Source: Branchiostoma floridae | Taxonomy: Eukaryota; Chordata; Leptocardii; Amphioxiformes; Branchiostomatidae | Assembly: GCF_000003815.2 (NCBI RefSeq) | Contig: NC_049985.1 | Location: forward strand, 10,328,206 to 10,392,205 | Direction: 5' to 3' | Length of the DNA: 64,000 bases | Shown here: positions 1-64,000 of the stretch, piece by piece | How the letters are laid out: each line of letters opens with the position of its first letter | Numbering within the stretch: the stretch's first letter is position 1 | Notes under the pieces: model-generated | The model's database searches: none | Seen by the model: only the letters and a program-made list of their open reading frames with translations | What the model was told of the DNA's origin: nothing | Position numbers and translations under genes: made by a program

Positions 1-2773
1 GGCACATTTGTACTGATGTCATTTGCAGCGACCTCTGCAAAGTAACCAAGAGCTGCCCATTCATTTTGTCAGGAAGTGCTTAGTTATGCAAAAGGTATTC
101 CTTTCAAAGCGCCCAGAGTGCTATGCTTCAATTCTGCCATTTAAAGTAACAGAATCCCAGTAAAGTTTCATCACTTCCGAATGAAAGGAATTTTTCCTCC
201 CGTCAAAAGGCCCTTGTACTGAAAGTAGGTAAAAGTTACTCATCGTAAGGAATAATAGTCTCAGTACACGTTAGACTGCGCTTGGGAGGGATGATCTCAC
301 AGCAAATATTTGTTTGGGAAGCATTAGTGCCTTCCTGTGTACACACCACTGCTTTGTGCGCTTTGTGAGTATCACGTAAATATCAAACACCCCACATGTC
401 CGATGTGTGAAAAAGGACAGTTATACATTTGGCAGAAACACCTCCAGTTTATCAAGAGGTGATTCTAGCTAACAGACCGTGGACGAATCAATATGGCCGC
501 AGCCTTTTATCCCTACACAGTAGACTCCCTGCAGGGGCTGTGAGTTTAAAAGGAAATGTGAGGCCGTTCGTTTCAAAATGCCTGGAAGTATGAGTCTGTA
601 TCAAGTCAATTTATCAGCCAGGCCTTTATGCTGGGAAACTGCAGACACTTCTGGCCTTTCTCATGCAAATTTGCAGAAATTTTGCCAAAAGTCTTGACAC
701 TGGCTGGCAGAAAATGTGCTACATATCTCTTCACTTTCACTCTTTTCCCTCTTATAAGGATACTCTCTCTTTCTTTTTCTGCCTTCCATTGAGAAGAAAG
801 GATACATTCAGGTAATGTTATCCCTTTCTTGTATGCAGATCAGTAATTGACTGTAACTGTTTTAACAGTCATTGTTATTGCGCAAAGTAGATGAACTTAT
901 CTCTGAACTTGTATTTGGTACCAAAGCACCTATAAAGACACCATTGCTGTAACTAGTGTAAGTCAGAACATATGTTTTATTTCCAAACCTAGAACTCATT
1001 TCCAATGTCACCTTTCCCTTGCTTTTTGGTAATATATATTTTGAGAGGATACAATCAGACAGAATTTCTGGCCATTCCAGCTGCTGTAATATATGGTGTT
1101 AAGCAATTGCGGGTAGTTGAGCCTTCCATATATCATATTCCATATGGATGAACATATCATTATTTTCCTCTTCATCCCATATGTACAAAATGTGCATGTA
1201 GATAAGGGTCCCAGCTGGTACAGTCGAGTGGATGCAAACACTTGTCCATAACTCAGTCCTGCTCCTATTTACACTCTCCTGTCTTGTTTTTCTCCTGGTT
1301 GTCCTTCTTTAATTTCTCTTTTTTGTCAGAAAGAGTACATGTAGTTGTCTCATTATGCAATTTGTGCAAAATTATTCGCGGAGAAGGCTTACCAGCCCAG
1401 GACCCACGGTATGCATGTCGATTTATTTCCCTTTTCATTCTGCTGGAGCTCTTACGTCTTTTTGAAGTGTACTGAATTTGTTACTGTCAGGGAGTCTATG
1501 CACTGCGTTTATCTGGATTATGTGGCTGCAGATATTATATGCCTTGCCTTCTAGGAATTATAATGAGCTTTGTAGATGTAATACCGAAGTTCCTCGTGAG
1601 ACAGGCTATTACCAAAGTAATTTTCAAACCCCTATCGCAAGCCTTGCTGCTGCTAGTCACAAGTTCCATCTCTCTTTGTGGTTCTGGGGAGATAAAAAGG
1701 TAGAGGCGGCAACTGTATTGGAGACTTGCTTCACCAGAATAATTGATTTTCCTCCCTCATTCATACGTTGCTGGCTGGGGCCTCAAGGCTTGACAGAATA
1801 TCTGCAGTAGTAGGTTCAGTTAGAGACAGGCTCCCGGTTGGTTAGGTCAGCAGACTTGGACGTCTTGCTGTTGTTCTTATGTTGTTTCCAGATCCTCAGT
1901 CTCTCTCCCAGACAGTTTCTAAGGCGTTGAAAATCTGTAATTGGAGCCCAAATTGACCAGTTTGCGGGGTGCCCTCGGCAGCCTCATTGTGGTGGTGAGA
2001 AGAACACAACAAAAGCCAGCAGTCAGTCTTGCCTCCAGACAAAACTGACGCAGAGCCCTGTTGCTTGGGTAGGTTGGCTTGCGCTGAATTTTCAGAATAT
2101 CTAGCCAACTCGGGACTTGAAGGCGGAGGGAGTGCGGCAGAATTTCTTGAGACTGTAAGCTTTATAAGGATGTCTTGCATCTTCTGAGATTTCTAGTGGT
2201 TCTGGGTCGCGTCCCATTGGATGTCGGTTGCCAGCTTTTGATTAATGTCTCCCTAGTCAATGTGCTTATGTTAGTTCCTTCTTGTCTCTGGATTTCTTTT
2301 TCTGTATCCGCGTCTCATCTGTCATCTTTCCAACATGCATCTTTTTAAGTTAAGCCTGTCTTTAGGTGTTGACTCCCATTGAAATATGAAATATGTTCAT
2401 GATTGTGAGCTTCTTTTGTAGGCTGTAGTTTTGGTGTAGAGTACTGAGTTCATGACGATCCTTACGTGAAGTACTTTTATCTCTTGAATTTTAGTTTATT
2501 GTCCGTGTTTCAGCTGCCATCTTTTGAACAGGTTTCTTTTGTAGCTCTTCGTCCAAAAAGAGTGGAGGGTATTGTTTTGTTAGTTTCTTCTACACCACAG
2601 TGTAGGTCTTGAATTCCTGTTAATCTACCATGTGATGGACGGCCACTCTCACGAGTATGGCAAGTCTACATGTATCCATGTCTTTGCCACCATCTCTCCA
2701 ACATGTGTTGATAGGGGTTTTGTAAGATTTTATACCTATTGTAATAAGCAATGTGGGTTTTTCTCTTTTGTAG
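1..2773. other. Upstream intron of the teneurin gene
   Basis: This stretch precedes the first teneurin exon that I can place. That exon opens with a splice acceptor (TAG at 2771-2773), so at least one coding exon with the initiator Met lies upstream of the window and this is intron. I looked for an exon resembling the Ser/Asp/Glu-rich segment that precedes the AMR-W motif in vertebrate teneurins and did not find one. Short open frames here have no recognisable protein. Confidence 0.6.
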
Positions 2774-5700
2774 GCTATGCGCTACTGGGAGCACCAGAAC
2801 AAAGGCAGCAGTAGCGACCCACTGAGAGACTCTGTGCTGTCCTCCGACACAGAGAACGAGGGCCTGGAGGGGTGCGGCGACCGCATGGCCGATGCAGGTA
2901 GCGTTGAAAACATCATCACCTGTGTTTATTGTCGTGAGTTTTGCCATTCGCCATTTTTTTGCGGTGGGCGGTGGATGACGACATCCCTGTCAGTTCTCAG
3001 AGGCAGTCCTCCTGCATACCTAATGTTATACAACTAAACTAGTGTAATAATTGATCTCCAAAGGTTTCTTTAAAGTGGCTTTTCAATGTTGCAAAGCAAG
3101 GTATTTTTTTACCAGCTGCAACTTAAACTTTAGATCAAATTGAATCAAGATCTCACCTTTTCTGACCTGATTCAAGTTTCTGGCAGCATAACTGCTATAT
3201 TATTTATATTCCATACTGCTACGTGGAATAATCAGATATTTCTCATTGATCGCCATAAATAAAAGCTATATTTCCCCCTAAGCTTGTGAGCCAAGTCAAT
3301 ACCAAATATGTCTGAGTTGCAGTTTTGTCAGCCATTAAATATGAAGCACTGCTTTAGGCTATCATTTCTTCATTGCAAAATGTGCTCATATTCAACCTGT
3401 TGGGGTCCTTCCCTCGGGTATATGTAACACCCACAACGATATTGTAATATGTGAGGCTACCTTGCTTCTCAGGCTTTTGAACTAAAAATTAAACCACCAA
3501 GAGGACAAGATAATAGGCTGAGAGGAACACTTGAATCTGGATCAGTTCACCCATTAAATGCACCAAGGTAAAGAAGGTATTAAAGTCCTGGCCCTCTCTC
3601 TTTCTCTTTTTTAAATTTTGAACTGCAGTTTTTTTAAGACTAAGGACTAAATAGAATTGTTGTGGCCATACAAGCGTATGGTAGTGTGCTATGGAGAACC
3701 CTTTGGTTTGTTCTGTTTTCAGCAAACATTTCAACCACCTGCGCCCATGAACAAACAGAAAAGTGAGCACGCACTTATTACGTTCTGATTTTGTTGTTTT
3801 CCGGAGTTTCATAATGCCTTTGCTAATCTAAATAAGCTGAAGTGAATTAGTCGTTATAACAAATAGAAAGAGAGGAATGGGGAAACACTCAAGTTGTCAA
3901 ATGCCTAAAGCTAAAACTTCAATATTTACATGGAGAAAAGAGCAACTGCTGTGGTACTTAAGTGTGCATATAAGCAACATTGGGGAATGCCTTGTTGCCA
4001 TTACAAACAGCTATGATATACGTCTAGTGATCTTTTCCTTCTCTGATTTGTACCAGAAAATCAGCCTTTGTGAAACTGCAAATTCATAACATGTAGAATT
4101 CCAGATGTTAGACGATAAATACTTGATTGGTGTGAATTGCCGTTATGAATTGCCAGCTGGCATTTCTAATTCGGGAATGAAACCATTGAAAGGAAACCTG
4201 CACATATTCAATGGGGGACAATGTCTGCAACGATCAATTTAGCATGGTCGGGACATGTGTGGGCTTGTCATGGGCTAAAATGAGAAAGATTTAGGTTCTA
4301 ATTGTCAAGGCATTAGGGGTGACAGGGGCTGGCAAAGCTAGATGGATGCCTGGAAATCAGGATGCAAATGTTTGTGGGGGGATAATGATCCATCATGGGG
4401 ATAGCAACCACACGAGGCGCGAGCGCCGCGCTGTACCATGAATATTCATCCAGAGTCTTGCTGTATCAATGCTCTGCAGCGACCATGTAATGGCGTGTGT
4501 AATCACGTATGTGCGGAACATTTCTCAACATTAGATTGATTTCGCTGCAGTGGAATATTTCACATGAGAATGTATACAACGCTTCGGAAACACCTGGTGC
4601 CCAAGTTGTGATACATACATCACAGGCGGCAGTAGGGGAGAAACCCTAATCCCTGGTGTGTGTGCAGATGCCATTTTGATAATGCCGTCTAACCCTGGGG
4701 AACTTAGTTATAAATCCAATTTGCAAGATGCATGGCGGCACGAAAATACACCCCGCAACCTGCTGTCATATTTTAGCAGAATCGTAGCCGATTTCCCTTC
4801 CATTCTTGTGATGTACTGCCCTATTGTGTGCTCTAAATGACATTGTAATGTCAAATGTAAATTGCTGCAGGGAGGATTTGTTCGTAACCTGTCGAAGTTG
4901 GACAGAATGCACAATGCCTATTGCTGCTTAGCATCTCCTGGGACCCATAATAAGCGCAAGTTCATTAAAATGATTGCCGAGTTATGATGGTAACATCGTA
5001 AATAGCACAAAGTGGAGATCATTATTTTGCGTAATGGCCCTGGTGTAGCAGAAAATGGACAACTTGCGGCATGGCGGACATCCCCCGGGACTGACAATTT
5101 ATCTGGAAGTGAATTAAATTCAGCGTGATGTGTTGTAGTCAAGCTGGGACACCTGTTGTGGGTTGGTCTAGCATGTGTACAGGGACTGCGAAATGTGGTT
5201 AACTTTTCTGTCCTCTGTTTTAAGCTCGAAGAAAATGTGATCATTGTGTGTATGGGGACTACAAAATGTGCATCACTTTCATTTTAAGACTAAAGTACTT
5301 TTCCAGGAAATGTGGTCATTATCTAACAATTGTGAGTTAAACACCCAGGGTCTTGGCTTTGATATCCCTCTTGGGCTGTAAAATGTAGTTGATTTTGCTC
5401 TCCTCTGTTATATCTCAGAGACAATAAGACCATTATCTACTATTTGTGACTAAAACGCCTACCTGAGCAACAAAATGTAATTGACTTTGGTCATGTTGGT
5501 TTTAAGCTTTTATGGTTTTAAGGAATTGCAATGATTATCAACCAATTGTGATTACAATTCATTAATATTTGGAATTTTAAAAAAAACAGGTAGTTTATAG
5601 GGACTACAAACATATTTTGAATTAAAAAAAAACAGGTAGTTTATACTTGTCTTCTTGGTTGTAAGCTTTCATTAGATGCAAGGAAATGCACTCATTATGT

Positions 5701-8700
5701 GATTGAATTGTGCATTAAGCACCAAGGAATCTTGGCTGTAATGTTCCATTTGTGTCCTACAGAGACCACAAATTGCACTTGACTTTGGTCTCCGTGGGTA
5801 TAAGCCTTTCGTAATTTCAAGGAAATGTGATCATTATCCACCCATTGTGAATCAAACACCAGGGATACCTGCTCTGAGGTTCATTTTGCGTCGTCAGAAA
5901 ATTGGGGTCTTAATGTTAACTCATGCTGTGTAGCGCTCCGCGGTAAGGAACATAAATGAATACATGATAACTTCTTGAGATGTAGGAGGCATAAAGAAAA
6001 CATAATTTATATGGGCTGCCACTGAAAACTGACAGGGATATGTACCGATGCAATATTGCATGCCGGAGGGTAAGGTAGGTGGATAAACAGGATCTGTAAT
6101 AACTGTTGGATAGGACAACATTATGCTGAAGTTCCTGAATCAGTACAAACATGTTTTTGTTAAATGAACACCAATGACGGTATACCAAATGATTGCCTTG
6201 TGTTTGATATCTTGCGGTTGAACTGGTGGTGTTGGTTTCCTTTTTCCTATAATCTATTCATTTTCTCATGTAAATGATAATTTACTAGCAAAAACTGTGT
6301 GGATACTAATGTCTCTTTGCCCTGTTTTGTGCAATCTGGGAACATCAAGGAAGTAAGATGTGCCTTTCTGCATTTAGTCTGTAATCTTGCCTGCTAGTAG
6401 CTTCCATAAATTATAAGGTTGACGCTATGTATGCTGCAAAGTTGGCATGTACGTATTTTGATGCATGTGCAGTATCAACAAACACTGGCCATGTTCAAAT
6501 TCTTATCATTCAAGACTAGTGAAGATATTCTTTCTATTACATTTCCATGGAATATTTTGGAAAATGCCTACTCATCAAATTGCTCATCCAGTGTCTAATT
6601 ATGTAACAGGCCAGAATATTACCCTGGTGTAGGTAGAATGGGGAATATTTTGGCCAGTATTGAAATTGTTGGTAGCATGTGCAAGGGAGAAGACATTAAC
6701 TCATGGATGAATCTTTTCACCCTAGGTCTGCCCTCATCACCCAGTGGTCCAACAGAACTGGCTTCCCCGGTGTCTAGAACCTCCACCCCTTCCCCCAACC
6801 CTGGGGATACGCCCCACAGCATGTCAGGTAAAAACCTCTTTTCTTCAGTCATACTTTTGCATGTATAAGTATTTAAAAAGATGTTTAGAAGTTTGAGTTA
6901 ACTTTGGAATCTCTTTCATAATCTGTCAGTGCTCTTCATTCAACCGCATTGTGTATCATTTCAACGAGAAATTAACTTGTTAAAGCCTTTCAGTGATATA
7001 AAAAAAAGCACAGCGCTATCCACTTAAGGACAGTGGGTATAGGATCAACCAAACTCTAAAGTTTCAATCATTTTTTAGGACTAGATATTTATATTCAAGC
7101 AAACTATTTTGAAAGCAACTATTGCCCTTTATTATCCAGTAGATGACCTTTATCCATCATTTCCCAGCCTTTCTGTCTGCATGATTATGGGGTCTTCAAG
7201 CAATTTCTCAAAACATGATGGATTTAGGTCACAAATCATGATGTAGAAAGGTCGATGACTTACCCAATGATCGCTTCACAAAAGATGAATCCCCCCCCCC
7301 CCAAAGGATGAATTTAACTTTGAAAACTGCATATTTCCCTTTAGTTTGGTAACAAGGATTCAGCTGTTTATAACCACAGGTAGCCTGGATGCCAGCCCAA
7401 TATCAACAACATCTATCGTGTAGATATTTTTGAGGTCGGGCTGAGGTCTGGCATCCAGACTAAAACATAGGGACTTATGTGGCTGTATTGATCAGTGTAT
7501 TGATTGATTCCTATTGACTTCCAGGGGAAATTGCTCGCAATACAAACTACTCAGAGAGTGAGGACGAGTTTGAAGGGTCCTTTTTGGTCCAGACGGCGTC
7601 CGGGAATGTGTACGTGCCAACCTCCTGTAAGTGTACGTGGTGCAACTTTCTTCATCTTGTCTTACCTTAGGCTAGCTCCTGCCTTTATGAAGTAGACTAG
7701 GTATTAGAAGTATAATTGTAGTTCAAATGTTTTTGCCTATGGTGCAGTTACTGTAAGAAAGTAGCTAAAAGTTCTCAGTCTGGACGTGGGAAGAAGACTA
7801 AAAGCTCCTCATTCATTTCTTATGGGCCTATGTTAAGACTGCATTATTGCATATAGTGAAGAGACAATTATGCCTACAAAGCCCTCCCTCCAGCCTCACA
7901 GGTCTGGTGCTCTAAAAGCCTTGTTTCCTGTCAGATTCTAACAACTACACTTCGTGGCAACCTGAACGCTTCACATAAACCCAGCCCCTTTGACAGGCCA
8001 ATTGGTCTTGCCATTTCAACTTGATACCCGTCATTAAAGAAGACATTAAGTTTTGCTCCGACCACGCACTTTGCAGCGATCAGATAAGACCACCAGGAGC
8101 TCCTCTTTGCAGGCGAGCTTTCTCTGGCATTATCGGAAATCATCAAAGTGCTCTCCGGGACCACATCGTGGCTCAAAGTAAAGGGTATCTAACGCTCCCA
8201 GGTAGCATCTTCCCTGCCAGATAGCCTCTCTTGGTTGACGGTTAGAAGTCGTGCCAAGGGTGCAGGTCTCTTTGTAGTATTCCTCATTGAAAGGGATCTT
8301 AGAGATGCAGCCAGGAATTAGAGAGGAGACTTGCTGTGTTATTCAGATTCTCAGAAGGAATGGAACAAAGGAGAAGCCATCATGGCTGAAAGGAGAGAGT
8401 ATCTAACCCTTCCAGGCTAGTTTCTTCCCTGCCACACACATATGTATCTCTCCTTACTTGAAGGTTGGGAAGTTGTGCCTCGGGTGCTGGGCTCTTTTTT
8501 GGCATTCCTTATCATCAAAGGGGATCCTAGAGATATTGTCAGGAATTTCAAAGGAGAATCTTTTTGTAACATTCTGAGGAAGGGAACTGAGAGAAAGCCA
8601 TCAGAGTGCAAACTTTGTGTCACAAATGGAGGCACACCCAACAGATACGAAATGTCAGAGCTTGGTAAAGATATAGATAACAGCCAAAGAGTCACTTGAA

Positions 8701-9722
8701 GTGAGTGTAATGTATCTGTATCCATTCTCAGTAGTTTTGTGTTCTTCCATTATCAAAGAGGGTTGGAAGGGAAAAAGTTGTTGAGATTTTTAGGTAGCAA
8801 TAAATCAAAATCATATTTTCTGTATTGGGACATTTTAAGTGAGGCGGGCAGGAAAATGTGTGCTATGCTCGTATGGGCTGATGGATATGTAGAAAACTTT
8901 CCTGTGATTTGCAATATATGATATGTGATTCTGGGGATGATGAGACTGCCCGAAATGTATTTCTACATGCATTTCAACCAGTAGCAAATGAGAGAGATAA
9001 GAATTCCTGAAATGTTACGACCTCAGAGGTTTATCTCTCGGCTATCTCACTGCTAACAACTCCCCTTGGTACCTTCCTCCAGAAAGTTTGACTGTTTTAT
9101 GGGCAAAAAGCCCAGGCAAAAATGAGACATGAAAATGATAAAGCAGCGTTATATATCAACCTGCCAACCGCTGGAACCTCCATGCTCTGATAGACGGGTA
9201 GCTCCTATATCCAGTCATTATGGAACTTTTAGTACCTGTCCAGAAGTAAAGATCTTCCCATGATAAAAACGTCAGTTTGCATTTTCTCAGTCTGCTCAGG
9301 TGCCAACGGTTTCCATCGTTTCCCCATCCTTCATGGGAAGGTGCCAATATCTTCTTATTGATCACCCGTGAGCATGGCCCCCAATACATTGTTATGACAT
9401 TTAGCCAATAGCTCGGTATGCATGGCAGCGCCGGAGTTGCCACTCCAAGGACACCCTCCCATATTTTAGAAGTCTGCTGGGATCGGGGACGCGAAGATGG
9501 AATCTATTCTGTCGTATTGCCCATGTTCGAGCGGTGTCTCCTTGATCTGAGATGAAAGTCACACCTTAAGCATTTTGCAAACTGTCGGTTGCTGTTGTTT
9601 CTCTCAGTGCCTGACCAGGAGGGCTCCTGTAGAGCGCAGGAGGCCGATCAGACGTCCACACGGAGAGAAGAGCCGACGTCAGGAGAGGGCGACGTCCACT
9701 GGGCACCGGACCCACCAGATAG
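2774..9722 (+). CDS. TENM: Teneurin cytoplasmic-domain exons 1-4
   Basis: Exons 2774-2897, 6726-6827, 7525-7626 and 9608-9722 encode residues 1-148 of the visible protein. The start AMRYWEHQNKGSSSD corresponds to the AMR-W segment of vertebrate teneurin intracellular domains, followed by the acidic SSDTENEGLEG stretch. Exon 2 is Ser/Pro-rich (GLPSSPSGPTELASPVS), with several SP/TP sites; exon 3 gives NYSESEDEFEGSFLVQTASG. Junction phases run 1, 1, 1, 2. In the family this region can be released and reach the nucleus. Proline-rich SH3 ligands described for some vertebrate teneurins are not clearly present in these four exons. Confidence 0.88.
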
Positions 9723-12700
9723 GTGAGTGTGGAACTCAACTCATACAGAAATTACTACGTTTTTGTAGTTTCTGTTAACCATCATTGACTTCATACCAAT
9801 TCATTTCCTTGGTTATGATGCATATGACATTTTAAAGTACAAATGAACCAAGATTGAAACCAGAGGGCAGGGAGAAAAGCTAGAATCTGTCTAGATTCAC
9901 TCCCAGAAACAGCTTGTACCAAGAGACAGACTTTGCCCAAGACTGTGTTTTCATGTTGATAAGGGAACATTATTACTCAAATACTTAATGGGTGAGTTTT
10001 TCTATATTGCCTAAGGCAGCAAGGAAATAGATCTTCCCCTCAAACTCATATTGTCATGTTGAACTTCCAATGCAGAATTGTTTCTCTCAATCCTAGAACC
10101 AAGAAATTAAATTGGTGTGGTCCTTAAACGGCCGTTAGCTCTTTAGACTTGAACTTGGGTTTTAAAATGGAACCGAACACAAATGAGGCACAATTCCCTT
10201 TAGAGAATAGAGGGTCTGTTCGTATTGGAGTAGTTGTGCCGTTGTTTTATTGATTGCTTGTCCATTACTGAGCCAGCCCTTCGACATTGATTCCTAGGCA
10301 CTTTGTCTATGTCGAAAGGTCTATTATGCCCCAATCTTCATTAAGGAAATGTGGCCGCCGGTGAGACTTAAGATCTTGCCGAGCGTAATCAATTTCCTTT
10401 CCTCCCACGCCTGCCTTCTAAGGAGTCCTGCTTCTGAGGCAGGAAAAATGAAAGTTGACGTACCTGTATTGATTCTCAAGTTTAGTAATGAAAGTCGGCA
10501 CATTGCTAGCACTTAGTGTGTCGTCTTTGCTCACAACTGTCGATGTGTGTCAGTGTAAACTTCAGCCAAACTGCCACATCACTTCAGTACTACCATGATG
10601 TGTGCTTTACAAATCATCAAATCAATCTCTCTTTAATGTGTACTTTCTAATTACGAAATTGCCTGCACATTTGGAAATCCTTGTGGCCACACCAAAGTTG
10701 ATTTGCTCTCGTACAGATTTGTAAAAAAAATTCTGAAATGGGAATATCAATATAATAGCAGTCTGAGGGAAATATCATCTGTCCCTTGCTTGGTGCACAC
10801 AGCAAGATTGGATGTCATATTCAAGATTTCCTCCCAGTCCTCTTTTTTTTATCTTGGTCCGTTGCTTAACTTTTACTTAGAATGTCTGACAACCAGGGAA
10901 ATGAATCTATGTGGTGTTAACAGTTGTTCTTTTAATGTATGTGTTATCAAGCAGTCACGGTCATTACTTTTGGATTGCTATGCCGTGTGCTCGGCAAATT
11001 CGTTTCCTCAACCACCACATTGATCTCTCCTCAATTTGTTCTTTCCCCAAAATTGCCCGTGCATTTGCAGCCATGATGACATGCACCTTAGTGCTCTTAA
11101 ATTGAGTTGGCAACCACCCAACATATATATTGGGCTCCAGTGTTACAATTGCTTTTGCTTTGCTGGTGAGATTGGTTTACATGAAACATATCCCTCCTGT
11201 CAATATCCTACAGGCAACAGTTCCTGTATCACGCGGACACCGTAGGTTCCTCGGCGGCCGTACCACTACCACCCTACTCCCTGTACCCAAACGAGAGGCC
11301 GGTTTCTCTCACGTCCACAAGCACCTTCAAGATGAAGCGCCCGTACCGGTGCAACTGGCGGTGTGCTGCCATCGTTTTCATGGTGGTGTCCTTCCTCCTG
11401 GCTGCTCTTCTGGCTTACTTTTTGGGTACGTATTGATTGATGTGTACAGTCAAACCTGTACCAAGGACCACTTGCCACTGAGGCCACTTTTTTGGTTGCC
11501 TCTAACTAGGTCTAAGATAATTTTTTCCATCATCCATACCATTGAAATTTTACCAGAACAATTTTATTCAAGTCTCTAGAGTGGCTATCATAGACAGGTT
11601 TTACTTATGGAAATTACTCTTCTGGATACACGTCGATCTAGTTTGTCAAGGAAAGTTACATGCCAAACAAAAAGTATACAAGTCAAAGAAAAATGACAAT
11701 ATCAACATGGTACAGCTGCCCAGAGCCTGCTATGGAGACTGATATCCTCTGTCTCCGCGTCAGTGTGAGTGACCCTTTTAGCTGTAATATTGTTCATGTC
11801 CTGTCGAATAAGTTCAGGCTGGGTGGACTTAAAGCATCTCCCAGCAGGATCCGGGCATCATCTGATGCATTATGCATGAAGAGTTATATTTCTTACAAAA
11901 AAACGTGCACACATAAAACTGTGATATATTTGAGTTTTGATAGAGATTCAGTTCCAAACTCAAAGCCCATTTATTCTGGTTAGCTAGCTTGATGCACTAA
12001 AATAACTAAATAGGAAAAGTACAATTTCAAGACAACATAATACTCAAGTTTGAAATATATGCATAATTCATGCTCAAATGCACTACAAAAGTACTAGGTT
12101 AGGCAGATAAGGGTTTTAAGTCAAAACACATTCATTCTTTTTTGTAAATTTTGTCAGCTTAATGCACCAAATATGATATGTAAGAGACCATTACATACAT
12201 CTATATCTGATACTATTTGCTGAGGCCATAAGTGCCCTGATGGCTCCAAGGGTATCATAGGTCTTTTCCAAAATCTCTCCACAGCCCATTTATATTTTTC
12301 CCTGAAGCCTCTACAAGATCCCAGCCCGCGTATTAATGCCTGTAAATGTGCTGATATGCGCCATACCTCTTCCCCTTTCCCCCTCCCAAAGCACACTAAT
12401 GCACATGATGGTTTATTCATGAGTGCCCCCTGGCCAGAAGATTGTGAAGTGCATCAGCCTGCCCTAAATGGTTTTACTACTATCAGAGTTTTTGTCCATA
12501 CCTCTTGTGGAAACCATTAGGCTAAAAGGTCCATACTATTAGCATTCGCATATCCCATGGCCATGAAGTTGTAGTGCGATTGGGTTTTTCTTTCATCATC
12601 CTGGTTTTGCTTGCAGGATAGCTACAGAGTGCAAGCAGATCTAAATGATGTCCATTTCGAAGAATAAAAGGAAATTGACAAGAGTTCATTGATTAGCAAC

Positions 12701-15700
12701 CATGTCTCTGGATGAAAAGGTTAAGAGTTCAAATCGCAGCTATTGCTCAACCCATTCACATATTACCAATAAGGGTTGCTGTCCTCAGCATAGGATACCA
12801 AGCCATGGACCGATGTCCATTGTGATTTTTGCAAAGAGCTGGGAGAATCTTACCCTGATACATTGAACCTGTTGAAAATTGGCTTTTGAGTTAGGCAGTT
12901 AACCAAATTCAGATACAAAACACTTTTTTTTTACCTATGTTACAAGTTTGCCTGAATCAAGATTAATATTTTGATTATTTTTTCCATGTACCCTTTCAGC
13001 AATGAGGCTGTTTGCGCTGAACTGGTCCCTGCAGCCGGACACCCAGCTGGTGAACCCCGTGAACGGTATGGACCACACAGAAGACCCCAAGCCACTCTTC
13101 ACACCAGGGACGGGTAGGGGTCTTGATTAGCATTCAGGGCAGAAAATACCTTTTTTTTTCTCCGTCCAATGCAAAACGGGAAAAAGAGGCCAGCATTCAG
13201 GGCAGGAATTTCTTCTTTTTTTTTTATCTGAATTTACCAGGAAATACCTGTGTCATTTCTAATGAAACAAATTAAATGAAGGAAGTTTTTTTTGGTTCTC
13301 CCATATTCCCAGAGAGATGGTTAGAATCATCTTGAATGGATTGGAAGGAATTGGCTTGTGAAACCAATTACATCATGTGAACAAGATTGCCCGCCCAAAA
13401 CTCATGGGACTCACTTGAAAGTATCTAGATTCTAGCTCTGAGCAGAAAGTCTATTAGAATATGTATTAAACTTGACAGGATTTGAAGAGCACAAACCTTT
13501 GCCAAGGCTGCATTAGCCAGCAAGGAATTTTTCAAAAATTTGTATCACTTAAGCCAAGGCACTCCCACGAAACATGTCAAATTTATCTCGATCTCTGAGT
13601 TATACTGTTAACAAATTGACCAACCAACCCTCAGCTTTCATAAAGAAGCATTCTCCTCGGAGGAAAAAGCAGAAAAAAATCCTTAATTTGTTGCAGCAGT
13701 GTTCTTTTTTTTTTCAATTTGTGTAAGAGCAGATTTCTTCAAATCCATCCCAACCTCTGTGTGCTTTTAACAAACAGGTGGCCTTGAGACTGTCCTTGGT
13801 GCTGATTGGCTAGTTATCATTTGATTGGGTTCATTTTTCTGCCATGCGTTGACAATTATCGTTAGATTTACCATCAAATTTCCATCAGCTGTACTAAGTA
13901 GACACTGACGGGCATGACCGATTTTATTTGTCAGGCACTGGATTGATACCGACGAGACAGCCAAACTTGAATACGCTACCGGAGGACGTGATTACGGGGC
14001 TGGTCCCCGTGGGGGGTAACGTGGAAGAGACGGTGCCGCCGTTTGCGTTCTGGCGGTCGCAACTGTACCTCAGGCAGCCCAGATACATCATGTATAATGT
14101 GTCCATGTCTTCCGATGCAAAGCTGGGCATCTACGCTCGCAAGGATTCGCTCCCCACCCACACCCAGGTAATGCACTGACTCTAATACTAATAAACCCTC
14201 CTATAAATTTCAAGCAACGTACATGTACCTTCCCTTCAACACACAGAGAAATGCTTTGTAAGAAATAATACCTGGTCGTATATTTTTACCTAAAAGAACA
14301 ATAATAGCTCAGTGTACTGTATTTACCTCACTGTTTGTATCTTTATGATATATTTCTTTAACTTGCTGTTACAATGACGTGCTTAGACTAGGTCATTGAC
14401 GATTCAATGAAGAACCTTCATTAATATGTTTTTTACAATTTCCCTACCTTTAGTTTGACTTTGCTGAGATGATGGATGGCAGTCACATCGTTGTGCCTTC
14501 TGGTCGCCGGCGCCGCGCATCAGAGGTCAGGCGACAGAGCGGGTTTGTGCAGTACATGGGAGCCGGACAGTGGCACATGGCTGTGTTTAATGATGGGCCA
14601 CAGCCTCAGAAGGTGTGTATGTTTACCTGTATTGGTCAATTTAGTATAGCATACCTCTACCCAAACTTTGTTTTAAAACTTCTGAGCTTGTATGAAAAAA
14701 TAGTTTATCTATCAGTTTTTGGAAGATGAAGTAAGGTATGTACTTGTTGGTGTATCAACAACTAACAAGCTTGTTTGTAATTTTGTACCTGAAGGTCCTG
14801 CTTAACAACAAGATCACCGACAACCCAGCCGAGTGTCCCGCGGAGTGCAATGGCAACGGGGAATGCATCACAGGCATCTGTCAGTGCTACCCTGGCTACA
14901 TGGGCAAGGACTGTGCACATGGTAAGAACAATATAAACAAAGTAGTGCCCTAAGGCTAAAACAAAAACGTGTTTATTGAAATTGTACTGAACTGGAAGAT
15001 CAACATGAAAACTGAGTCTGAGAGTAAATCTTTACCTTGAATTTGTTAAGATTAGTACTAAATATAGTCAAAGCCAAGTTTTCCTTGCAGTTTAAGCTGG
15101 TGGGTAAACACTGATGCAAGTATCTTATTTAAAGTATCCTTTTTCACCTGGATTTTTTGTTTTGTTCTTTCAGCTGTGTGCCCGGTAATCTGCAGTGGGA
15201 ATGGTCAGTACCATAACGGCCAGTGTGTGTGCACAGCTGGGTATAAGGGACCGGACTGTAACGTGCCTCCAAATCAGTGCCTAGCCCCGGACTGCAGCGG
15301 ACACGGAGACTGCATCGGCGGGCAGTGTCGCTGCCAGCCGGGATGGACGGGAGAAGACTGCAGCAAATGTATGTCCCAGTTCTTCTGTACAAAGTCTATA
15401 CTGAATTATCATATCTTGTTTCTGCATATGTCTGTTACGTCACACTATCAGTGACCTGTACCTAGCCAGTCGAGGCATGAATATATAATAAAGGTCTTCT
15501 ATTACTGAATTATCGACGCTATCTATTGTGTGTATGTCTGAAGTCCTGTTTACTTGGAATTGGGAACAAATGTTTATTGATGTTAAATGTCTCTTCCTAT
15601 TTCTGTGTGCAGTGACCTGTGAGGACCCTGACTGTACGAACCATGGCATCTGCATGGATGGGAAGTGCTTCTGTGAGTCGGGGTGGACGGGAACCAACTG

Positions 15701-18700
15701 TGAGAAGGAAGACAATGTGATCTGCCCGTCAGAGCACTGCTCGGGACACGGCACGTTTGTTGACGATCCTGGCGTGTGTGTCTGTGAGGAGAACTGGACT
15801 GGGCAGGATTGCTCACAAAGTAAGTAGGAACTGCACAAATTTAGATATTGGTAGGATAGAATAGTGCAAGACTTATTGCCCACAGTTCATTTTACGTTAG
15901 CCAGCCTTAACATCATATCATATAAAGCCTGCCATAAGGAGGAAGACATGTATTTGACATGATTTACTGATTTGATTGATTGATTGACATGATCTTTGCC
16001 CCTTCCCAGGTGTGTGTCCTGTGCACTGTGGCCCCCACGGCACCTGTTCTACCGGCAGGTGTGTTTGTGACGAGGGGTGGGGAGGTGAGACCTGTGAGGA
16101 CCAGGCTTGTTTTGCTGACTGCAACAACCATGGGACCTGTGACGATGGCAACTGTGTGTGCGATCAGGGCTGGAACGGGCCCTACTGCGGCTCAGGTAAG
16201 GCCTGTGCACTAATACACCTTTCGAGCAACACCAATTCAATTTGTTGGTTCTTTGACATTTTAAGGTGAAAATTCTGCAAGAGGACAAAAGAAAACAGCA
16301 GGCCGGGAAGAAAACTAGCATTTCTAAACCAGGAAAAGGGCTTTTCCCTCAGACATAGTGTTCATGTGTAAATTCCAAAGTATCAAAGTTTTCATATAGC
16401 CAAGAACCAACGAATTTAATTGCTGTGGCCTCAGGTTATCCAATTTTGGGGATTTAGTTGTGTATTGCTGTGAGTGGGTCAAACTTGTCCATGGAAGAAG
16501 CTTGTCTTGTGAAGCCTAAACAGTGCCACCTTGTCATTCATGTCAGTACTGCAGTTCATTTTGTTGTTGAGTGTTTTCGTTGTGTCCTTTGTTGCCTAGC
16601 CTACTTTTTGTGCACCCACTCCAGAGCTAAATGGCACCTTTTCCGCATGTTTGTCTTCGTCACACAACCTTGCTGTTTGCCTTCCATCCTGTCATGTTCC
16701 CTTTGGTGTCTAACCAAACTGACTTGTAGTCAAACTGTAGTTTTTTGCTCAAGCTTTTAGTCTACACTAGCCTGTTCTGTCTCTCTCCTGTCTTCCATCT
16801 CTGTGGTGTTATCCCTTTTTAGGTCTGTTCTTTCAAGGATTAGTCATCAGACCTTCCAGTAAGTCTGTCCCAGGGATAAAGTAACTCTCAAAGTGTCTGT
16901 CTATATGTTTCTAGATTGTCAGTGTTTGTTTTAATGAGGAGGGTTTCATAGTTTGTGTAATACCTTGATCGTCTTGACTATCCCAATGTTGTCAAACCTT
17001 GTACGTCAGGCAAACGTTGTTTTATACTTGGATGAATTTTCTATTATTGTTTCATGAGACTTAAAAATCTGTGAAAAATTTACAAGATGTTGCTGCAGCT
17101 ACTTTTTTGTCTGCGCAGGGGTATTTGTGTTTTGACTTTACTTAAACAGCTGAAGGTGATTATTTTTCAGTTTTGAACGTATTTTCTTATGATTCCCATT
17201 TGCACTACCTGTACATCCTGCACAATTGCATTCCAATTGAAAGCATTTTTACAACCATAATTTGCTCATGTGATTTAACACAAAGAATCTCTTCAATTTG
17301 TGCTGCTTTCTTGTATGTTCCTCTTTTTAATGCACAAAACATTCTTGTAGCATTAAGTTAAGTGTTGCATGTGCTTCTGTTGATCAGAGGGCTGTCCAGG
17401 CCTGTGTAACAGCCATGGAACGTGCCAGTACAGCGGGGGAGAGTGGCAGTGTGTGTGCCATGACGGGTACCGCGGCCTGGCCTGTGACTTTGCTCTGGAG
17501 ACTGCGTGTAACGACAGACAAGACAACGATGCAGGTTGGTCCCTTTCTGTGCAACACTTTAGATACCAATGTGAGAAGTAAATACATTTTGTATATCAAG
17601 AAAACAAAAGTACCCAAAGGTCCTACATTTTTAGTTTAAGAGACAGTAAAGAAAGAAGATGTTTTGGTCTTAAGCCAAAGATGCAGTCAACATTTACTTT
17701 AGTTCATTATGTTCCTGACTGATATTTTGCAGATGGTTTGGAGGATTGTGAGGACCCAGACTGCTGCTCCAGCCCTGCCTGCCAGAGGCACTACAACTGC
17801 CGCCCCACGCCTGACCCGCAGGAGATCCTCGCTCGCCTGAAGCGAAAGGTCACCCCAGGTGACACGTTCTACGACCGTGTGAAGTTCCTGGTGGAGCCGG
17901 ACAGCATCCAGGCACTCAGCCGGGCGAGGGAGCTTCCGTTTGCAGAAAAGTGAGTTCACATGTACCTTCACAAAACTATATTTATTTGATTTTACTATGA
18001 AAAAAAAGTGTTGCATGCAGGCACACTAACAAGTAACTCTATATACAATGTAGTATAGACAATTTGTATACTGGTATACAAATGGCTCAGTTAGGACATT
18101 TAATGTGTAATTTTTGTTCTTGAAGTTTTTTAACAAGGAAAAATCATCTACAGCAGGCAATATTTTAGACACATTGCATAGCTTTTCATGTCAGTAGTAT
18201 GTACATGTATTAAAGTGTTATAACAAGCATATTTTAATTTTATCTTCTTCAGCTTTGTATCAGTGTTGCGTGGGAAGGTGCTCACAGACGACGGCAGTCC
18301 CCTCATGGGAGCGAACATCACTGTTGTCCGCAACCGCGTCTACGGTTACACCCTCAGTCGCCAGGATGGATGGTAAGTTATAACCATTGCATGATGACAG
18401 TTTGTTTGGCTTTATCTTAAAAATGATAGGAGTTGAATCACCAGTAAAAGCTAGTCTAAGATTGGATTCAGAAGTGTTTGATTTTTTTTCTTCGAAGGTT
18501 TGACATAGTGGTGAATGGCGGAGGCTCCCTCGTGCTGCGTGTGGAGCGCTCACCGTTCCTTGCTGTTCAGAAGATGGTCCACGTTCCCTGGAATGACGTC
18601 ATCGTCATGGAAGACATCACCATGACGACAGGCCTCAGCCCCAGTCGTGACTCACGGTGCGACATCAGCGGTGTCGTGTTACCCAGGCCGCTGGTCCTCC

Positions 18701-21700
18701 CTGCTTGGCCAGGCCGTGATGTCACTCCCTGTGAAGACCAAGGGAACATTGTGCCAGAGATACAGGTGAGAAACACCTAAGACTAACTTTCCCTGTTGTG
18801 CATTTAGGCAGCTACAACATTTAGCCAAAACAATCTGCGCTGCGCTAAGAAATCATAAACAATAAACAATTTGGTATGAGATAGTTGTGTGATGTTGGCA
18901 TGCCACCTAGCAGAACATTCAAAAACTGCAGCTGGATTTTTTTTTAAATGGGTTTAGCATGCAGGAAATGTTCTTTGAAGTGTTTTACAAATTCTGATGT
19001 CGTCAATGTTAGAATTTTTCTCCTTTACTTTCCAGGCCCTGAAGGAGTCAGTGACTCTGACCGGAACCACGGTCCACATGACCCAGCTCAGTAATCGACA
19101 GTCTGGCTACAGGACAGTCATCCATGTGCTGCTGACGCCGCCCACCATCCCTCCGTCCCTGCGCAAGATCCACCTGCGCGTGGCCATCCAGGGACAGGTG
19201 ATGGAGAAGGTGTTCAATGCGGAGCCAAACCTCCTGTACCCGCTGTCGTGGGACAGAACAGACGGGTACGGCCAGCCTGTGTACGGAGTTGCTACAGCAT
19301 GGGGTAAGAACGCTCTCTATGTTCTGTTGTTTGAATCTAACTTACTGGTATGTTAACAAAGTGGTGTGGTCAAAGGACAGAAGAGGTCCACGGTAAACAT
19401 GATAAAAAGCTCCTCAAGTTAAGCTTTTATAATAAAGTTTTGTAAGAATGGCATGACTTGATTCTTAAACTATTGCTTGTCTTTCCACCCACAGTGTCTG
19501 TTGGGTTTGAGTATGCCGGATGTTCGGGCACCCTGTGGGAGAAAGTGGTCAGCCAGGTCAAGGGTTACGACATCACCCCTCCCGAGCTGGCGGGCTGGTC
19601 CCTCAGTCTGCACCATGTGTACGACAGCAAACAAGGTAGGGTAGAATTATACCTTTTCATTGCAAAGACTCATGACTCATGAGGCTTTCAGCATATGATT
19701 AAGTGATGCTCATCTTCAATGTAATTAACTTCATTGTACATCCAGTTTCATGCTGAAATGTTGAAGCTTTCAAACATGGTATTCCCTAGAAATGTGAAAA
19801 GGTCATCAAGATTTTGAGACCATCTTTATCTCATGGCTGTCCTATTTTTGTCCAATTTTAGGCATCGTATACAAGGGCACTGGATCCAACATCTACACAG
19901 CTGACCGACCAGCAATCATCTCCACGGTGATGGGCACGGGGCACCGCCGCGACTCCTCCTGTGCAGGGTGCGAGGGAAAAGCCACGGGCCGCAAACTGTT
20001 GTCACCCATGGCCCTGGCTGCGGGGATAGATGGCAGCATGTATGTTGGAGACTACAACTATGTCCGCCGCATTGACCCAGATGGGAATGTTGTCACCATC
20101 ATGAAGATTAGGTGAGAACTGAGAATCAGAAATTATTTTGGCTACACAGCTTTAGATACTCTGGATTTTAAGTAAATTTCTTGTCCAATTTTGATTTGTT
20201 ATACAATCTTTTGACTACAGGTATACATATATAGTTTCTATACCAGTTGCCATTTGCCTCTAATTCTTTATTTAACACATCTTATCTCTACCTTCTCCTG
20301 CATCAGGTCGGACCCCCCACAGAAGTACTACATGGCAGTGGACCCCACAGAGGGAACCCTGTATGTGTCTGACAGAAGCTCCCACCAGATCTACCGAGCA
20401 CGCTCCCTCACCAACATCCGCAACCCTGACAGGAACATGGAGCTGGTGGCTGGCACTGGTGCACAGTGTCCACCCATGGATGAGGAAAGGTAGGAACCGC
20501 AATTATTGAAATATTTTGATCTGATAGCAAAAAAATAGTTAAACAATTTTGATGCAATTTCCTGAAGTTATCAATTTTTCATTACCCTGGAACTGCTCTT
20601 ATTGGATCATGAATTGTGGTTGAACTAAGTATTTTTTCCTCCTCCAGCAAGTGATGTTACTTTTCCTTGTGTGTACTCTTCATATAATGTGTGAACTTAT
20701 CATCTAGGTGTGGAGATGGCGGCTCGGCCTTGAGAGCAAGGCTCTACAATCCCAAGGGCATCGCCGTGGACAACAAGGGACTTCTGTACTTCCTTGATGG
20801 GACGGCAATCAGGATGATTGACACTGATGGAATCATCCGCACGATCCTGAAGAGCCAGAGCCTTGTGGGGAGCGGCACCCCGCTCCCATGCAAGGGTTCC
20901 ATCCCCCTTGAGCAGGTATGGGCAGAATATCATGATGTTTAGGTCCTAACGTTTTGTTTTTGATAAAAAAGGCAGCATTTCTGATTTGGAGGTTGGTCAT
21001 GTGTAAGAAAGGTTGCTTTAGATTGAGATTGTACACAAAAAGGCTTGATTTTAATGCTTGGCTTTTTGCACAAAATTCAACCATCTTACATTCAAATGTT
21101 ATTGTTTTTTCATATAGGTCCAACTACAGTGGCCCACGGCACTGTCAATCAGCCCAGTAGACAACTCCCTCTACATCCTGGACAGCGCCGTTGTTCTCCG
21201 AGTCTCAAACAGCCGCCATGCATCCATCGTTGCCGGGGTAACAAGCAGCTGTCAGACCCGCCCTGGTCACCACCAGGCGCATCGCAGCCAGACACCGCTC
21301 GAGTCCCCCAGCGTCATTTCTGTCGGTCCTGATGGCACCCTGTACATCGCTGAAACAGACCTGCGCCATATCCACCAGGTGCGGAACATTTTTTGAAAAA
21401 TCTATCTTTACTTAAAACACCATTTTATTACGTACACGAAATATACAGGAAATGTTACATAATTCTTGACAATACTTTCAAAGTAGGAATGATAGATGAT
21501 TTACATTTTTCAGGTCACACAAGATTTGCAGTCATACTTTACAAAGCTGGATAAAGCTAACTGCATCTTGTAAAAGTTACTGTTCAAGTCTCCTACTTAA
21601 CCATGTTTTCACAATATGATCAAACCAGGTGCGGAAGGTGCTGCCTGATGGTTCAATAGTCCTGATGGCAGGAGGGAAGACCGACTGCGACTGCCAGGAC

Positions 21701-24700
21701 GACGACAAATGCAACTGCTATGCTGGAGATGACGGGCAGTCTCTCAGCGCCCTCCTCAACTCTCCCAGTGCACTCGCCGTGACGCCTGACGGAACCTTGA
21801 ACATCGCCGACCAGGGCAACCTCCGCGTACGGACCGTGTCCCGCTTCCTACCCCAGATGACGTCGGATAACGTGTATGAAGTTGCGTCCTCCGACGGGCA
21901 GGAACTGTACATGTTCAACCAGGCTGGTCAGCACCAGTATACAGAAGACCTGGTGACTGGCATCATCACTTATAACTTTACCTACGACCGGCAGGGCCGT
22001 CTGTCTGGAGTGATTGACACTCACGGGAACACGCTTCAGGTAACTTCATTTAAATACATTCTATTGACCTTTATTAAAGCCAACTTCGTTGTAAATATAA
22101 TAAAACAGAAGTGCCAGTTGTTAAAATCAAAAAGGAAAAATATCAAATGGTTTCTTCAGCATTCTCGTTAAGGATGCAACTTTGGTATTTGATATCTGTT
22201 AACACTTTCGAATCTGTTCTTAGCTTTGTAACCCTTACAATTATGTCTAGTATTGTGTGTATGTATTTTGATATAGTTTTTGATTATAGGATTGGTTGCA
22301 ATTTATATAACATTGACAAAATTCCAAATCACAGGTCCACCACGATGCACGCAAGATAATCCTGCTGACCAAGTGGCGGCATGGTCTGGAGATGAGCCTG
22401 GATGAGAAGGGCCGGGTGACCAAGGCGAGCCACACGGACGGCAGGGAGACCAGCTACACCTACTTCAACAGCACAGGGCTCATCACGAGCAGAGAGGACA
22501 GGCTGGGATGGACCAGTTTCTATGAGTAAGTGTCCCTTACTCAGGCCTGTATTCTTAACTGGCTCAATGTGGTATTTTTCCCTCTAATTTATGGTGTCTT
22601 TATGTCATGTTGATTAGACTTCTCCAGTTTCTATCATCATCTCAAATTTGGTCACCAATCTTTTTGCTCCATTCTCAGGATAATTTTATCTGGAACATTT
22701 AGCTATTGAGTTGTTATAAATGATACGTCAATGAAGGTTAAACATCCAAAAAGCAGTTACTCAAGCAACTTGATATGACTTTAGAAACAGTCAAACGTTT
22801 CAGACAACCATCCGGTGTCTTTCATCAGTGACTCTTTTTGGCATATGTTATAAATGATGTTGAATTGTCAGATGAAGTTATTATGATCATTTAGAGTACT
22901 GTCTGGGTTCTCACCAGTATTTTTGTGATAATCTTCATCAGGTACAACAGAAATGGCTGGCTACAGAAGGTGGTGTACCCTACCGGGGAGACGGTGAGGC
23001 TGAGGGGTGGCGGTGGCCGGACCATGGCCATGGTGGACGTCATACAGAAGAGTGGGGACACGCTGACCCTGACTGCTGACCACAGCACGGGGGCACTGGC
23101 AGCCACACAGGGTATGGGATGCTCCAGTTTGGCTTACTGAAATTCTATCTTCCAATGAGAAGAAGGACAGATGATGATAAATCTGAAAAAAATTCCCAGA
23201 ACCCAAACAATACGACTACATCCCTTTACTTCCTTTTTGCTTTTCATCTTTGCTTGTAATTGCACACTTTTGCATGTAGGATTATGAAGAAGCTTCTGAT
23301 AACTTTGGCTCTCTTAAGTCCAAAAGCAGAAACGTGTGCTACATGTACATGATGAATAGAAATATACCACTAAGGCTAGTGCAGCATTGACTGAAGTTAT
23401 TAAGCAGGGCCTGGTTGAACTTTTGTTAAACAGACTTTCCTTTTCCCTCAGGTCTTCTCCACTCCTCATCCACCCGCACCCAGGATGGTTCCACCACCAT
23501 CATGTACCCAGATGGCACTGAGGTCGCCATGGAAACTAGGCCACACCCACTCCTGGGGCCCGACATGCCCGTGCTTGCCAAACGGAAGATCACCATCTCG
23601 CCGGAACTCGTGAACCGCGTGGAGTGGCGGTGGTTCGTCCGTCGACGGGGCGGGAAACGGAATGACAGGAAGGTTTCGATGGTTGGACGACGCATTCGGG
23701 TATGCCAGCATGACACGACTAGTTCTAGATAAACATCACGCCATTCGCATCCACGAATTCAGTTTTTATGACATGTTTACTTTGCTATTTCTTTTGTTTA
23801 TTGTAGAACTTTTTTCACTGTTTAGTTTTTCTATTGTGTTGTTAATGATTTAGTTTCTTTGAGCCTTACGTTTGCTTAGTTTGTCGCACAGTACTAATTT
23901 TTAGTTGATATAATTTGTTTGATTTACTTTTACATAATTTCGTTATTAACCCATCATATGTTAATATCCAATAGGTGGGGGTGTCAAAGACATTTTCTTT
24001 TGCAGGGCAACTCTACCCCTTTGAGCTCAAAGTATGTTATGGTTTGTTTTGCTTGTTTTTTTACAAGTTTGTAGCTGGAGTTAGAAGGCATGCCTTCACT
24101 TTGAAGACCTACTTATTTTCTTTCTTTTATAGTTTAGCTTACACCCTGGTGTAAGCCCCACGACCCCCCCACCAGAAACTCACATACGTACTTAAATTAA
24201 CTCATCTTTTTAATCCTTTTAACCAGCATGACTACATCTTCACTCTGTCTAATTCTTCATCTTCTTTCTTACAGAATAATTGTAACTGGGGGTATTTAAG
24301 CATGCCTATATATGGTGTTAGATGGATGAAGGCATGGATGAATTGTTATGTAATGATATGCACATGATAAATGTATATGTTTGATGCTATGAAAATAAGG
24401 AATGTGCATTTGGTTAAGCTGAATGAACATAACAGGGTCCTAATCTCTACAATGGTGAGGGACTGCATAAGGATAATGCATGGCAAGTATTGTATATGTG
24501 CATGTCATGCTTTTGAAATGCATTTGTATGTATCCATCTATATTATTGTGTTGTGGCCAAAACCCGGAGGTTTTGTTGTGCAATGAAAGCGTGCAAATGT
24601 CATCACGGATTGACCCATGCAGCAGAGCTGTTCTTAACATGCGCAGAATATGCTGATCCACCCCAGACCTAACAAAATAATCATAGGAAACTTAAGGCTC

Positions 24701-27700
24701 AGTATGTTCGCAATCAAAGGTTCATTGAAAACACTTTTATCTGACAGTTATCAACATGTTTTACCTCAGTCTATTCTTGTATAGGATTTACATGTTGAAT
24801 ATGCTTTGTTAAGTTAACATATGATTACAAAAAAATCACACAGATTTGAGAATGGCACTTGATGTTTTCTTTGACCTGTCCACAATCATCTTCATAACCC
24901 CTCCTGTCCTCTTTACCATGTACCTTCCCAACCATTTTCCATATTCATTACATCTCCAACCAACCAGGCAACCATCTATGGTAATTGTTAGGTAGTCACC
25001 TCAATTTCATTTCTTAAGTATCCATGGTTCTCTCATCTTGATCCTTTGATTAGAGATAAAAGTTTTATTTAATGTTCCTAAGACTCATCATACAGAGTAT
25101 CCGCTGACTGAGTAGCTGTCTTCAATAGGTATCAGTTGGCTGGAAATTTGTATGTTGAGTCTTGGTCCTTGTGTTGAATAACAGTTTACACTTAATACTC
25201 TCATTATTCTGCTTCTTGCATCTCATCTTTCACTTTAATTAGAAGGATGGTCATAAGAAAACAACAAGTGTCACAATGCAGATGATGTTGTTCACTTTAA
25301 AGCAAAGAAATTGACCACAAATCCAAACGATTTCCCTCCTGTAGGACCTGGATGCTGACTTGTATAGCGATGTAGACTTGGACTCCGATTACTATCCTGA
25401 TTACCCAGATTATACGGATGTAGGTTTAAACACTTAAGTCTCTGGCATATTACAGCCTTCCTCTATAACTCTCAGTGGCTATAAGGTCTTCTCGTAAATC
25501 AGGTGGTTTAAGGTTTATCGAACAAAAACTCTATCATCGTAAAGAAAGAAATCATTTGTAAAATATTTTGTTTATTTTGTTTCCATCATTGAATTCTTGT
25601 TTTTCCATTGTTATCAAATTTTGTTCTTGTTCATTTATCATCTTGACTAAATGGTTTGCTTTGCATGTTGCTTAATGCTTGTTTTGACAGGCTTGTTTTG
25701 ACTCAGCATATCTGTGTTTGTTATAGTAAAAATTTACTTTTATGTTGCCAAAGCATAACTTTAAAACCTTTGTTTGATTTTAACTGCAAACCTGCATATA
25801 TCTGCCTGCTTTCCCCCTTAACTGCCTTGGAGAGACTTAAACAGCTTGGTGTGTCTGGGATTTGGAAGGTAACTTGAAATGGTGATGGGACTTTCGCTTG
25901 CACAACTCAATCTCGCGGTCTGCAATGCTCACTCCACTCCGCATGTATCATCCTTTCCCGTTTCCTTATGTGCATTTTCTCCTTTTTGAATCTAGGTGAA
26001 TGGCATTAATGTGCTGTCTCTGGAATATGACCGAGAGGCCCGCAGCGAGCGCATATACGACGACCACCTGAAGTTCATGTTGACGATCAACTACAATGAA
26101 GCCGGTCGGCCCATCAAGTGGGTTTCCAACGACGAGCTCGCGCCAGTGAACGTGTCGTACGACAGTTCGGGTCGGATGACGGGATGGCAGTGGTCGGACA
26201 TGGTAGAACAGTGGCAGTACGATCGCCAGGGTCGGACCTCCGTCCGGACCGAAGCTGACGGCTTGGCTTGGTCATACACCTATGAAGTCAGGGGTAATCA
26301 GAAGGTGAGGAGGGCTTCAGCAAACTTGTAAAGACAATATAGGCCAGTAATCTCCATGCTAGAATCAGTTGCATGTACTGGATATAAGAATAGGAGTTAA
26401 ATTGGTTTTCTGATTAAAAGAACCTTGATACACATAATCAATAAGATAGTCATACAATGTCTTTTGGACAAAAAATCCCCCAAATTTTTCTTTCACATAG
26501 TACTTTCCTTCCTGGAAGATGAATCTTCTTTGTGGAAGAAAAATCAGGAAAAGGCATTATATGGTAATGCAAAGATAACTTGACAAACTGAGCATCATGA
26601 TACTTAATTGTAGACAGATGAGTCCTCCTTCTTAATAGTAGATTTGAATGTTCAATCAAAGTCTTTTATTATCCTACGCAGGTTGTTCGGCTGTCCACTC
26701 CTGGGAACAGGGAGTACAGTTTCTACTATGACATGGGTGGCCACCTTGCTGCGGTAACCAACCCTAGCAACGCCCACCACACCCTATCCACCCAGCTGTC
26801 TGCCACATCCTACAGAAACACCTACACTGCCCCCGACGGCAAAGTCACCTACATCCAGGACTTCAACTACGCTGGGCAGCCTCTGCTCGTCCAGTACCCA
26901 AACTCGCAGCTACGAGTCGTGTATCGTTATGGATCACGTGGTGAGCTTACGGAGAGACTCCTGGGGGATGTCCGCGTGAAATACGACTATGACGACCGCT
27001 CCGGGCGGCTCAACCGTGTCAGCCTGTTGGATGGTAATAATGCATGCATTGTGCGTTACCACCACCTAGGGCCTCTCATCGACAGACAGACCGTACGCTT
27101 CGTGGACCAGGCTTGGGCTGGCTCCAAGTTCCTCTACGAGTACGACACAAACTTCCGGGTCACTTCCGTCAAAGCCGATATCGGGACTGTCTCTCTCCCT
27201 GCCATTACTTACAACTACGATCTCACCCTCGGTAAGATTGAGCATTTTGGCTCCTTTGAGGTGATGTACTATGGCAGTGGGCAGATCGTCAGCAACTCCA
27301 ACATGACTCTCACCAAGCAGCTGGACAGGACTGGACGAGTGCAGAATGTCCAGTATGAAATTCGCGGGCAGATTGTGCATCTCATGGCGTTGCAGTATAA
27401 CAACCTCGGCAATGTGAAAGCGATGAGTCTGCAGCGTGGAACGAATGTCAACGCCACTCGCTGGGAGTTTCAGTACGACGCAGACGGCCAGCTTGAAACG
27501 GCGTCAAAGGAAGGTGGGCTGGTGTGGCGCTACAGCCACGATAACGATGGCAACATCATCATCATTACCGAAGACGCATCGCAGACTGTTCTGATCTACG
27601 ACGCCAAGGGGCACATCAGGCGCGCAGGTGGCACCCTGTACTTCATGGACGAGGATGGCTTCGTGGTGAGAAGGGATGACGTACAGTATGAGTACTCTTC

Positions 27701-29700
27701 TGACGGCCTGCTCAGACATGTGAAGAAGCCGGGGGTCTTCGAGATCTGGTACAAACTGGATGGCTTGGGCCGCCGCGTGTCTCGTCAAGACCTAGCCGGC
27801 AACCACGTCCAGTACTTCTATGGAGACCTGTCAAACCCAACACGCATGACACATGTTATGAACCACTCCAATGGGGAAGTCCTGACGCTTCACTACGACA
27901 TCCAGGGGTTGTTGTTTGCCACCGAAAGCAACATGGGGGTCTGGACATATGTGGTGACAGACCACATGGGTTCTCCACTGGCACTCTTCAATGCACAAGG
28001 CCAACTCATCAAAGAGATCCAGTACAGTCCATACGGACAGGTCGTCTACGATTCAGATCCCAGTGTGGAGTTTGTGATCGGTTACCATGGAGGACTGTAC
28101 GATCCGGTGACACGGTTGGTTCACATCGGTGGGAGGGAGTATGACCCCGCCATCGCACGCTGGTACTCCCCAGATCACCAAATATGGAAGAAGATTGCTC
28201 AGAACCCCAGCCCTGTGGCCCTGTATCAGTACAGGGGGAACAACCCACTCAAGAGAGAACTGCACAGGAACTACATGGGAGGTTGGTGTCTGAATTCTAC
28301 CTTTATTAAGTCGAGGAATGAATTTTGTTGGATGCCCTCTTTTTTTATGTTGTTCACTTACTAAGAAAAAACATTTCCAGTGTAGCCCTAGCAGTAAGAC
28401 TGACTTGAGTTGGTATAAATCAATAATGGTCCCAATTTCTATGTTTGTGTGCAGATGTTGAGAGCTGGCTGTGTGCACTGGGCTTCAGTCTCCACAGTGT
28501 TGTGCCCCAGCTGGATGCCTACGGACACCTGGACACGGGCGACATCAGCTGCCAGAGGCAGAGGGAGGGGCAGCAGCCACAGCCACAAACCAACCAGGTG
28601 CGTTCACTTTTTTGTTCGTAGTTGTTTTTTGCATAGCTGCTTAGAGACATGCCACTGCTATTCTGCATTTGGCTTGTTTTGTGACTGGAAAAATAGTGAA
28701 AATCAGCCCATTCATGTGAGTTTATATTATTTTTCTGGCTGACAGACAGTGGATATAGGTATTCTGTACTAACATGCCTACAATTGAATAAATTTTTATC
28801 TTTACCTTTTGCATGTTTGATATTGTTGTACATTTATCATTTATGTCACCAAAAGTTTTGATAACGCAAATAAATCAATTTTGCCAAAGAATAGCAGAAA
28901 GAGTTTTTCTAATTATGTTTGTCTGCCCTTCTTGTTTACAGATCATTCCAGCTCTACACTGTCACACAGACCACAACGCGAAGACTTTCCTGACCCTTCA
29001 AGCCACCACCAAGTCAGGTCTTGTATCTCCTGTAGCAACGGCCACACCCGGGGATGTTTACGGCATTCAGGAATCCAGCGTAGGACAAGTGGTGTTAGGA
29101 GTTGAGGATGGGAATGTGCGTCCGCATCTTAAGTCCTCAGCAAGGCCAGAGTACAACATCCTTGGCAGCGTCTTGAATGGAAGCCTGTTCCTTGAACAGT
29201 ATCACTTTACTATCAATGGCAAAGATGTTCAATACTTCGTCAAAAGGGACACGAGTGCTGCTGAGGAAGACTTACAGAAGTTGAGATTGCAAAGTACAGC
29301 TAGATCGATTCTTGGTGCCTACTTGAACGCTTCACGCCACGAACCAATACCGGGTCAGATAGAAGTACGCTTCGAGGGGCCCAACTCCATTCTGAGTTTG
29401 CAGTACGGAGACCTAGACATCATACAAAAGAGAATATTGGACAAAGCCAAAGTTAGAGGAGAACAGCTTGTCTGGACTCAAGAGTTAGCCCTGGTGGAGC
29501 AGGGTTTGCCGACAAGGTGGGACAGTGAACAGCAGGGCGACATGCGGACTTATGGACACGTTCCCACGTACGGCGCCCTGTACATCCGCCCCTCACTACA
29601 GTACCCTGAAATGGCAGACGATCCGAGAAATATCAAACTGGTTCCTCTTGCCAGTCTAGACTCTGAAACAGAGGCCAGAAGGAGGAGAAGAAGAAGATAG
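2774..29700 (+). CDS. TENM: Teneurin, 30 coding exons (5' end missing)
   Basis: Type II transmembrane adhesion protein that binds latrophilins and other teneurins across cell contacts. Coding exons: 2774-2897, 6726-6827, 7525-7626, 9608-9722, 11214-11425, 13000-13113, 13935-14167, 14454-14612, 14795-14921, 15174-15368, 15613-15819, 16010-16195, 17388-17534, 17733-17949, 18253-18372, 18498-18765, 19036-19303, 19495-19635, 19862-20111, 20307-20489, 20708-20915, 21118-21378, 21629-22039, 22335-22525, 22942-23111, 23452-23699, 25996-26304, 26682-28281, 28455-28597, 28942-29700. All have AG/GT borders, all phases agree, and the sum is 7,770 nt (2,589 residues plus stop) against roughly 2,700-2,800 in vertebrates, so about 100-200 N-terminal residues lie outside. 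The protein aligns with vertebrate teneurins from the AMRYW motif to the stop. Two optional in-phase exons are listed separately. Confidence 0.96.
2898..6725 (+). other. Teneurin intron, 3.8 kb
   Basis: No coding exon seen. It holds a degenerate tandem repeat at about 5,190-5,900 (separate entry). The rest looks like ordinary AT-rich intron. Confidence 0.7.
5190..5900. repeat. Degenerate intronic tandem repeat
   Basis: Diverged units of roughly 100-170 bases recur here. Each carries a block like GAAATGTGATCATTATC, then CCAATTGTGATTAAACACC, a Gly-poor T-rich spacer, ACTACAAAATGTAGTTGAC and a GGTTATAAGCTTT block. The first block is recognisable at about 5,229, 5,307, 5,421, 5,521, 5,682 and 5,820. 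No open frame spans it. Confidence 0.6.
7381..7462. repeat. Short palindromic element
   Basis: The left arm TAGCCTGGATGCCAG (7381-7395) is repeated in inverted form at 7448-7462 (CTGGCATCCAGACTA) with one mismatch. The centre has another small inverted pair (ATCTA/TAGAT). This could be a small non-autonomous element or a foldback repeat; no target duplication was established. Confidence 0.5.
8185..8610. repeat. Two-copy direct repeat, unit about 213 bp
   Basis: The segment from about 8,185 (GGTATCTAACGCTCCCAGG) recurs from about 8,398 (AGTATCTAACCCTTCCAGG). Matching order continues through CTTCCCTGCCA, TCTCTC/TCTCC, GGTGC-GG-CTCTTT, ATTCCT-AT, AAAGGGATC, AGAGAT, CAGGAATT and GAGAAGCCATCA. 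The copies are diverged, so the duplication is old. Confidence 0.6.
9723..11213 (+). other. Teneurin intron 4, 1.5 kb
   Basis: No exon or recognisable element seen between exon 4 and the transmembrane exon. Confidence 0.6.
11214..11425 (+). CDS. TENM: Teneurin transmembrane exon
   Basis: Exon 5 encodes residues 148-218 and carries the single membrane helix. After a Pro/Tyr-rich juxtamembrane part (PLPPYSLYPNERPVS) comes a basic CNWRC motif and the hydrophobic run AAIVFMVVSFLLAALLAYFL. The C-W-R/K-C motif before the helix matches vertebrate teneurins. Positive charges precede the helix, consistent with type II topology: N-terminus inside, long C-terminal ectodomain outside. The exon enters in phase 2 and leaves in phase 1. 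Confidence 0.93.
11426..12999 (+). other. Teneurin intron 5, 1.6 kb
   Basis: No exon seen. The segment near 12,700-12,760 has a faint B-box-like GAGTTCAAATC but nothing that I can call a SINE. Confidence 0.55.
13000..14612 (+). CDS. TENM: Teneurin membrane-proximal ectodomain exons
   Basis: Exons 13000-13113, 13935-14167 and 14454-14612 encode residues 219-387. They contain ALNWSLQP just outside the membrane and the conserved FWRSQLYLRQPRYIMYNVS block, ending in GQWHMAVFNDGPQPQK, which aligns with the vertebrate WHLAFYNDG motif. A tetrabasic RRRR at 14,505-14,516 lies where vertebrate teneurins carry basic, furin-like sites, so processing of the ectodomain is possible. Intron 13114-13934 between the first two exons shows only short T-rich and near-duplicate CATTCAGGGCAG sequence. 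Confidence 0.93.
14795..17534 (+). CDS. TENM: Teneurin EGF repeats 1-8
   Basis: Exons 14795-14921, 15174-15368, 15613-15819, 16010-16195 and 17388-17534 encode residues 388 to about 675 with eight tenascin-type EGF repeats. Repeats 1, 3, 4, 6, 7 and 8 have six cysteines. Repeat 2 (CPVICSGNGQYHNGQCVC) and repeat 5 (CSGHGTFVDDPGVCVC) have five, with Tyr and Phe in place of the third Cys. In the family this leaves free cysteines that link two teneurins into a disulfide dimer. The 1.2 kb intron between repeats 7 and 8 holds a candidate 36-nt cassette exon. Confidence 0.95.
16823..16858 (+). CDS. TENM: Candidate 36-nt cassette exon between EGF7 and EGF8
   Basis: A pyrimidine-rich tract ends in TTTTTAG at 16,816-16,822, and a consensus donor GTAAGT begins at 16,859. 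The 36 nt between them keep phase 1 on both sides and would insert 12 residues, GLFFQGLVIRPS, without a stop. Vertebrate teneurins have a known short alternatively spliced segment at this same place between EGF7 and EGF8. Splice signals, phase and location support it; expression cannot be seen from DNA. Confidence 0.6.
17733..19303 (+). CDS. TENM: Teneurin Cys-rich, TTR-like and FN-plug exons
   Basis: Exons 17733-17949, 18253-18372, 18498-18765 and 19036-19303 encode about residues 675-965. The Cys-rich part has DCEDPDCCSSPACQ, followed by a spacer (FYDRVKFLV). The TTR-like domain starts at VSVLRGKVLTDDGSPLMGAN and continues through GYTLSRQDGWFDIVVNGGGS, which aligns with the vertebrate YGYTITRQDGTFDLIANGG segment. 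The following SVTLTGTTVHMTQLSNRQSG to SWDRTDGYGQPVYG corresponds to the beta-sandwich that plugs the YD barrel. No odd features. Confidence 0.93.
19495..22039 (+). CDS. TENM: Teneurin NHL beta-propeller exons
   Basis: Exons 19495-19635, 19862-20111, 20307-20489, 20708-20915, 21118-21378 and 21629-22039 encode about residues 965-1450. NHL-type blades are recognisable as repeated motifs: PMALAAGIDGSMYVGDYNYV, KYYMAVDPTEGTLYVSDRSS, PKGIAVDNKGLLYFLDGTAI, PTALSISPVDNSLYILDS, PSVISVGPDGTLYIAETD and PSALAVTPDGTLNIADQGNL. The last exon runs into the first YD-like repeat. In teneurins the propeller mediates homophilic recognition. The junction between exons at 20111 and 20307 falls where vertebrates splice a seven-residue insert; I found no in-phase microexon in this 195-nt intron. 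Confidence 0.94.
22335..28281 (+). CDS. TENM: Teneurin YD-shell and RHS-core exons
   Basis: Exons 22335-22525, 22942-23111, 23452-23699, 25996-26304 and 26682-28281 encode about residues 1450-2289. They form the Tyr-Asp repeat barrel related to bacterial RHS and Tc proteins: typical units are YTYFNSTGLITSREDR, WQYDRQGRTSVRTEADG, FYYDMGGHLAAV and WRYSHDNDGNIIII. The RHS-associated core near residue 2221 reads IGYHGGLYDPVTRLVH then GREYDPAIARWYSPD. The 1,600-nt exon 28 is the largest. Latrophilin binds this shell in vertebrate teneurins. The 2.3 kb intron 23700-25995 holds a candidate Asp/Tyr-rich exon. Confidence 0.95.
23700..25995 (+). other. Teneurin intron 26, 2.3 kb
   Basis: Apart from the candidate 75-nt exon at 25,345-25,419 I see no coding sequence. 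The region is AT-rich with several short open frames of no recognisable family. Confidence 0.6.
25345..25419 (+). CDS. TENM: Candidate 75-nt Asp/Tyr-rich cassette exon
   Basis: A strong acceptor (TTTCCCTCCTGTAG, ending 25,344) and a donor GTAGGT at 25,420 bound 25 open codons. Phase is 0 on both sides, matching the flanking exons, so inclusion would place 25 residues between RRIR and VNGINVLSLEYD in the YD shell. The insert has ten Asp and five Tyr and no basic residue (it starts DLDADLYSDVDLDSD). Vertebrate teneurins as I know them have no insert here. The acidic surroundings of the tyrosines are of the kind preferred for tyrosine sulfation; that is inference. Confidence 0.6.
28455..29700 (+). 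CDS. TENM: Teneurin C-terminal (Tox-GHH/TCAP) exons and stop
   Basis: Exons 28455-28597 and 28942-29700 encode residues 2289-2589. NYMGDVESWLCALGFSLHSV aligns with the vertebrate KNYVTDVKSWL segment that starts the antibiotic-binding-like and Tox-GHH part, a domain descended from bacterial polymorphic toxins and regarded as inactive in animals. The TCAP-like end carries GALYIRPSLQYPEMADDPRN, matching the vertebrate YYVLPVEQYPELADSSSN. The protein then ends in seven consecutive Arg before TAG at 29,698-29,700, unlike the short basic end of vertebrate family members. Confidence 0.93.
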
Positions 29701-31272
29701 CCAGGAGAGAGAACCCTGAATTCATAAATGTAAACTAATTTTAAAGGGGGGATGTACAAACATAGTAACATAGCTGGAAGCTACAGAAACACAAGTTGAA
29801 CCACCGTTTCTTGGGTCTCAAATGTGAATAACATTTGTGGTAACACCCCTTGAGGGGATGTCTTTATTGCAGTGATATGTGGGAAAGCATGAAGATTGTA
29901 TTCTAGAGATATTTATTATTGTTTTAAATGTGAAAAATTATGTTTTATTTTGTAATGAGAAGGTAAGAAGAGAGAAAAGAAAGCTGTATCATAATGTACA
30001 AACTTAACTAGGAAGCCATTGTTGATTAGAGAGAGAGACTAGAGAAAGTGAAAGTTTGCCTGTAAAATCTGAAGCTTCTAATTATGCTAGAATTTGTATT
30101 TTTGATAGTGATACTTTAAATCAAATTCCTTGGAAAAAGGGAGTTTCCTGGAACGTTAATGTACATAAGAATGTTCGACAGGTGGACAATAAGAAGAGGT
30201 TTTCTTCCTTTACTTCAAGGAAGCAATAACCTTTCAAGAAAAGAACTACTTGTCAGGATGCCTTTTAGTGGCCTGTATGCATGCAGCTCTTTCAAAGAGG
30301 CTGAAATGGCTTGGTACATATCCTTGCAAACAATGCAGAATTAGACGATTGTTTCTAACAAGAAGCAAAAGATTTTGGGGGCATCTATTCGAGATTATTT
30401 CAACAAACAAGCAGGTGGATCAATAACTAGTAGTATGGTAAACACTAGTGCAATGTGAGACTGTTGCACAATTGTTATAGGATTTTAACATATTGCACTG
30501 TGCCAATGTTGTCATTGTACATTTTTGATGATTTACTCCTGAAGTCTTAGGTGTGTTTGAGCCTTATGTGTCATTCCTATAAAATATCATATCTAACAAT
30601 GAAAGTAGAGTCACCAGAACCTGTAATACTTCTAGTCACAGATGTTTCGTAGACAATGTTAGCTTACTATCTCTATGTGTGCCTATTTTGAGGCCAACAC
30701 TATGTACTAGCAACTCCTTACTTACTGACGTACTTGATGTGATGAAGGTAGTTTATTTTGAAGTGCCTTTGTACTTGTCCATCCAAGTGGAAAAATGATG
30801 AAAGTTGCATTGTGACTGTTCACAATTTTGTACTTTGTATCGATCGATGCCAATGACAGAGTGTACTTTAGCCGTACATTTGAAATGACCGCAAAACGTG
30901 TGTAGAACTCACTTATGAGTCACTAACATGTACAAGGTAGTGAATTTATTTCGATGGCACCTGTAGTTTTTTCTATGCAAATCTCATATCTCATACTACC
31001 ATTTCTTGTAGGCTCCGTTGTAGAGGAATTAGAAACATTGTTTTCTTATGAAAAGTGTGGTGCTTGTAATTTCGGTAGTGTTCTTATCGTAGATGTGAAA
31101 TGATTTGGCAACTTGACATTTTATACTGAGCGCAGCTCTCTGTAAATGATCAGAATTAGAGAATTCGTTAAGTTTGACATTTTCTATTGTGATAAATTAC
31201 CTACAAACGTGTTTGTAAATAAGATGAAATGTCTTGTGATGCTGATGCAAATAAAGTTCCCTGGAAACTTAT
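29701..31272 (+). promoter_or_regulatory. TENM: Teneurin 3' UTR with poly(A) signal
   Basis: About 1.55 kb of AT-rich non-coding sequence follows the stop. A canonical AATAAA stands at 31,250-31,255, placing cleavage around 31,265-31,280. Two Pumilio-type sites (TGTACATA at 30,160-30,167 and TGTAAATA at 31,214-31,221) fit the TGTANATA consensus. The end point is inferred. Confidence 0.65.
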
Positions 31273-33883
31273 TCGTGTTTGAGTGAGAAACTACATGTGT
31301 GGAGAGAAGACTTATCTGTGCTTTATCTCGCTCTAATGAAAAAGTTATTGTAATGAATGTGTAATCTAGTGAATATGGCCTTGAAGTTACTGTGACTGAA
31401 GGAAATGTTGGCGTCCCATCTGAAAGAGAATGTTAAGCCCAGAACAAGGTGACTTCTTTTCACCAAGTCATGAAATTTGTTTCAAGTTCCTTTCCGACAG
31501 GGTCAGGCATTGGAACATGTAACACCAGAACCTACTAGCATAACGTTGTAGAATTGACACCCTATTAGAGCAGTACCAATACTGACTCCCGCGAGAAGAT
31601 TTGTGAAAACGACAGTCAAATTACAAAACTTCGGTCATATTGGAGAAAGGGAAAATCGCACATGGCATTCAGAGAATCGACCTCTAAAATAGCAAGAACC
31701 AACAACATCAAAGGAAGATAGTAAATGTAGCGTGTATCATTTGTAAATTAGTCCCATAATTATGGTTACCAACAAAACATCAACGTAACGAAAGGGGGAC
31801 CATGAAACAACTAACAGCACAAACAAAGGTAACACTCCGGGTCCCCAAACATAGAAGTAGATAAATACAGTTAATTATCATATTCAAAATTGTCACGGAT
31901 AACGTTACCCCAAATAGTTGCTCTACGACGTTAACTGTTCCAGAGTCAAACATCTGTTTAGGGATACCACTACCGCGACACATAATCCAGCCTATCTTTT
32001 TCTATTGAAAAGTAAAATGTAAAAATACAAATAAAAGTACGAGGACGAAGTGGCGGCGGGCTCAAGTTCTGCATCTATATAGCCGGTATAACCGCCCTTT
32101 GGCGTAACTTTTGCACATTTACATGTATCTGCAAGCGATCTTTGAAACAATCCAGAGAAGATGCCCCTACTGTGCTTACTAATAACAAATTCCACTCTAA
32201 GATAGTTCTGGAAAAAAATCGATTGTTTTAACACATCAATCCCAGGTTGGTAACTGGTACTTGAAGTCATGGCTGTTCTTGTTCTTTTTTGAGCTGGCAT
32301 TAGATATTATCAGTCGGTACGTCCACCAGTTTATTGGTCATTTTGTACATCATATCATGCAAAGTCTGGACATTTTCTTTCTGTACACAAGTTGTTGAGC
32401 AACCCATGGCCACCATATCTGCTTGGGGATAAGCTAATTACCAAACGCCGAAACCACATTCCCTGTTCCACAATATCGAAATATCGAAAATATGATTTTG
32501 TGATTTCTAAGATTATTACATCGATTATAACAACAGCTACCGCTAAAAAAAGAACGTGCATCATCGCACAACTGAGTACAGACGACATGCCAAACCACAT
32601 ACGCATGTGGCAAACGGAACATAGAGATATAGGTGCGAACACTCAACAACACACAGACCGTTCGCAATACTCTGTCTTTGGGACTTTATGAGAAAGGCCA
32701 TTAGTGACGTGCCCTAGGACATGCCGCTAATCTTCCTAGACTTCATACAAACAATAACGTACGTACAATGGTCAATATTTACAACATCAATTAAAAAAGT
32801 CATGCCATCAATATAACATCTATTATCATAATACCGGTACGTTTACGACGATTTCTCTAGCCATACTGATTTGACACATTGTCAACGCATCATATTCTCC
32901 AGTTACATGTTGCTGTTATAGGTTACCCTTGCCACTTCTTCTGTGTAACTTTTCTGCCACTCTTGTCCTGCTAAAAGCGTAATATTGTAATTGTAACACG
33001 CCGCGGAATTACACGGCGAACGGGCGCGTGGTTGGGAGGGGGTAAAAAATACCGGTAGGAAGAAACACGGCACAATTAACTGCCGCTATGTACATTTATA
33101 CATCCTCTGATGTTCCTTCCCTTTCTGTCAGTAAATGCATAAAACATAGACCTGCATGAGCATACAAAATGTCATGAGAAAACGGACGTATACTGTCAAG
33201 AATTTTCATTTAACTTCTGTCCGTCACAACCGCTATGACGTAACACTTCACTGCTAGCGTAGATATAAAAATGGCGGGAAAATGGCTGCGTACGTTCAAT
33301 TTTGCCCATTCAGTCATAGATCCGGGCTATTATGCAACGGTTCTTCACACTTTTACATGAGTTGTAGGTCACCAACAGAAATTCAAGATTGTTGTTGAAT
33401 CATGTTCGTCTTGTGCCGTGAGCATGTGTAATTATGATCTATAAATTTGGCAATGAATGTGACAGTGTGTTCGTCCCACGACGAGCTGCCTACCCCGAAA
33501 AAGATACTGAAAACTTTTGGCCTTGTTGTCTTCGAATGCATTGTTATCGATGCTTTGTAAATGATGTATTGGACACCTAGATGTCTGAAGTGTGCACAGC
33601 TCAGAAATAACTATTGTTGCATGTGTAGATCTCTTTAAGTTCCAGTATTTTGAATCTACCGGTATAAGTCTTACTACCGGTATTATGCCAATGCATGTTA
33701 TACACAATGCATAAAATGGAAACAGTCAAAACATGATATATACAATACACAATAGAACTGCCAAGATCGACGGAGGTTACCCTCCAGTCACAGAGTAATA
33801 AGACAAATTTCTCACTTGCACTTGTCCATGTCTGCAAAGATGGTTTCCCAGCGACGGTGGCTGGTGTGAAGTCCACTTGTAGA
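31273..33883. other. Intergenic region, teneurin to GPCR
   Basis: No gene supported. A TATAAAA at 33,264-33,270 followed directly by a 29-codon frame (33,271-33,360) and a GGCGGGAAAA motif could be promoter-like, but there is no downstream + strand gene to go with it. Confidence 0.55.
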
Positions 33884-35512
33884 TCACGTGTGTCGCGCAC
33901 TTTCAAGTGTACTAACAAATCCCAAAAGGACTACTGGAGCTGGCTGTTCAGTTTGTTGTCGGCCAAATTTCGCGAAACAGTTCAAACATCCACGGTAAGG
34001 ACCGATGAGTTGTTGCCAGATCGCGTTTCTCAGGTCAGCCATGCGGATTATGCTGGCCAAAGGGTTGAGCGCCGAATTCAACGTCATGAGGAAAAGTACC
34101 CAGCTCGCGAAAGTTGCAGGTGAGCACACTTCCCTGTTCAAGAAGCAGAGTCGACCAAACGGGAGAGCCGCAAAAGCCAGCAGCCAGAAAACGAATGCCA
34201 ATGTCACAAGGATCATTACTGTTTTTGCTTTCCTTGCGCTGGATTTAAATTTTCTTTGGGTTTCGTCTTGTGCATGGCGGCCTGTCCTTTCTCCAGTCCT
34301 TCCAAGGTTCCCTCTAGTAGGTTCAGCCCATCGGGTCCTACCTACTCGGAACTGTCCTAGTCTCGTCTTTTGGCGTTGTTTGATTCTTACCAATACGCTG
34401 ATGTTTGTGAACATCAAGATAAATGCTAGGGACGCAATGATTGAAGCTACCAAAATGACATAGCTCAAAGTTAACGCAGTATCCTATGGTTACGGATTCA
34501 TCATACATACAATTCCACCCATAGAAGCTGAAAAGACGATTAACGACATTGTGATCCATGAACATATTATTGCTACACATGCATTACGCTTGGCCTTGGA
34601 AGTGTTGGTGTGGAAAATGATAGGGTGCCTCACGGCCATGTAACAATCTACAGATAGCAAAGTTAGAGCTGATGCCGATATGGTCTGGGTAAACAAGTTA
34701 CAGACAAAAAAGTGTAATGCAGCAACTACTCCGTAGTGCCTCAACTGACCAAAAGCCGAAGAAATAAGTAGCACGCCTGACAAAAGGTCTGACATGGCTA
34801 AATTTGCAATGTACATATACAGGGCCTTGTGGAGCTTTCGTGTTCCGATGATGCCCAAAAGAACCGCAAGATTGGCTAAGATGATAAAGACGCCAAAGGC
34901 TCCAGACATGTTCGGAAACCATCCTTTACTTGATAACACATATATGTCATATGAGGAGCAAGTCTCACTGGCCTCATTGTAGGACGCGTTCGTAAATCGG
35001 AGGTACCAGAAGTAACACTCAATCATACTGTCAAACGTCGGTGCTTTGGGAAACTGTAGAGGGTCCGAGCTGTTGTTGAACATGTCGGGAAACTGTAGAG
35101 GGTCCGAGTTGTTGTTGAACATGTCGGGAAACTGTAGAGGGTCCGAGCTGTTGTTGAACATGTCGGGAAACTGTAGAGGGTCCGAGCTGTTGTTGAACAT
35201 GTCGGGAAACTGTAGAGGGTCCGAGCTGTTGTTGAACACGTCGGGAAACTGTAGAGGGTCCGAGCTGTTGTTGAACATGTCGGGAAACTGTAGAGGGTCC
35301 GAGTTGTTGTTGAACATGTCGGGAAACTGTAGGGGGTCCGAGTTGTTGTTGAACATGTCGGGAAACTGTACAGGGTCCGAGCTGTTGTTGAACATGTCGG
35401 GAAACTGTAGGGGGTCCGAGCTGTTGTTGAACATGTCGGGAAACTGTAGGGGGTCCGAGCTGTTGTTGAACATGTCGGGAAACTGTAGAGTGTCCGAGCT
35501 GTTGTTGAACAT
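33884..35512 (-). pseudogene. Rhodopsin-type GPCR with N-terminal 13-residue repeats and two internal stops
   Basis: Single-exon class A receptor frame of 543 codons from ATG at 35,512 to TGA/stop at 33,884. Residues 1-156 are twelve 13-residue repeats. TM1 starts near GAFGVFIILANLAVLLGIIG; TM2 has the IANLAMSDLLSG motif; TM3 ends in SVDCYMAVRHP; TM4 is CVAIICSWITMSLIVFSASM. Then, in the same frame, come TAA (34,490-34,492) and TAG (34,484-34,486), after which TM5 (SYVILVASIIASLAFILM), a basic loop 3, TM6 (FVFWLLAFAALPFG) and TM7 (NSALNPLASIIRMADLR) continue uninterrupted. No frameshift exists. DRY is DCY and NPxxY is NPLAS. I call it a likely pseudogene or null allele; ligand unknown. A 27-nt GT-AG interval would remove both stops but is shorter than known animal introns. 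Confidence 0.7.
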
Positions 35513-35540
35513 GTCGGGAAACTGTAGAGGGTCCGAGCAA
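35045..35540 (-). repeat. 39-bp minisatellite coding for a 13-residue sequon repeat
   Basis: Twelve complete 39-bp units (35,045-35,512) and a partial thirteenth upstream (to 35,540) encode MFNNSSDPLQFPD with few changes (S/N at position 5, P/T, L/V). Every copy holds at least one N-x-S glycosylation site. Because 39 is a multiple of three, all frames stay open, including the opposite strand, which explains several spurious overlapping frames. Confidence 0.95.
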
Positions 35541-36659
35541 TGTTGTACAAGGCTGAACGCTGTAAATTTATAGCGACCGTGGACACAGGGGCAGCTGTCT
35601 TTAAAAGCCCAGGCCTTTACAACAACAAAACCTTTAATACTGCCCTATTTCCTATCAAGTCGATAATGCTATTTGAGCTGCAACTGACTTATGATATACA
35701 CAATATTACGATCATCGGGACTTCACCGGAATCAGCTGAAATGACGCCAATAAAACTCTTTAATTTCAAAGAACGGCCGAAGGTATTTCAGCTTATCTTA
35801 TCTACAACTGTCTTGACTTCTGTCCCTGCAGCGGTATCTATCTAGCCTGGTCTCATCAATTTTGAACATTTTGAACGCTCTGTGATTTCCGACCGAACTG
35901 TTCTCTAAGACTCACTGTAATATACAGCAATTCTGACAGTCAATAACTCTATGTTCGCACAATGTAGAAGCTCTGATATAAGTAGTTCGAATCGGTTTTT
36001 AAATACATGTAGTTAACTCACTATGATTGTAAATCTGTGCAATTTAGCCCCGTCCCGCTGCAAGACTACTTTTATCCTACGAAATTCTTAAATAACCTAG
36101 TCTACTTACCACTTTTTTCTCGCATACTTCTCAACCCAAGAGTTTGAAAGTTGCATGCTAAGAACAACAGGTGGGAAGTGTGAATGGCGGCAATGCTACA
36201 AATCCTTGAATCGAAGTACTTCAAATACAAAAGTCGTAGATAACGCTATGAAAGCTGCAGCTGCTTTTGAAATCTCCAACTCTGTTCATCTTCTTCCTAT
36301 GAGTAGACTAAACAAAGAACGGCAGCTGGCAAATCGGATCAGTGATAATGTACAATATACTTAAATATGAAATCCTTACGTACTTAAAAGACGAACAGCA
36401 GATGATGGAACATAAAATGCAGCTGCCATTAAACATTTGTCTGTCATTACATAAATCTCATGATCCGTCTCTCTAACATTATGTTATTTGAGCTGGAAAG
36501 AAAGGCGACAGACTGGATTAATGGTATTATGTTCTATTCTCTAAAGAGGAAATGTAGCGTGTTTTTTTATTCAAGAATATATGGAATAATACAAGGTTAC
36601 CCTCCAGTCACGGATTAAAAACTTACAGGTGCAATTCTGTACAGCCATCACACAAAAGT

Positions 36660-36790
36660 AGTGCAGTGTACATAAAACTTTATTGGTGACGCTATAACTG
36701 CATCAAGAGAAGGATTCCAAAATCTCACGGTACTGCAGTGTACGTAAACCCCGCTAGGTGGCGCTGTGGCTACATCTACTCCATGAGTCC
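36660..36790. repeat. Two-copy tandem repeat, period about 71 bp
   Basis: GCAGTGTACATAAAACTTTA with GGTGACGCTATAACTGCATC is followed about 71 bases later by GCAGTGTACGTAAACCCCGC with GGTGGCGCTGTGGCTACATC. The copies are diverged but collinear. Confidence 0.5.
36679..36684 (-). promoter_or_regulatory. Candidate poly(A) signal of the mucin/SH3 gene
   Basis: AATAAA on the minus strand, about 535 nt past the TAA stop at 37,219. It is the first canonical signal that I noticed downstream. Confidence 0.45.
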
Positions 36791-37218
36791 AAGTCCATGC
36801 AAGTGTTATATTGAATCGTTCTTAACACAATATCATTGGTAGCAACGTGCTTTACAGATGAACTAAAACCCTTAACCATTCTGACCTGCAGAATCTACAG
36901 CGATATGTCACATTCTTGGTGATAAATTGTTAAAAATTCAACTGTTATTGCACCTTTATAGTTTTATCCATGATTCGTATACTAGTAATTCCTCTAAGAA
37001 ATTAGAGTTTACAAGTATTGATAAAAATGAGCTACTGTGCTTCGTCCACAAATGATTGATGATTGTGTTGCTCTTGACCAGTAAAGCGTCCTGAACTGTG
37101 ACGATTTGGCAACGTCACAAGTGTCCGTTGTTACAGAAATCATTTAAGATAGCCACAACGATGGTTATGTTCCATGTCGCAGTCTAAAATAGTGCTGGCT
37201 TCCTTTACTAGTTAACAT

Positions 37219-37799
37219 TTACACAAATGTTGCAGCATTCTCTGTAGAGCTCACAGGGAAGATTCCCCTGGTACCGTCCTGTAGTTCCCCATAGCTCCAG
37301 CCTGGGATGTCACTTTCCTATGGGTAAACCAAGGACACAGATAGTATCAACTACCATTTCAAGATGGTCGTGGTGAATCGGAAAATGTGATTGCCCTGTG
37401 CTTGTAACGCTCTTGAAATTCATGTTGTAACGTTACCGCTAGACAAGTGTACAACAAAGTAGGAAACAAGACGACTAGATCATTATGCTATTGCTAACAA
37501 TGTATAGAATATTAAATACTCCGACACATGTAACATATAGCGAACTGTGATGAACATTTCTTTCCTTCGAGAGACACGAATGGATAACACTACCAAAGCG
37601 TACTACAACAATAAATCCAATACGTCCATTACTTTAACAATGTCCCATTTACAAAAAGGACTGAATTTCTTTCCAACTCACCTCCAGCTCCAGGATGACG
37701 TCACCCTTGTTGAAGTTGAGATATCCAGGGCCCCTCATGGTGAAGGTTTCTATCGCTGTTCTCAGCTGGGTGTCCTGTAGATCCAGTTCTTCCAGCGTT
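37219..37799 (-). CDS. SH3 domain 3, split over the last two exons
   Basis: Exons 37799-37682 and 37317-37219 join in phase 0 inside the domain. TFTMRGPGYLNFNKGDVILE is the first half, and GWSYGELQDGTRGIFPVSS the second, with conserved Trp and G-I-F-P. The ALYDY motif is replaced by a divergent ETFTM, so ligand preference may differ. The protein ends TENAATFV, whose C-terminal T-F-V fits a class I PDZ ligand pattern ([ST]-x-V). Confidence 0.8.
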
Positions 37800-40700
37800 C
37801 TGAAAGTTTGCACACAGTCGTAACTGACCAATCTTCTTATAATCACATACGCTTGACATATTATCAACTAGTAGCTCAGAGAAGAACGAGCACAGACCTG
37901 AAAACTAGAATCAGAGTTATCAACCCAGGATTAAGGTACTCAGGAAACCGCTTCAAACAACGACTTTTTGGCAACGTTGACACATTCACACAATATAAAT
38001 CAAGATATTCGTTCGGTTCTGTCGTACTAAATCATCCATTAAATTGCATTAACTCCTTACTAGACTTGGAAGACGGCCAAAGATCCTACACCGAGGTGGA
38101 CCTGTCCTTGGTGCTGAACGGGTAATCACATAATTGAGATCCCTGTAGAAACTGGCGGACGTACAGCGATATATAGCAGGACAAGAATGATGGCTATCAC
38201 TTTCATTTAGCACCCCAATTTTTAATCTAATTACATCGCGCCCACAGCGTCCCTCTGAATTATCACCCAGGAAATAAGAGCTGTAACAGTTTACACGGTT
38301 TGCTTACTTCATGATGTCCGGAGCCGCCGTCACGCTGCTTCTTGACGGCCGGGATCTTGACAGCGAGCCCGTGGAGCCGACCTCCTGTTGGGTCTGTGGT
38401 GGGAAGCTACCGAGGCTCAGGTTGGGCGGCCGTCTGGACTTGTTTGACACTTGGGTAATAATAATAGAACGTTATTAGTTAATCAATAACTATAATGCTT
38501 CAACTGAAATGGAAAATACCAATACCAGAGGCCAATTGCTACAAAACCATGAAAAAGTACTAGTACTGTCTATGCCAAACTTTCTCCCTCCTCCTTAAAA
38601 TCTTGCTAGAAAATCTAAATTCACACAATGTACCAACTGTTTTGTTGACTATTGTTAACTTCAGATAGGTCCATGTTAACAAATCGTTCATTAACCCCCA
38701 AATGTGCTAAAATTCCATTCTGTTATCATGATGCTAACATTTATTCCACCCGTTCTATCCTGTTCCAATATCCTGCAGTGCTAGATTAATGTAAACGTTC
38801 CCCACGCAGATGTTACCTTGACTGGGAGTATCGTCTATGCTGGACTCCTCCAGCATGTCGAAGTTGATCGGCATACTGACTCTCCTGGAGGGGGATCTGA
38901 CGATGGTGGGCGGCTTGGGCGAGATGGCGACGGAGTGCCGCTGGGAGGGCTGGCGGGGAGGTTTGACCGGTACCGTACTCGGACCGGTATCCTGAACAGA
39001 TCCTGTAAAGGGATTCGGCATACAGTTAGAACAACAACATCCACTAGACAAGGAGACATTTGGAGATGAGACATTTCTGTAAAATTGAGAATACTTGAAG
39101 TTGAAACCAGCATGACAGTGATGGAGATAACAGACCGGAGCAGAAGCAGATGCCAGACAGTCATCGATGGGTCCAATGAGAGGACAAAGCCGTAAGGACA
39201 GATAGCATAGTGTTTACGACCTCATGGGATATTAGCATACATAACAGAGTGCCTTTAAAGTTATCCATAAATGTAGATTAGTTTTATTTTAGAATTGTCA
39301 GCTATCACCAATAGCTCAAGTCCCAGGTATGTACAAGTTGTCATACATTGTACCTGTCTCAATTGTCGCGCTATAAAGTTCTTCTTCCTATATTTCCGTA
39401 TATCCCTACCTTGCACTGAGCCACGCATAGATGGTTTCCTCTCGCTTGTGGAATAGGTCGGTGACTTTTCACTCTGGATCGGTGGAGGAGCGCCAAATGT
39501 GCCTCTGTGGGACCACAAGGTCAGGGAACATCAGGTAAAATATTATAGTTAGTTGCCATCCTGTGGGTTGTGATTAAAATCATTACCTGTTTTTCTGGGC
39601 GGAGCTCAGAAGTTACAAATGTGTAGTTCCATGGCATACTTAAAAAGGGAAGCATGCTGTTTTAATATCCGAATGAAAGCTCATCTGTGTTGGTAAATTC
39701 CATAGTGAAAAGTTTAAACTTTGTTCCAACACAAGGGAAGAAACTCGCCATAAATGCTGTTTTGACTGTTTTAGTAGTGTGTTATGTTCTTGGGTCTTCT
39801 TTTTGGGACCAAAGAATAGACATCATATAAAATTTTATAGAATTTCTCTTCATACCAAGAACTTACTGTTCACTCGTATGTATACTTTGGTGTATAGTTG
39901 ACTGTACGGACCTGTTCTGGTGCCGTGGTGCGGGTTGCTCGTGAGAGCTTGGCCGTACGGCTACCGTCGGTCTGCCGGGGCCGTCGTCAGCGTCGCTCGG
40001 TGAGTAGAACACCTCCGACGGGCCCTTGGCGCTGGGCTGTTTGTTCATGAGTGATTTCCGGACGGAAGGGCGCGGACGGAGCTCCCTCGGGCGGGACAGG
40101 GTGTCCTGTCCGGACTGCACGGACTGGTCCGGGGCCTCGGCTCTCTTGGTTTTATCGGTCGGTGGTTTCGGCGCTGGGCGCTGGGGCGGGCCGAGGGGTC
40201 TGGTGGGCTGCTTGGCGTGAGAGTGAAACGCACAAAATTGTCGAAATTTCACTTGATAAGCACATAACACGTGCTTATCGAGTAAATTCCAACCGATGGA
40301 GAAAAATATGTGATGTAACGCTATTTCACCCTTAACCACTGGGTAACGTTAACCTGTATCCGTTGCTTTTTAACACAGCGTTTTTGGGGATACCAGGTCG
40401 ACGGACGTTGGTTTAAAATTGCAATATTGTCAGTACATTGCAGTTTAAAACTACCACCCGTCGACTTGATGTGCCTAAATACGCTGTTTTGAAAATAACG
40501 GATTTAGGTTATCCCGCGGATAAAGGTGAACTAACGTTACCTGTTAACTTGCCAAGTATTCAAGACTCTGTATTCAAGACTCAATAATGAAATGTCTGAC
40601 GCCTACCTTTGTATCTTCCCCGAGCCTTTTGACATAGCTCTCTGGGAACCAGCCTTCCTTCCCCGTCTGCAGACAGATTCCCCGGGCCCAGCCCAGAGGA

Positions 40701-43700
40701 TCCCGCTCTATCACCGTTATGACGTCGTCTTCTTCAAGATTCAACTGGTTCTCGTCGGTGGCCCTGTACCCGTACACCGCGATGTAGCGTTCTGTGTGCG
40801 GCGAGGGATCGGAGGCCTTGGGAGAGTCTGGGATAGAACGTTGACATTCGAAGTAGTGTATTGGCTTATGGTGTATCATTGTCCTAAAGGTATGCAGCAG
40901 TAAGAAAGCCAGCCCACTACCTATGCTTAGAGAATAATGTCATGGGGAAGGTCTCGGAAACGGCCCAAAATGAGTGGCTTAATACTAGTAGTTGCTTGAA
41001 CGAAGTTGCGATTTTTTGATTGGCACCGAGTTTGCTCAGTACAAGGCCATTAAAAAAAAAGTTAAAGTCCTTCCCGCGCCTGATGGCGCATAGGGCGGCG
41101 CCCATCTCCGTTTCAGTAGCCCTTGGGCCACACAACGCAATTACTACAGCAGGGGGCTAGTCCACTGGTAGCGGTGTGTGTTCAACTTCCATACTCTTTC
41201 CCAAATGCTGAGTGCTAAGCAGAGAAAGAAGCATGTACCATTTTTAAAGTCTTTGGTATGACTCGGCCGGGGATCGAACTCACGACCTACCGAATGCAAG
41301 GCGAACACTCTCACCACTAGGCCATTGGCCACTTTTAAACACTGAAGTACTCTTACTGTAGCAGCATCTCTACTCCCTAAGTCAGAAACATCGAGCTTTG
41401 CCAAATTCGACTAACTGACTTAATAGGGGAAGCACGGGTTACAAGGCTGCTAGGGAAAATCCTTACCCTATTTTAACCAAACTAAAGACACGATACCTTC
41501 AAACCACAGTTAATAGTTAATATGTGAGATTTAGACACTGTACTTACCAAACTCTGGGGGCGGTGGCGGCAGGTCCAGCTCCAGGGCGGACTCGGGTTCG
41601 CTCAGCCTCAGCGCCATGGACAGCTTCCTGTCACGCCCCGTTCTGTCTTCCGAGCTCCTGTTATTATAAAATTTACTTTTACAACATCAGTTGACCAATG
41701 ATAAAAGCTCCTTCAGTTGACAGAAAGTCAACAGAAATTAAGAACTTAAGAACCTCAGATAAATTCCTACGCAGAAGAGTATAATATAATCGTGCACCAC
41801 CGCCGCTCTTTCCCATGTAGCAAAATGTGAAAGGTAAACACAGTAGTAAATACTAAAAAGGAGGATATTAAGTTTTGTGTTGTGTTGGATGACTTTATGT
41901 CTGCTACACGAACGTGTATCTGATTTTTTATTTGTTGAAATAAGAGACCAACCTTCCGCTCCTGTTGCTTCGCATGGAGGCCTCCCTGTCAGGCAGGTTG
42001 GTGTTCATGATGAGGTGCATGCGGCTCTCCTCCGCGGTGTCGGGCTGCCCGGTCCTCAGCACCGCCTTGGCGTGCGGGTGGGTCCGCACGTGCGAACGGC
42101 CCACGCTGCCCATCCAGGGGATGTTGGGGGAACCCAGGGTAGACGGTGTCCTGGATACATGACTTATGTTTATAAATAAATAAAGATACAAGCTAAGAAG
42201 CAAAGGAACAAGAAGAACCAGCAGATATCCAGTGGATTGTAGTTGGTCGCACTTATTTGCATGATGTATGGCTTTGGTCTGCATACATGTAGGTGCGTCC
42301 TTCGTTTGTTTTGCAATTTGGATGTCTTTGAATGATGTCTTTAAAAAACAAAACACACGAGCTTAAACATGTACAAAAAGATCGAAATCGCACAGCTCTA
42401 GAGGCAAAACATTGACATACATCTGCTTATCTGACGTATCTAAAAATTGGTCTTTTACCTGCTGGCGCGAGATGGCGGGCGGGACGACGACACTGACTCC
42501 TGGGCGGTAGACGCGAGTGACACGGGGCTGTCGCTGCGTCCGTTCGGCGGGGTCGTCTGCGTGTTCTCTGAGATATCCGGCATGTTCCTGAGGGAGGCTG
42601 ACGTGGACACGGATCCGATGCTGATGTTGTCCACACTCCGTGCAGGAGGCGTCGTCTCATCCTCGTGTGCGAGAAGTTCGGGAGGAGGGGGAGGGAGGGA
42701 CAGGTTGCTCAGGGACGCCCTACGCTGTACATCATCGCTAGTTTCTCCTGTGGCCCGAATGGGCAGTGTGGCATCGGAGCCAGCAGTGCCGTTTGGCAGG
42801 AACGTGGTTTGTAGAGAAGGGGGAGGGTCCGGTAGAGATGACTCCTCGTCATGCACAAAACTGGGGTTTTCCGTACCTGTTGGTGTCATAGAACATGTCA
42901 AATGGCTTCAGTGCAACTCCTCAGTATCTAGAAAATCATGTATCGGATTATTTGCAAGCAGGCGCTCGGATCATAGTAATCGCGTTTTCTTGTAAGTCTC
43001 TTGAGTTGTAAGGCAAGGGTTCAGTGAAAACCAGGCTAGCCACACAAAACACTGTCAAAAGAAAAACTAAGCCATATGCATGCATCTAATTGGAAATTGC
43101 GAACAAGCGATCGATACAAATGGAAAATGAGATGTGAACAGACAGGAGTATCTGGAAAGAACTGACCTGCGACCTGTAGATGCTTGGTAGGAAACCAGCC
43201 GATCTTCTGCTGACTCCGGCCGAACCACCAGTCATCTGTGGGTTTGTTGATGACCTCCACTTCCTCACCCTTCACCAGGGAGATCTGGTCCTCAGCCTCG
43301 GACCTGTAGGACTCCTTCACTCGGTACCTTTCCGCGTTCTTTGGTTTTGTGCCTTTGTGAACAATAATGAAATGTTGACGAACTGGTTTGAATGCCTCAC
43401 TATGTATCAATCAAAATGAAAAACACCAACCCGTACAGAATATTTACATGTACCGTATAATCAACTTTCCGAGGGGTGTAAAAATCTTGCATCAAATGTA
43501 AAATCTTTATACAGAACCTAATTGTAATCGCTACATTTCAACCGCCAGGCTACCAAATACACTGGTTCCAGTAAATATATTTGAGCTATTGATATTGAAC
43601 TTTGCCGCCTTACATTCGATATCGATCGTCCGTCTGTGCGCGGAGCACTATTGACATTGGCAATGTAGCATTACAACTGCTGGCACCTGTTTTCTTCCTG

Positions 43701-46700
43701 GGCACTGAGTTCCTGTCCGGACGGTCTAACAGTTTTTCCCTCGGAGCCCGGCCCGGGGTGCCGTTGGTCTGTCCCAGAGGCAGCATCTCTTCCTCATCAG
43801 TCAGGTACTTCTCATCCAACTACGTGAACAGTATGGGAAGTAGTGAGTTTTAAAAACATTCTCTGTAAACCTAGCCAAAGCTACGAAACTCCTCCTGTAT
43901 TTAGAAGCGTACATGTTCTTTGACCCTGTTTTTGACAAAGAGGGTGCAGAGTTCGATCACTATTGATATTGCAGAGTGGGAACGGTTGGAAGTACTGCAC
44001 AGTGCATACATTGTAGACTAAGACATCCTAACTTTGAACAATGATGTATTATTGAATTCAAGACGTCTTACACGTCAAAAGGTCCTACCAGTATTTTACA
44101 TGGAAAGGTACATTTTAAGAAATATTGGCCTTGGTAGGACTACCATTTTTGTGCCTACATGTACGTGTTTACCTGTAGTTAAAAACAAAGCGACTTATCA
44201 ACTTTACCTGTACAGGTCTGTTACAGCACGTAACACAAGCGATGATGATGATGACGATGATGAGCACCACCATGGACGCCCCCACCCCAGCCACAATGGG
44301 CATCCACAGGTCCACATCCTGTGGTGCTGCTGTGGTGGTGTCAGTGCCGAGTCCTGGCGTTGTCACATCCGTGTTTTCCACTGGGGAGACAACGACCACC
44401 GGGCCCACTGAGCTTGCAATTGGTGGAGAAGTGATAGGGCTTTCTGGGCCTGTGGTTGGAGCTTTGGGGGCTGTAGTTGGGATGGGGGCATTGGTAGTTG
44501 GCAAGTCAGTTGACGTCGTTATGATTTGTTGAGTTGTAGTTGTTGGTGGTTCGGGAGTGGTGGTTGGGATAACTGGGATGGGGGTCGTTATTTCTGGGGC
44601 TGTAGTTGAAAAATCCGTTGTTGTAGTTGTGACTTCAGGGGTCGTAGTAGGGAAAGGAACAGTGGTTGGTAATTCTGGGGTGGTCGTTGGTATTGGTGGG
44701 ATAGGGGTTGTAATTTCTGTAGTTGTAGTTGGAAAATCAGTGGTTGTAGTTGTTATTTGTGGCGTTGTTGGTAAGTCAGGGGTGGTTGTTACAATTTGCG
44801 GGATTGTAGTCGGGCTATATGGAGTAGTAGTCGGCAGTTCTGGAGTTGTAGTAGGTACCGGTAGGGTTGGCGTTGTTACTTCTTGGGTTGTCGTTATCAA
44901 TGGTGGGCCTGTGGTAGGAATATCTGGGGTGGTTGTTGGCGCTTCGGGTGTTGTAGTTGGGGCAGTGGTAGTTCTTTCTGGGGTTGTAGCTGGGGTAGTG
45001 GTTGGTGGTACTGGGGTGGTGATTTGGACGGTTGGATTGTTGGTTGTTGGTTCTGGGACGTTAGGACTTACAGCTATGATTAGTGGGGTTGTTGTAGTCG
45101 TGCTGGCTGATGGGACTGGTGTAGTTATTTCAAGAGTAGTCGTTGAAACGTCGGTTGTGATCTGTGGCGTTATGGTCAAGACGCCAGTGGTTGCAATTTG
45201 TGGTGTTTGAACAAGCGCATTAGTGGTTGTAGTTTGTGGTGTTGTAGTTTGTAAGACCGTGGTTGTAATTTGGGGCGCTATGGTTGGTAAATAAGTGGTT
45301 GTAAGTTGTGGTGTTGTTGGAGAATCGGTGGTTGTAAGTTGTGGTGTTGTAGTTGGCAAGTCAGTGGTTGTGATCTGTGTCTCTGTAGTTAGTGCACCCG
45401 TGGTTGTAGGTTGTGGTGTTGTAGCTGGTACATCAGTGTAAGTAGGCTGTGGCATTGTAGTTGGTAGGTCAGTGGTTGTAATTTGTGGTGTTGTAGTTGA
45501 TTCATTGGTGGTTGTAAGTTGTGGCATTGTAGTTGGTGCATCGGTGGTTGCAAGCTGTGGTGTTGTAGTAGTTGGCGCATCAGTGGTCGTAAGTTGTGGT
45601 ATTGTAGTTGGTATAGCAGCGGTTGTGATTTGTGGTGTTATAGTTGGCACATCCGTGGTTGTAGGCTGTGGCGTTGTAGTTGTAAAGTTAGTGGTTGTAA
45701 TTTGTGGTGTTGTGATAGGTATATTCGTTGTTGTATGTTGCGTTATTGTAGTTGGTAGGTCAGTGGTTGTAAGTTGTGGTGTTATGGTTGGTTCATCGGT
45801 GGTTGTGATTTGTGGTGTTATAGTCGGTACATCGGTGGTTACAATTTGTGGTGGTATAGTTGGTAATCCAGGACTTGTAGTCGGGACAGGTGTTGGTAAT
45901 TCGGGAGTGGTTGAAGGCTGTGGCGTTGTAGTTGGAAAGTCAGTGGTTGTACGTTGTGGTATTGCAGTTTGTGCATCAGTGGCTGTACGTTGTGGTGTAG
46001 TGGTTGCTGCGTCTGTTGTTGTAATCTGCGGGGTTGTAGTTTGTGCGGTAGTGGTTGTAATTTGTGGTCTTGTAGTTGGTAAGCCATGGCTTGTAGTTAT
46101 CAATTGTGGGTTTGTAGTCGGGGCAGGCGTTGGTGATTCGGGAGTGGTAGTTGGGATGTGCGGGGTGGCCGTAGTTCTGTCTGGTGTCGTCTCTGCAAAG
46201 CCAGAGGTTACGAGTACCACAGTTGATGAAGAGCCATTCGTCACAGTAGATGGTACATCGGAGACAGTAGAAGCGGTTGGCGGGTTGGGTGTTGATGGCG
46301 AGGGAGTGACTGGCAAGCCTATAGCTGTAGACTGCGACTGGACATCTGGAATAGGAAACATTCATTTAAACAATAATATAAGACAGCAGATCATTTACAG
46401 CATTGTTTGTACCGAACTATGGATTCGTGGTTGGAAGCATTGCAACAAGAAAGATCATACCATAGCAATGATCTAATAGTATACAAAGGTTGGAAGTAGC
46501 TAAAAGAAACAGGCAGTTCTGTCGCCTTAAATACTACTCATCAACTTGAAAGGGTCACTTTGACATTTTCTTCACTACGACTGACAGTGTACATCAACCC
46601 AAAAACGCTACATCATATTCAAACATTTCCTAACCGTGAGAACGAAGGTGAGGCGTAGATTATCGCCATAATCATGTTATGTAAATTGGTTTCGCATCGA

Positions 46701-47860
46701 TCGATGTTCCCGCGGCGGTTCTTTGGTCTTTCTTGGCTGTTTGTATTTGTTCCTGCCTGAACTCACGTCCGCTATCGACCGCACGTCAGGCAAACTCGTA
46801 TGGCGGACTTGTACTTTGACTTTACCTTGTCACACAGTTGAGCCCTTCCTTATTAAAAACTAACAGTCTGACAGTGCCATAGATCAAAGAAGCTAGAAGA
46901 AAAATAGCGTCTCTAATCATGTTGTTTGCCATGCCAAAATTCGGGAGACTTGGAATGTTGCACACTCATATTCGACTGGCATCACAGAGCACAAAAACGC
47001 TCAATGAATATAGAAATGTAGGTTGCATCAGCCTAGTGTCAACTTCTTTGGTATATGTAAACTTTACGTTTCTCGGTAAACCATTACTTCGAAAATATTT
47101 GCTAGTTTTGACCAGTGACAAAATCACGGACGGTACAAACTCTGAGGCTCACGTCGTGAAATAGTAGCAGACTGTTTAAAGAGCCTGTTCATAATAACAC
47201 TAAGGTCACCGCTTAAAGGGTAATCCCCAAAGATAATTTTCTCAATGTACCGGGGATATACTAAATCCGGGAGTAGATTACGTTATCGTTAGTGTTTTGG
47301 TATTTATCTACTTTAAAGCCAACTTAAACATCCATTATGCATCCATAGAACAACGTTTCCGTTGTTTCACTCACTTGAACCTTGTACGACGTGCACGTGA
47401 TGTGGGTTACCAGGCATGACGCCATGGTCTCAAAGTCAATGACAGGATGTCAGTGATCTTTCAGATCTTTAAAAACAAAGTAGAAAATCCTAATGCCTCT
47501 TTTATTCAGTGGTTTTCGTAAGGCAGCTATATGAGAACTAGATCTGGTGGTACAAAGTTGGCGAATCAATTTTTCTTCATTGATTTTTCAATGACTCATG
47601 TCTGTGAGAATGCGAACATACATGTAGCTGGTCCATTGTTTAGGGCGCACTTAAGGTGACTTTCCAATCAAGAAAAGAAAGCTAATCACAGTTCTCAAAA
47701 CACACACACTTTTACTTGTGTTGGACGTTAGCGAAATCACAGTGTGGCCAATGTCAGCGCGGGTAAATACAAACCCCTTACCTTGGACATGAACAGATAC
47801 CGTGTACAACAGCAGTACGGCAGTCCACGAGCAAACTCCACAATGTCGTCCGCGCCACAT
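37219..47860 (-). CDS. Mucin-like type I membrane protein with three cytoplasmic SH3 domains
   Basis: Fourteen exons, read downward: 47860-47782, 46345-44208, 43819-43687, 43352-43167, 42876-42459, 42150-41953, 41657-41548, 40827-40607, 40210-39912, 39504-39410, 39002-38817, 38449-38308, 37799-37682, 37317-37219. Every border is GT-AG, every phase agrees, and the total is 4,422 nt: 1,473 residues plus TAA. Order of parts: signal peptide (MWRGRHCGVCSWTAVLLLYT), Thr/Pro mucin to about residue 705, transmembrane helix 709-732, then a 740-residue tail with SH3 domains at about 792-845, 1100-1156 and 1417-1468, separated by Ser/Pro-rich linkers with PxxP motifs. I do not recognise the architecture. 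A plausible role is linking a glycosylated surface rod to cytoskeletal or signalling partners. The weakest junction is the acceptor at 38,450 (ACCCAAG). Confidence 0.85.
38817..40210 (-). CDS. Proline-rich cytoplasmic linker exons
   Basis: Exons 40210-39912, 39504-39410 and 39002-38817 encode a Ser/Pro/Arg-rich linker between SH3-2 and SH3-3. Visible ligands include RPLGPPQRPAPKPP directly after SH3-2, PVKPPRQP (exact PxxPxR) and ISPKPP. Tyr-containing segments (VFYSPSD, SPTYSTS) could be phosphorylation sites. No domain is recognisable. Confidence 0.75.
40607..40827 (-). CDS. SH3 domain 2 exon
   Basis: The exon encodes ERYIAVYGYRATDENQLNLE then EDDVITVIERDPLGWARGIC and KEGWFPESYVKRL. The ALYDY-like motif is AVYGY, the RT loop is TDENQ, the conserved Trp is in GWARG, and the GWFPESYV end is canonical. 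All key ligand-binding aromatic positions look intact. The next exon begins with a proline-rich run. Confidence 0.92.
41048..41334 (-). mobile_element. tRNA-derived SINE
   Basis: The minus strand carries pol III boxes: A box TGGCCTAGTGG (forward 41,314-41,324) and B box GTTCGATCC (forward 41,271-41,279), spaced as in a tRNA. A unique body of about 200 nt follows, and the element ends in an oligo-T/A run at 41,052-41,061. The octamer AGGCCATT is found at both ends (41,044-41,051 and 41,319-41,326) but the second copy overlaps the A box, so a target duplication is not proven. It lies in an intron of the mucin/SH3 gene, same strand. Confidence 0.7.
41953..42876 (-). CDS. Ser/Pro-rich linker exons between SH3-1 and SH3-2
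   Basis: Exons 42876-42459 and 42150-41953 (with 41657-41548 following) encode a low-complexity linker. It contains SLPDPPPSLQTTFLPNGTAG, a polyproline run SLPPPPPELL and a basic, His-rich segment (SHVRTHPHAKAV). The small exon 41657-41548 ends LDLPPPPPEF. No known domain. Confidence 0.75.
43167..43352 (-). CDS. SH3 domain 1 exon
   Basis: The exon reads ERYRVKESYRSEAEDQISLV then KGEEVEVINKPTDDWWFGRS and KIGWFPTKHLQ. The SH3 hallmarks are present: an acidic RT loop (EAED), the WW pair in DDWWFGR, and the G-W-F-P start of the last strand. Two donors are possible 7 nt apart; only the distal one (GTCAGT after GCAG) keeps phase with the next exon. Confidence 0.88.
44208..46345 (-). CDS. Mucin-domain and transmembrane exon
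   Basis: One 2,138-nt exon encodes about 680 residues made almost only of Thr, Pro, Ser, Ile, Gln and acidic residues, with no Cys in the ectodomain. A loose 12-residue unit, ITTTDLPTTTPQ and variants, repeats for most of its length; the membrane-distal part is less regular (TPSPSTPNPPTASTVSD). Dense Thr/Ser next to Pro predicts heavy O-glycosylation. It ends WMPIVAGVGASMVVLIIVII then IIACVTCCNRPVQ: a helix followed by a Cys cluster suited to palmitoylation. Confidence 0.88.
44480..46140 (-). repeat. Imperfect 36-bp coding minisatellite (mucin repeat)
   Basis: Units of about 36 bases encode variants of TTDxPTTTPQIT. Copies differ at many sites and some are shortened by one or a few codons, always in frame. 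The opposite strand is open and reads as Val/Gly-rich nonsense. Confidence 0.8.
46346..47781 (-). other. Intron 1 of the mucin/SH3 gene
   Basis: 1.4 kb between the signal-peptide exon and the mucin exon. No exon or recognisable element seen. Confidence 0.65.
47782..47860 (-). CDS. Signal-peptide exon of the mucin/SH3 gene
   Basis: The ATG at 47,860 starts MWRGRHCGVCSWTAVLLLYT followed by VSVHVQ, a short basic start and hydrophobic core typical of a cleaved signal peptide. The exon ends in phase 1 at a GTAAGG donor and joins exactly to the mucin exon (VQ-D-VQSQS). An in-frame ATG farther upstream (47,947) exists, but starting there would bury the signal peptide. Confidence 0.8.
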
Positions 47861-48014
47861 CGTCCTTTCTAGCGAGAGAACTTGTCCTGTTAATGTCCAA
47901 CAAAAGATATCTGTCTGTCCACACGATGGCAAGATGGTAACACACACTTGAAGGCTTCTTTAGAACGGACAAACTGTACTTCTTTAGGGGACTTCGAAGT
48001 TGCCTTCCGTCCCC

Positions 48015-48025
48015 GCCGCCATCTT
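48015..48025 (-). promoter_or_regulatory. YY1-like site upstream of the mucin/SH3 gene
   Basis: AAGATGGCGGC on the minus strand matches the YY1 consensus and lies about 155 nt upstream of the ATG in a locally GC-rich stretch. Such sites often sit at or just after transcription starts of TATA-less animal genes. The start site itself is not determined. Confidence 0.45.
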
Positions 48026-50823
48026 TACTTTACCCGTTTACAGGTGGGTTGAATATTAACGCGACCTATCCCGGGTTAAGTGTAGTTTGTACCTGTTGAC
48101 TGAGCGCTACTGGGTTGGCTGTGCGTACCTCTGGCGACAGGCAACGCCTCTGTTCCGCTTGAGTTAGCCGACTGTGTTTACCTTCAAATTTAGATAAAGT
48201 ACCGCGGACAGGTGTGTAATTCCGAGGTGTCCTGCCTAGGACGCTGTCTGTCAGCTACTTCGTTTGAACAAGTCTGAAGTTGATGAAGTAATAACTTGCC
48301 GTTAGGGATGGAGGGATTGACATGAAAAAAAGGAGACTTAAGAAGATTTATCAGTTCAAGCTTCTCGATTTTTAATATACTTAGAACAGTTCAAGTCTCC
48401 CGATCCTTTATATACTTAGAATGCTGCCATCCATTGCTATTCTGCCCATTGGTATATCCGTTGTTTTAATTTGTAAACAGGTCTAGCCCTAGCCCTTTGC
48501 AATAGTTACAGGCTAGTTGGGAAATAGACTAAAGAACTTCAAGAGTTGAAAAAGACGAAGTGTGTTCCCGATATACATCTAAAGTCTGTACATTTTATGT
48601 GATATCTAAAGAAAACTGTATCTTAAAAGCTGTCCCTTATGGCGCTTACAAATTTGACACTGGTTTTAGCTCAAACTTTGCTCCTCCCGCATTCTTACTA
48701 CTGAAGACAAAGCATTGCAATTTGCATGCACAAGTTTATAAACATACACAAACTTTGTAGTGTGCACTTCTTACGCAAGTCAATAGGTGACGCTATGTAC
48801 ATCCTTGGTGTGAAGGGTCGACGGTGGCAAAGTGAAATGCTGCAGTCTGTTCTGGCCAAATCAATAGTCAAGAACTGGTTATTATGACTTTACAGTCCAC
48901 ACCCTCAGAAAAACACAACACATGTTCGTAAGTACGGTAAAGTGTAAATATGGGTAAGATTTACTCATCAACTTCGATCAATTTGTACGGAGGCCAACAT
49001 AACGTTATCATTGAAATTAGCAAAGTTACACAATATACTGCTAACGCATATCTTTGCACAAAAGTTTCCGTTTACATGTTGCAGACATACTAGTATATGA
49101 TATCAACGACTCCTCAATTTTTCAGGCGAACACATGATTGACTAGTTCAATATCAAACCGCTAGGAAGCGCTCATAAGCTGTGTAGACTATTGTAACTCT
49201 TTGGCGATATTTTGCGAGACTATTGAAGCTTCCTGGGTCGGACAGTTCCCGTCGCTATGAGATACAAAGTGTACTTCAATGTTGTTTCAGATATCATGTT
49301 TTTTGAAAGGAGACATATCAACCTTGTAGGAAGAAATACGACCACAATTTGTTTCAAATTATCACATGGGGTCTCACATGTACGGGCGGTCCAAGATATC
49401 CCCAAAGAAGAACGTTTTGGTTCATGGATGATGACCGTCACGCACAAGATGGATTAAGCACAGTGAGAGAGGAAAGACAGCACATGTGACCATCTTCCGA
49501 CGAAACAAGCGGATAATAGAGACAACAACAACAACATTCATTTCTAACTGCAATACTTTACTAATAGATACCCTATTCTCCAAGTAGAGGTTGGGTGGCT
49601 GGGGTTATAGGACTTATAGTAGTTAGTGGCCGGGATTTTTTCCGCTCGCTTCTGACCACTGGGATCCCCGCGACCCAACCCCTGTTTAAAGAATAAAATA
49701 CCTCACGATGTTCTATGATGATAGAAAATTACTGGGAAAAGAAATACCGCCATGTCATGTTTAGCAACATGGTTAACGTGAACTACTGTAGAGAGAGTGT
49801 GCTTTAGCCTCTTTCATCATGATCTTTCATATTTACGTTAACGTTAACGTTATCATGATCTTCCATGGAATCTCTTTCCTAGACAAAGCCCCTTGCCCAG
49901 ACCCAGGACGTCTTTGGCTTTGCAGTCGTCTCATTACAGATCAATAGAAGAACAGGGCTAAGGCAGTGACATTACCAGTGTGACCCATATTGGCAAATTG
50001 ACAAAAGAGCTGTTAGAGCTTTTTGTCGTTCGTTCCGGTCGGGTAAGGGTTGGCAAAAGTTCTCAAGAACTGTGATCCCGCTAAGCATTTCCATGTTTTC
50101 AATAACTCAAAGTTAACGCCAGTCAAAACAGTTTAGAATTCCTGTATTTAAAAGCGTTTAACTCTGGCGACTCTCTGAATACAATAGTCAAGTAGTTAGG
50201 AACTTTTCTGTTCTTCTTTTTGAAGTGACTTTAGTTTCCAAACGAAAAGTTAGTTAGAAATGGTACAGTTAGTCAAAAACTGTAACTGAGACTGAGGCCA
50301 AGTTTCTTCAAGTGTTCTCTCGGCGCCTTGATTTCTTCGGTGGTGCGGTCGAGTGTTGTGTGTAATGCGGTATGTCCCTCCGCCCGTGTGGCATGGCAGG
50401 CATGCAGACTCACATGTGTGGCCCGCCACTGTACTCACAACACTCACCACGGCCAGGTCGCCAGCCAAGCCTCGGGCACACAGCTCAAGCCGGCAGGATC
50501 GGCTTCAACATAGCGGGACGGATCGCTTAGCATAGCCGAGGAGTTAGCTGGCATCGGGCGCTGGTGTTTCGTTCGGTACAGACATTCTGCAAGGCGAAGT
50601 TTGTAGCAAGTTTGTTGCGAAGTTCAGCCGGTGTGTTTATGAAACTGGCAGCGACTCCGGGACCTTTTTTCTGCTGCAGAGCCGACCTTGAGACGCTGGT
50701 ATAAGAAGCATCCGGGCTACATCTTGAAGTAGTGGGAAGTGGAGTTAGTGTCTTAGATTGTGTTTGACTCGGTTGGCAAACTCGGCATCAGAGGGGGTCT
50801 GGAGAGCGGAGCTGAGCTCAAAC
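48026..50823. other. Intergenic region between divergent genes
   Basis: About 2.8 kb separates the divergently transcribed mucin/SH3 and FREM2-like genes and should hold both promoters and the FREM2-like 5' UTR. Apart from a short palindromic repeat at 49,586-49,683 and a GTTAACGTTAACGTTA run near 49,840 I see no element and no gene. Confidence 0.55.
49586..49683. repeat. Short inverted-repeat element
   Basis: AGAGGTTGGGTGGCTGGGG at the left is matched by inverted CCCCGCGACCCAACCCCT at the right, and an inner AGTGGC/GACCACT pair nests inside. It resembles a small foldback or MITE-type repeat. No target duplication recognised. Confidence 0.45.
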
Positions 50824-53800
50824 ATGGCGCGGCTGTGGAGGAGAGAGGAGGGGATGTTGTGGTGTGTTCTCCTGGCCTGCCTGTGGACCGTGGCGCTGTG
50901 TCAGCGGGCCGGGACCACCAGGGACAACCTCATCCTCACCAACACCGGCATCAAGGTGCCGTTCGGCCGCTCGGTGTTCCTGGACCCGGCCCGGGACCTG
51001 CGGATCCGGGTGGTTCCCGGGGACAGATGCATCGTGACGGTCCTGCAGAACGACCCCCTGTCCCAGCGACCTGGCAGGCTCATGCCCAACTCCTTCCCCT
51101 GCGACTTCGGACAGAATGAGGTTAGACTTTCTTTTAAAAAATTCATCTTAAAGTTAACGTTAACGTTTCTTCCCTTTATCTGCAAATTGGAAATATTTCC
51201 TCCAATATAAACACCCCTTGTTCAACACAATTTGATTGTTAGCCGAAAGTTCACACTTTTTTTGTCGTTTACAACACCCTTTCAACTTTTCACGAGAAAG
51301 TTTTAACGCGCCGAAATTTCCTTTGAGCTAAGCTTGTAGATGGGCTTCCTTCGAAGTATGTACTGTGTAGTTATCAAGAGAAGCCAGGGATTCTCAATTG
51401 CGTTGGAGTTTTTTTGGTGCTAGGTGAAATAATTAGATTCAAGAAATAAAGTAAAAACTTTGGGGTAAAGGAGGAGACCGGGTGTTTACAATCGGAGGTT
51501 TGGACAAATATTTAGGGGTTTCGCTTGGATAAACAAGGGGGTTTGCCGAAGTGTTTACCTGCTTGTCAGGTCCCCAGTGCAAAGTTTTGTACAACAAGTT
51601 TATTTTTGGTGGCGTCTGGACTTTTTTGCCGGTTTACCCAGGGACCAGAAATATTTGCTTTGTCAGGGATAACAGCAAACCCGGGATTGTTCTTCTCACT
51701 TTTTCGTTTTTATTAGCTTATTGTTGTTTTTATGCCTCTGTAATGATAAAGAGCTGGAGTAATTTAAAGATTAGATTAGAGGAAACCACCTATAATAACA
51801 ACAATCTGGCTGATCCTGTTAATTAAACCCCTTATTGTGAAAGAGGTGAGAAAGTTTTTCTTTGTCTTTCCTTCACTTGTGTGTCCTGTGTTAACTGGCA
51901 CATAGCCAAAGGCCTTCCCCACTCCCCTACCTCACCATTGACATTGAAATGTATAGTGTTTACACGAAATACACAAATGATCCGTCCGCCTTTTTATTCT
52001 CCCATTTCACGCCTATCAAGTAGAGCAGGGGGGCTTTTGTACAGAAGCACTTACACCATTCCAGCCACTTGCCTCAAAGCTTTGAACTGGGGTTTGTAAG
52101 ATAGGTGGCACAGAAAAAAGTTCCCACAGTCTAAAGGGTTGCAACTTATCATGAAGAAAGGCTGTCTATTTAAGTCTCGAAGCAAGTATTAAAAGAGCAA
52201 TCAATGTTAATTTTTGAATGATTTGATAGGGCATACTGAAAGTTGCAAGATTTGTAGATAGTTATAGAATAGAAGGCTGACGAGTGACGACAAAGCCAGG
52301 GCTCCTTCAGCAGTCGGTAAACTGTTTGGAAATCTAAACTGTTAGAAAACAAGTACATTGTAAGTAGTGCTAATGTCAGGGTACAAAGCTAATATAATGC
52401 TGAACCCCTTTGCTAGCTCTACAGAAAATGGCATGTGAGCTCAGAACATCCCTCCCAGAGTCCAGGCTGATGGGAAGAAAGCTTTCTAATTGGTTGACAC
52501 ATTGTACTGGGATGGTTAAACAAACCTGGGACAAGTTATGGACTGGAGTCCAACTGTGTGCTTGTGTTGCCAATTGGCTACATTGGCCATGCTCCTGTGG
52601 AAAAGGCAGAGTTTGTATCCTGCAGCAATTAGCCTGGCCAACCATTTGTGGACACCTCTAAATGAAAGCCATAAGTTCCCAACTTGTGGGAGCTTCTGCA
52701 GTGGTACTGCAAATTCTTCTACATTTGTGATAGTTTTATTCATGACAGGTGGGAAAGGGAGGCTTTCACAGTGATTTTGATCCACCGGACTGATGAAACA
52801 ATTCTGTCATACTGAAGTCATGGAGACATATTCTTGACGTCACGGATTTTTAGTGGAAAAGTCACCATGGAAGAAAACACAGTAAAAGTTTCACAATTTA
52901 CGGTAGCCAGCTACACTGTAGTTGATAGACTACACCCCTTCCTGTCAGCAAGCAAAGGGTGAATTATTTTTCTCTTTTTCCCCATCTGATAGACCAAGGA
53001 GGTTTTTAACTCCTTGATGTAAATTGAGCCTAGACAGGAATTTGGAAGGAAAGATTTTATTAAGCAGCTTGGGACATGTGTTTATCAGATTGAGATACAG
53101 GATTTGAATGATTCGAATTCCTAATTACAAAGAAGGCAGCTAACTTCAAAGACCAAATCTACCAGGATTTAAACCATTGTTCATAGTACTATGAGAGCAG
53201 TGTATGGTGATAGGCTGAAAAAAGTATATTGTCTGACAGTCAGCAGGAAGTGTGATTTTGTGTAGGATGCAAGTAAAACATTTTATTTGAGAATACCATT
53301 CTCCATTCAATGGAACTGAAAAGTACATAAACTTGTATACAGGAATGTTCAACTAGGATTTTGGGTTGCCATGGTAACTTGAAGTACTTTGACCAATCAG
53401 GTGTGTCAGTCCTGCTAGTTGTGGGAGGGGGTGATGAGTGGAACAGTTGGCTGGGCTTGTGTTATGTTTAGCTGTCCAATTTGGTCAGGTCTGTTTGAGT
53501 GGAAACCATTCTGAAGCTAATCCTACCCCATGGTTGGATGGTGATGACCACCAGCCTAACCAGGACCAGGCCAGCACCCTGTGCACTTGAGGCTGTTCCA
53601 AGTCAATTTCGTGTTTTAATGGCAAAACAATCCTACATGATGATGTTAACCATTACAAAGACACGAGAAGAAGCCGTTCTATTAGACTTGATATATGATA
53701 CTTTTACATGTAGGTTTTGTCCTTGTTTTGGCCTCTACTTAGTTCATTTGGCAAAAATGTTCCTTCAAAGTCTTATATAGTTTTTAAATGTAGCAGCCCA

Positions 53801-56800
53801 AGGTTTCTTCTGAAGTTTGTATCAGTGAAAATTTTGGTTGTAAGGCACTTGGTCACTTATGGGGAAATCTCACATTTGAAGGTTATAAGCACATCATAGA
53901 GGTTTGGACTGCTCTTCAAGCTGGACACAGCAAAAAAAAAAAGACAAAAAAAAGACAAAATAGAATGCATGACTAAAAAAAACGTTGAAAAAACAACCTC
54001 TGCTCGGAGAGTAGTTTGAACAGCAAACAGGAAATCCATCTCTCCTTGCCCAGGAGGGTGGTGAGAGTTAGGTTTCACTATGTAAACACAAATACATGCT
54101 GAACAAAATTGCTGGGCGGAAATCCTTTTCCCCTGTTCATTGGCTGGTTGTCTCTGTCCATTGTAATTAGTGTGATACTTGCCATTCCACTTGTTACTAT
54201 ATATAGGGAAATATACTTTACTAATTTCAGCCAAACGATAACTTGTCACTAATTCAAACTGGTATGTTCTTCCTCAGCATTTTCTGCCCTGTACTGCCCT
54301 GTACTCCCCTGTACTCTGATTTATTATCAGCCTCTGAATATAAATTCTCTCAGAAGTAGGCATGTTGTCCTGAAATAGCTTTAGGGGTCACTGGGTATCA
54401 CCTATAAATCCAGTTAAAGCAGCATATAATGTTTGGAATTTCTGTTGTACATACCATTTAATTATCTCTTCCAGACTGCATGAATGTATCTTGTTGATTC
54501 TTTTTTGTTATTAAACGGTTCTATATGACAGAGACATAGCCCTGCCTATCTCACACCCTGTATAATTGCCAACAGTTGACTCCAAATTGCTGTATAATGT
54601 TTAGATTTATCAGAGCAAATTATGAGCTATGACATCACACTTGTACTTATCTGTCTTATCATTCATTATAAATAAATGTTGTATTCAGACGTCATGGAGT
54701 TCCAGAAGGATAAAAAGTGATTCTGTTCTTTCTCTCTATAGGTCCAGTACTCGCACTTTGGCGCTCGCAGCCCAAGTCAGGACCACATCCGTCTACAGCT
54801 GCGGTACGACTCCCAAACAGAGACAATCATCGTCCCGTTCGTGATTGAAGTGGAAGTCCAGTTCGTCCAGCTAGAGATCGTGACCCGAAACATCCCCCTC
54901 AACGTTCCCACCGTCATGGGCACCAGTGGGCCAATCGATCGCGGCGTCATACAGTTCTCCTACGACAGAGGAAACCAGGTTTGCCGTGTTACCGTATTGA
55001 GCAGTAACGGCGGACGGGGCCTTCCCAGATATGGCGTGATCGAAAATAATATCAACGGAAGTATGATTGACTGTGACCAGTTTCTGCAGGCCAACATCAG
55101 GTACAGGCACACATCGAAAACCAACTCTCCAAATCGTGACTACATCCCAATGGTTGCAGAGCTGACGGATTCAGAGGGCAACCTGTTGAAGAGAGAGTAC
55201 TTCCAGGTCATGGTGAGGGTCAGGGATGGGGAGGACAACACCGCTCCACAGCCTTCCTTTGCTTCCATGTTCATCCTGGAAGTCAACCAGTTTGTCATGA
55301 CTGCTATTACTCCAGACATCCTAGCAGCAGAGGACTTGGAAACAGATCCTGATGAACTCATCTTTAACATCACGGGCCCGCTGGGCATTGGCGAGGGAGA
55401 GATCGTGTCTACAGATGATCGGAACCTGCCTCTGAGTTCCTTCTACCAGCGTGACATAAGAGACTTGAAGATTGCCTACAAACCTCCGGCCATTGACAGC
55501 AATCAGCAGAGGATCTTCCAGGTGGAGTTTGAGGTGGTTGATGCAGAAGGGTTGACGTCTGACCCCTTCAACTTGATGATCGTGGTAAACCCCATGAACA
55601 CCCTCGCACCTATTGTGACAAGGAACACTGGTCAGCTGCTGTATGAAGGACAGTCCCGACCGCTTCTCAGTTCGTTGAACCTAGAAATCTCAGACGAAGA
55701 TAACCTGCAAGACGTGACAGTCTCTCCCATCGCAGGATTGAGGCATGGGGAACTGTTGATCCGTGGCCAGCGTAGGAAGTTCTTCACAGTAGCGGAGCTG
55801 GATGCAGGCGTCGTCGTGTACAGCCATGATGGCAGTGACACCTACAGTGACAACATCATTTTCCGTATGACTGATGGTGAAAGTGACGTTGAATTCCTCT
55901 TCCCAATCTACATCATCCCAACTGATGATGAACCTCCAATCCTAAATGCCAACACTGGACTCACCATCAACAAGGGACAAACAGTAGAGATCTCAGCCTG
56001 GGTGTTGAGTGCCACTGACATAGATTCTGATGACTCCAGCATCAAGTTTACACTGGAAACTCCTTATTCCTCCCAAGGAGAGGTAGTCCTGAGACAGTTT
56101 GAAGTTCCTGAAGACCCCGAGAATTGGAGGTTTCTGGATGACCTGGGGTTGTACGAGAAAACTGTAACAGAGTGGACCCAGGAAGACCTGTACGAAGGAA
56201 GAGTGTATTACCGTCACATCGGTGCTCATAGCACATCAGTGGTCATGGACTCCATCGACTTCCGCGTTTCAGACAACAACGACCCTCCAAATCTGTCAAG
56301 AGTCTATTCCTTCATCGTGAAGATCATGCCTGTTGATGACATTGCCCCAACTCTCTATGATGGCGCCACTTTGCAGATGACAGTTGATGAGTTTGAGCTA
56401 ACAGCCTTCAAGAAGAAGTTCCTTCGCTACACCGATCTTGACTCGGATGACCGCGACCTAAAATACACCATCATATTACAGCCCTATGACATTGACGAGG
56501 AACTTGATGGTGGGCAGATTGTGCTGTTTGAGGAGCCAGACGTGGCAGTGACGATGTTCACCCAAGCTCAAGTCAACCACCACAAAATCGGGTACAAGCC
56601 TCCAGATGTGGAGCTGGGCCTGACGCCACGAGTCATCCAGTTTGTCTTCTCAGTGCAGGACACTTCTGGTAACTCTGTAGACGGACAGAGATTCACCATC
56701 TTCATCCGTCCGGTTGATAACAAGCCTCCGGTAGTAACCAACGAGGGGCTGACGGTCTTCGAGAGAGGAACGATTGTGCTTACTCCAGATGTTCTTGACG

Positions 56801-59416
56801 CCACTGACCTTGACACCGACTTGTCACAAATTTACTTTGAAGTTACAGAGATGCCCCAGCATGGCACTCTGCAGTACGACACACTAGACATGGCTGAAGG
56901 TTCCATCTTTACATTAGACGACATCGCGGGAGGGTACGTAGCATACATCCACGGAGGAGATGAGGAAGGAGACGATTCCTTCAAACTAACCGTGAGTGAT
57001 GGTGTCCATGAGGAAACCTTTGAAGTATCTCTCCGTGTTCGCCCTATTGACGATGAACTTCCTGAACTTGATCTTCCGCCAGGATCATTGGGAACGTTCA
57101 TCGAAGTCATGGAAAACGGCGCCACCACCATCACTCCAGAAATCCTGCGTGCAACAGATCCAGACACCGATGAACTCATGCTGACCTTCATCATAACGGA
57201 CAGGCCACCGCAGAAGGGAATCATTGTCGTGGATGGGATCCCAAGTGACCGTTTCACTCAGCAGAACATCCTGAATGGGCAGGTGCAGTATGTGCACACA
57301 GGTGGAGAAATTGGCACAGAGAAGCAAGAGGACATGTTCAACCTCACCCTGTCAGACATGTCGGATGAGTGGATCGTTGGAGGCAACAACATCGAACAGG
57401 TCCAAATGTTCGTGACTATCCTACCAGTGGATAGCATCCCTCCCAACGTGACAGTAGGGGAGCAGTATGTGGTTGATGAGGCAGGCAAGGCTACCATCAC
57501 CCTGGCCCATCTCAGCGCAACAGACCCTGACACCGAAGATGATGACATCATGTGTACCATCATTGTTCAACCAATGGAAGGCTTTGTTGAGAACATCTCT
57601 CCTGCGCCAGGATCGGAAAAATCCAGAGCTGGCAAACCTATCACCACATTCACCATTGGAGACATCAGGAAGAACCACATCAAGTATGTCCAAAGTGTTC
57701 ACAAGAAGGTGGAGCCAGTCGAAGACAGATTCACCTTAAGGTGCACCGATGGGTTCAACTTCTCTCCCAACTACTTCTTCCCCATTGTCATCGTGCCAAG
57801 CAATGATGAAGTGCCAGAAGTCTTCATGAGAGAGTTCATAGTGATGGAAGGTATGAACCTTGCTATAGATCTGCCCATCCTCAGTGCTGTGGACTTGGAC
57901 ATTCCAGCAGATGAACTTCACTTCTATGTCACCAAGCCTCCAGAGCATGGTGTTATTGTTCAGCAAAGGCCAACAGGAACCATCCCCGTCCTGAACTTCA
58001 CAATGGATCAGGTCAAGGAAGGATCAAACATCAAGTATGAGCATGACGACACAGAAACGAAGGAGGACAGCTTCGACCTCCGTCTGACAGATGGTGTCCA
58101 TGACATAGAAAAGACCATTCTTGTCATGGTGATCCCAGTGGATGATGAAACTCCCCGCTTAATGATCAACACCGGTGTGGACATCGAAATTGGAGAGACG
58201 AAACTCATCGACAACAACATTCTGAAAGCTACTGATTTGGACAGCGAGGACAAAAACCTGACTTTTATTGTAAGGTTCGGTCCTCAGCATGGCTTCTTAC
58301 AGCGAGTCATCAACGGCTTTGTCGTGTCCAACATCACAGTAGGGATGAACTTCACACAGAAGGAGATCGATGAGCGACATATCCAGTACTCGCATGTTGG
58401 ACAGGAGGGTGTTCGTGATCTGATCAAGTTTGACGTGACTGATGGCTTCAACCCCTTGATTGACAGGTACTTCTATGTGACAGTGGACAGCATCGACATG
58501 CTCCACCCTGGTATCATCAACAAGGGAGTAACACTGAAGGAAGGAGGACTGGTGAAACTCACCACTGATCTCCTTAGCACATCTGACCTGAACAGTGATG
58601 ATGAGAACTTACAATTCACCATCACCAACGCTCCTCTCCGAGGCCATCTCGAGAACACAGACTTCCCCGGTATCCCCATCACTACCTTCACACAGCTCGA
58701 ACTGGCAGGAAACAAGGTGTACTACATCCACACCAGTGAAGAAGAAGTGAAGATGGACAGTTTTGAATTCGAGGTGACGGACGGCTTCAATCCGGTTTTC
58801 CGCACCTTCCGCATCTCTATCAGTGATGTGGACAACAAGAAACCTGTTGTGACTTTCCGAAACATCCGGGTGAGAGAGGCAGGAAACAAGTACATCACGC
58901 CCTTCGAGCTGAAGATGGAAGACAGAGACACCCCTGACAACAAGTTGAAGTTCACAATCACCCAGATCCCTGTCAACGGCAACCTCCTTTTTAACAACTC
59001 TAAAGTCGTCAACACGTTCACCATGGCGGACCTGAATGAGAACCTTATCACGTACCAACACGACGGAAGTGAGACCACCAGCGATAGCTTCTCCTTCACA
59101 GTGACTGATGGCACGCACATGGACTACTTTGTTTACCCAGACACCGAACACGAGACGCGTAAACCGGTCACCATGAAGATCAAGATCCTTGCTGTAGACA
59201 ATGGCATCCCACAGATCGTTGTCAACAAGGGGGCACCGACCATCGCGGAGTTGGAGACCGGCCATCTTGGGTTCCGCTTCACTCCGAAGTACCTGAAGGC
59301 GGAGGATCGAGACAGTAATGACAAGACTCTGCGATACTTCATCACAGCGAAGCCAGAGTTTGGCCGCATCATCAACGTCAAACAAGGCAACAACAGTATC
59401 AACAACTTCACGCAAG
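50824..59416 (+). CDS. FREM2: FREM2-like extracellular matrix protein, 5' part
   Basis: Basement-membrane protein of the Fraser complex, which anchors epithelium to mesenchyme. Exon 1 (50824-51120) starts at an ATG in good context and encodes MARLWRREEGMLWCVLLACL, a signal peptide, then VPFGRSVFLDPARDLRIRV and PGDRCIVTVLQNDPLSQRPG, which align with the FREM2 N-terminus. Exon 2 (54742-59416, entering in phase 0 and leaving in phase 1) continues with YSHFGARSPSQDHIRLQLRY and eleven and a half CSPG repeats. Together 1,657 codons plus one base. The rest of the gene (end of CSPG12, Calx-beta repeats, membrane helix) lies beyond 64,000. Alignment to vertebrate FREM2 is nearly gap-free; FREM1 and FRAS1 fit less well because of the N-terminal block. 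Confidence 0.94.
51121..54741 (+). other. FREM2-like intron 1, 3.6 kb
   Basis: No exon seen. It carries a perfect palindromic X-box (53,365-53,378) and a CRE palindrome TGACGTCA (52,835-52,842). First introns often contain enhancers, but function is not shown. Confidence 0.6.
53365..53378. promoter_or_regulatory. RFX-type X-box
   Basis: GTTGCCATGGTAAC is a perfect match to the RFX consensus GTNRCC-N(0-3)-RGYAAC, close to a full palindrome (one G/A difference between half-sites). It lies in the first intron of the FREM2-like gene. Confidence 0.45.
54742..59416 (+). CDS. FREM2: CSPG-repeat exon, repeats 1 to 12 (12 partial)
   Basis: A single 4,675-nt exon. Twelve CSPG repeats can be told by their openings: VMTAITPDILAAEDLETD, EGQSRPLLSSLNLEISDED, KGQTVEISAWVLSATDIDSD, FELTAFKKKFLRYTDLDSDD, RGTIVLTPDVLDATDLDTD, NGATTITPEILRATDPDTD, AGKATITLAHLSATDPDTED, GMNLAIDLPILSAVDLDI, GETKLIDNNILKATDLDSED, GGLVKLTTDLLSTSDLNSDD, GNKYITPFELKMEDRDTPD and HLGFRFTPKYLKAEDRDSND. 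Each has a D-x-D/D-x-E acidic cluster typical of the fold. The splice donor (CAAG-GTAAAG) cuts repeat 12 after NNFTQ. Confidence 0.93.
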
Positions 59417-61068
59417 GTAAAGCTTTACTGTTTCTAGAATTGATGTTTAATTCTGTTTCTAAGTCTACTACAGTTGATGATTTTGCCTTGTGTATGTGAC
59501 CCCAAACGAAGGTCATCCTCTAATCCATTTTCCTGTCTTCAAAGAGCCAGGCTTTCTTGCATGTGCTGTTACAATCCCTTTAATGTCAGCCATGGCTTAG
59601 TTCACCTTGATCTAGAGCCGCCTAAGAATGCAATCACAGGCGCTCAGTAGGACAGCTAGTCATGGCCTCATTGGGAAATGTCTGGGAAAAACTGTCCAGC
59701 AGTTCCTACCGCTACATTCATAGACAGACCATTCCAGTCAGGTTTTGCTCTGGAGGGGGGAAGGGAGGGATTGAACGCAGTCTTGATGGGTTTTAACAGG
59801 TTCTTCATGCTCTTGGTACTAATAGATGTTGCTGAACTTTCTGGAATGAAGATCTTCATATCATATCTAGTGAGTGAAGCACCTCACAAGAATGCATTTA
59901 AAAGTAGTTTACCTTACCCCCAAACCCCTACAATGCATGCTTAGCTAGTATGACAGTATCTGAGCAAGTCTGGGTCATGAACAGTGCCATGTAGTCAAAA
60001 TTGGCCTGCTGTGCTGCTGTGTGCGCTGAAAAGAATGGTATGAAACCACTCTCTAAATGTCATCTCCTGCCCTGCCAGGGTTTTCAATCCTGATTTGTTT
60101 TTATCTGGCATGCCAACTGTCCCAACTCTGACTTGTGTCATCGAAGAGCCATTCTTGCGTATATATCAGAGTCATCTTCCACTCATTTTCTTGAAACCAA
60201 ATTGACCAAGTCACAATCTTAACAGCTGTTAGCGATCAGGCGGTACTTTTTATATCAATCTGAACATTTGTTACATGTCTTATATATGCACATACAAAGG
60301 CTGTCTGATTCAGAATTGAGAAGGAAGCCTTAGGCCTGTTCAAATTAATAAAGTAAGGCATGTCAGGAATGCCATAAGTCCATTTTAGGAGCCTGAGAAG
60401 ACCATGGGTAATTGGGAAAAGAAGTGTTTCATTAGTGGTAGGAGAAATGAGCTTGAAATCAGAGTTGCTGTTCCAGGTCTGCTTGTTACCTCAAGCCTCC
60501 CTTGTTACGAAGGCCAGGGCCTTGGCTGTTTCCAGAATCAAAGGCATTGCCAAAACACTTCATTAGACAGTTTCCAGCTGCCAAGTTCGTGACTGTAACC
60601 TCATTAACTCATTGGAGGTGTTTGGCCGTGTCCTGTCCCTGTGTAAATAGCCAGTAAGAGTGTCATATCTGTGATGGTAATGGTGTCACTTCAATTTGTA
60701 AGTGATGGAGTGATGCTGTGAGATTGGAGCATTTGGTCCTGGTGTTCTTTTATTATACGGTCATCGTAAGATCACAAGCCAATGTCATTCTTAAAATAGT
60801 CTTGCATGTATCTTACAAAATTCAGACGTCCTGTTATGGCAAAAGCTGTCTTATATCCTTGTTGATCACTTGGCAGTTGGTTCTGTGCACTTCTGTCACT
60901 CTCGCAGTGGGTTTGAAAATTCTATTATAACATGAAAATCAAATGATGGCGTATGGCGAATGTGACTGCACTGTAGTGCCGACAAGGGTAGGCGCTCTCT
61001 ATTTTGCAAAACATCGGATTGTTGCCATTCTTCACATTCATACACACCACATATAATCAGATACCTTA

Positions 61069-62617
61069 GACCCTGTTCACATGAAAAAATTGCAAGTGAG
61101 TTAAACAAGGAATCCGATTGAAATTTTCTATTGGATTAAAAAAAATGTGTTCACATGAGTTTTATACAATCGGATTAAACTCAAACTTGCGACCGCGACC
61201 ACACAATCGGATTAAACTCTTTACCACGGCACGCGTCGTGTTTCCAACGACCACCGCGGGCACGCGTAGTTTTTCCAAAATGTTGCCAGACTACCTCATA
61301 ATTTTGAAGGATGTAGCGACATCGATATTGATTATAACTGTTGAGAAATCGGCCGGCTTTGGTCAGATTTTGACGCGTCGATGGTCCGCAACACACACTG
61401 ACGAACGTGGCGGCTTCTAGGTCATACGGGGTCATTGGGATAGTCTATTAGACTGGGGGTGGAAATGATACGCGCGGTGTGATTATACTCTACATTTAAC
61501 TATATAAAATGTATCTGTTGCAGAAGTTGCATGAATAAGGCAAACTTCTACCAAAAAATTTGATTTCATTACGTATTTATCTGAAATAAAAGTCTGTGTT
61601 TCGTTTAAAAAAACTGCTCGCCCATGCTTGCATGCAGTGAAGTGACCCAAGCTCGAAATTTCTGTTTAGACACGCTTCCGACTGTTTTTCTCGTAGAATA
61701 TTTGCTTTTTTAGTGGTTTTGGGACATTGACTCCAACAACAGGAGAGAAACAAAACCATACATGTTATTTTCATGGGCAATATTGCCAAAATTAACCAGT
61801 TGGTCTTCTGCCACACTGCCGATTTTTGGAAAGAACCGGTGCACATGTTCCGGCGAACCTTGCGGCGTCCGGTTGTAACCATAGCGGTAAGATGATTTTG
61901 CAAGCAAACTTTCCCATTTTTGCNNNNNNNNNNNNNNNNNNNNNNNNNNNNNNNNNNNNNNNNNNNNNNNNNNNNNNNNNNNNNNNNNNNNNNNNNNNNN
62001 NNNNNNNNNNNNNNNNNNNNNNNNNNNNNNNNNNNNNNNNNNNNNNNNNNNNNNNNNNNNNNNNNNNNNNNNNNNNNNNNNNNNNNNNNNNNNNNNNNNN
62101 NNNNNNNNNNNNNNNNNNNNNNNNNNNNNNNNNNNNNNNCCTATTCAGAATATTACCAGTTGGTCTTCTGCCACACTGCCGATTTTTGGAAAGAACCGGT
62201 GCACATGTTCCGGCGAACCTTGCGGCGTCCGGTTGTTAACCATAGCGGTAAGATGATTTTGCAAGCAAACTTTCCCATAAACTTCTTTACTAATCCGTGT
62301 ATCATCCTTTTTTTGCCATGTTGTAGGTATGGTTGTATGTCTAAGGTCCACTGTACCCGGATGTATGAAGTCAAAACCACGAAACAAGCCCGAATCCAAT
62401 CCAAATGTGTTCACATGGCCGATTGTGGTCAATCGGATTGCGCGGCAATCGGATTGCGCGCGCTGAATCCACCTCGCGAGGTGGATTGCAATCCAAGTCA
62501 ATCCAATCCAAAATGGGCAATCCAATCGGATTAGTTCTGTTCACATGGCTTTGGATTGGTCATTTTAATCGGATTCCTCGTTTAACTCACTTGCTTTTTT
62601 CCCATGTGAACGGGGTC
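61069..62617. mobile_element. PIF/Harbinger-like non-autonomous TIR element
   Basis: The left end GACCCTGTTCACATG (61,069-61,083) is inverted at the right end, 62,603-62,617 (GACCCCGTTCACATG when read back), 14 of 15 matching. The similarity continues for about 50 bases (GCAAGTGAGTTAAAC-AGGAA, then TCCGATT). TTA flanks both ends (61,066-61,068 and 62,618-62,620), the target size of the PIF/Harbinger group. Internal copies of TTCACATG and CAATCGGATT recur near both ends. No transposase is recognisable, so it should need an enzyme from elsewhere. A 216-base gap interrupts it. Confidence 0.72.
61795..62278. repeat. Direct repeat of about 124 bp flanking an assembly gap
   Basis: The segment ACCAGTTGGTCTTCTGCC and onward (61,795-61,917) recurs at 62,155-62,278 with a single inserted T. 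Between them are 216 undetermined bases (61,924-62,139). Either the element has internal tandem copies or the assembler placed two haplotypes or reads in series. Confidence 0.85.
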
Positions 62618-64000
62618 TTAGAAACAAATTTCTGTGTTATAGATAAATTTGCAGATTGGAACTTCAAAGTATCTAGATGAACCTTGCTTTAAAGGATTGG
62701 AATATTCAAACTCAAAGTGCAATTCTTACACCTGCCATTTTAACAAAGTTCTCACCCTTCTTGTATATTTAGGAAGAAACTAGTACAAAGAAACACTTCA
62801 TTGTGTATAGGCTATAACCACAAGCACATCTGCATTCAGTCAGTGTTAGCTCTTACTTTCACGGAATTCAGGAAAAGGTTATCCTTTGAGTTGCTCTGCG
62901 TCACTGGCACCTTTCCCATACTGTATCCTATGTACATATTAATCACCACCTGTTTGTAAGGGGCTTGTATAGGTTAAAGGACAAGAAATCAATGCCTTCA
63001 AAAGACATGTTTTTTTGGAGAAATCACATAGACCTTTTGCTTTGTTTGGCTTGAAGGAATTTCTGGGATTCCTTGTGAAGAAAGTGACTATAGCTACAGT
63101 AGTTTCTCACTATGGCCTGTATGGGATAGGGACCCAAAACCTGGCCAAGGCACTAGTACATATTTCACATATGTAGCTGTCTTTTTACATTTGTAGGTTT
63201 GCTGTAGACATGGTAACACTACATTTTTAGTTGCAGTAGAGACAGGGAGATCAGACGAATGATAGCATGGAGGTGGGGGCTGTACTGTAGACAGACAAGA
63301 ACCTGTAAACTACCTCTCCATGTGCTGGAATGTGTAAGGGCTCTTCCAAAAGTGGATAAGGGGAGGAGACAAAAGACAGACTTTTGACTTTCCTGGCTGC
63401 CTCTAGTCTAGAAGGTATAATCCTGTCTCACATAATGCCTAAGCTGATAATTAACACTTCTTTTCTTAAATGTTCATATTATGCTGAAATATCTTGCTAA
63501 CTGGTACACCCACACCACAAGTTCCACACTAGTTTGACACCATTACACCTGTTGTCATGTTGTATGTGAACTTGAATTAAATGTCTTTTTGTTTATTTTT
63601 GTTTGGCTCACAGATGTTATGGTAACCGTAAAATATTGAAGTATATTCAAGCTTTGACCAAGTGACTGACAAGTTAGAATTAGAAAGAGCAACACGAGTC
63701 ATCTGAAACTTTGGCATTCAGAGGAAAGCAAAGTTCAAATAAGAAATTAGAAAATGAATGTAACATTTACATTTTTAGCTTCCATTTAGATTTTCAATGA
63801 AATTGTCCTCCTGATTGATGATGCCCGTATCTCTCTGACCACTTACAGGAATTCAGGGAATGCGTATTGGTTGTAAAGGTTACAGATCAATAATTTTTTC
63901 TCCATCTGAAGTGTTACAGGCTGTTATTATAGCGATAGCCGGGGCATTATAGTTTAGCAGGTTTGGCCTGGATAAAGTACAGCTGGTGTGATGAAGTAAG

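Follow-up and report, generated by a model that had tools for sequence, protein, structure and literature searches.

A gene on the minus strand of the lancelet Branchiostoma floridae (47,860–37,219 in the window, that is, the whole 64,000-nucleotide stretch that was analysed) very likely encodes a sugar-coated surface rod that is joined through the membrane to three SH3 modules inside the cell. A preliminary description of this DNA had proposed that one reading frame encodes a single-pass protein of mucin type with three SH3 domains on its cytosolic side, and Pfam searches, hydropathy, amino-acid composition and the rebuilt exons all bear out this proposal.

Protein architecture and gene model

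The predicted ectodomain (678 residues) consists of 37.5% Thr, 18.3% Pro and 4.3% Ser (60% for the three together), has no Cys, and contains the repeat domain typical of transmembrane mucins, here 23.9 copies of a 12-residue unit. After the signal peptide, a single 19-residue hydrophobic segment scores above 1.6 (residues ~709–731, by hydropathy alone), followed by a cytosolic tail of 738 residues that carries three SH3 domains by Pfam and PDB matches. We infer from the sequence that the mucin rod lies at the cell surface and is O-glycosylated. MUC1-like transmembrane mucins share the Thr/Pro/Ser rod and the one helix, but most vertebrate transmembrane mucins have a SEA, NIDO or EGF module beside the membrane, and none of these was found in the lancelet protein by Pfam at E ≤ 0.1, where only SH3 families matched. 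To our knowledge, the tails of known transmembrane mucins are short and contain no SH3 domain.

We rebuilt 14 exons with all splice phases matching (Table 1). With the short form of exon 9, the coding sequence is 4,419 nucleotides, or 1,473 codons including the stop, for a product of 1,472 residues; the preliminary description had the matching phases right, but its 1,474 codons and 1,473 residues were each one too high. It had also argued that the frame closes and that the fusion is therefore no artefact. The frame does close, but as a stand-alone proof this is weak because the splice sites were picked to preserve it. Exon 9 has two in-frame donors, and use of the one at 39,867 (GTAAGT), which is stronger than that at 39,912 (GTCCGT), would give a 1,487-residue product.

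The gene sequence contains no N, and its exons have a GC content of 0.49–0.67 versus 0.34–0.45 in the introns. With the neighbouring FREM-like gene as the codon-usage reference, the chosen frame was the best of the three forward frames in 10 of the 14 exons, the exceptions being exons 1, 9, 10 and 12. An in-frame stop lies at 47,962, upstream of the ATG, and AATAAA occurs twice behind exon 14 (36,684 and 36,571). SH3-1 and SH3-2 take up one exon each and SH3-3 runs across exons 13 and 14, so that this last junction is checked by homology. The exon 2/3 junction, which makes the fusion, is supported by splice signals, composition and codon usage. Exon composition, codon usage and splice signals thus argue for the mucin and SH3 parts being one gene.

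Exon picking might instead have merged a mucin gene whose end lies within or close to intron 2 with a separate gene for a cytosolic SH3 adaptor. The frame of exon 2 stays open a dozen codons past its donor, up to a stop after VKLISRFVFNYR, a Met twelve residues into exon 3 (LDEKYLTDEEEM) is a possible start, and the gene model, built from genomic DNA, is not backed by homology at the exon 2/3 junction. However, exon 2 is closed by a good donor (CAG/GTAAAG) and exon 3 prefers, by codon usage, the frame set by exon 2 (0.31 versus −0.59 and −0.13), and for these reasons we consider two separate genes very unlikely. The 388-bp intron 2 also has neither AATAAA nor ATTAAA, although this says little because the same is true of seven of the 13 introns, intron 2 included, one or other signal being present in introns 1, 6, 9, 10, 11 and 12.

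Table 1 Predicted parts of the mucin–SH3 gene, in window positions
Feature	Position	Strand
Exon 1: start codon and signal peptide, hydrophobic core AVLLLYTVSV	47782..47860	-
Exon 2: mucin rod, transmembrane helix, CC juxtamembrane	44208..46345	-
Tandem 36-nt (12-residue) Thr/Pro repeats, 23.9 copies, 68% matches	45222..46081	-
Predicted transmembrane helix, residues ~709-731, 19-residue hydropathy up to 3.17	44232..44300	-
Exon 3: juxtamembrane segment, residues 740-783	43687..43819	-
Exon 4, phase 1-1: SH3-1	43167..43352	-
Exon 5: Pro/Ser-rich linker with NPSF	42459..42876	-
LPPPPPE motif 1 (EVH1-type), residues 906-912	42677..42697	-
Exon 6: linker	41953..42150	-
Exon 7: linker	41548..41657	-
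LPPPPPE motif 2, residues 1080-1086	41552..41572	-
Exon 8: SH3-2, groove residues complete	40607..40827	-
Exon 9, short (donor GTCCGT)	39912..40207	-
Exon 9, long (donor GTAAGT, +15 in-frame residues)	39867..40207	-
RPAPKPP, class I SH3-ligand pattern, frequency not above chance	40160..40180	-
Exon 10: linker	39410..39504	-
Exon 11: linker	38817..39002	-
PVKPPR, class II SH3-ligand pattern, frequency not above chance	38953..38970	-
Exon 12: linker	38308..38449	-
Exon 13: SH3-3, first part	37682..37799	-
Exon 14: remainder of SH3-3, C-terminal TFV, stop	37219..37317	-
AATAAA, candidate poly(A) signal	36679..36684	-
AATAAA, second candidate poly(A) signal	36566..36571	-

The cytosolic tail and its possible function

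A Pfam search, the check proposed with the preliminary description, found three SH3 stretches, all above the curated cut-off. The SH3_1 family matched the whole protein with E 7.1e-30; singly, the best E values of SH3-1, SH3-2 and SH3-3 were 8.2e-12, 3.4e-14 and 1.1e-8, with bit scores of 45.1, 52.6 and 35.2 against cut-offs of 21.8, 22.9 and 30. The exon encoding SH3-2 is predicted to fold as an SH3 domain (mean pLDDT 85.0, best of five models) and has 531 PDB matches at E ≤ 0.001, with SH3 domains at the top of the list. Single-sequence folding of SH3-1 gave no structure (pLDDT 57.6) and is uninformative.

Coupling of the SH3 tail to proline-rich signalling or actin regulators had been proposed. 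SH3-2 is consistent with this, as it alone keeps every groove residue (Y, Y, D/E, W, P, Y), but SH3-1 and SH3-3 are atypical. Both have Glu at the first Tyr of ALYDY, the 3-10 Tyr is His in SH3-1 and Ser in SH3-3, and in SH3-3 Gly/Pro replace the RT-loop acids. Among 88 SH3 domains from the same genome, the first groove position is Tyr, Phe or Trp in 62 and the last is Tyr or Phe in 68. Because most of these domains keep groove aromatics that are missing from SH3-1 and SH3-3, the three domains of the tail should not be taken for equivalent binders of proline.

EVH1 motifs usually start with Phe rather than Leu. The tail contains two matches to [FWYL]PPPP where 0.015 would be expected (P 0.0004, 5,000 shuffles), a P value that is too small because the shuffles break up the clustering of prolines. 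PxxP-type motifs occur in the tail at chance level (class I, n = 1, P 0.77; class II, n = 1, P 0.76), so the statistics lend no support to SH3 self-binding, and we do not claim an intramolecular SH3–PxxP lock in the style of p47phox. A PDZ contact through the terminal T-F-V, also put forward earlier, is doubtful, since the alignment of SH3-3 reaches to at most six (best PDB match) or at most nine (Pfam) residues from the C-terminus and leaves little free tail.

The matches of SH3-1 and SH3-2 include SH3 domains from intersectin, vinexin/SORBS, NCK and cortactin, and the exon 5 linker contains NPSF at residue 849. Both observations would fit a protective, turned-over glycocalyx mucin that uses its SH3 tail for endocytic sorting or removal and sends no signal of its own. 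However, NPSF is one short motif, neither NPF nor NPxY, and sorting would hardly seem to call for three SH3 domains in a tail of 738 residues; we regard this role as unlikely.

The explanation that we prefer, and to which we would give an even chance of being right as a whole, is a single-pass, O-glycosylated mucin rod whose 738-residue tail is a built-in adaptor linking it to the actin/endocytic machinery. In the tail, SH3-1 comes first, followed by a Pro/Ser-rich linker that bears two LPPPPPE motifs, then by the canonical SH3-2, and last by a basic linker ahead of SH3-3; together these parts would make up such an adaptor. If the rods were crowded, pulled or clustered, the tails would be gathered and a separate adaptor would not be needed. 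SH3-2 could then recruit proline-rich actin or endocytic regulators and the LPPPPP motifs Ena/VASP-type EVH1 proteins, and the atypical SH3-1 and SH3-3 may have ligands of a non-classical kind or keep the tail in one piece. In this link from the glycocalyx to the actin or endocytic machinery, which would need no adaptor, the ligands and the output are putative, as is clustering as the trigger.

In animals, the SH3 domains that surface receptors use normally belong to cytosolic adaptors, for example NCK or GRB2. With an SH3 scaffold of its own under a mucin rod, a receptor would connect the glycocalyx with actin or endocytosis and dispense with recruitment that depends on phosphorylation. Such receptors, if real, would give proline-rich actin or signalling proteins a direct docking site, and they would allow a direct test of whether the sugar rod by itself can cluster the tails.

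Precedents in yeast and amphioxus

The architecture had been called a family not known before. This is right only in part, as there is precedent for the layout in yeast Fus1p and Sho1 and in an immunoglobulin (Ig)–transmembrane–SH3 family of the same genome. The mucin–membrane–SH3 plan, a rare design, is thus already known from yeast. Among the matches listed, from a search that lay mostly outside the subscription literature, no title was recognised as an animal mucin–transmembrane–SH3 or Ig–transmembrane–SH3 protein.

Saccharomyces cerevisiae Fus1p shares with the lancelet protein a Ser/Thr-rich ectodomain, one membrane pass and a cytosolic SH3 domain, a likeness of layout in which the glycosylation of the lancelet rod is predicted. 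Fus1p differs in being fungal, and it has one SH3 domain and is not known to have a long repeated mucin rod. It is described as a single-pass, O-glycosylated surface protein (PMC3817587, PMC3718343), and its SH3 domain as binding formins (PMC3817587) and as having a proline-free specificity (PMC2756588). Both properties are precedents for the mechanism proposed here.

Sho1 is described as a membrane protein with a cytosolic SH3 domain (PMC4411306) that docks the MAPKK Pbs2, and Msb2 and Hkr1 as highly O-glycosylated single-pass proteins that are activated by deletion of the Ser/Thr-rich domain (PMC4411306, PMC8533825). Like the lancelet protein, Sho1 with Msb2/Hkr1 holds a mucin-type sensor and a membrane-held SH3 domain as one unit; unlike it, this unit has several chains, four Sho1 transmembrane helices and the HOG MAPK cascade as its output. 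The lancelet protein joins both parts and might be their one-chain analogue, an osmo- or mechanosensor feeding a kinase cascade, in which the rod would inhibit until stress and the SH3 domains would then dock a kinase. However, SH3 families alone were found by Pfam at E ≤ 0.1, and none of the other signalling domains that are known; Sho1 crosses the membrane four times, and the argument is pure analogy. A sensor of this kind seems unlikely to us.

In amphioxus, 'shortcut' hybrid receptors are described that carry receptor and downstream module in one chain and skip the adaptor, and a TNFR–caspase hybrid among them is backed by cDNA (PMC2575513). These hybrids use TIR, death-fold and caspase modules, and SH3 and immunoglobulin are absent from the main text of that paper. 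Work on amphioxus FrLRR and Grb2 provides further context (PMC10199209).

Ig–transmembrane–SH3 genes and the origin of the tail

A search of the lancelet's own 513-Mb genome with the tail found no second copy of it. There were 35 matches, 12 of which are the gene's own exons, and the other 23 are restricted to SH3-2 (21) or SH3-1 (2). Most of the SH3-2 matches (18 of 21, at 42–51% identity) come from genes on two contigs, C14 and C16, that encode an Ig ectodomain, one transmembrane helix, one cytosolic SH3 domain and a basic FYYNM or FYYDI tail. We found 30 SH3 exons on C14 and read ten in context; all ten have a transmembrane exon ahead and nine have immunoglobulin exons ahead. Like the mucin gene, these genes combine a surface ectodomain, one helix and a cytosolic SH3 domain within one gene; unlike it, they have an Ig ectodomain, a single SH3 domain, the FYYNM/FYYDI tail and many copies. 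The mucin–SH3 protein has no Ig domain (Pfam, E ≤ 0.1), no YYN and no FYYNM/FYYDI tail.

In a FastTree analysis with low supports, the SH3 domains of the mucin gene lie outside a 24-tip clade that holds all ten family SH3 domains in the tree. As they do not group with the Ig-type family in these weak trees, the two designs look independently assembled, and the lancelet appears to have arrived at the transmembrane–SH3 design twice, the other time in a family of immunoglobulin-type receptors. More broadly, in a reading whose chances we consider evenly balanced, lancelets would have an adaptor-free class of receptors with built-in SH3 domains, assembled more than once: the single-copy mucin gene with three SH3 domains and an expanded Ig family with one. 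The Ig family would have up to three Ig domains, one helix and a CD28-like YYNM (YxxM/YxN) tail, and form an array on C14 with a relative on C16. This array looks like a recognition repertoire, perhaps an immune one, that has diversified. It suggests that lancelets have turned to this strategy repeatedly and that they offer, as basal chordates, a candidate for a diversified set of receptors.

SH3-1 is closest to the SH3 domains of p47phox (neutrophil cytosol factor 1, 3.5e-18) and NCK, and its nearest relative among the genome SH3 domains fetched is the second SH3 of an NCK-like gene (42%). Adaptors of the NCK and p47phox type are cytosolic and carry SH2 or PX domains; the lancelet protein has neither (Pfam). 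An NCK, Tks/p47phox or SORBS gene and the C14 family were each considered as donor of the tail. We picked none of them, because the nearest-SH3 identities are about 34–46% and the two SH3 trees have low support and give differing nearest neighbours for SH3-1 and SH3-3. The architecture probably arose through exon shuffling, since SH3-1 stands alone in a phase 1-1 exon. Lancelets are described as gaining new domain pairs at an unusually high rate, more than 10 per Myr, with a 1-1 phase bias (PMC4284660).

Structure of the mucin-SH3 gene and its product

Joined at splice sites identified in the sequence itself, the 14 minus-strand exons form a continuous reading frame of 4,419 nt, stop codon included, for 1,472 residues. 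The preliminary description had these exons closing in frame, as they do, but its residue count was one too high. Because the splice sites were chosen to preserve the frame, closure alone is little proof of the model. Exon 9 can end at either of two donors that share a phase, GTCCGT at 39,912 or a stronger GTAAGT at 39,867, so that 15 residues (SVQSTIHQSIHTSEQ) are gained or lost in phase. The GTAAGT donor leads to a 1,487-residue product, more likely the major form, and GC and codon-usage checks were run with this long exon 9. The GC fraction is 0.49-0.67 across the exons and 0.34-0.45 across the introns. Scored by the codon usage of the adjacent FREM-like gene, the chosen frame ranked first among the three forward frames in 10 of the 14 exons, the exceptions being exons 1, 9, 10 and 12. 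The start ATG at 47,860 is preceded by a stop in its own frame at 47,962, and AATAAA occurs downstream of exon 14 at 36,684 and 36,571. Taken alone, the gene structure is, in our judgment, very probably correct.

We also weighed whether the mucin and SH3 parts could be separate genes. Intron 2 (388 bp), at the mucin/tail boundary, contains neither AATAAA nor ATTAAA, which adds little to the case for one gene because 7 of the 13 introns likewise lack both signals, the other six having at least one. This recount makes separate genes somewhat likelier, and we consider them improbable. Retention of intron 2 would stop the product twelve residues on (VKLISRFVFNYR), and alternative processing of this kind could yield a short-tailed mucin.

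The predicted protein opens with a signal-type hydrophobic core (AVLLLYTVSV), followed by a 678-residue ectodomain of 37.5% Thr, 18.3% Pro and 4.3% Ser with three N-glycosylation sequons and no Cys. Its mucin rod contains a 12-residue repeat (23.9 copies, 68% matching). That the protein is mainly a protective mucin subject to turnover is, in our judgment, rather unlikely. After one helix at about 709-731 and a Cys-Cys pair, the cytosolic-side tail runs for 738 residues (Pro and Ser 12.3% each) and carries SH3-1 (exon 4), SH3-2 (exon 8) and SH3-3 (exons 13-14). In the mechanism that we prefer, the mucin-SH3 protein would tie the glycocalyx to actin or endocytosis without an adaptor; we put the chance that this whole statement is right at about even.

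The preliminary description regarded this architecture as an unfamiliar family. The plan pre-exists in yeast. Two papers give Fus1p an O-glycosylated ectodomain, one membrane pass and a cytosolic SH3 that binds the formins Bni1p and Bnr1p (PMC3817587; PMC3718343), a plan that the mucin-SH3 protein is predicted to share. A related function is reported for Sho1 together with the mucins Msb2 and Hkr1 (PMC4411306; PMC8533825), divided among several chains, whereas here there is one chain; we think it unlikely that the mucin-SH3 protein senses stress in the manner of Msb2/Sho1. In lancelets, one study reports that more than 10 new domain pairs arise per Myr and that phase 1-1 exons are favoured (PMC4284660); the 186-nt SH3-1 exon is itself of phase 1-1. 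Amphioxus 'shortcut' receptors that skip adaptors, with TIR, death-fold and caspase domains, were described in 2008 (PMC2575513). In light of these precedents the mucin-SH3 gene is a variation on an existing design, and fusions of this sort are to be expected now and then in this genome.

Unequal SH3 domains and tail motifs

All three domains matched Pfam SH3 models, with single-domain E-values of 8.2e-12 (SH3-1), 3.4e-14 (SH3-2) and 1.1e-8 (SH3-3). The closest PDB sequence was neutrophil cytosol factor 1 (p47phox) for SH3-1 and SH3-2 (3.5e-18 and 1.3e-11) and SH3RF2 for SH3-3 (6.9e-7). The SH3-2 exon alone was predicted to adopt an SH3 fold (mean pLDDT 85.0 in the best of five models, 48.2 in the lowest), whose PDB matches were headed by SH3 domains. 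Alignment-free prediction of SH3-1 alone gave no fold (pLDDT 57.6, pTM 0.12), a result uninformative either way.

SH3-2 has the full set of residues at the groove positions. At the first ALYDY Tyr both SH3-1 and SH3-3 have Glu; the 3-10 Tyr is His in SH3-1 and Ser in SH3-3, which also has Gly/Pro at the RT-loop acids. As a yardstick we took 80 stretches of this genome with 88 SH3 domains between them, picked from 147 SH3 matches with most copies on contig C14 omitted and 7 of 95 domains removed as shorter than 45 residues; the first groove position was Y/F/W in 62 of the 88 and the last Y/F in 68. The SH3RF2 chain aligned with SH3-3 likewise has Ser in second place, so a natural SH3 tolerates it there. 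Our prediction is classical PxxP binding by SH3-2 and a different role for SH3-1 and SH3-3. A parallel is the Fus1p SH3, which is reported to favour proline-free peptides (PMC2756588).

The tail contains two LPPPPPE sites, which resemble the EVH1 (Ena/VASP) ligand motif. Two [FWYL]PPPP matches were observed against 0.015 expected, a count reached in 0.04% of 5,000 shuffles, which ignore the natural clustering of proline. SH3-ligand motifs were at chance level: RPAPKPP is the single class I match (1.40 expected) and PVKPPR the single class II match (1.41 expected). PxxP overall was not enriched (14 vs 11.1 expected, P 0.20). R[RK]x[ST] showed a slight excess (five sites vs 1.5, P 0.021). A PDZ contact through the final TFV, as proposed earlier, is possible but would be cramped, with the SH3-3 alignment ending six (best PDB) or nine residues (best Pfam) before the C-terminus.

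Immunoglobulin-transmembrane-SH3 genes in the same genome

We searched the 513,431,437-base assembly (431 contigs), in which the window occupies C7:10328206-10392205, with the 735-residue tail, scoring 61 of 97 candidates, a depth at which weak relatives were possibly missed. The 35 matches comprised the gene's own exons 3-14 (12) and 23 elsewhere (best 2.3e-6), 21 to SH3-2 alone and two to SH3-1 alone; no non-self match fell to SH3-3 or to a linker alone, and no second mucin-SH3 gene was seen among the candidates scored. Eighteen of the 21 SH3-2 matches lie on C14 (42-51% identity), a contig with at least 30 of the at least 147 SH3 matches in the genome (150 of 223 candidates scored).

Ten of the 30 C14 SH3 exons, chosen mostly for their SH3-2 match and thus non-random, were read in context in stretches L101-L108 and L114 (two genes in L108). 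Each of the ten is preceded on its own strand by a transmembrane exon that also encodes a basic stretch and two adjacent tyrosines, as FYYNM in eight and FYYDI in two (L106, L114). Immunoglobulin (Ig) exons lie farther upstream in nine; in the tenth (L102), where none was seen, the transmembrane exon reaches the edge of the sequence read. Three consecutive Ig exons occur in four genes (L106, L107, L108 minus strand, L114), and in the others the upstream stretch was short or fewer were found. The profiles were built partly from the same C14 loci, in whose rows matches arise by construction; six genes lie outside the transmembrane seed (L101, L102, L106, both of L108, L114). In Pfam, a pair of Ig exons scored as I-set (1.7e-16) and Ig_3 (6.7e-17), and an SH3 exon as SH3_9 (1.9e-17). 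A phase-1 donor on the transmembrane exon with a fitting SH3-exon acceptor was found in 7/7 genes with both printed, the fitting pair being taken from several candidate sites per gene. Locus L112 on contig C16 repeats this exon order, from Ig through transmembrane to SH3; a first scan found no fitting donor there and a wider one gave CAG|GTTCTT in phase 1. Neither a family-type Ig nor a transmembrane module was found at control SH3 loci L109-L111 (C3, C7, C15) or L113 (C15, with 5.9 kb of upstream sequence).

FYYNM includes YxxM and YxN, motifs that overlap in CD28 as YMNM. PPPY is also present in three printed C14 tails (L102, L103, L104). The first Ig-like domain of L106, L107, L108 (minus strand) and L114 has no cysteine and therefore lacks the core disulphide. 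To our knowledge no described family has this domain order; we found no description in the open-licence literature searched, which does not itself establish absence. For specialists this array would be more surprising than the lone mucin-SH3 gene.

Over aligned columns SH3-2 is most identical to C14 SH3s (up to 46%), with 43% to the SORBS-like locus L040. In a FastTree phylogeny of 101 SH3 rows aligned over 56 columns, with a few loci represented in duplicate, all three mucin-SH3 domains fell outside a 24-tip clade holding all ten Ig-transmembrane SH3s of the tree, with supports of 0.36-0.87 along their paths. An earlier tree grouped SH3-2 with loci on C3, C7 and C16 (0.876 for six tips), and the neighbours of SH3-1 and SH3-3 differ between the trees. 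A cautious reading, not proven, is that the two gene types may have arisen through separate fusions of SH3 with a surface protein. Among the compared SH3s closest to SH3-1 is one from L059 (C4:21873917-21875795). In this long frame a Ser/Pro/Lys-rich stretch separates a pair of SH3 domains; by eye it is perhaps a Tks/SH3PXD2 relative.

Neighbouring features

Features of the window and of the mucin-SH3 protein
Feature	Position	Strand	Basis
Teneurin-like gene	about 15068-29700	plus	EGF-like and YD/RHS-like frames/exons, by eye
Rhodopsin-type receptor (7tm_1)	33,884-35,644	minus	
FREM-like gene	50749-59499	plus	Frem_N 4.1e-55, Cadherin_3 2.8e-210
LPPPPPE sites	residues 906 and 1080		

The last long frame of the teneurin-like gene closes with an arginine run. 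Frem_N in the FREM-like gene is divided between a 1,585-codon frame, which holds 12 Cadherin_3 stretches, and an exon at about 50.9 kb. A run of N at about 61900-62150 lies within sequence repeated on either side and is probably an assembly gap in a duplicated stretch. The receptor's N-terminus has a 39-nt repeat (12.6 copies, 96% matching; FPDMFNNSSDPLQ) with many N-glycosylation sequons, an array that may differ in length among individuals.
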